Origin: a virus
IMG/VR virus record: IMGVR_UViG_3300033141_000753
Span: 1-29,782 of that record
Length of the DNA: 29,782 nucleotides
Strand: one strand, 5' to 3'
Under the pieces are notes generated by a model. That model was not told the DNA's origin. It made no database searches and was given only the letters and a program-made list of their open reading frames with translations. This document shows, piece by piece, positions 1 through 29,782 of this stretch (position 1 is the stretch's first letter; every line of letters begins with the position of its first letter). Position numbers and translations under genes: made by a program.

Positions 1-39
1 TGCACTGATTACTACTGGCCGCTTGCGAAACTTGGGCAT
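1..39 (-). CDS. Start of a small phage protein (PGDYG-like), cut by the window edge
   Basis: Thirteen codons are visible, reading MPKFRKRPVVISA. Many phage proteins of the PGDYG-domain kind begin with M-K-F-R-K-K-P-V-V-I-E-A; this resemblance is my only ground for the call, and the function of that family is not firmly known. The ATG (39-37) directly follows the TGA of the holin-like gene, and an AAAGAG stretch inside the end of that gene could serve as ribosome binding site. The rest lies outside the window. Confidence 0.55.
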   Translation of the reverse strand, partial: MPKFRKRPVVISA

Positions 40-816
40 TCAGAACAACTCTTTCAGGTCGACCTTCCAGCCATACGCGACCCCGCCGGACGCCTCGAAG
101 TCGTCCTCCTTCCAGAGCACACCGAACAGCCGCAACCCGTCGTCTTTCGCGGCACCTCTGAGCGACACGCTCCCACCGAATGCGCACTGGCCTCTGACAT
201 AGGCCACGTCTGCAAACACCCGGTGCCCGCCCAGCATACTGCCGAGCACCAGGAGATCCTCCGGCACTACGAGCAATTGCACCGCGAGCCCGCCGCCGAA
301 CTCGAGAGTCGTGTCGGGAAATAGCGGCTTGTAGGCCCGCGCCTCGATCATCCCGAAGCCGGTATCAATGGCGTCCGCCACTGCCGGGCTCTCATCAGCT
401 ACAACGCATACAGGGGCCATGAGTAACACGACGCACAACAGGATGATCAGGCCGGAGCCGGACCCTTTCAGCAGGTCTTCAACGCGCTTCCTCTCGCCGG
501 GCTTCGTCGGGGCCTTGCGGGTGACGTTATGTAGCCCACTCGCGGTCATCCACACGCCCATTGCCGTGGACAGCATCAAGCCCCAACTCCAGTCGCCGGC
601 CGCCACGGTGCGCACGGCACCGACCAATACCGCCCCGACCACGGGCACGATCTTCTTCTCAGCCCAACCCGCGCCGATGCCCTCCTGCGCGGTGCCCACT
701 TGGCCCTGTCTGCAGCGCTTCCAGATTTCCGTCCCCCAGGCCACGAGCGCCCCCGCAATGGTCCACAATACGATCTCATTCCCGCTCAGCGTCTCTGCGA
801 GTTGCTGCCAGTCCAT
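40..816 (-). CDS. Holin-like multi-pass membrane protein with a C-terminal beta-rich domain
   Basis: The 258-residue product has four hydrophobic stretches at about residues 14-31, 55-75, 77-93 and 121-140. The first three, with a short polar N-terminus and a basic loop near 99-112, look like a phage holin, which would form the inner-membrane lesion that starts lysis. After the fourth segment comes a soluble part of about 115 residues with alternating hydrophobic and polar residues and many Gly, as in a beta-sheet domain; it has no match I recognise. Holins are usually 70-150 residues, so this is long: either a fusion or a different membrane protein. The ATG is preceded by AGGAGGAG at good distance and follows the XhlA-like gene by 16 bases, which supports a lysis module. 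A clear lipobox is absent (the Cys at 137 is preceded by A-P-V). Membrane location is secure; holin function is inferred. Confidence 0.65.
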   Translation of the reverse strand: MDWQQLAETLSGNEIVLWTIAGALVAWGTEIWKRCRQGQVGTAQEGIGAGWAEKKIVPVVGAVLVGAVRTVAAGDWSWGLMLSTAMGVWMTASGLHNVTRKAPTKPGERKRVEDLLKGSGSGLIILLCVVLLMAPVCVVADESPAVADAIDTGFGMIEARAYKPLFPDTTLEFGGGLAVQLLVVPEDLLVLGSMLGGHRVFADVAYVRGQCAFGGSVSLRGAAKDDGLRLFGVLWKEDDFEASGGVAYGWKVDLKELF

Positions 817-832
817 GACTTACTCCTCCTGA

Positions 833-1087
833 TTATCCGAGCAGGCGGAATAGCGCCTGCACGAGAATGCTTGCCGTGAATGCTCCCACTGCCGCCCAAA
901 TGCCGAGTGTTGTTTTGAGCCGCGCCATATCTCGATCCACCTCGTCTAGTCGTGTATCGAGCTTCTCAAGGGTCTTCTCGATTTTTCCGAGGCGCTGCCA
1001 AGAGGCCCTCTGGCAGTCGCTCATGCGCTGATCGAGGACTGCGATGTTTGTGCGCGCCTCGCCATTGACGGCAGCCGGTTGATCCAT
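833..1087 (-). CDS. XhlA-like coiled-coil, tail-anchored membrane protein
   Basis: The 84-residue protein has a heptad-rich helix at about residues 18-58 (KIEKTLEKLDTRLDEVDRDM) followed by one hydrophobic segment at about 60-82 and a very short tail. This is the layout and length of the XhlA/haemolysin family, which in Bacillus PBSX acts with the holin in host lysis. The N-terminus would face the cytoplasm and the C-terminus sit in the membrane. GAGGGAG precedes the ATG. The holin-like gene follows after 16 bases, as expected for a lysis pair. No endolysin is seen; it may lie beyond the left edge. Confidence 0.7.
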   Translation of the reverse strand: MDQPAAVNGEARTNIAVLDQRMSDCQRASWQRLGKIEKTLEKLDTRLDEVDRDMARLKTTLGIWAAVGAFTASILVQALFRLLG

Positions 1088-1107
1088 TGTGCTCCCTCAA
1101 CAGTAGC

Positions 1108-1130
1108 GCCCCGCCGATTGTCGGCGAGGC
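1108..1130 (-). other. Small GC-rich hairpin in the 74-base gap before the lysis genes
   Basis: CGCCGA (1112-1117) and TCGGCG (1121-1126) pair around a 3-base loop, and after one mismatch a further GCC/GGC pair extends the stem. It lies between the stop of the beta-rich protein at 1162 and the ATG at 1087. No T-run follows on the minus strand, so it is not a classical intrinsic terminator. It could slow or process the transcript ahead of the lysis genes. A stem this short can occur by chance in GC-rich DNA. Confidence 0.35.
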
Positions 1131-1161
1131 GTGGTATCATGCGGCGTGGTGCAGATGCTAT

Positions 1162-1581
1162 CTATGCATTGACGGCGTCGGCGCAAATCTCACAGGTCCC
1201 CTGATAGATTGTCTTGACCATGTTCGGGAATTGAGTATGATTGCTCGGGAACGTGAGCTCCAATTCCCACCAATGCATCCCGGTCTCCAAATCCGTGCAG
1301 TCGGAGCCGAGAATGAAAATGGAGAACTGCCCAGTGGCGACCGTGTCTACATGCACACCACTCGCGGTCCAATCCTCAGTCGCGGCTAGACTCAATTCTG
1401 CTGTGCCGCCCCGATGATCGGAAATCGTCATAGCATAGGTGACGTCGGTCAAGTCCACTGCAACGGCGGAGCCGGTATAACGCTGAAGCGTGCATTGCTT
1501 GCGGAACGCGTCGCCAATCGGTATCTTGATGTCGAGGGTCAGTGGCACGCCGTCATTCACATCCACAACGATGGTCGCCAT
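1162..1581 (-). CDS. Phage beta-sandwich protein, BppU-N-like fold suspected
   Basis: The 139-residue protein has the pattern of a family common in phage tail regions: a short N-terminal strand, a conserved G-D-x-F turn (residues about 23-26), a D-L-T-D-V-T-Y-A-M-T-I strand, a Gly-containing hairpin, and a late W-W-E-L-E-L-T-F strand followed by a T-I-Y-Q-G-T strand. Such proteins resemble the N-terminal domain of baseplate upper proteins and attach fibres or decorate tails. It is entirely beta by eye, with no signal or membrane segment. AGGGAGG stands 7 bases before the ATG. It lies between tail-fibre genes and the lysis pair. The fold is likely; the exact role is unknown. Confidence 0.55.
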   Translation of the reverse strand: MATIVVDVNDGVPLTLDIKIPIGDAFRKQCTLQRYTGSAVAVDLTDVTYAMTISDHRGGTAELSLAATEDWTASGVHVDTVATGQFSIFILGSDCTDLETGMHWWELELTFPSNHTQFPNMVKTIYQGTCEICADAVNA

Positions 1582-1593
1582 CTGTAGGCCTCC

Positions 1594-1980
1594 CTATGCA
1601 GTCATATCGCTTGCGGCAGGTTCGCTGACTGCAGGTTCGACGGCAACGACCTGAGGTTCCGCCGGGCCAATCATACTCTCTGCCTTCCGATCCATGCGTC
1701 TGAATTCATGAACCGTCTCTGCCAACCACGCTCGCGCCGCTTCCAAAGCCGCCTCTGCCGCATTCAGTTCTTCCACCGTCATAACGAGTTTGTCCGGTGC
1801 GTCCGCCTGTAGGCAGACTGCTACCAGCTCATTCGCGAGCTTGTCCAGTCGCGCAGAATATTCAGCCGCTGCGTCACCCGGTATCAGGCGTTGCTGTCGA
1901 ACCCGGATCGTCTTCATCGCACTTACGTATTCCTTAGCGATGTCCTCTGCACTGCGCTTGCCCTGCGTTACGATCAGCAC
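1594..1980 (-). CDS. Hypothetical helical phage protein
   Basis: The 128-residue protein is mostly helical and Ala/Glu-rich up to about residue 98 and ends in a Pro/Val/Ala-rich tail (about 104-126) that is probably disordered. I do not recognise a family. The start is GTG (1980-1978), preceded by GGAGAGG at 6-8 bases; no in-frame ATG offers a better site. It lies 12 bases after the preceding gene and 12 before the next, so it is co-transcribed with the fibre genes. Helical proteins in this position are often fibre-assembly chaperones, but nothing in this sequence proves it. Confidence 0.6.
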   Translation of the reverse strand: MLIVTQGKRSAEDIAKEYVSAMKTIRVRQQRLIPGDAAAEYSARLDKLANELVAVCLQADAPDKLVMTVEELNAAEAALEAARAWLAETVHEFRRMDRKAESMIGPAEPQVVAVEPAVSEPAASDMTA

Positions 1981-1992
1981 GCTATCCTCTCC

Positions 1993-2397
1993 TTAGTAGC
2001 TGAAGATACCATCTGCGTTCCATTGAATCGTGATGTCGCCGCCGTTCGGGGTCACCGCTGCATCGAGTTCGTTGTACGAAAGTAGATAGTCAGTCGCCGG
2101 CGTCCCGCTATCCCAGAAAACGATCACCGCCTCCGCACTGTCACCTGTCGCCGAACTCACTACCGCATCCGCTGCATCAAAGACGCCAGCGCCTACAACC
2201 CCGATGGTCTTGCTTGTGAGCGCCGGAGTCTCTGTGGCGACGACGCCGGTCAGATCGTCATAGGCTTCATGGGCGGCGTTATATGTATAGACTGCGGTGT
2301 CCACGAGCACAGCTTTGATATCAGCGGCGTCTAGACCGCCGGTGATGTCGGCCTGCATCACGTGCTTAATGCCTAATGGGTAGACTGCGCTTGCCAT
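1993..2397 (-). CDS. Conserved phage structural protein of unknown role
   Basis: The 134-residue product belongs to a type I recognise from many siphophages and prophages: a hydrophobic N-terminal stretch, then I-K-A-V-L-V-D-T-A-V-Y-T-Y, A-A-H-E-A-Y-D-D-L, a T-S-K-T strand, G-V-F-D-A-A-D, and the late signature V-T-P-N-G-G-D-I-T-I-Q-W. Members sit among fibre genes and are thought to be virion components, but I know of no assigned function. AGGAGG lies 8 bases before the ATG. The gene directly follows the large repeat-containing fibre protein. Confidence 0.7.
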   Translation of the reverse strand: MASAVYPLGIKHVMQADITGGLDAADIKAVLVDTAVYTYNAAHEAYDDLTGVVATETPALTSKTIGVVGAGVFDAADAVVSSATGDSAEAVIVFWDSGTPATDYLLSYNELDAAVTPNGGDITIQWNADGIFSY

Positions 2398-2411
2398 TGG
2401 ACTTCCTCCTG

Positions 2412-3773
2412 TTAGACGAGTCTGAGTGTGTCGCGTTGGTCGACGATCTGCAGGACGGTGCGCGTGTCCACGAGTAGCAATACATCACGTGTATCGACTA
2501 GCACGAGCGTATGGCGCAGACCCGTGGGCGCGTTGACCGTCGCTGCCTCAAAGGCCGCCGCAACTCGAGAGGCGAGGCCTGGGTAGACCGTCTGCCCGGA
2601 GCCGGGGATCGTCGCGCCAGCCTGGTAGGCGGCGCTAGCATGACCGGCGAGCCCCGGCAATACGGTCACGGCCCCTGCGATGCCCTGGGCGTCCAGCGCT
2701 GCTGCGATGCTTTCCGCGTACCCCGCGAGGGCGCTGACCGCACCGGGCGCTGCTGTCGGGCCGTAGGCGCTCGGACTGCTCGTTGCGAGGCCCGGCGTGA
2801 TCGCGACGACACCCGGAACGCCGGTCGCATCGAATGCCGCCGCTACGCTCTCGGCGTATCCCGGCGAGATGACCACGACACCAGGGATGCCTGTCGCCTG
2901 ATAAGCAGCAGGATTGCTCACTGCGAGACCAGGCAATGTGGAGATAGCCCCCGGCAGGGCGGTCGGATCGAACGCGGATGGAGAGCTACTTGCGAGGCCC
3001 GGTAGCGCCGTCAGCCCCTCCTCCTGCGCCCCATACAGCCACCCGTAATCCGGTTTCGCGAGCAGGCAGTTCCCGCGCGTCTCGTGAAGCGTGCGGATTT
3101 CGGTGGCGGAGAGGATATGGTTGTAACCGCATAGATATGATACAGCAGCAGGGTTAAAACCTATTAAGGAATTTCTGTACCCGCATAACAGATAGTCAAA
3201 GCCTACAAACGATGTGACGCCAAGCGTGATCTCCTCGTAGAAGACACTATCAACATATAACTGCAACTGGGTACCGCCGGAGCCGACTACCACAATACTG
3301 TGCCACTCACCTAATGGCTGGATATAGTCGAAAGTCCAAGTACCAATATTGTGTTGGGTGAACCCCCACTTCTTCGTATTGTTATAAGCCTGCATAAAAA
3401 TACCGCCGCCACTCTCGCCTATAGCCCCCGTCAACTGAGCAGAGACATTAGGTTCTGTGCGAGCACAGTAGGTAGCTACAGACCACGGAGGGTTCAATTT
3501 GCCGGACCATGTCGGTATCGTTATATGATCATCCAACCCATCAAACGCCAGCGCCGCCCCATCCTCCCCCAACCCCCAGGCCGTCGCCGGGTCCATATTG
3601 GTGAGGACGCCGTGGTTATGGTGCCCGCTCACGTCTCGCAGTGTCGCCCCAGTCGGCCCGAGCTTGGGATACCACGCGCCGACGAGACCATCCCACAGGT
3701 GTTGGTAGCGCGGGTCGCACTCGCTCCGGTTCCGGGCGATGCCGGACTGCCAATTGAGGACGCGGTTACCCAT
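2412..3773 (-). CDS. LamG/ConA-like lectin fibre protein with two repeat regions
   Basis: The 453-residue product has three parts. Residues about 25-235 form a laminin-G/concanavalin-A-like domain (LWDGLVGAWYPKLGPTG, DVSGHHNHG, ALAFDGLDDHI, then W-H-S-I-V-V-V-G and strand pairs), typical of carbohydrate-binding adhesins. Residues about 253-412 are seven copies of a roughly 23-residue unit based on L-P-G-L-A-x-S-x-P-A-A-Y-x-x-T-G-x-P-G-x-V. Residues about 421-453 are a 9-residue unit, L-x-L-V-D-T-R-D-V, repeated to the last residue. The likely job is receptor recognition on the host surface. The ATG (3773) follows the upstream stop by 15 bases with a weak GGCGGG site, so translation may be coupled. 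The family is well supported; the target is unknown. Confidence 0.72.
   Translation of the reverse strand: MGNRVLNWQSGIARNRSECDPRYQHLWDGLVGAWYPKLGPTGATLRDVSGHHNHGVLTNMDPATAWGLGEDGAALAFDGLDDHITIPTWSGKLNPPWSVATYCARTEPNVSAQLTGAIGESGGGIFMQAYNNTKKWGFTQHNIGTWTFDYIQPLGEWHSIVVVGSGGTQLQLYVDSVFYEEITLGVTSFVGFDYLLCGYRNSLIGFNPAAVSYLCGYNHILSATEIRTLHETRGNCLLAKPDYGWLYGAQEEGLTALPGLASSSPSAFDPTALPGAISTLPGLAVSNPAAYQATGIPGVVVISPGYAESVAAAFDATGVPGVVAITPGLATSSPSAYGPTAAPGAVSALAGYAESIAAALDAQGIAGAVTVLPGLAGHASAAYQAGATIPGSGQTVYPGLASRVAAAFEAATVNAPTGLRHTLVLVDTRDVLLLVDTRTVLQIVDQRDTLRLV
2415..2513 (-). repeat. C-terminal 27-bp repeats, coding 9-residue units
   Basis: The end of the lectin protein reads as consecutive units TLVLVDTRD, VLLLVDTRT, VLQIVDQRD and a partial TLRLV directly before the stop. 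One beta strand and one turn per unit is the simplest reading, which would give a small stacked sheet at the fibre end. The DNA copies are also alike (GTGTCGAC/GTATCGAC type words on either strand). Confidence 0.75.
2538..3017 (-). repeat. Seven diverged tandem repeats of about 69 bp, coding 23-residue units
   Basis: Each unit encodes a variant of L-P-G-L-A-x-S-x-P-A-A-Y-x-x-T-G-x-P-G-x-V. Alternating units carry P-G-L-A or G-Y-A-E-S, so the array may have grown by doubling of a two-unit block. Copies differ at the DNA level, which shows age or selection rather than a recent slip. The last two units are slightly longer or changed. In fibre proteins such arrays set length or flexibility. Confidence 0.75.
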
Positions 3774-3788
3774 GCGTTACCCGCCAGT

Positions 3789-4319
3789 CTACGAGATTGA
3801 GAGGACGTGCGGCACCAATACGACCCGGCTGTCGTTGTCCGTCGCGGTCGTTTCGTCGCGCACCGCCTGGTCCATATTGTTGTCCACGACCGGGACGATG
3901 TACCGAGCGGGCGGCTTCCAGATCCACGGGGTCTGCTTCATGACCGTGTTTCCGTCGTTCGTCGCGACGAGTGAGCCGATGAACTCAAGCTGCTTTGCCC
4001 ATTCATCCTCGTTGCCGTCCGCAGGCCACGCGGCATCGGACCCCGAAACACCACCGGGCCAATTCACATTGTCGTGGCAACACGCCATGTACAGGTTCAC
4101 GGTGCCGCCTGCGGTTGGGGCGGTGCCCGATTCGATGATCAACCGGACCTCGTATTCCATGTCCCAGGACGCACCGAGGTCGACGGCGTCACCCATGCGC
4201 CCAGAGCCACTGGCGAGCGCCTGGAATGTCAGATCGTCCGTGACCGTAAGGCTGATCCCAGTCGCTCCGGTCTCGCCCCAGATCACGGGAGTTCCGGCTG
4301 AATTCTTAACATCGGCCAT
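3789..4319 (-). CDS. Conserved phage virion-associated beta protein
   Basis: The 176-residue product matches a pattern seen in many phage tail regions: an N-terminal W-G strand, a central T-V-N-L-Y-M-A segment, W-P-G-G-V-S-G-S-D-A-A-W, L-E-F-I-G-S-L-V-A-T, and then P-P-A-R-Y-I-V-P-V-V-D-N-N near residue 140. It looks like a beta-sandwich with no membrane segment. I know no experimentally fixed role; position between fibre genes suggests a virion or fibre-associated protein. The ATG overlaps the TAA of the Cys-rich gene by one base (TAATG), so the two are translationally coupled. Confidence 0.65.
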   Translation of the reverse strand: MADVKNSAGTPVIWGETGATGISLTVTDDLTFQALASGSGRMGDAVDLGASWDMEYEVRLIIESGTAPTAGGTVNLYMACCHDNVNWPGGVSGSDAAWPADGNEDEWAKQLEFIGSLVATNDGNTVMKQTPWIWKPPARYIVPVVDNNMDQAVRDETTATDNDSRVVLVPHVLSIS

Positions 4320-4750
4320 TAGTCGTCGCCCCCTCGCCAGCCATCATCGATGTCATCGTAAGAGCCAATATCTGACACAACTGGGGGCTCGTAGTAAGGG
4401 CATCCATTTCCGCAGTGCTCCGCAATCCCGATGCCCTTGCAGAACATCTCATGCTCCGCATCATGATCTTTAAGGCAACGATCCTGATACGTTTCCTCGC
4501 AAACGTTATAACCGTGATGCACACAACTCTCGCAGATGCGCCCAATGGCTTCCCGCCAGTGCAATGGACATGGCCCATTCGGTTTCCAGTCCGCGTATTT
4601 CGCACGGGCCGCAGCGAGTGCGTCCTCTAGGGCAAGCTCTTCGCCCTTCTCGCGGGCACCTGCTACCAGTTGCGCTGCCTTCGCGACCGCCTTCTCCTCG
4701 CGGCGCTCCTTGTGCGGGTCCTGCTCAGAATAAGGCTCAAAACCATCCAT
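4319..4750 (-). CDS. Cysteine-rich, probably metal-binding protein of unknown function
   Basis: The 143-residue product starts with a charged helical half (residues 1-52, rich in Glu, Lys, Ala) and then carries eight Cys at about 61, 73, 76, 84, 92, 104, 113 and 117, with His at 64, 78, 79, 96, 100 and 112. The C-x2-C and C-x3-C pairs and the ending HCGNGCPYYEP suggest one or two zinc sites; disulfides are less likely because there is no export signal. The tail (from about 121) is acidic and Gly-rich. I do not recognise a family. GGAGG stands 9 bases before the ATG. It is coupled to the next gene by a TAATG overlap. Confidence 0.6.
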   Translation of the reverse strand: MDGFEPYSEQDPHKERREEKAVAKAAQLVAGAREKGEELALEDALAAARAKYADWKPNGPCPLHWREAIGRICESCVHHGYNVCEETYQDRCLKDHDAEHEMFCKGIGIAEHCGNGCPYYEPPVVSDIGSYDDIDDGWRGGDD

Positions 4751-5084
4751 CTACTCCACCTCCAGCGCACTCAAGACATGCCCGTCTCCGACCGTGCCCA
4801 GTCCGAGCACCTCAGCCCGCGACTGCATTACATCCACGGTCGCCGACTCGATCACACGAGCGAAGGCTGTCTCAGATACGACGGCCTGCAGGAGCGTCCG
4901 ACTGTTGCTACCCTCGGCTACGGAGAACCCGCCGGGGGTGTAGAGATATGCAGAGAGAGCCACCGCCGCTTCTGTCTCCTCTTCTGTTTTCGCGATTTCC
5001 GCCGCATCTTTGAGGGCAGACGCCCTTCGCGGCGTCCGCTGCGTACTTGGCGAGAAGTTCATCTCTCAGGGCTGTGATGTCCAT
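4751..5084 (-). CDS. Small helical phage protein, readable only with a one-base shift
   Basis: The best start is ATG 5084-5082, with GGAGG 5 bases before it. It gives MDITALRDELLAKYAADAAK, a natural phage N-terminus, and then turns into unlikely sequence with scattered Cys and Arg. The other frame from about 5020 down to the stop at 4751 is clearly real (ALKDAAEIAKTEEETEAAVA and onward). Dropping one G of the GGG at 5025-5023 joins them smoothly into a protein of about 110 residues. The ATG at 5062 in the downstream frame has no ribosome binding site and its first 15 residues are the wrong frame of the true N-terminus. So the gene holds a one-base insertion: a real mutation, an assembly error, or less likely a programmed +1 shift. 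Function is unknown. Confidence 0.6.
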
Positions 5085-5086
5085 AG

Positions 5087-5140
5087 CTACCTCCAGAACT
5101 GCGCGAGCCCCGCGAGACGCGCGACCTCAGCGGGGCTCAT
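5087..5140 (-). CDS. Possible 17-residue mini-ORF before the frameshifted gene
   Basis: ATG 5140-5138 opens MSPAEVARLAGLAQFWR and stops at TAG 5089-5087, inside the region of the ribosome binding site of the next gene (GGAGGTAG). The residue pattern is plausible for a helix. No clear binding site precedes its ATG. It could be a coupling leader for the gene at 5084, or chance. Kept at low confidence. Confidence 0.25.
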   Translation of the reverse strand: MSPAEVARLAGLAQFWR

Positions 5141-5159
5141 TGCGATGGTCCGGCTCTCT

Positions 5160-5258
5160 CTACGGCCTACGTGCGTTGCGCAGATGTTCCGCGACGAGCC
5201 ACGTCAGCAGAATCAGATCGATCCCCAGACATACCAGCCACGGTTCCACATTCTCCAC
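5160..5258 (-). CDS. Small single-pass membrane protein
   Basis: GTG 5258-5256 opens a 32-residue product, MENVEPWLVCLGIDLILL and onward, with one hydrophobic segment at about residues 6-24 (WLVCLGIDLILLTWLVA) and a basic C-terminus (HLRNARRP). A GAGGGGG stretch stands a few bases before the GTG. It lies 19 bases after the 42-residue gene. Small one-pass proteins of this kind occur in phage tail and lysis regions; the role is unknown. The longer reading starting upstream at 5384 runs through the neighbouring gene in another frame and has no binding site. Confidence 0.45.
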   Translation of the reverse strand: MENVEPWLVCLGIDLILLTWLVAEHLRNARRP

Positions 5259-5277
5259 GTCCCCCTCTGCCCCAGCC

Positions 5278-5406
5278 TTACTTGCCCTTCGGGTGCTTCT
5301 TCGCCCGGTAGGCAGCATAGGCTCTCTCGGCACTTGCCTTCGTCCGGTAGATACACGGACCATTGCCGATCCGCCACTTCCCATTAGAGCATTTTACAAC
5401 CGGCAT
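5278..5406 (-). CDS. 42-residue conserved small phage protein (GKWRIG type)
   Basis: ATG 5406-5404 opens a protein reading MPVVKCSNGKWRIGNGPC, then a Y-R-T-K-A-S-A-E-R-A-Y-A-A-Y-R-A-K-K tail and TAA. I recognise this form from many phage genomes: a short beta hairpin with W-R-I-G-x-G-x-C and a following basic helix with A-E-R-A-Y. No function is known to me. GGAGG lies 8 bases before the ATG. It is 18 bases after the fibre gene and in the same transcript. Two Cys (6 and 18) might bind metal together, but this is only a guess. Confidence 0.7.
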   Translation of the reverse strand: MPVVKCSNGKWRIGNGPCIYRTKASAERAYAAYRAKKHPKGK

Positions 5407-5424
5407 CGTCCTCGCCTCCCCACC

Positions 5425-6237
5425 TTAGTATTCGGTGAATGGCAGCATCACATGCAGCCCCGTAGCCCCGGTCGCAACCGCGTCGACGATGATCTCAACG
5501 ACATCGCCCGCACTCGCCTTCCATTCCAGCGTACTCGCGTCCGGCACCCCTCCGTACACGACCGCGCCGTCCGTGTCGTCGTGCGCGATAGTCATCCGGC
5601 TTGCCGCGTTTTCCCAGATACTCACCGTGCTCCCCGGTGGGCCAACGTGGACATCCACGTAAGTCGGGCCCGCCCCGGAGCCGCAAGTATCCACCACACA
5701 GGCGGGCCGCCGGAAGCAGACCGGGCGGATCAGCGGTATTCGCAGGACTGTCGCTACACTGAGGGCCGCCGCCGAGGAATACAGGAACTGGCCCGGTATG
5801 ATGCCCCATTGGCGGCAATCTAGGAAGTTCGTGATCGTACCCGCACCATCCCAAGTGCAGGAGGCGAGGAGGAGTTCCGTGAGCGCGGGCACCGACATCT
5901 TGGCCTTGTAGGCATCCACCTCATTATCCTCGGTTGGGTCTACGTAGATGTAGTAGTCACCGGCTGCTTTGCCGGTAAGGGATACACTGGTAGCGCCTAC
6001 CAGCTTGAGCCCACCGACGTAGCCTACGCCTGCCGCTATATCAATCTCGTCATTGGGTTCGTCTTCCGTTGGGGCCAGACCGGAGTAGACGCCGGGGCAG
6101 CTATTCGCAAGCATACGAGAGACGAATTCCGCTTGCGTCCCCGCCGCATTGTTCTCATGTTCGGTGACACCAACCGCGTCTCCTGTCGTCTTATCGAAGA
6201 GATTAGCATACGTCTCCCAGCCGGTATCGTTTGCCAT
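5425..6237 (-). CDS. Tail fibre / receptor-binding type protein
   Basis: The 270-residue product has two parts. Residues 1 to about 165 contain W-E-T-Y-A-N-L-F-D and a beta-rich region with I-D-I-A-A-G-V-G-Y-V-G-G and Y-Y-I-Y-V-D, as in phage baseplate or fibre attachment domains. Residues about 170-270 (R-P-A-C-V-V-D, T-Y-V-D-V-H-V-G-P-P-G, S-I-W-E-N-A-A-S-R-M-T-I, A-S-A-G-D-V-V-E-I-I-V-D) match a beta-sandwich module often found at phage fibre tips. GGAGG stands 7 bases before the ATG, which directly follows the TAA of the preceding gene. Virion fibre is a fair call; receptor unknown. Confidence 0.62.
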   Translation of the reverse strand: MANDTGWETYANLFDKTTGDAVGVTEHENNAAGTQAEFVSRMLANSCPGVYSGLAPTEDEPNDEIDIAAGVGYVGGLKLVGATSVSLTGKAAGDYYIYVDPTEDNEVDAYKAKMSVPALTELLLASCTWDGAGTITNFLDCRQWGIIPGQFLYSSAAALSVATVLRIPLIRPVCFRRPACVVDTCGSGAGPTYVDVHVGPPGSTVSIWENAASRMTIAHDDTDGAVVYGGVPDASTLEWKASAGDVVEIIVDAVATGATGLHVMLPFTEY

Positions 6238-6525
6238 TTATGTACCTCCATAGACTGCTCCGCGACCATAATAAGACTGGCCGTAACGCGCTATTCTATC
6301 TTCTGTGCGCGGACCGTATTGCGCCCCCATGTCATATCGGCTCGTGCCGTAGACGGCGACCCCGCCAGGTCCGTATTCATCGCCATCTCCATAAGCACTG
6401 CGCCCATATATAGCGCCATTGCGTCCATGCGTCATCGTTCTCGGCAAGGCGGCGGCAGGATGTTGGCCCTCCATGCCCCATCCCTGACGCAATGCTCGTG
6501 CCGCCCTACTCGCATCAAGGCTCAT
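6238..6525 (-). CDS. Tyr-Gly-rich low-complexity protein
   Basis: ATG 6525-6523 gives a 95-residue protein. It overlaps the end of the large tail protein by 11 bases, so it is probably coupled to it; a G-rich stretch 8-12 bases upstream may help. Residues 1 to about 35 are helical and basic, and from about 37 the chain is dominated by Y-G steps spaced 4-9 residues apart (AIYGRSAYGDGDEYG, VAVYGTSRYDMGAQYG, ARYGQSYYGRGAVYG). Roughly ten Tyr-Gly pairs occur in 57 residues. Such chains form loops, fibrous or adhesive surfaces. I know no matching characterised family. A longer start at 6558 lies deeper in the upstream gene and has no better site. Confidence 0.55.
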   Translation of the reverse strand: MSLDASRAARALRQGWGMEGQHPAAALPRTMTHGRNGAIYGRSAYGDGDEYGPGGVAVYGTSRYDMGAQYGPRTEDRIARYGQSYYGRGAVYGGT

Positions 6526-8749
6526 AGACCAAGACCCCCACGAAATCCGATTTTGCATTGAATGGATTGATGCTCCCGTGCATCCGATGCTCTATGATCT
6601 GACACACGCTCCCCGGCACGATATTGCAGTGGTCTACCTGATCAATCTTCACAAATAGGTCCGGCGCTAGATCGGGGCGCAGGTCCAATTGCCACGAGAC
6701 AGGGATCTTGTACTTGTACCATTCGCGGGAAAGGACCTTAAGCAGGCCCTCTGGTGTGGTATGACTATCGCCGGTGACATACTTGGTCTTCGCCCGCCCG
6801 AGACCCGCCTTTCGATCCTCCAAACTCTCTGCCCAGTAATGGACCTTCTGCGTGTTACCTGACCAGCCCTGAGGCGTCACGTCCTGGAGGCGTCCATACA
6901 TGCCGACGGACGCTTTGAAGACATTGTGGAACTCCGTCCCGCCGGCGGTGTGCTCAAAACGGTAGGGGACGCTGCCGCCCGCCGTCGCCGCCTGATCGAC
7001 GGTAAAACTGATAGGGCTCGTCCCGTGGACATACTTGGGCGGTCCCGTGTCGATAGTTAGTAGTCCCGCCGGACTTATGCCCCATCGGATGTCAAGGGCG
7101 AGGCAAACTTCGTCCATGTGTTGCGCCCACGAGCCGCCATCGCGCGGGGCAAAGGCAGGCGCGGATGGATATGGATCGCCGACCGGGATGATCATCGCCC
7201 CTGTCGTCGCGTCCACTGATAGTAGACTGCTGGGTATCTCCAGCCGGTTTGCGATCATCGCCGCCCATTCAGCGACGGTCATCCCGCCCGCCTGCCGCAT
7301 GTCAATCATATCGCTGTCCATCCGCGCCCCGGCGAGGTCGGCGAACTCGACTTCCAAGGCCTGCCGGCCGAGATGTACATCCCCATCTCGCACTCGCGAA
7401 ATGCGCCTGAGGTAGCCAACCGCAATGTCCTGCGCCGCGAGACCCGCGCCGGCTCCAGTCTGCCAGCCGAGGTTGATTGTGACCTTGCCGCCGACGCGAT
7501 ACGCGCTTTCCGTTTCCGCCGCCTCCGGCAAGAACGTCGCAGTCCCCGACGCCCCACGCCAGTCCGCCCTCTGCGTCCAGTCGATTGAGAGTAGCTCGCC
7601 CTTAGTCTCCGTCGTGCTCGTGCCGGTATCCGCCTCGCCGATAACCGCGTCGTGCTGCTCAGAGACGAACCAAGCATAGGGCCGGCGATCCCAGGCGGTC
7701 GGGCTCGTGCGCGCGAAGGAGATATGCGGCTGATAAAGTTCTGGCGCGTAGGTGCTTACTGTCTCCGTCCAGCCGGGCGCGCTAGTCTCTCTACCTCTCC
7801 AATTTGCTGTCGTTTCCCATGCAGCACCCTCACAAGCAGGGAGTTCTGCATCCTTGCGCGCCCAACACTCGCCCTCCTCCTCGCCGTAATGCAGCGGCGA
7901 GATATTCGCGAATTGGATAGCCCCGACGAAGCCTATTCCCCATGCAACACCACTGCTCGGTATCGGCGCACCGTCGAAACTGCCCATCCGCAAATCCTCA
8001 GAATAGAAATCCCACCACGAGGCGAGATCCTTGCTCTGCCTGATTAGGACATGGCAGCCGGCAAACTTATCAGGGTCCTGGCAAATCTCCAATATCCACG
8101 TCTCACGTCCCGGCCCTTGTTGCGCGCTGCTCGTGCGCGGGCCCACGGAGAGAATAGTCCCCTCTTCAAGAATGTTGACTATGTGATCTCCGGTCCATAG
8201 TTCATGGAAGCCGAACCATAACATAGGCGCATTATATTTCTGCGCCTCCGCAGAACTGCTCCCCTCAAGCGGTAGGTACAGGCCCACCTTGCCATGATCC
8301 CACGTTCCATCACTGCGGCGCCCCCAGGCCGTGCAGAGGAAAATACATTGAGGGATAACCCTTTGCTCCGGCGGAGGCGCATATCTCACGAGATGTAGCG
8401 CCAGATTCGGCCATCGGTTCACCGTCTTATGTAGTGTGCCGAGGGCCTCGTCGGAATCGGTATGCACCCGTCCGTCATAATACTGAATCCAGTTCACCGT
8501 CGGGTTTCCGGAGACTACGGTATTGCGGAAGGAATTATTGCCCGAGATGTTCCACTCGCTCAGTAGCATATCGCGCGGGAAGATGCAGCCGAGAGGGGCC
8601 ATAGCTTTCAGCGGCTCGATATACTCGACGCCCCGCCGCTGCCAGTCAGGGCCGAAGCGCCAGTCACGCGATAGGCCGAGCTTCGTCGCGAGCCCATCGT
8701 AGTAGGGCAGGCCCACCGTCAGTTTGCCTTGCGGAACGATTAGGCTCAA
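6515..8749 (-). CDS. Large tail-tip / baseplate protein with hub-like C-terminal half
   Basis: The 744-residue product begins at TTG 8749-8747, two bases after the stop of the preceding tail gene. The first about 380 residues are beta-rich with many Trp and look like lectin-type or unknown tail domains. From about residue 385 (L-L-S-I-D-W-T-Q-R-A-D-W) to the end, the layout resembles siphophage tail-hub proteins: strands with V-T-I-N-L-G-W, V-G-Y-L-R-R-I, a segment M-T-V-A-E-W-A-A-M-I-A, and W-A-Q-H-M-D-E-V-C-L-A-L-D-I-R-W-G-I-S-P-A-G-L-L-T-I-D. That last element is common where a hub domain reads a modelled position in the tail tip. No enzyme motif is visible. A structural tail-tip role is well supported by position; the precise counterpart in model phages is not. 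Confidence 0.6.
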   Translation of the reverse strand: MSLIVPQGKLTVGLPYYDGLATKLGLSRDWRFGPDWQRRGVEYIEPLKAMAPLGCIFPRDMLLSEWNISGNNSFRNTVVSGNPTVNWIQYYDGRVHTDSDEALGTLHKTVNRWPNLALHLVRYAPPPEQRVIPQCIFLCTAWGRRSDGTWDHGKVGLYLPLEGSSSAEAQKYNAPMLWFGFHELWTGDHIVNILEEGTILSVGPRTSSAQQGPGRETWILEICQDPDKFAGCHVLIRQSKDLASWWDFYSEDLRMGSFDGAPIPSSGVAWGIGFVGAIQFANISPLHYGEEEGECWARKDAELPACEGAAWETTANWRGRETSAPGWTETVSTYAPELYQPHISFARTSPTAWDRRPYAWFVSEQHDAVIGEADTGTSTTETKGELLSIDWTQRADWRGASGTATFLPEAAETESAYRVGGKVTINLGWQTGAGAGLAAQDIAVGYLRRISRVRDGDVHLGRQALEVEFADLAGARMDSDMIDMRQAGGMTVAEWAAMIANRLEIPSSLLSVDATTGAMIIPVGDPYPSAPAFAPRDGGSWAQHMDEVCLALDIRWGISPAGLLTIDTGPPKYVHGTSPISFTVDQAATAGGSVPYRFEHTAGGTEFHNVFKASVGMYGRLQDVTPQGWSGNTQKVHYWAESLEDRKAGLGRAKTKYVTGDSHTTPEGLLKVLSREWYKYKIPVSWQLDLRPDLAPDLFVKIDQVDHCNIVPGSVCQIIEHRMHGSINPFNAKSDFVGVLVYEP

Positions 8750-8751
8750 CG

Positions 8752-11046
8752 CTATGCCACCGCCTCAAAAGCGTAGGCGAGAGATCGCGCCCGGTAGGTA
8801 GTCTGCCCGCCGCCTTTGCCGACGATGACGAGCAGTGCTCCGTCATCGAGCACCTGAATGTCACTGCCCGGTATCTCATCATCCTCGGCGATAGCATCGC
8901 AGACTTCCTTGAGCGTTACTCCGTTGGCGAGTTCGTCTCGCGTCAATGCCGCGTTTCCCGATACGGCAACCCATATCTTATCCTCCGCCCACCCACAGAG
9001 CCAGGTCAAGCCGAATCGATGACAGATACCGCCACGCTGTAGGCCCGCCCCAAGTGTTGCCGTAGTGACCGCCTCCCATGCGCTGTCACCGCCGGTGTAC
9101 TGCCGGAGGATCGCGAAATCCATACCCGCAGTATCGGTATTCGTGGCGACCCCGAGTATCGCCCCATCGTCCAATACCGCAATGTCAGGCCGCTCGTAGT
9201 TGCCCATGAACGGCATCCCGCGCACTTCCCAGGCACTCATTGAGCCGACGGTAAACTCCGGCGGTAGAACCTCCACCGGGCAGGTCACGTCTGCGTCCAC
9301 GATCCGCCAGGTGCGCCCCGCGAGATCCACGACGATGCGCGGATCTTTGAGCGCCGCCCAAACGAGTTCATGCGCGATCCACTCGCGAGCATACGCCGCG
9401 CCTATCTCATACGCAGGGGCCTGCGCCCCCGGCCCACTTACCCCGTACAGCCACCAGAGAGGCACGTAACTACCGCCCGCCCCCTCCGCGTACCCTTCAA
9501 GCTCTTCTAGGTTCGCGCTTCGCCAGAGCCCTGCTGCGTCACTACCCACGACTGCCTTGTATCTCGCCCATAGCGGGTCCGGAATAGACTGGCTTCTCCG
9601 CCACATCTGCGTGAAGCGATCCTTATTTCTCGCCAGAGTAGGCGGGCTGTCAGTCGATAGTGCCCGCCCGTGTGCCCGGCCTCCGAATATCTTGTCCGGG
9701 AGCACGAGGTAACGGATGCCTGGAACCATGGTCCAGGTACCACACCGGATGCAGCAGTTGAGATAGCCATTGTCGATGTTCTGCTGCAAAGGCCGAGTCG
9801 GCTTATGCGCCGCCGGATAGCAGATGTCGAAGCCCCAGCAGGTGCTGAGAGTATTCTGGGGGGCTTCATTATCCTTGCAGGCCGCCTCGTATCCTGCGGT
9901 ATAGAGACTAGCTGAGAACGCCTCCGAAGTCGCTTCGATCAAGTCCGCGAACGTCGTCAGAGAGAACGCTGTGGTGAGATCATATCCGCTCGACGCGCCG
10001 ATAGTCTGATCAAAGAATGGCAACGTCTTCTCTACCCAGTTTCGGTTGCTTTGATCTCCCGCGTAGTATTCATACACCGCGTCACAAGTCGCCGAGAAGC
10101 CGCCCTTGCGATACTCCTCGACCGCGCCCTCGAATGTCTTCACACTTGTCAATCCGCCGGTCTCGGCGTCCAACACGAGGGAAGGCTCCCCGATGGTCCA
10201 ATTGCCATCAGAGAAGCCCTCGAAACTGACAGAAACCACGCGCTCGAAAAGCGGGTGTCCGCCCTCCTCCGGTAAGCCGATGCAAACAGGGATCGTGTTC
10301 GCCCCGGCAATGAGTGGAACTGTGAAGGTCGCGGTGTGCGCCGTCGCCGGGTCCTTGTAGCTCGATGAGCGCGTACTGTCTGTCAGATGGTTATCAGCGT
10401 AGGAGTATGTATTGTAGACCACGCGCATAGTGAGATCGCAGGCACTCGGCGCGTTGAATGTGACGTTCATCCACGCGAAACCCAGCCAGCAGTACGCGCT
10501 CTCCCTTACCGCTTCCGTGGCGTAGTAGTAGTCCGCCTTCCGCACCCAGTAGATTATCGGGGGGCCCTCGGGCGCACTGCTGAGAGGCACGTTCCCTTGC
10601 CGCACGTCATAGTTACAGGCGAGGGTCAGTTTCAGCGCCGGTATCCCAGAGGCAGTGACTGAAAACGCCCCCGCTCCATCGGGGCTGTTCGCGCCGCCGC
10701 TTCCGACCCAGTCCGTGTGGTCCTGCGCCGGACCGGGACCGTATAAGCCCACGTTGTCGCGGTGAGAGATACTAACGCCATTCCAGTCGAAACCCGACGG
10801 CGTATGACAGTCGGTTGCATTGACGGCAGGCACCCGGAGGGATATCGTCAAGTCACTCTCCCGCAGGTGCTGCTCTCGGGCCGAAGCCTTGTCGATGCTG
10901 AATTGGAGGTCTGCCCCGGCGTGCAGGACGTTCTCATAGTCACTATCGATATACGGCAGCCCTGTGATCGCCGGTGGCGTGCAGTATTGGCCCAATCCGC
11001 GTATCTGCGCGACGGTGAGCAGGATACTGTCGCCCCAGTCTGCCAT
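8752..11046 (-). CDS. Large tail protein with beta-propeller-like C-terminus
   Basis: ATG 11046-11044 gives 764 residues and has AAGGAG 8 bases before it; the extended reading to 11073 overlaps the stop of the upstream gene and has no site, so I reject it. The N-terminus M-A-D-W-G-D-S-I-L-L-T-V leads to a long beta-rich chain with many Cys (for example T-C-W-G-F-D-I-C and N-C-C-I-R-C). The last about 130 residues hold repeated D-I-A-V-L-D-D-G-A-I-L-G-V and D-I-Q-V-L-D-D-G-A-L-L-V-I units about 100 residues apart with S-A-W-E-A-V-T between, like BNR/Asp-box blades of sialidase-type propellers. No sialidase catalytic set is visible. Likely a tail-tip or fibre component; family unknown. Confidence 0.55.
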   Translation of the reverse strand: MADWGDSILLTVAQIRGLGQYCTPPAITGLPYIDSDYENVLHAGADLQFSIDKASAREQHLRESDLTISLRVPAVNATDCHTPSGFDWNGVSISHRDNVGLYGPGPAQDHTDWVGSGGANSPDGAGAFSVTASGIPALKLTLACNYDVRQGNVPLSSAPEGPPIIYWVRKADYYYATEAVRESAYCWLGFAWMNVTFNAPSACDLTMRVVYNTYSYADNHLTDSTRSSSYKDPATAHTATFTVPLIAGANTIPVCIGLPEEGGHPLFERVVSVSFEGFSDGNWTIGEPSLVLDAETGGLTSVKTFEGAVEEYRKGGFSATCDAVYEYYAGDQSNRNWVEKTLPFFDQTIGASSGYDLTTAFSLTTFADLIEATSEAFSASLYTAGYEAACKDNEAPQNTLSTCWGFDICYPAAHKPTRPLQQNIDNGYLNCCIRCGTWTMVPGIRYLVLPDKIFGGRAHGRALSTDSPPTLARNKDRFTQMWRRSQSIPDPLWARYKAVVGSDAAGLWRSANLEELEGYAEGAGGSYVPLWWLYGVSGPGAQAPAYEIGAAYAREWIAHELVWAALKDPRIVVDLAGRTWRIVDADVTCPVEVLPPEFTVGSMSAWEVRGMPFMGNYERPDIAVLDDGAILGVATNTDTAGMDFAILRQYTGGDSAWEAVTTATLGAGLQRGGICHRFGLTWLCGWAEDKIWVAVSGNAALTRDELANGVTLKEVCDAIAEDDEIPGSDIQVLDDGALLVIVGKGGGQTTYRARSLAYAFEAVA

Positions 11047-11057
11047 CGGGAAACTCC

Positions 11058-12284
11058 TTACGCAGGCGGACAATTCGCCGTCCAGGGATATCGCGGGTCG
11101 GCGACGAAGCCGCCGTCGATGAGCAAGTCTTCGAGTATCGTGGCATTCCGGTCCCGGACTGCGAAGTCAGTGAAGTCGGGGAGGTAGGGGCGGACCATAC
11201 CTATGCCATGCGAAATTGTACCGGCGAAGCCATTATTCGCGACTGCGTTCACGGCATTTCCAGCCCCGACGAAATCCATTGCCCCATCCACATACTTCCT
11301 GCCGGATAGATCCACCGGCACTCCGGCCCAGTCGATGGTTATGCCCCCGTATTTATAGCCCGATGTGCCCTTGTGGTGGGTGAAAAGGGCTTGGAGTCCA
11401 GTAATAGGACCTAGCCCTGGCCCCCATGCACCTGGCCCAGAATACCATGTTTGCGTTCCGCTGCTACTCAAGTCACCGAAAGTCACCGCCCATGACCACG
11501 GTTGAGTATCAGTGTTCAGCCATTCATCAGACTCTGCGACCTCGGCACTGTACACAGGTTTTCCGTGTCGGCCCGCACTGTATGATGTCTCTTCCTCTCG
11601 CCAGAGCCGTTCTGTCCCTGTGGTTGCTATGCTGTATTTGCGCTCAATGTCCCACGGTTTAGCCGTGTCTGCACAGAAGTAGACGAACTCATGCTTTATG
11701 ATGTAGCCCGGCGCTGCGATCCCCCCGACTTCTATGTAAACGGCGAATGTCAGCTCACAATTCCCCGGTGGTGCGGGTTGGGGATCAGGTCCAGACCAAC
11801 CCGATGTGGAGATGTCCTCTATGCAACAGTTAATGCCGCCCGTGCTAAGTGAGATAGACTGTGTCGGTGCCGATATTAGGATCGGATATTGTTCCTGATT
11901 GTAGACGCCGATGATGCCGCTTACAAAGGATGCTGCCGAAGTCACCTGCGTCTTCGTCTTGCCGTAGTTCGCCGTCGGCGGCCCGTCGTTCAGCGGCCCT
12001 CCATTCAGCGGCAGGTTATTCATAGCTGGTACCCACGGCTCCCCGTTGACTGTCGCCGAACCGTCGCATGTCACCCCGACCGTTACCGTCGTGTCGCAAG
12101 TGTCCGCAGGCTCCGGTTCCAACCGACCATTGATATAGTCTTCGATGACCGCCCGCGCGTCCGCCTCACACCGCGCCTCAAATTGCTTGCGCGGAATTGA
12201 GTAGCCCGCCACAACGCCTGCAAAGAAACCCAGCAGGACCAATGTCCCCACGCCGAACCGGAACTGCCCCTTGAGGCTCTCCAT
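11058..12284 (-). CDS. Membrane-anchored beta-rich protein inside the tail cluster
   Basis: The 408-residue product starts at ATG 12284 with AAGGGG 9 bases upstream. Residues about 11-29 (FGVGTLVLLGFFAGVVAGY) form one hydrophobic segment after a short basic N-terminus, as in a signal anchor or uncleaved signal peptide. A charged helix (33-55) follows, then a long beta-rich Cys-containing region with no family I recognise. It is the first gene after the predicted promoter and leader RNA at 12304-12430. A membrane anchor is out of place for a tail-fibre protein assembled in the cytoplasm. It may be a host-surface protein made during infection, such as one that excludes other phages, or a tail protein that inserts in the host membrane on entry. 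Both are inference. Confidence 0.55.
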   Translation of the reverse strand: MESLKGQFRFGVGTLVLLGFFAGVVAGYSIPRKQFEARCEADARAVIEDYINGRLEPEPADTCDTTVTVGVTCDGSATVNGEPWVPAMNNLPLNGGPLNDGPPTANYGKTKTQVTSAASFVSGIIGVYNQEQYPILISAPTQSISLSTGGINCCIEDISTSGWSGPDPQPAPPGNCELTFAVYIEVGGIAAPGYIIKHEFVYFCADTAKPWDIERKYSIATTGTERLWREEETSYSAGRHGKPVYSAEVAESDEWLNTDTQPWSWAVTFGDLSSSGTQTWYSGPGAWGPGLGPITGLQALFTHHKGTSGYKYGGITIDWAGVPVDLSGRKYVDGAMDFVGAGNAVNAVANNGFAGTISHGIGMVRPYLPDFTDFAVRDRNATILEDLLIDGGFVADPRYPWTANCPPA

Positions 12285-12303
12285 CGCCCGTCGCCCCTTA
12301 CAA

Positions 12304-12395
12304 TGAAACCCCGGCGGGTCCTGCGTTTGTGAGGACGCCGGGGCCTTGCCGGGGTTTCAATTCTGCCGCTGTTATCCGGCCCTGCGCGTCCTCAC
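12304..12395 (-). ncRNA. Structured leader RNA with two interleaved perfect stems
   Basis: Read on the minus strand, four segments follow in order: A (12395-12386, GTGAGGACGC), B (12359-12348, TGAAACCCCGGC), A' (12338-12329, GCGTCCTCAC) and B' (12315-12304, GCCGGGGTTTCA). A pairs with A' over 10 bp and B with B' over 12 bp, both perfect. The order A-B-A'-B' is that of an H-type pseudoknot with loops of 26, 9 and 13 bases, all long enough; otherwise the stems compete as a switch. B' has a second partner, another CCCCGGC at 12343-12337 that overlaps A', and GTCCT/AGGAC (12336-12332 with 12322-12318) gives a third option. The predicted RNA start (about 12395) is the first base of A. The AAGGGG site and ATG of the membrane-anchored gene follow 3' of B'. 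No ligand class is recognised. Confidence 0.5.
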
Positions 12396-12401
12396 CCTCT
12401 C

Positions 12402-12430
12402 ATTATACCTCTGGTCAGCCACCCTGCAAA
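12402..12430 (-). promoter_or_regulatory. Candidate sigma70-type promoter for the tail-fibre and lysis genes
   Basis: On the minus strand TTTGCA (12430-12425) and a perfect TATAAT (12407-12402) are separated by 17 bases. The -35 box matches TTGACA at 4 of 6 positions. The boxes lie directly after the TAG of the fibre gene (12431-12433), in one of the few real gaps. The start site expected about 7 bases on (near 12395) coincides with the first base of the leader stem. It is the only such combination I found outside coding sequence. Phage sigma factors or activators could also be involved. Confidence 0.55.
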
Positions 12431-13426
12431 CTACGTTGTCGGCGTCCCCAACTTGTCCACCATCACCCGCAGGCAGAGACCGTGCAGGTGCGCCGCCGCC
12501 CCGAGGTTATCTGACCCGTCATTCCCGTCGCGCATGATATTCAGGTGAATACACACATCCGCATCCGCAATCTGAGCTGAGTCAATCGTGAACGCCGACA
12601 TCACCAAACCATGCGCGGTTCCCGCGCTCGTCTTGTAGCCCTGCAGCGTCTGCTGCGCCGCCCCGTTCGTCGCCTCTCCCGCTGCCGTCAGCAGGTACGC
12701 GACCTCCCAATCGCAGTCCTGTGAAATCGTCGGCGAAGACCAGCCAATGTTTATGTCAATGTCCTCGCCGAAGGCTCGGTTCGCAGGAAGCATAACGTTG
12801 CCGACAACGATCTGTTCTTGCCCGTCCGCGAATTCCCAAACGCCCGAAATGCCAAGGTCAGTATACGTTGCCGCCTTAATGCCCGGTGCCCGCAATCCCT
12901 GCGCGGGCACCCAGACCTTCTGATACACGCGCCCAGTTCCCGCAAACGTCAACTCCCCGTCCGCCGCAACCATGAGTTTGTCGGCGGTACCGCCCACCTG
13001 GGTGAACCCCGCGAACGTCGGGCTTGCACTAGTCTGCACGTCCTGGTCTATGTAGCCGTGGTCTGTCCCGTTGCTCCCCCGGTGCGTGGTGTTCAGATCG
13101 ATAGCCGCTTCGTATTCGTCCGTACTCGCCTTCGTGAGGTTTAACGCCACCCGGTCGCCACTGGTGTGAGCAACACCCGCCGTCCCCTCTTGCGCCCGCG
13201 TCACGGTCAACGTCGTTCCCGCCGCCCCCGTCACCTCCACGATCTCCATATTCGGATCGTCGCCAGGGTAGGTGTAGGTGGCGGCGTCAAAGATCGTCAA
13301 ATGATAGTTGAATAGTGCGGGGAGATCGACGATGCTGGCGACCACGATGGACGGGGCAACGTCCGTGCAATCGGCAGCCAACGTGGTAACTGCGTTGTTT
13401 TCCTTCTGCAGCCAAGTCTCTGCCAC
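12431..13426 (-). CDS. Tail fibre protein with conserved N-terminal attachment domain
   Basis: The 331-residue product starts at GTG 13426-13424 with AAGGAG 6 bases before it. Residues about 40-100 hold a module I recognise from many phage fibres: L-T-I-F-D-A-A-T-Y, D-D-P-N-M-E-I-V-E-V-T, T-L-T-V-T-R-A-Q-E-G-T, A-H-T-S-G-D-R-V. It probably docks the fibre to the tail. Residues about 110-170 are a thin stalk (Q-T-S-A-S-P-T-F-A-G-F as in fibre shafts), and residues about 190-331 form a beta-sandwich tip with W-E-F-A-D-G-Q-E-Q-I-V-V-G-N-V. It is probably the last gene of the upstream transcript, since a promoter follows its stop. Confidence 0.72.
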   Translation of the reverse strand: MAETWLQKENNAVTTLAADCTDVAPSIVVASIVDLPALFNYHLTIFDAATYTYPGDDPNMEIVEVTGAAGTTLTVTRAQEGTAGVAHTSGDRVALNLTKASTDEYEAAIDLNTTHRGSNGTDHGYIDQDVQTSASPTFAGFTQVGGTADKLMVAADGELTFAGTGRVYQKVWVPAQGLRAPGIKAATYTDLGISGVWEFADGQEQIVVGNVMLPANRAFGEDIDINIGWSSPTISQDCDWEVAYLLTAAGEATNGAAQQTLQGYKTSAGTAHGLVMSAFTIDSAQIADADVCIHLNIMRDGNDGSDNLGAAAHLHGLCLRVMVDKLGTPTT

Positions 13427-13439
13427 GAGCGTCTCCTTT

Positions 13440-13526
13440 CCAGCTTACTGCTGGCCCGTAAGCGCCGAGTGCGGGGCGTTCAGGACCCCGCACCCCCAGA
13501 AGTGCCCCGAAGTGTCAAGGGCGCTT
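13440..13526 (-). other. Structured 109-base gap between the Gly-rich gene and the fibre gene
   Basis: Three stems are visible. GTGCGGGG (13469-13476) pairs with CCCCGCAC (13486-13493), 8 bp around 9 bases. AAGCGCC (13460-13466) pairs with GGCGCTT (13520-13526), 7 bp, enclosing the first. CCAGC/GCTGG (13440-13444 with 13450-13454) forms a small hairpin just before the AAGGAG of the fibre gene. No T-run follows on the minus strand, so termination is uncertain. The pattern suits an RNA processing or translation-control element. No convincing -10 box is present. Confidence 0.4.
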
Positions 13527-13535
13527 AGAAGGGCG

Positions 13536-13694
13536 CTATGACTTCCGGCCCTTGCCGCCACCTTGCCCGCCCCCTGCGCCGCCGCCGGGGCCGCCGTTCT
13601 TGCAGCCACCCGTGTTCCGGCCTGCGCCGCCGCCCTTGCCCCCGTGCTGGTTTCCGCCGCCGCGTCCGTCTCTCGGCCTGTTTATCTTTGCCAT
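13536..13694 (-). CDS. 52-residue glycine-rich basic protein
   Basis: ATG 13694-13692 opens MAKINRPRDGRGGGNQHGG followed by repeated G-G-G-A, G-G-K and G-G-Q steps and a C-terminal K-G-R-K-S. About half of the residues are Gly, with some Lys/Arg and one Cys. The ribosome binding site TAGGAGG is formed from the stop codon of the tape measure gene, so the two are coupled, and the start is well fixed. I recognise no family. A disordered, nucleic-acid- or surface-binding chain is the plainest reading. The position directly after the tape measure is usually taken by the distal tail protein, so this small gene is an addition. Confidence 0.6.
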   Translation of the reverse strand: MAKINRPRDGRGGGNQHGGKGGGAGRNTGGCKNGGPGGGAGGGQGGGKGRKS

Positions 13695-13703
13695 CTCATC
13701 CTC

Positions 13704-16172
13704 CTATTGAGCGTATTGCGACGCAGGCATTGCGCCGAGTTGAGATATCCGCTTGTCGATGATCTGCACGACCGCCGCCTGCCCTTGGCGGCCCTTCAAG
13801 CGTTCGACTACAAGCCCGTCCGCGAGGTGAATATAGACGTGGCTGTCGCCGCCGCGAACGCCTCCCGCGCCTGCCGGGAGAACGCTCCCAGATTGCTCCG
13901 GCACAAACAGTTCCGGCCCGCGTTCCCCGATGACATACGCCCGTCCCTTCGTCACCGGCCCCCCGCCGGCCCGCCCCGGAACCTTTGACATCTCGCTCTG
14001 AATACCCTGTATCGCCTGCATCGCCTCTTCCGCTTGCGCCGCGTATCTGTTCCGTATCTTCAGACTCTCCTCGATGCCGGTTCGCAACTTTTCCGGTGTA
14101 TCAGGCCACAATGGGCGCTTTGCCCGTTTGCGCAAACGGTCTATGTGCTTATCCCACCAGTCCCGCTTCTTTTCGGCAGCAGCCAGGGCCTTCTCCGCGT
14201 TAGATAGGTCCCTCGCATACTTGCCCTGTGCCTCCTTCGGCGTCATCCCCTCTACCGGCGGTTTCCATTTCGCCTTGCCGGCAGCGGCCTCGCCTCGGGC
14301 AGCGCTCTGCTGTTGCTCGCGGACCTTCTCCTGCTCTTCTTGCGCTGCCCTCAATTCGTCTCGCGCCGCCTGCTGCTTTGCCGTCTCCCGCTCGATAGCC
14401 CGAGTCAGCCTCTGTTGAGCCTTGATGTTATTCTCTATCGCCTTCTCTACGCGCGCGGTCGCGTCCTCCTCAGCCTGCGCCTGCGCCGCCTTAGCATCAA
14501 GGACCACCTTTTTTGACGCTATGATCTGCTCCGATAGCGCCTTCTGCGCCTTGATCTGTGCCTCCAAGGCATCATCCAGCCGCTTCTGCCCGGCTATGCG
14601 CGCCTTCTCTACCCCCTCGGCAGCTTCCAATTCCGCCTGTCCGATGGCCTCTTTCGCCTCTTGGATTGCTTTCGCCCGATCAAGCGCCCGTAGCCGATCC
14701 TGTTCCTCCCGCGACAAGCCGCGCCGCCTCTCAGCCTCCACGAGCCGCGCGTAGCGGTCCTTCGCTTGCTGTATCTTATCCTGTCCGGTTTTTTCCGCCT
14801 CGGCGATAGCGTCCGCAAGGTCCTGCCGCGCATCGGCTACACGCTGCCCCGCCTCGATTACTCTACCCGACGCTTCTTCAACAGCGCGGGCTGCCGCCAA
14901 TGCCGCCTCGCCCACCGCACGTTCGGCGGCCTCCACTGCCTCTTTCTTCTCTTGCTCCGCCCGGCCGATAGCATCATTCGCATCCTGAGACGCTTCCCGC
15001 GCATCCTCCAAAGCCCAGGTAGCATCCCTATATGCGCGCCTCGCCATTCGCGCCTTCTCATCGGCATCAGCCAGGGCCTTATTCGCCGCATCTACCGCCT
15101 TTGCCACATCCTTATGCGCATCCGCGACATCATCCGACGCATCCGCCAGGTCCGCATAGTCCGCCATCGTCTTCTCAATTTCGCGTTGGTGTGCCTGATG
15201 CTTCACGGTGAGTGCGACGATCACTGCCGCAAGTGCTGTGAGCCCTATAATTACCCAGCCGATAGGAGACGCGGTAAAGGCTACACTCATCGCCGCCCAC
15301 GCCGCCGTCATCGTCTCAAACCCCGCAGCTACGGACGGCGCGATCATCAATATACTACCGAGGCCGAGTAGCACCGGCCCAGTCGCCGTCGCGATCCGCG
15401 TAAGCTCACCCCCCAGGGGCGTGTCGACGAAGCTAATGGCTGCTTTCGTCATCCCCTTCAGCCGCTCTATCAGGCCGCCGGTGTCCGAGAGCAGTCGCCC
15501 TCCGATTGCCTCCAGCAGATCCCCCGCGAGGTTCTTCAACTGCTGGAATGCCTTACTCGCGCTTTGAGCCTCGAACGCGACGTTCTTCTCCTCCTTCGCA
15601 AGCTGATCGTAGACGGCCTGCATCCCCCGCGCCTTGAAGTCGTTCTCGTCAACCATGACACCGACTTCCCGTAGATTGGAGACCGTTCCACTGGCAGTCT
15701 TGCCGAGCATATTCATCGCCGCGACGAGATCAGTGCCCGTCGCCTCGCTCAGATTAGCGGCGGCAACCATTGCCTGTTTCATGGTATCCCGCATCTCGGT
15801 ATACGTTGACCCGACAGCGGTAGCCGCGATCATGTCTTCATCGGCGAAGCGCGTCTTATCTTGGATCGCCGCCGCGTACTTGATGAGTTCATCGGCGCCC
15901 TTACCGTAGATCACCCGCAAGCGGTTCTCAGCATCCTCCTGTTTCATCGCGGCTTTCGTCGCCGCGCCGAGCGCTGCCGTCATCGCTGCGCCGGCGGCAA
16001 CCATCCCCACGCCGACGCGACGGGATAATTGCGCCGTCTCCCCCCACTTCTCGTTGAAGGAAGCCGTCGCAGCCTTGCTGGTGCGTAAGTGCCCCTCAAA
16101 CTGCGTGAACGCCTGCCCGGTTTTGTCATGGCCTTCGAAGATGATGTCGAGAGAGACCTTTTCGTTAGCCAT
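13704..16172 (-). CDS. Tail tape measure protein
   Basis: The 822-residue protein sets tail length during assembly and leaves the tail on DNA injection. The ATG at 16172 has AAGGAGGAG 4-5 bases before it and overlaps the end of the GT gene by 8 bases; the longer reading to 16229 is rejected. Hydrophobic stretches occur at about residues 53-75, 262-285 and 302-323, the last two probably membrane-inserting. Residues about 326-631 are one long Ala/Glu/Lys/Arg-rich coiled coil. Near 736-757 stands the classical tape-measure end motif, G-G-G-P-V with YVIGERGPELFVP, followed by a beta tail. By the usual 1.5 angstrom per residue rule the tail would be about 120 nm long (inference). No peptidase or lysozyme domain is visible. 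Confidence 0.92.
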   Translation of the reverse strand: MANEKVSLDIIFEGHDKTGQAFTQFEGHLRTSKAATASFNEKWGETAQLSRRVGVGMVAAGAAMTAALGAATKAAMKQEDAENRLRVIYGKGADELIKYAAAIQDKTRFADEDMIAATAVGSTYTEMRDTMKQAMVAAANLSEATGTDLVAAMNMLGKTASGTVSNLREVGVMVDENDFKARGMQAVYDQLAKEEKNVAFEAQSASKAFQQLKNLAGDLLEAIGGRLLSDTGGLIERLKGMTKAAISFVDTPLGGELTRIATATGPVLLGLGSILMIAPSVAAGFETMTAAWAAMSVAFTASPIGWVIIGLTALAAVIVALTVKHQAHQREIEKTMADYADLADASDDVADAHKDVAKAVDAANKALADADEKARMARRAYRDATWALEDAREASQDANDAIGRAEQEKKEAVEAAERAVGEAALAAARAVEEASGRVIEAGQRVADARQDLADAIAEAEKTGQDKIQQAKDRYARLVEAERRRGLSREEQDRLRALDRAKAIQEAKEAIGQAELEAAEGVEKARIAGQKRLDDALEAQIKAQKALSEQIIASKKVVLDAKAAQAQAEEDATARVEKAIENNIKAQQRLTRAIERETAKQQAARDELRAAQEEQEKVREQQQSAARGEAAAGKAKWKPPVEGMTPKEAQGKYARDLSNAEKALAAAEKKRDWWDKHIDRLRKRAKRPLWPDTPEKLRTGIEESLKIRNRYAAQAEEAMQAIQGIQSEMSKVPGRAGGGPVTKGRAYVIGERGPELFVPEQSGSVLPAGAGGVRGGDSHVYIHLADGLVVERLKGRQGQAAVVQIIDKRISQLGAMPASQYAQ

Positions 16173-16979
16173 GCGCTCCTCCTTCCGGGGCGGTGACTTG
16201 GCCGCCTTGCATCGCGCCTGTGCCGTCAAGCATGTAATCGCGACACCACGCCGCGAGGTCCTTGCCGTCCATGTAGCCGAGTTCGCGCTGTAAGTCGGCG
16301 AAGCTCAGATCATACAGATCGCCGATAGACAGGCCTAGCCTATCGCGGACGAACGGTAGAAAAACCTCCGGCGGCACTGCAACGCCACCACGATGCCCCG
16401 TCTTCTCCTGCCGCATCCGCGCCTGTTCCCAGGTCTCGATCAATTGTTCGGGGCCGTCGCGGTCTCCAAAGGCTCTTCGGCGAGGCGCGAAGAGTTCGAA
16501 GGCGGCCCGCTCGTATTTCCCCGGTCGCTCACAATACCGGCCCGCGTGGTGATATACTCCTGGACCACCCGCATCTTCAGCTCTGTCGGGAATTCCTCCC
16601 GTGTCTGATACGTGCAGGGTAATGGTCGGCCCATCTCATCCTCCACACCCTCCCATGCCTTTACCGCCTCGCAGAAAAACGACGCCCCGATAGCCACTAT
16701 GTCCGGGGGTATCTCCTCGGCACTTATCCCATCCATCACTGCCGCCTCAGCCGCTGCACGCTGCTCGCCATCTTGTCCGTCCAGCGCCGCTACTACCTCC
16801 GCATCCGTCGCATCCGCCGCCAGGCCAAGGGCTTCCCGCATCCGCTCGTGATAGACGCCCTGCGCCAACTGCCGCGCTTCTGCGAACGCATTCTCCATCC
16901 GCTGAAGGGTCTGGTCCGCCGCGCCGAAGATGAAGACCGCATCATCTACCGGCACCCGCAAGGCCAATGCTACGCGCAC
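16165..16979 (-). CDS. Tail assembly chaperone GT fusion made by -1 frameshift
   Basis: The product is residues 1-155 of the G protein joined to 116 residues from the -1 frame, 271 in all. At 16521-16515 the minus strand reads G GGA AAT in the G frame; slipping back one base gives GGG AAA and then TAC. From there the frame stays open to the TAA at 16167-16165. The sequence after the junction (YERAAFELFAPRRRAFGDRD and onward) reads like real protein, while the unshifted end of G (N-T-S-G-P-P-S-N-S-S) reads like filler. The slippery site differs from lambda GGGAAAG only in the last base. A 7-bp hairpin (16473-16494) follows 20 bases on. GT would bind tail tube protein through T and the tape measure through G. 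The TTG at 16443 is not needed as a start. Confidence 0.8.
16440..16979 (-). CDS. Tail assembly chaperone G
   Basis: The 179-residue zero-frame product starts at GTG 16979-16977 with GGGAGG 7 bases upstream and stops at TGA 16442-16440. It is acidic and helical, as gpG-type chaperones are, and sits between the tail tube and tape measure genes, the fixed place for this function. G binds and stabilises the tape measure while tube subunits polymerise, and is absent from the finished virion (known for lambda). The slippery site is at codons 154-155, so the last 24 codons are read only by ribosomes that do not slip. Confidence 0.8.
   Translation of the reverse strand: MRVALALRVPVDDAVFIFGAADQTLQRMENAFAEARQLAQGVYHERMREALGLAADATDAEVVAALDGQDGEQRAAAEAAVMDGISAEEIPPDIVAIGASFFCEAVKAWEGVEDEMGRPLPCTYQTREEFPTELKMRVVQEYITTRAGIVSDRGNTSGPPSNSSRLAEEPLETATAPNN
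16515..16521 (-). promoter_or_regulatory. Programmed -1 ribosomal frameshift site GGGAAAT
   Basis: The heptamer fits X XXY YYZ exactly (G GGA AAU) in register with the G reading frame: 16979 minus 16517 is 462, a multiple of 3. After the slip both tRNAs can re-pair in at least the first two codon positions. The -1 frame is open for 24 codons before the TTG at 16443 and then through the T domain. A hairpin CTCTTCG/CGAAGAG lies at 16494-16473; its 20-base distance is longer than usual, so its role is doubtful. Confidence 0.8.
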
Positions 16980-16997
16980 AGTTCCGCCTCCCTTCTG

Positions 16998-17846
16998 CTA
17001 TGAGATAACGACGCGATTGTAGACCGTCCCGCTATCGGGCTGGAATGTGTACCGGAACCCGACAAGGCCCTCGGGAGCGAGGTCGAACGCAGGGCCGTTC
17101 ATCACCCAGTCCGCCAGCGTGATGGTCATTGAATCCGTGCCGTTGCTGCAGACGAACGTCAGATCGTAGTTCGCAGGGGTGTCGCCGAACATACTCTCCG
17201 CCGCGACCAGGAGGTCCTCAGTGACGATACTCACAGAAGGCAGGCCGCCGGTCACGTACTGCCCGCCCGGTAGGCGCTGCGACCCGCTTGCCTTCGTATC
17301 CATCGGGTTCCCCATCGCCGTCGCGATCCCATTCGACAATGACCATGAGCGGATGCCCACATCAGCAGAGTCGATCTGCGCGGTGATATGATTGATGCTG
17401 TACCCGAGCTCACTGGTCCACAATGCCGACGCCGACCCACCTGTAGTCTCATCGACTGTTGCAGCCAAGACGCTCAGATCGTACTTCAATACCGCCGTCT
17501 CGCCCTCGTCGATGCTGATGGTCGCCGGTCCTGGTTGGCAGTCATCGAATGTGAACTTACGCCCGCCGACGACCTCCGCGAGGAAGCCGGGGAAGTCTGC
17601 AACTTGCGCCGCCGCAGTCGTTGGAAACCACTTCTGCAGGGTCGCCTTCGCGACGCCGATACAGGTAATGGACAGACTCGGAACGATGACGCCGGGGATA
17701 GCGACGACCTGCCCGGCGATGCCGACGTTATGCAGCCAATTATCCTCGAACTCAACGCTGCCGCCGTCCAGCTTGCGGCAGAAGGCGGCAGGGGTCCCGC
17801 TGCTCTGCTCACAGACGCCGATCAGTTGCCCTGTGTATACGCCCAT
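16998..17846 (-). CDS. Major tail tube protein
   Basis: The 282-residue protein is beta-rich with an N-terminal G-V-Y-T-G-Q-L-I-G-V-C-E-Q and a central block with several V-x-I-x-strand pairs, then L-P-S-V-S-I-V-T-E-D-L and a long C-terminal sheet. Its place, between the tail completion genes and the G/GT chaperones, is the fixed position of the tube subunit in siphophages. It would polymerise into stacked hexamers around the tape measure. The length agrees with tube proteins that carry an extra insertion or C-terminal domain. GAGGAGAG precedes the ATG at about 10 bases. No Ig-like tail domain is obvious. Confidence 0.75.
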   Translation of the reverse strand: MGVYTGQLIGVCEQSSGTPAAFCRKLDGGSVEFEDNWLHNVGIAGQVVAIPGVIVPSLSITCIGVAKATLQKWFPTTAAAQVADFPGFLAEVVGGRKFTFDDCQPGPATISIDEGETAVLKYDLSVLAATVDETTGGSASALWTSELGYSINHITAQIDSADVGIRSWSLSNGIATAMGNPMDTKASGSQRLPGGQYVTGGLPSVSIVTEDLLVAAESMFGDTPANYDLTFVCSNGTDSMTITLADWVMNGPAFDLAPEGLVGFRYTFQPDSGTVYNRVVIS

Positions 17847-17848
17847 CG

Positions 17849-18058
17849 TTACTCACTCTCCTCGGCGGCCTTGACAGGGGCCGCCTTCACTACCGGCTTG
17901 GGATCGGCTTGCGACGCCAAGTCCGCCGGCAAACGGTTCTCAGCCTTGGCGAGTGCCAACCACTCCGGATCGCGCTTCGACAAGCCGACCATATCTCGTC
18001 CGGTCGGATCGGGCGTCGGCTCTGTTTCTCTCTCTGTACTCTCTGTCTTCTTCCCCAC
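17849..18058 (-). CDS. Small charged phage protein of unknown function
   Basis: GTG 18058-18056 with GGAGG 8 bases upstream gives 69 residues; a longer reading from 18127 would run through the stop region of the previous gene without a binding site. Residues 1-20 are Thr/Glu-rich and probably disordered (the DNA there is an AGAGAG-type low-complexity run). Residues 22-45 (D-M-V-G-L-S-K-R-D-P-E-W-L-A-L-A-K) may form a helix, and the tail is Lys/Ala/Pro-rich. It lies between tail completion and tail tube genes. I recognise no family. Confidence 0.55.
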   Translation of the reverse strand: MGKKTESTERETEPTPDPTGRDMVGLSKRDPEWLALAKAENRLPADLASQADPKPVVKAAPVKAAEESE

Positions 18059-18081
18059 GTTGCCAGCCTCCGTCGGGCGTA

Positions 18082-18702
18082 TCAGCCCGTCTGAATAATC
18101 ACATCGAAATCGCACGCTATCGCCCACGCCCGCGCATCGAGCGCCCGGATCGTCGCCACATCCTCTGTCGCATTCGGGTTACCGATATCCAGGCCGAAAT
18201 CCCATTGTCGGAAGACGCAGTTGATGATCTGCGCCCCGTCGCTATCCGCGCAGGTCAGGCTAACCTCCGTGCGCGTCCCATCTGTTGCTATCGTTGCGAG
18301 AAGTTTTTTCGGGTCGTTGAAAAGTGCCTTGGAGATCACCTTCGCGTAGTACAACCGGGCCCGCGTCATGTTCCGCCTTGCAACCTCGTCGGTGCTATGA
18401 TAGCAGCGCTCGAACTGGCGGACATGGACGACCCGGACCCTTTCCGCAGTAATCCAAGTTTTCGATTGGAACCCGTCCTCAATGTCCGCCCCAAGACCGC
18501 GTACTATGATCGCGGGCATGTCCTCCGGCAGGGAGCCTGCGTAGTCCGCTAGATCGCCGAAGTCCAACAATGGGAGGAATTCATCGTTCGAGCTGTCAAA
18601 CCACGTGGACGGCAGGCCGCCGGTATGCGCGGAGCCATCGCCTTTTAGGACGGCGATAACGGCGTCCAGCACCTCGGCGGTATGAATGATATCAGTCGCC
18701 AT
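18082..18702 (-). CDS. Tail completion / tail terminator protein (gpU-like position)
   Basis: The 206-residue alpha/beta protein begins with an N-terminal helix (E-V-L-D-A-V-I-A-V-L-K) and contains V-R-V-V-H-V-R-Q-F and a C-terminal strand with W-A-I-A-C-D-F-D-V-I-I-Q, a layout seen in tail terminator proteins. These cap the tube and join it to the head. It stands directly before the tail tube genes. The ATG overlaps the TAA of the previous gene by one base, giving coupling; a GGAGG lies 13 bases back. The role is inferred from position and general fold. Confidence 0.6.
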   Translation of the reverse strand: MATDIIHTAEVLDAVIAVLKGDGSAHTGGLPSTWFDSSNDEFLPLLDFGDLADYAGSLPEDMPAIIVRGLGADIEDGFQSKTWITAERVRVVHVRQFERCYHSTDEVARRNMTRARLYYAKVISKALFNDPKKLLATIATDGTRTEVSLTCADSDGAQIINCVFRQWDFGLDIGNPNATEDVATIRALDARAWAIACDFDVIIQTG

Positions 18703-18959
18703 TACTCTTCGCTATCCTCCCGGATGCTCAGTCGGATTTCGGTGAGCAATTCATTGAGCGCCTGCAGTTCACCCAATGCCTGCTGCAACTTCGGACGGAC
18801 TGTGCTCAGCACTTCAGGTGTAACGACTATGGTATCTATCCCGGATATATGCTCATAGATCATCTGAGCATTGCCTAATGCTTCCCCTATGTCCTCCAGG
18901 ATACAGGCAGCTTGATCGTTCACATTGAGTCCGTCGGGGCGCTGTTTCTTAGTCGCCAA
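18702..18959 (-). CDS. Small helical connector-region protein
   Basis: TTG 18959-18957 with GGAGG 8 bases upstream gives 85 residues. The chain is helical throughout, with a short basic N-terminus (A-T-K-K-Q-R-P) and an acidic end (R-E-D-S-E-E). It overlaps the previous gene by 11 bases and the next by one base (TAATG), so it is tightly coupled in the connector block. I recognise no family; a small neck or assembly factor is possible. Confidence 0.55.
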   Translation of the reverse strand: MATKKQRPDGLNVNDQAACILEDIGEALGNAQMIYEHISGIDTIVVTPEVLSTVRPKLQQALGELQALNELLTEIRLSIREDSEE

Positions 18960-19290
18960 TATCCACGCCTCCCTCCAAAGTCAAGGTCCGATAGAAGCCC
19001 TTGCGCACCACGGCTACTGCATACTCCCGCCAGGTGGTCTCATCATCCATGCGCACGGAAATGCGCCAGCCCGGCTGCACGTCCTCGCTCGTCTGTAGGC
19101 GGCAGGTGTATCCGCGCACCGACACCTTCCCTAAGGCGCTGATAGCCGCCTGCGCCGACAATGCACGCATACTACACCGAATCTCTTGTGTCTGACTTTT
19201 GTAGGCGCGCTTGCGCACCTGCACGTCATCACTGTCGATCTCATTGGTCGGCTTTAGCAGCCGCGCCGTTGCGTTGCAGAGGTAACTCAT
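18949..19290 (-). CDS. Head-tail joining (stopper-like) protein
   Basis: ATG 19290-19288 (MSYLCNATARLLKPTNEI) has GGAGG 6 bases upstream and forms an ATGA overlap with the previous stop; the longer reading to 19383 runs inside that gene and is rejected. The 113-residue product has the strand order of stopper proteins: an N-terminal strand, T-Q-E-I-R-C-S-M, and V-Q-P-G-W-R-I-S-V with W-R-E-Y-A-V-A-V-V-R. In SPP1 and HK97 such proteins close the connector after DNA packaging. Position in the neck block supports this. Confidence 0.6.
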   Translation of the reverse strand: MSYLCNATARLLKPTNEIDSDDVQVRKRAYKSQTQEIRCSMRALSAQAAISALGKVSVRGYTCRLQTSEDVQPGWRISVRMDDETTWREYAVAVVRKGFYRTLTLEGGVDIGD

Positions 19291-19721
19291 TCGGCACCTC
19301 CAGCACGCATCGCCTCGCGGGCAAGCCGCGCCAGTTTCGCCGCTACGATCTGCCCGGCCCGGCGCTGGGCAAGATCGTTCCACGCGCTTTGCGCCGATCC
19401 GTAGAGGTAGTGCGCCTGGCCGCCTTTCGGGTGGACGAAATCTTCGCGCTCGTGTTGGACTTCGGCATACGCCGCCGCGAGCCCGCCAAACGAAATCACC
19501 GCCGTCAAGCTAGTGCCTATAGTGCGTAGGTCCGTCCGCGCGCTGCTCTTCAGGTGTCCTCCAAGGACTGGGGTCTTCTTCTGCGCCCGCGCCTGAATAC
19601 GCAGAGCGAATTTCTCCACCGTCGGTCTGAGCTTCACCGTCGCATTGCGCGGGAGACGTTTCAGGTCTTTCGTCGCCCGGCGCAGCGCCTTATCATCGAT
19701 CCGGATAGCCGCCTGAGGCAC
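19287..19721 (-). CDS. HK97 gp10-like neck / tail component
   Basis: GTG 19721-19719 with GAGG 8-10 bases upstream gives 144 residues. The layout is that of the HK97-gp10 family: a short strand, helix with A-L-R-R-A-T-K-D-L, then K-L-R-P-T-V-E-K-F-A-L-R-I-Q-A-R-A-Q-K-K-T-P-V-L-G-G-H-L-K-S-S, and A-Y-A-E-V-Q-H-E-R followed by H-P-K-G-G-Q-A-H-Y-L-Y. The K-x-T-P-V-x-x-G-x-L-x-S element is typical. The protein acts in head-tail joining. The longer reading to 19778 lies within the previous gene. The next gene overlaps by 4 bases. Confidence 0.78.
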   Translation of the reverse strand: MPQAAIRIDDKALRRATKDLKRLPRNATVKLRPTVEKFALRIQARAQKKTPVLGGHLKSSARTDLRTIGTSLTAVISFGGLAAAYAEVQHEREDFVHPKGGQAHYLYGSAQSAWNDLAQRRAGQIVAAKLARLAREAMRAGGAE

Positions 19722-19723
19722 TG

Positions 19724-20284
19724 TTAGTTCCTCACCATCTCTGCGGTCTGTATCACGTATGGCCGTATCAGCCGCCAAGCAGCAGGGGCGATACCAGCCC
19801 GCAACCCGGTCGCCCCAAAGGTCTCACTGTGCCCGTCGAGACTGAATGACTTGACGCCTTGGGCGCGCAGCCCTGGCCGGTCAACCAAGTCCGGCTTCTG
19901 CTGCTTCTCAAGCAGCCAATATGCCTGCTCACAGACTGCATCACGCACCGCCTGCGGAATGAACACGTCACCATTCGCATCAACGTCCGAGGTCCGGGGA
20001 AAGTGCAGGGCCTGCGAGGGTACTACATCACTGCCGGAGAGTTCTGTCGTCGCGTATGGCGAGCCGGCAAAGAGGTTCCGGGCCGGGCTTAGATCATCAG
20101 CTTTCACCCCGCCAAGAGTCTCGATCTCATTCGTCGCCTGAATCAATGCACGTTCGCGGCTATCAGCCGGGATAGCATCCCAAATTGCCGCGCGGAGAGT
20201 ATCCGCGAACATCGCGTTTGCCTGCGCGATGGTCACATAGCAGTTATCAGTGCTCCCGCCGGGCGTGCAGACGATTAGCGCCAT
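19724..20284 (-). CDS. Head-tail connector adaptor (DnaT-like domain family)
   Basis: The 186-residue product has the pattern of a common phage connector family: MALIVCTPGGSTDN with a following S/C-Y-V-T-I-A-Q-A-N-A-M-F, a helix A-I-W-D-A-I-P-A-D-S-R-E-R-A-L-I-Q-A-T, then A-L-H-F-P-R-T-S-D-V-D-A-N-G-D and I-P-Q-A-V-R-D-A-V-C-E-Q-A-Y. These proteins are often labelled putative DnaT-like ssDNA-binding but their place is that of a portal adaptor. GGAGGAGG precedes the ATG at about 8 bases. The gene opens the connector block after the metallopeptidase. Confidence 0.72.
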   Translation of the reverse strand: MALIVCTPGGSTDNCYVTIAQANAMFADTLRAAIWDAIPADSRERALIQATNEIETLGGVKADDLSPARNLFAGSPYATTELSGSDVVPSQALHFPRTSDVDANGDVFIPQAVRDAVCEQAYWLLEKQQKPDLVDRPGLRAQGVKSFSLDGHSETFGATGLRAGIAPAAWRLIRPYVIQTAEMVRN

Positions 20285-20304
20285 GATACAAACCTCCTCC
20301 CTGG

Positions 20305-20736
20305 CTATCCGTTATCCTCGCCGTATTTCGTGGTCATCAGCGCCCTAGCGATCCGGTTCGCGAGCCGTTCCTCTGCCTCATCCCATAGGACTTCGGATAT
20401 CTTGGCGGCGCTCGGGGCGAGCTCTTGCGAGATGCTACGGATGATCGCCCGAATCTCCGAAATAGCCAAGTGGCCCATCTCATGAGCGATGCTGGCTTCG
20501 ACCTCGCGCGCAGTGCGCAGGGTTGCTACCCCGATCTCCGCTTCGAGGAGCTCATCACTCGCAACGATATAAGCCGTAGACTGACCGGCATCTTCCGGCA
20601 TAGCGATGAGATTCTCATCGACCGTATGTAGGCTAAGTTCCCAGTCGCGGAGACATAGGGCATCACGCCACTGATTGATCCACGCCCAAACAGACTTCTC
20701 CGACACCGGCTTCTGTAGAATGGGCTTTCCCGTCAT
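20305..20736 (-). CDS. Small zinc metallopeptidase-like protein (HEMGH)
   Basis: The 143-residue product has H-E-M-G-H at residues 85-89 in a helix (E-V-E-A-S-I-A-H-E-M-G-H-L), the zinc site of HExxH peptidases. A second helix with D-E-A-E-E-R-L-A-N-R-I-A at about 119-130 offers Glu as third ligand, so the gluzincin type is likely. Similar short metallopeptidase-like proteins occur in many phages, with function unproven. There is no signal peptide, so it would act in the host cytoplasm or in the particle. AGGAG stands 6 bases before the ATG; a strong nested hairpin lies just upstream (20760-20835). It sits between head and connector genes, so a role in particle maturation or against a host protein is possible but not shown. 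Confidence 0.65.
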   Translation of the reverse strand: MTGKPILQKPVSEKSVWAWINQWRDALCLRDWELSLHTVDENLIAMPEDAGQSTAYIVASDELLEAEIGVATLRTAREVEASIAHEMGHLAISEIRAIIRSISQELAPSAAKISEVLWDEAEERLANRIARALMTTKYGEDNG

Positions 20737-20759
20737 GATACTCCTATTGGTCGTAGATC

Positions 20760-20835
20760 AATTCCGGGGCCGCCTTGCTATCTCTCACGAATGGGGAGGC
20801 CCCAAGGAGGTGGTTCGTGTGGCGGCCCCGGAATT
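20760..20835 (-). other. 15-bp perfect inverted repeat with nested stems and an anti-SD sequence
   Basis: On the minus strand AATTCCGGGGCCGCC (20835-20821) pairs perfectly with GGCGGCCCCGGAATT (20774-20760). The 46-base loop contains a second stem, CACGAA (20819-20814) with TTCGTG (20791-20786), and inside it a third, GGGG (20803-20800) with CCCC (20796-20793). Between them lies CCACCTCCTT (20813-20804), which contains the ACCUCCUU of the 16S rRNA 3' end and could pair with the AGGAG of the next gene (20745-20741). The element starts 2 bases after the TAA of the head protein gene and ends 23 bases before the metallopeptidase ATG. No T-run follows, so plain termination is unlikely. Translational control or transcript processing is the better guess. 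Confidence 0.6.
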
Positions 20836-20837
20836 TC

Positions 20838-21311
20838 TTATTCCGCGTCGATGGGCTCTGACTTCTTCGGGCGTCCAACCTTGCGCGGCTCCTCCATATC
20901 TGCGGGCGTTACCGCCTGCACGGGGATTACATCGCCGAGCATTGCGAAGCCCTTCGCCACTGTCGCCTCCAGCTGCTCCAAAACCCCGCGCGCACCGGCC
21001 ACATCCCCCGCATCCAGGCGCTCCGCCACCTGTTGGCTATGTGTATCTACGGTCCTCTCAAGTAGTACAACCACGGAGCTTTTCCCCACGCGCTTCAGAT
21101 CATCAGCAAGGGCGGCCCATTTGGCATTCGCATCCGCCAGTTCATCCGAAACTACGAGCTCCGGCGGAATGATATCCTTTGACGAAGGCTGTTTCAGTGT
21201 GCCGCCGGCCGCCTCCGCCAATTTGAGAGGCGCGCCCTCGGGCAGAAAGCCCTCGTAAAACTTCCCGGCATATCTGTGATCTGGCGGGAATGGCAGCCAT
21301 GCTTTCGGCAT
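20838..21311 (-). CDS. Head-region protein of unknown function with GRPKK tail
   Basis: ATG 21311-21309 with GAGGAGG 8 bases upstream gives 157 residues, MPKAWLPFPPDHRYAGKFYE and onward; a reading from 21476 overlaps the upstream gene without a site. Residues 1-45 look extended and Pro-rich, residues 55-130 are helical (A-D-A-N-A-K-W-A-A-L, S-Q-Q-V-A-E-R-L-D-A-G-D). The C-terminus K-V-G-R-P-K-K resembles an AT-hook core. It follows the capsid and decoration-like genes. A DNA-contacting head or neck protein is possible; I recognise no family. Confidence 0.6.
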   Translation of the reverse strand: MPKAWLPFPPDHRYAGKFYEGFLPEGAPLKLAEAAGGTLKQPSSKDIIPPELVVSDELADANAKWAALADDLKRVGKSSVVVLLERTVDTHSQQVAERLDAGDVAGARGVLEQLEATVAKGFAMLGDVIPVQAVTPADMEEPRKVGRPKKSEPIDAE

Positions 21312-21333
21312 GGAACCTACCTCCTCTCTCTCA

Positions 21334-21759
21334 TCAGGCACCGATACCGGCACCGGGGTAGTAGCTGATCGTGTATGCGGCATCAGCGAGATCACCACTA
21401 GTTGCGGTCCCGCCCTCCGTCGGGGCGATCTGTAGTACATCGCCCTCCGCGACTTCCAAAGCCGCCGCAGTCTCACTCAACGTCAGCGGCCATGGTACTT
21501 TGGCCGTGATGGCAGCGGAGCCGCTTACATCGCTATCGGTCGTCTGGGTCGCCACGGTTGTAGACCCAGACCCCGCGCTGCCGAGATTCGTCACCGTACT
21601 CGTGTGGATGTCCGTGGCATGTGCAGCGACCGCACTCGAGGTCACCAAGTGGATGCTGTTAATCACGCACTTGATGGGCGCGCGCCAGAATGCTAATGGC
21701 GTCCCTGATGCATCGACGGCTCCCATATGCACGACTACGGATTGCAGTTCGGACTGCAT
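21334..21759 (-). CDS. Likely capsid decoration or head protein
   Basis: The 141-residue product is beta-rich with many Ser, Thr, Ala and Gly and almost no Lys or Arg. It contains V-V-V-H-M-G-A-V-D-A-S-G, A-F-W-R-A-P-I-K-C-V-I-N-S-I-H-L and a C-terminal A-Y-T-I-S-Y-Y-P-G. The place directly after the major capsid gene and its likely high expression (GAGGAGG before the ATG) fit a decoration protein that stabilises the shell. The family is not one I can name, so the role rests on position and composition. Confidence 0.5.
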   Translation of the reverse strand: MQSELQSVVVHMGAVDASGTPLAFWRAPIKCVINSIHLVTSSAVAAHATDIHTSTVTNLGSAGSGSTTVATQTTDSDVSGSAAITAKVPWPLTLSETAAALEVAEGDVLQIAPTEGGTATSGDLADAAYTISYYPGAGIGA

Positions 21760-21783
21760 GTGCTTTTCCTCCTCTGTCGTTGG

Positions 21784-21807
21784 TTAGGCGTCTGTTTAGG
21801 CGTCTGT
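21784..21807 (-). repeat. Exact 12-bp tandem duplication at the end of the capsid gene
   Basis: TTAGGCGTCTGT occurs twice in direct contact (21784-21795 and 21796-21807). On the minus strand this makes the capsid gene end in ACA GAC GCC TAA ACA GAC GCC TAA: the stop is doubled, with T-D-A between. Read-through of the first stop would add only three residues. The duplication is exact, so it is probably recent replication slippage. Confidence 0.85.
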
Positions 21808-22656
21808 GACGAGCTTGATTCCGGAAGAATTATCGGCGATGCCGACGCCCCAGAACCCGGTCATCAGCAGTTCCCACTGTTGCTTGTTCTTGTTCCATTC
21901 CGCTTCGAGTTCGAAGTCCTGCTTCCAGGAGATACCGATTGCGTCGCTGGTGAACATCGCACCCGCGAGGTCCGCGCCGGCGTTCGCGGTCTGAACGTCT
22001 TGGGTCAGGAACCAGTTCATGCCGAGCAAGTCGTCATAGAAATACTGCCCGTAGAAGCCCTCGGCAAGCGGGTTCTTACTAGCGTCGACCAGTGGCGAAC
22101 TCGACTCAGACATGAGATCAGTCCACTGGTGGGTATGAAGGACGCAGAAGAACGGTGGACGGGCCTTGGCTGTCATGAGAGTATCGTATGCCGTCCGAAT
22201 GTCGGCAAAGACGATGTCGGTGCCCGTGGAACCCTGCGACGCAGAGAAACTGGCGAATGCCGAGCAGACGTCGACGTTGACCTTCGTCCCCATCGATGCC
22301 GCCAATTCCTCTCCGGCCTTCACCCACAATTGCAGTTCATTGGCACCACTATTGATCGCCTCCTTGGTGATGTGCGTCCCTACTTGATGTTTCGTCGCGG
22401 CCACATCGACAGTCGTGGGGTCGAGGGCCTGCCACGCCTGATACTCCACACCTTCCCCAACGTCGCTCGCGGTCAGTGTATTCAGCCGCCCGAAGGTAGC
22501 CGTGGACCCCTGCACATTGCGCAGGTCAGCGATGTCTAGGGCCATCTGCGCTGCGTCACCTGGTGCGAAGATGGTCCGGTTATGGAGCCCCAGCTTCGCG
22601 ACCTGCAGCGCGGTGTCGATATACTCAGAGATCGTGCTTGTCGTTGTCGCTGCCAC
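21796..22656 (-). CDS. Major capsid protein
   Basis: The 286-residue protein follows the scaffold gene and precedes the decoration and connector genes, the canonical place. The chain suits an HK97-type fold: N-terminal arm and helix (S-T-I-S-E-Y-I-D-T-A), V-G-E-G-V-E-Y-Q-A-W-Q-A-L as E-loop region, T-K-E-A-I-N-S-G-A-N-E-L at the start of the spine helix, then H-T-H-Q-W-T-D-L-M in the peripheral domain and F-W-G-V-G-I-A-D-N at the end. It would form the hexamers and pentamers of the head. The start is GTG 22656-22654 with GAGGTG 7 bases upstream. No cleavable delta domain or prohead protease was found, so the separate scaffold probably does that work. Confidence 0.82.
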   Translation of the reverse strand: MAATTTSTISEYIDTALQVAKLGLHNRTIFAPGDAAQMALDIADLRNVQGSTATFGRLNTLTASDVGEGVEYQAWQALDPTTVDVAATKHQVGTHITKEAINSGANELQLWVKAGEELAASMGTKVNVDVCSAFASFSASQGSTGTDIVFADIRTAYDTLMTAKARPPFFCVLHTHQWTDLMSESSSPLVDASKNPLAEGFYGQYFYDDLLGMNWFLTQDVQTANAGADLAGAMFTSDAIGISWKQDFELEAEWNKNKQQWELLMTGFWGVGIADNSSGIKLVTDA

Positions 22657-22673
22657 TTTCCTTCACCTCAAAC

Positions 22674-23459
22674 TCAGATGCCGCGCACCCGCACGCCTTT
22701 GCCTGCGAGATAAGTTTTCATCTGCTTTGCATCCATCTCGCCGATGGTGCCTGTTGGGCGTGGTGCCGGCGGATTTGTTTCTGTCGCATTGCTCGGCCCG
22801 CCGATTGCAACGGGCTTTCCTTCCAGCCGGGCAGCGAGTGCTTTAGCTGCCTCGCTGTCCGGGTATTTCTCGGCAAATTGCTCCGGTGTCGTCGCGGCAA
22901 GCTCAGAGAAGACCTGCTCTCTAACCGCCTTTACATCCGCCGCATACTGCTCCCGCACGGCGGTGATACTCGCCTTGATTGCATCTTCGTCCGCGCCCTT
23001 GACTTGATCCTTGTAAGCGTTCGGCAGATCAGGCGCGTCTCGCAAGATGATATCCGCTCGTAGTACACTGAGCTTCGCCTTTGCAAGGTCTGTCTCGGCC
23101 TTCTCACGGGCCGCCTTCGCGGCCTCCGCCTCTTCCCTCAGCCTTTCCGACTCAGTGAGTTCGGCCTTCCGCTTCTCCTCCGCCTCAGCTTCCAAGGCGG
23201 CGAGCTTCTCCTGCATCGCCTTGTTCGCGGCTTCTGCCTTCCGGCGGGCCGAGGCCGCCGCTGCGTCAATGTCCGCCTGCGTATACGTCTGCCCGCCCGC
23301 AGGTGGCGGGGGTACCTCTACTGCTGGTGTTGCCTGGGGTGTTGTCCCAGGGTCCGGCGTTGAGTCTGGCGTCGAGTCCGGCGCTGGTACTGGTGCTGGT
23401 ACTGCATCGCCCGCAGGGGTTGTAGACTCGGTCCCTGTGCCGAGATTGTCGTCGGGCAT
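22674..23459 (-). CDS. Capsid scaffolding protein
   Basis: ATG 23459-23457 with AGGAGG 6 bases upstream gives 261 residues; the longer reading to 23654 runs within the minor head gene and is rejected. Residues 1 to about 60 are Pro/Thr/Asp-rich and disordered (S-T-P-D-S-T-P-D repeats, A-P-V-P-A-P). Residues about 62-130 are a highly charged coiled coil (A-R-R-K-A-E-A-A-N-K-A-M and onward). A further helical part and a basic C-terminus (G-K-G-V-R-V-R-G-I) follow, which in scaffolds contacts the capsid protein. Position just before the capsid gene completes the case. It guides procapsid assembly and leaves before packaging. Confidence 0.85.
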   Translation of the reverse strand: MPDDNLGTGTESTTPAGDAVPAPVPAPDSTPDSTPDPGTTPQATPAVEVPPPPAGGQTYTQADIDAAAASARRKAEAANKAMQEKLAALEAEAEEKRKAELTESERLREEAEAAKAAREKAETDLAKAKLSVLRADIILRDAPDLPNAYKDQVKGADEDAIKASITAVREQYAADVKAVREQVFSELAATTPEQFAEKYPDSEAAKALAARLEGKPVAIGGPSNATETNPPAPRPTGTIGEMDAKQMKTYLAGKGVRVRGI

Positions 23460-23483
23460 GATACGCCTCCTATAGTTCGATTC

Positions 23484-23500
23484 GGGCGGACTTGCCGCCC
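23484..23500 (-). other. Short GC hairpin between minor head and scaffold genes
   Basis: GGGCGG (23484-23489) and CCGCCC (23495-23500) pair around 5 bases, just after the stop of the minor head gene. No T-run follows on the minus strand. It may mark an RNA processing or attenuation point that lets scaffold and capsid be made at a different level from portal and minor head protein. A 6-bp stem is weak evidence alone. Confidence 0.3.
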
Positions 23501-23503
23501 AGG

Positions 23504-24436
23504 TTAGTTCTTCTTGCTCAAGCGACCCGCCTCGCTCACATAAGGTAACACCGAGTGGGCGCAATTCGGGTGGAATAGCCCCGCCGCCGTCGCCTCGCCA
23601 ATCGTCGCATAGCCCTTCGTCTCTCCGGTGATGCTGAGTATCTCGTTCTCCCACGGGATACAGAGTTCGCAGGCAGCCGCGTGGGTGCTGACCTTTACAA
23701 GATCATATCCGGCCTCAAGCATCCGGTTCTGCGTCCCGTGCCGTTGGGCCTCCTGCGATACCGTCCGCGCGACCATTCGCGAGTAACTCTCCATATCCCA
23801 CGCCTTACCGGCCTTGTCGACGAAACTCGTGATGCCGCGCTTGCGCAAGTCCTTGAGAAAGGTCTTTGCGGCCTGCTCCGCCGTCTGCCCCTCGGCGAAG
23901 GCGGCCTGCAGTGCCTCCAGGCTCGCGTCGCGGATCGCCAGTTGCTCGCCCATCGTCGCAGCGAGGTCAGTCCCTTGCATCTTCGCAATCCGCCGCGCAC
24001 GAGCCACTATATCCTCTATCCGTTGAGCGACATAGTTGTTCGCCTCGCCTAAGCGGAGCGCCGCGTTCTCGCCGATGATGCTGATAGCCTCCGTGTGCAT
24101 CCGCGCAAGCCCCAGGTCCATCGGTGTGACGAGACCCGGATGTGCCGCCCGACTCAATCCTCCCGGCGCAAGATGCCCGTCCGTGACGCGCATCCCATTT
24201 TGATAAAGCGTCGGCAAGTGGAAGTCAATCCATGCCCTGCTCTCAGCCTCAAGCGTCGCCAATATTCCGCGTATCTGCGCAAGCTGCTGTTTCTGGAAGG
24301 CGGCCTTCCACTCTGTGATATTCCCTTCAGCGAGGCTTTTCAGAATACGCCGTTCCGCGTCCGCGTAAGTCTGCGCGAGCTGCTCCGCGACCGCCCGGAG
24401 TTCCGCCGGAGTATACGCCCGCGCAACCGTCGGCAT
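23504..24436 (-). CDS. Minor head (minor capsid 2 / gpF-like) protein
   Basis: The 310-residue protein has the signature of Phage_min_cap2 and Mu-F relatives in its C-terminal half: W-D-M-E-S-Y-S-R-M-V-A-R-T at about 213-225, E-A-Q-R-H-G-T-Q-N-R at 229-238, Y-D-L-V-K-V-S-T-H (244-252), a C-E-L-C pair (256-259), P-W-E-N-E-I-L-S, and the closing A-A-G-L-F-H-P-N-C-A-H-S (285-295). The Cys/His set (C256, C259, C292, H294) could hold zinc. The N-terminal half is helical. The protein is thought to bind the portal inside the head. The ATG overlaps the portal stop by one base (TAATG). Confidence 0.85.
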   Translation of the reverse strand: MPTVARAYTPAELRAVAEQLAQTYADAERRILKSLAEGNITEWKAAFQKQQLAQIRGILATLEAESRAWIDFHLPTLYQNGMRVTDGHLAPGGLSRAAHPGLVTPMDLGLARMHTEAISIIGENAALRLGEANNYVAQRIEDIVARARRIAKMQGTDLAATMGEQLAIRDASLEALQAAFAEGQTAEQAAKTFLKDLRKRGITSFVDKAGKAWDMESYSRMVARTVSQEAQRHGTQNRMLEAGYDLVKVSTHAAACELCIPWENEILSITGETKGYATIGEATAAGLFHPNCAHSVLPYVSEAGRLSKKN

Positions 24437-26007
24437 TAGCTACCCGCCCCAGGGCCTACTTGGGTATAAGGCGGCCCTAAGGTCGCAGGCGGGCTAGGCA
24501 GATTACTCGCCATCTCCGCCGCGATACGATCCGCCTTGGCTTGCGCCTCCGCTTCTGTCAGGCCGTCCATCGCCGCGAGTGCCGCCGCAAGCTCTTGGGC
24601 CCCCGCGTCAAGTCTCATGGTCTGTATCTGCGCATCCTCGTACTCGTCGGAGGGGAGCCCATCCTGGAATGTCACTGTTATATCTTGCGGTGCTAATGGG
24701 AGAGGCTTCGCGTCACCTGCGAACTGGACCATCGGTGAGTTCGCCAATTGCGTCGCAAGTGCATATATCTGTTGGAGCCCCGGCCCATATGTCATCTGCC
24801 GTGACCGTACGACGGTCTGTGTCGGCGCTTGCGATAGCTTCAGCGCCCGCCCGGAAATAGGCCCGCCACTCTCCGGCGGAATGAGCGCCCCGATGTCGAT
24901 ACCCGTCACCGCCGCATACTCCTGCTTGCGACTTCTGATAGCATCTATGACCGCCGATAGGCTCGCATCCCATACTAGCATCTCGAGATTCACATCATCT
25001 AAGCGTTCCGTTGGCAGGTACTTCCGGCGCATATCGATCTCGCCCTTTTCGTCTTGGATCGGCGGGCCGACCACCCACGGGATCGTGAATTCACTAAGCA
25101 CCTCCGCCTCTTGTGTAATGCGGTCATTCAGTTCGGCCTGTAGCGACTCTGTGCCGGCGTAGTCCGACATCCCATAGAGCGTCGTTCCCAGGCCCGGATA
25201 TAGCTGCTCATCAGTAGCGATGTTCGGAATATGCACTATCGGCAAACTGTCCAAGCCTGTCGCTTGCTCCTCCGGTGTTACCTGCGGATCGGCGAGTTCT
25301 GGAATGATTGATAGATCGCGGCGGTCTTTCTCGGCGTCAAAACTGTAGCCGCTCCGCGCATCCCCGGATAGCTGGAAGAGACTATTGACGATCCATCCCT
25401 CGCCCCCGCGCAATTCGTGCCGCTCCCGCCACAAGTAGTTCTTCTCACCGCGCGACAAGACTTGGTCGATATTGCAGGCGGCGATTTCGTTAGCATTGAG
25501 CGGGGAGACCTCCGGGAACCAACAAGCGGGGTTGACCGCGCCGACCCGCACCGTGCGGCCGTCTGGCGAGTAGACCTTCAATACAACGTCGCCCCGATAG
25601 CTCCCAGTCACCGCTGCTTGTAGGTGCATCTTCCGCAGATTATCTCTGGCGATGAGATTGTCAATGAATGCCTGCGTCGCCTCTTCGCCATCAGGTGCCG
25701 AGACGGTCGCCGGCTCCCCGAAAAGGCGCGAACTCAGAAGCCGCGTAAGCGCTCCGCAGAGGTTGACGGTGATATAGGCATGGCTTGCGTCTTGTCGCCA
25801 CTTGCCCGCCCAGTCGCCGCCGTAGATCGACTTCACGAATACGTCCTCGTGCTGCCCGAGATAGAGGGCCGCATTGCGCGCATAAGCCTGCAGGCGCGCC
25901 GTATGGCCCTCCGGGGGCCATGCTTCGCCGCTGCTTCCCATCATGCCGGCTACCACGTTATGCCCCCTCCTCGTAAGCCAATCCCACGCGCTCGAAAGTA
26001 TGCCCAC
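24436..26007 (-). CDS. Portal protein (SPP1 gp6-like)
   Basis: The 523-residue protein is the dodecameric DNA channel at the head vertex. It shows the portal layout: W-D-W-L-T-R-R near the start, R-L-L-S-S-R-L-F-G-E-P wing region, A-V-T-G-S-Y-R-G-D-V-V-L-K-V-Y, then a long central part with D-R-I-T-Q-E-A-E-V-L-S-E-F and I-P-W-V-V-G-P-P, and A-V-T-G-I-D-I-G before the clip/stem helix. Length is normal for SPP1-type portals. GTG 26007-26005 is the start, with AGGGAG 8 bases upstream. It stands 4 bases after the terminase and overlaps the minor head gene, the fixed order of this module. Confidence 0.88.
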   Translation of the reverse strand: MGILSSAWDWLTRRGHNVVAGMMGSSGEAWPPEGHTARLQAYARNAALYLGQHEDVFVKSIYGGDWAGKWRQDASHAYITVNLCGALTRLLSSRLFGEPATVSAPDGEEATQAFIDNLIARDNLRKMHLQAAVTGSYRGDVVLKVYSPDGRTVRVGAVNPACWFPEVSPLNANEIAACNIDQVLSRGEKNYLWRERHELRGGEGWIVNSLFQLSGDARSGYSFDAEKDRRDLSIIPELADPQVTPEEQATGLDSLPIVHIPNIATDEQLYPGLGTTLYGMSDYAGTESLQAELNDRITQEAEVLSEFTIPWVVGPPIQDEKGEIDMRRKYLPTERLDDVNLEMLVWDASLSAVIDAIRSRKQEYAAVTGIDIGALIPPESGGPISGRALKLSQAPTQTVVRSRQMTYGPGLQQIYALATQLANSPMVQFAGDAKPLPLAPQDITVTFQDGLPSDEYEDAQIQTMRLDAGAQELAAALAAMDGLTEAEAQAKADRIAAEMASNLPSPPATLGPPYTQVGPGAGS

Positions 26008-26011
26008 ATTC

Positions 26012-27379
26012 CTATCTCCCTCGGAATTCTTGAGGTGCCTTGAGGACTGCTGTCCGCCGCAGTTGCCCCATCACAACGTATCGCAGCGCGTCCAGTGCAT
26101 GATCGAACTCTTTCGCCGGGTCCTGGTCCTCAATCGGGTTGCCGTCTTTGTCCTCTCGCCAGTGATACTCGGAGAGTTCCGTGAGCAAGTTCGGCGCGGC
26201 GTTGCCTAACACCCGAAACTTGTCTCCGGCGATAAGCGCCTGCACGGCGCGCACTCCAGGTATGCGCTTATTGTCGGCCTGCACCGCCGGGAGGCCCGCC
26301 CGTTGAAAGGTCAGGATTGCATTGGCATCTTCCGGATCGCAGAAGAACCGCTCAATCTTCCACTTCTCCCGCAGAGCCGTCGCCGTCGATAGCCAGTCAT
26401 TGTCCGGCGTACCTGAGATCGTCATTCCGCGCTCGTACACTTCGTCCAGCACAAATACGACGTCCTCGGCTGTTATGCCGATAACGATGATACAGCCGGG
26501 GCTCGTGACACCCCAGTCGACGCCCGCAAGCACCCGGACGATCATGTCTGGGACCGTACTGACTACGTGCTTGCTTGCGTCGAAGTCCTTGTAGACCAGC
26601 CCAGCGAGCGCCACGAACAGAGCGAGCATTTCCTGCCGGTAGAAGTCAGTCCCGATCCCATAGCTCTCTTCAAGGGCTTCGAGGAAGTCGGGCTCGATCT
26701 TGTAGAGCGGATTGTCGTGCGTCGGCCAATGATGGAAGCCATATCGCGCTCGTCGCTCCGGCGACCAATTCTCACGCCCCTCCACGAATGTCCGATAGAC
26801 CCAGTTCTGACCCTTCGGCGTCCCGGTGATCCAGCCCCGGTGCGGCATTCCCGGCTGTCGAATGCGCCCCTGGCAGACCAGCCAAACATCCTCCCGGCAA
26901 AGCGCCGCCTCGTCGATCCAAAAGGAGCCGACCTCTGCGCCTCGAAGGCTGTCCGCGTCTTGAGCATGTCCAAAGTAAACCTCGGAGCAGCTACCCGTCC
27001 TATCCACGAGCCCTGGAAAGATAATCCGGTTTTCCGATTTCTTTTCAACGGCAACGAGCGTATCTCCCCACCAACCGATAACCTTCTTCAGCACGAGCCG
27101 CGTCGAACGATTCAGCATTCGGAACGTCGGCGCGACCACCAACTGCTTGATACCCGGATAACGGATCGCGTGGCGGATAACCTCGAATGCTCCGACCTCC
27201 GTCTTGCCGCCACCAATGCCCGCGATAGCCGCCCGATATCGCGCCGCGTCCTCACAGAATCGCCGCTGCCCGATATGGGGCCCGTAATGGCGACTGATGA
27301 ACTCGCTGAAAGGCTCTTGATGCCCTGGTCTATCCGGCGGCAAGTCACTCGCCGTCAGGGGCCTCGCCTCCGCTACCAT
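26012..27379 (-). CDS. Terminase large subunit
   Basis: The 455-residue protein packages DNA with ATP and cuts it. Counting from ATG 27379: Walker A G-I-G-G-G-K-T at 54-60, Walker B F-W-I-D-E-A at 153-158, coupling motif T-G-T-P-K-G at 185-190. The nuclease half has the RNase H-like Asp set: G-V-D-W-G (D288), F-F-C-D-P-E-D (D348) and F-D-H-A-L-D-A-L-R-Y (D426, D430). All expected motifs are present, so it should be active. ATG 27379 has GAGGG 8 bases upstream; TTG 27394 and ATG 27385 are possible but worse placed. It overlaps the small subunit gene by 35 bases. Concatemer cutting type (pac or cos) cannot be told from this. Confidence 0.93.
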   Translation of the reverse strand: MVAEARPLTASDLPPDRPGHQEPFSEFISRHYGPHIGQRRFCEDAARYRAAIAGIGGGKTEVGAFEVIRHAIRYPGIKQLVVAPTFRMLNRSTRLVLKKVIGWWGDTLVAVEKKSENRIIFPGLVDRTGSCSEVYFGHAQDADSLRGAEVGSFWIDEAALCREDVWLVCQGRIRQPGMPHRGWITGTPKGQNWVYRTFVEGRENWSPERRARYGFHHWPTHDNPLYKIEPDFLEALEESYGIGTDFYRQEMLALFVALAGLVYKDFDASKHVVSTVPDMIVRVLAGVDWGVTSPGCIIVIGITAEDVVFVLDEVYERGMTISGTPDNDWLSTATALREKWKIERFFCDPEDANAILTFQRAGLPAVQADNKRIPGVRAVQALIAGDKFRVLGNAAPNLLTELSEYHWREDKDGNPIEDQDPAKEFDHALDALRYVVMGQLRRTAVLKAPQEFRGR

Positions 27380-27869
27380 CGTCATCGCCCTCAAAGTGAT
27401 TCAGCGGGTCATTCTCTGAGAAGACAGGGAGTGAGATAGCGGTAACGTTGACCTCGCCGGAATGGTCGTGAGCCTCCTTCACCGTCGCCACGCCACGCGC
27501 CGCCGCGATCTTCTCGCGGATAGCAGTCATCTCTCTACGCGCACGGCTCCGGACATCTGCCCTCGTCGCTCGATCCGCCGCAATGGCCGCCTGAGCAGCA
27601 AGGTCCTGCCTAAGTCCCTGCAAGTATTCGGCTCGCGCATTGATCGCCCCATTGTCGACGATCTCCGCGACAACGTCGGAGTAGGCCTCCAACGCTCTCT
27701 TGGCCCAGTGATGATCGTGCCGGGAGCCGAACTTAGCATTGACGCCGTTTGCGATGCTCCGATATGTGTACACGCCCTCACAAAAGAGCCGCCACGCCTC
27801 CGCGCGATGCGCTTCCGGCGAGTTGCGCCCATTGTTTCGGGGTGTGGTTCGCCCCGTCTTGACTGCCAT
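27345..27869 (-). CDS. Terminase small subunit
   Basis: The 174-residue protein has a basic N-terminus (V-K-T-G-R-T-T-P-R-N-N-G-R) and a helix-turn-helix at about 24-46 (A-W-R-L-F-C-E-G-V-Y-T-Y-R-S-I-A-N-G-V-N), which would bind the packaging site on phage DNA. Residues about 78-125 form long helices for oligomerisation, and the acidic C-terminus (F-E-G-D-D-D-G-S-G-G-E) probably contacts the large subunit. GGTGA lies 7 bases before the ATG. The gene follows the methyltransferase by 3 bases and overlaps the large subunit gene, so position confirms the call. Confidence 0.8.
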   Translation of the reverse strand: MAVKTGRTTPRNNGRNSPEAHRAEAWRLFCEGVYTYRSIANGVNAKFGSRHDHHWAKRALEAYSDVVAEIVDNGAINARAEYLQGLRQDLAAQAAIAADRATRADVRSRARREMTAIREKIAAARGVATVKEAHDHSGEVNVTAISLPVFSENDPLNHFEGDDDGSGGEAPDGE

Positions 27870-27872
27870 CGT

Positions 27873-29198
27873 TCATTCACCCGGAAACGCGGCCTCGGTG
27901 GACTCCAGTATCGCGGTCTTACCCGTTGCGGTTTGCCAGCGCCGGACAGCCACGTCGCAGTAGCGCGGCTCTATCTCGATCCCGTAGCATACGCGCCCGA
28001 GTTGCTCGGCGGCGATGATGGTTGTGCCGGAGCCCGCGAAGCAATCAATGCACGTTTCACCGAGTCGGACATACGGCTCCAATAGTTCGCCCGCAAATGC
28101 AGGCGAGAATGGCGCGGGATGCCCGTCCACGCCACCCTTCGCAGGGGCGCACCTGATCACGCTATCGGGTATTTTGAAGGGCTGTATCTCTTCACCAAAA
28201 CCCGTCATGCCAGACATTGACCCGTCTGCCCTTCTCATACCGGTCCCTTGTATCTTCTCGCCCGCGCGCTTACTCTCGTGTGTCTTGTTGGGGCGTCTTG
28301 GCTTGTGGGCAAAGTGGAATACCCACTCATGCGCAGGTGCAAGTCTCCCATTCCAATCGCCGGGTAGTCCGTATTGCTTGTCCCACACGTACCAGCCGAA
28401 CAATGGACGGTCCTGCGCGTCCATCATGTCAAAGAGTGGTCGCCAATACTCAATGACACGCCCGCCCTCATGTACCAGCCCGAGGTTAACCAGTATGCTG
28501 CCGTCTGGTGTGACGTGCTTCGCCGCTGTCGCGATAGCAAGAGGGACCACCTTATCCCAGTCGAACTCCGTAAGTTCGTAGGTCCTCTGCGTCGCATACG
28601 GCGGGCTTGTCACTACACACTGCGCCTGCAAATCGTCTGCATATGCTGCCGGGTCCACTGCATCCCCGCACACCAGCCGATGCTCGCCCATAACCCACAC
28701 GTCGCCGGGCTTCGTGATCGGCTCAACGAGCGGCTCTCCCGGCCCTGGGTCCTCGACGGGTGGCGTCACGTCCTGCGCGGCAAGCCCCTCCAGCAACTCC
28801 TGCAGCGTTCCGTCATCGTGCCCGGTGCCCTCAAGCCCCACCGTCTCCTGCAAGCCCTTCAGCAAGTCTACAAGTTGCGTCTCATCATCCTCGGCAAGCC
28901 GCGACAGTTCATTGTCCGCGACTAGCAGCTTGGCCGCCCTCGGGTCATCAGCGTCGAAGGGCATCCGAATAGCGGCGATGCTCTCCTCTCCCCGCGCCTG
29001 TGCCGCCCGCCAAACGCCCTCACCGGCGAGAATGAACCCATCCGACGAGATCACGATGTTCTTGTACTGCCCGAAGGCCTCCAGGGACTTAGCAAGTTCC
29101 TCCACCTGCGCCGGCGGGTGCTTGCGATAGTTCTTAGCATCGCCGGACTGATAGGGCTTGCAGTCGGCTATCGGGACGACCTCAGGCTTGAAGCCCAT
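27873..29198 (-). CDS. ParB-like domain fused to a beta-class DNA methyltransferase
   Basis: The 441-residue protein has a ParB/Srx-like N-terminal part at about 5-115 (Y-R-K-H-P-P-A-Q-V-E-E-L-A-K-S-L, then I-L-A-G-E-G-V-W-R-A-A-Q, L-L-V-A-D-N-E-L). Residues about 160-440 are a Rossmann methyltransferase: catalytic T-S-P-P-Y at 197-201, G-H-P-A-P-F at 359-364, and the S-adenosylmethionine motif F-A-G-S-G-T-T at 387-393 with Y-G-I-E-I-E-P-R-Y. Catalytic motif before the cofactor motif marks the beta class; S-P-P-Y favours N4-cytosine, though N6-adenine is possible. Such phage enzymes modify phage DNA against host restriction. The ATG overlaps the Tat-signal gene by 17 bases, with AAGGGG about 10 bases upstream. 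Confidence 0.85.
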   Translation of the reverse strand: MGFKPEVVPIADCKPYQSGDAKNYRKHPPAQVEELAKSLEAFGQYKNIVISSDGFILAGEGVWRAAQARGEESIAAIRMPFDADDPRAAKLLVADNELSRLAEDDETQLVDLLKGLQETVGLEGTGHDDGTLQELLEGLAAQDVTPPVEDPGPGEPLVEPITKPGDVWVMGEHRLVCGDAVDPAAYADDLQAQCVVTSPPYATQRTYELTEFDWDKVVPLAIATAAKHVTPDGSILVNLGLVHEGGRVIEYWRPLFDMMDAQDRPLFGWYVWDKQYGLPGDWNGRLAPAHEWVFHFAHKPRRPNKTHESKRAGEKIQGTGMRRADGSMSGMTGFGEEIQPFKIPDSVIRCAPAKGGVDGHPAPFSPAFAGELLEPYVRLGETCIDCFAGSGTTIIAAEQLGRVCYGIEIEPRYCDVAVRRWQTATGKTAILESTEAAFPGE

Positions 29199-29490
29199 TA
29201 CACTTGCGCCCCTTGCCCCGGCAACTCAGCTTCATATCGTTGTAGACAATGGGCGACACCGGGGCAGACGAGTCAGCTGAGTAGGTCTGGCCGAAGTAAC
29301 ACTCCGGTAACCACTCACCCTGCACGGGGTCGCCGGGCTCCACGGGCTCCAACACGAGGTTGTCCAGGTATTCGTCCACGGCGGGATCGCGATACTCTTC
29401 GTCGGCACCCACAGCCTTCGCCGTCCCGATACCCAAGGCTACCCCGATCATCCCGAGGAAGCCGCTCTTCATGAAGTCTCTGCGTCGCAT
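29182..29490 (-). CDS. Small exported protein with a twin-arginine (Tat) signal
   Basis: ATG 29490-29488 with GGAGGAG 3-6 bases upstream gives 102 residues; the reading from 29517 adds nine residues without a site. The N-terminus M-R-R-R-D-F-M-K fits the Tat motif (R-R-x-F-x-K), followed by a hydrophobic stretch (S-G-F-L-G-M-I-G-V-A-L-G-I-G) and an A-K-A cleavage site near residue 25. The mature part of about 75 residues is acidic, with three Cys (one near 63, two near the C-terminus). No cofactor or enzyme motif is seen. A Tat substrate in a phage packaging block is unusual. It could be a host-envelope factor such as an exclusion or adhesion protein, or a captured host gene. Confidence 0.6.
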   Translation of the reverse strand: MRRRDFMKSGFLGMIGVALGIGTAKAVGADEEYRDPAVDEYLDNLVLEPVEPGDPVQGEWLPECYFGQTYSADSSAPVSPIVYNDMKLSCRGKGRKCNGLQA

Positions 29491-29575
29491 GATCTCCTCC
29501 GCGTCTAGGTTTAGCACGAGAGAGGGGCCGCCCGTTAGTGCCTACTATGCTGGTTGGGATGAAAGGGACGAAAGC

Positions 29576-29782
29576 TCATCCACGGGGAATAGCGGCAGTG
29601 GCCCCTCTGTCCCCTTGCCCCGATAGCGGTACATCCACAAACCGGAACCCACGGGCTAATGGCTTCCCGCAGATCGCGCAATGCCGCCCATTCGGAACCA
29701 CCGAAAACTGCTTGCAGTGCGAACAGTAGGCGCGGCGCAATATGTTCGCAACCCCATTCGTCTTCCCTGAATGATTGCGATG
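29576..29782 (-). CDS. Zinc-ribbon protein, 5' end outside the window
   Basis: The open frame enters from the right edge and ends at TGA 29578-29576; 68 codons are visible and no in-frame ATG is present. It reads R-R-A-Y-C-S-H-C-K-Q-F then R-H-C-A-I-C-G-K-P-L, two C-x2-C pairs 13 residues apart, a zinc ribbon. The tail is G-F-R-F-V-D-V-P-L-S and a Gly/Ala/Arg-rich end. Small zinc-ribbon proteins are frequent before phage packaging genes and often bind DNA or RNA, but no function is assigned. The 85 bases down to the Tat-signal gene (29491-29575) show no good promoter. Confidence 0.6.
   Translation of the reverse strand, partial: HRNHSGKTNGVANILRRAYCSHCKQFSVVPNGRHCAICGKPLARGFRFVDVPLSGQGDRGATAAIPRG

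Follow-up and report, generated by a model that had tools for sequence, protein, structure and literature searches.

A hairpin upstream of a late-gene ribosome site in an unclassified phage, and its probable place among five intercistronic hairpins

Gene order around the 12.3-kb gap

The window, that is, the whole stretch of DNA analysed here, is the complete IMG/VR virus record IMGVR_UViG_3300033141_000753 (29,782 bases), in which all assigned genes lie on the minus strand. These include terminase (26012-27394), portal (24436-26007), minor capsid protein 2 (23504-24436), major head protein (21796-22656) and tape measure (13704-16229) genes, as well as a tail-fibre-like gene of 331 aa (12431..13426), the N-terminus of which matches tail-fibre PHROGs. 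A gap of 146 nt (12285-12430) separates the latter from a downstream gene of 408 aa (11058..12284), which has a hydrophobic segment at its N-terminus and is without a Pfam or PHROG match. Further genes without known families lie beyond the tail-fibre-like gene. No lysis family was found in the ten genes scanned, and the designation of this region as a "lysis half" in a preliminary description of the same DNA is unsupported by them. The late genes are presumably transcribed as a single structural operon.

Two separate observations concern the other end of the record. A 42-aa gene at 5278-5406 (MPVVKCSNGKWRIGNGPCIYRTKASAERAYAAYRAKKHPKGK) has a weak match to phrog_31267. At 4751-5084, the frame starting at ATG 5084, which has a good Shine-Dalgarno (GGAGG), ends after 58 codons, and the longer open frame, which begins at 5062, lies in a different register; this mismatch is possibly a frameshift or a sequence error.

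The hairpin at 12.3 kb

The gap at 12285-12430 contains a hairpin on the minus strand (12304..12359), the outer stem of which, B:B', is made of 12 perfect base pairs (12359-12348 with 12315-12304). The preliminary description had pointed to this repeat, to its rarity and to a second CCCCGGC as an alternative partner, and all three statements were confirmed. The repeat is exact (12304-12315/12348-12359). Perfect repeats of at least 12 bp, with loops of up to 110 nt, averaged 0.22 per window in 200 dinucleotide shuffles, and two are present here, both of them intergenic; at a threshold of at least 10 bp, three were observed against a mean of 3.2 per shuffled window. Because CCCCGGC is present in two copies, two partners are available to the GCCGGGG arm, and a second pairing joins CCCCGGC(G) at 12309-12316 to 12336-12343. 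Use of the second copy gives a shorter hairpin, T (12306..12346, minus strand; 12346-12336 with 12316-12306), which is followed by a UUUCAUUG-like tail and competes with stem B for the GCCGGGG arm.

Hairpin B begins 71 nt past the preceding stop codon, and its 3' end lies 19 nt from ATG 12284. The ribosome site that precedes this ATG (TTGTAAGGGGCGACGGGCG, 12285..12303, minus strand; Shine-Dalgarno at about 12301-12295) is immediately 3' of the hairpin. There is good support for a structured RNA in the space between these two late genes.

Folding of hairpin B gave -32.4 kcal/mol on the minus strand (z -4.2) and -42.1 kcal/mol on the plus strand (z -6.75), the plus-strand fold being the more stable. 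Such a difference would suit an element acting at the DNA level or from the plus strand, such as a protein-binding palindrome, an antisense RNA hairpin or the remnant of a small mobile element. We regard this as very improbable, since every assigned gene is on the minus strand, the sister hairpins described below have different arms, and no DNA similar to the gap was found in phage or plasmid records.

Five hairpins in five long gaps

Every minus-strand stem with a span within 90 nt was ranked by strength, long gaps being defined as intergenic stretches of more than 70 nt. The five long gaps (1088-1161, 5085-5159, 12285-12430, 13427-13535 and 20737-20837) represent 1.7% of the sequence and each contain a strong hairpin. 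These hairpins occupy ranks 1, 2, 3, 4 and 6 (20760-20835, 12304-12359, 1107-1131, 13467-13495 and 5104-5139, in that order), stem B:B' being second, and far above chance. The strongest coding-strand stem, located in the gap two genes past the major head gene, is a perfect stem of 15 bp (20760..20835, minus strand; -44 kcal/mol, z about -4.9), with a stop codon 2 nt before it and ATG 20736 23 nt after it. The three remaining sisters, also on the minus strand, are stems of 11 bp at 1107..1131 (ATG 1087, 19 nt on), 10 bp at 5104..5139 (ATG 5084, 19 nt on) and 11 bp at 13467..13495 (GTG 13426, 40 nt on). A shared element comprising the 12.3-kb and 20.7-kb hairpins was considered and rejected, as their arms differ.

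The placement of these hairpins was more regular with respect to the next gene. The distance from the 3' end of the stem to the following start codon was 19, 19, 19, 23 and 40 nt, which places four of the five at 19-23 nt, just before the Shine-Dalgarno, and the distance from the stop codon to the hairpin ranged from 2 to 71 nt (30, 20, 40 and 2 nt for the sisters). Finding four of five start-codon distances within 5 nt has a P of 0.014 under random placement, the spread of all five being less telling (P 0.09). Rank and placement together indicate that the 12.3-kb stem is a member of a class of intercistronic hairpins situated immediately before the ribosome site that follows, in a set of five from one genome. 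As one of five gap hairpins, the 12-bp hairpin needs no switch as its explanation; it is a real hairpin of an ordinary kind. Such hairpins are indeed common, judging from the approximately threefold enrichment seen in a survey of 54 other phage loci, based on crude gene calls, in which 38 of the strongest stems were in intergenic gaps against 11.6 expected. A hairpin in five of five long gaps is nonetheless unusually complete in this genome.

Interleaved helix and candidate promoter

The preliminary description had gone further, proposing that a promoter drives a leader RNA from about 12395 and that this leader adopts the A-B-A'-B' order of a pseudoknot or a two-state switch. The second repeat that it named, of 10 bp, is exact (12329-12338/12386-12395). 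The corresponding helix A:A' (12329..12395, minus strand; 12395-12386 with 12338-12329) is interleaved with B:B' and is extended by GGGCC/GGCCC beyond a small internal loop. An interleaved 10/12-bp pair was found in 0 of 200 whole-window shuffles, a point in favour of a pseudoknot or switch. However, when the hairpin was kept and its loop and flanks were shuffled, an equally strong interleaved helix was obtained in 3% (minus strand) and 7% (plus strand) of cases, and helix A is therefore only marginally above chance (conditional P about 0.03 given B). Moreover, an interleaved helix stronger still is found at the sister hairpin of 20.8 kb, on the plus strand only and extending into coding sequence, which shows that such partners arise easily, as chance predicts. 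The simplest explanation of the A:A' complementarity is that it results from GC-rich, partly duplicated arms, with their two CCCCGGC copies.

A pseudoknot or multi-state leader switch would work as follows. In an RNA from about 12395, the extended A:A' would form first; as B' emerges, either a pseudoknot (A:A' with B:B') would be completed or A would be displaced, and in the T fold the first CCCC would be released and could mask the Shine-Dalgarno GGGG; the winning fold would then determine translation or termination. Predicted folds are partly in line with such a course. Prefix folding indeed gave the extended A:A' first (-32.3 kcal/mol) and B:B' later (-41.9), and no simple pseudoknot score on the minus strand is better than that of A plus B (-35.4), with loops of 26, 9 and 13 nt that are sterically possible. 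Forced folds, first codons included, reached -51.6 (A), -50.5 (B) and -50.4 kcal/mol (T), a spread within 1.2, with a mean Shine-Dalgarno openness of 0.58, 0.67 and 0.30, respectively, the first CCCC being paired with the Shine-Dalgarno GGGG in the T fold. This near-equality of A, B and T, within about 1 kcal/mol, makes a pseudoknot or switch possible but unproven. Against it, one of 16 shuffled windows reached a pseudoknot score of -35.1, within 0.3 kcal/mol of that obtained here, and the whole fold of 12400-12285 is no more stable than shuffles (z -0.83).

The candidate promoter, a sigma-70-like match TTTGCA-17-TATAAT (12402..12430, minus strand; 10/12), is present as described, and with normal spacing from TATAAT the RNA would start near 12395. 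The score of this match is nevertheless at the window-wide chance level, with two sites of at least 10/12 in the window versus 1.98 +/- 1.41 in shuffles, under polymerase and sigma rules that are guesses for this phage. The four remaining long gaps carry similar hairpins but no promoter match of comparable quality. A short leader peptide at 12395 (GTG AGG ACG CGC AGG GCC GGA TAA) was also considered and rejected, its Shine-Dalgarno not being properly spaced.

The interleaved order of the helices and the promoter sequence thus held, while the leader starting at 12395 as a pseudoknot or switch was not well supported, given a promoter at chance level and a marginal helix A. We consider a switch of this kind unlikely. 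Slightly more doubtful still is its fullest form, a novel phage leader that combines A:A' and B:B' in a pseudoknot and has a third fold to cover the Shine-Dalgarno, thereby setting expression of the membrane-anchored protein and the later tail genes.

Relatives and database searches

No relative keeping the 12.3-kb gap region was found in IMG/VR, GTDB genomes or phage records, where relatives of the flanking genes were confined to L004, the fragment L002 and terminase-only relatives. L004, with matches of 36-46% identity and no leader, provides the only homologue of the 408-aa downstream gene (36% identical). This homologue starts 2 nt past its upstream gene and is leaderless; compared with it (L004:4598-5476), the gene at 11058-12284 has about 109 extra N-terminal residues, the membrane segment among them. 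L002 matches 20596-29378 with complete DNA identity and hence offers no variation. Neither GTDB genomes nor the complete records of 22 terminase relatives yielded a relative, and Rfam 15 gave no family matches at gathering score. A terminase relative (51%), L003, carries its strongest and fourth strongest stems in the gap that lies ahead of the gene just before terminase.

A search for the arm pattern matched nine phage contigs, none of which carried a homologous element. Unrelated phage contigs repeatedly contain GAAACCCCGGC...GCCGGGGTTTC hairpins, some of which are intergenic. As a further observation, a near-identical GAAACCCCGGCCACTGCCACGGGGGGAGCAGTATTGCCGGGGTTTC hairpin stretch was present in five phage contigs from separate datasets (L006, L010, L011, L013 and L014).

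Interpretation and comparison with known systems

From the strength and position of the five hairpins, we consider it probable that the 12.3-kb element is an intercistronic hairpin of the phage late operon, one of five, placed between a stop codon and the next ribosome site. Its function is most likely the punctuation of a long mRNA. From a mechanistic point of view, the hairpin may slow or partly terminate RNA polymerase past the upstream gene and/or protect the RNA end, and it may also keep the following Shine-Dalgarno from being paired to upstream RNA, in other words insulate the ribosome site. The putative internal promoter at 12.4 kb may, in addition, feed the downstream tail genes. A hairpin in every long gap, mostly about 20 nt before the start codon, suggests a genome-wide setting of late-gene dosage, and the recognition of the 12.3-kb element as an ordinary hairpin helps to mark expression units in an unclassified phage.

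Cleavage offers another route to divided messages. The intercistronic R sites of phage T7 are processed by RNase III and leave hairpin-protected ends. Similarly, the 56-nt hairpin could be cut by an RNase III-type enzyme, which would split the tail-fibre message from the downstream message. The size and intergenic position of the hairpin resemble those of the T7 sites, and the length of the GC stems (12 and 15 bp) would suit such processing; stem length nevertheless varies from 10 to 15 bp among the five, and we judge this explanation unlikely.

Punctuation by the 12.3-kb hairpin could involve termination, and several terminator features were compared. A GC-rich stem-loop downstream of a gene, as in intrinsic L-shaped terminators, is present, although the hairpin was not listed by the terminator scan. 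The tail after the short stem T is UUUCAUUG (5/8 U) and that after the full stem is UUGUAAGG; a canonical U-tract does not appear to follow the stems, and termination is thus not assured. The full B:B' stem is a strong hairpin without a U-tail, as in I-shaped terminators, but the distance quoted for these from the stop codon is at most about 50 nt (PMC12288462), as compared with 71 nt at 12.3 kb. In view of the tail and of this distance, membership of the hairpin among terminators is not claimed.

Three known systems can be compared with this hairpin. With leader attenuators and H-type pseudoknots it shares the A-B-A'-B' order and helices that are mutually exclusive or coexist, but here the second helix is marginal, the promoter is putative and there is no Rfam family match. 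With bidirectional intrinsic terminators of the GAAACCCCGGC...GCCGGGGTTTC kind it shares the arms, as found in unrelated phage contigs, and a GAAA/UUUC stem base, but here the tail is weak after both the short and the full stem. The nearest documented parallel is TtsaD, in the alr-groEL1 operon of M. tuberculosis, where a U-less (I-shaped) intercistronic hairpin accompanied by internal promoters lowered the expression of a downstream reporter, its mode of action being left open by the authors (PMC5335608). Although the present hairpin belongs to the late operon of a phage, stands 71 nt from the stop codon and has only putative activity, it shares with TtsaD a GC-rich stem, the lack of a clear U-tract, an intra-operon location and the proximity of an internal promoter, which is putative here.
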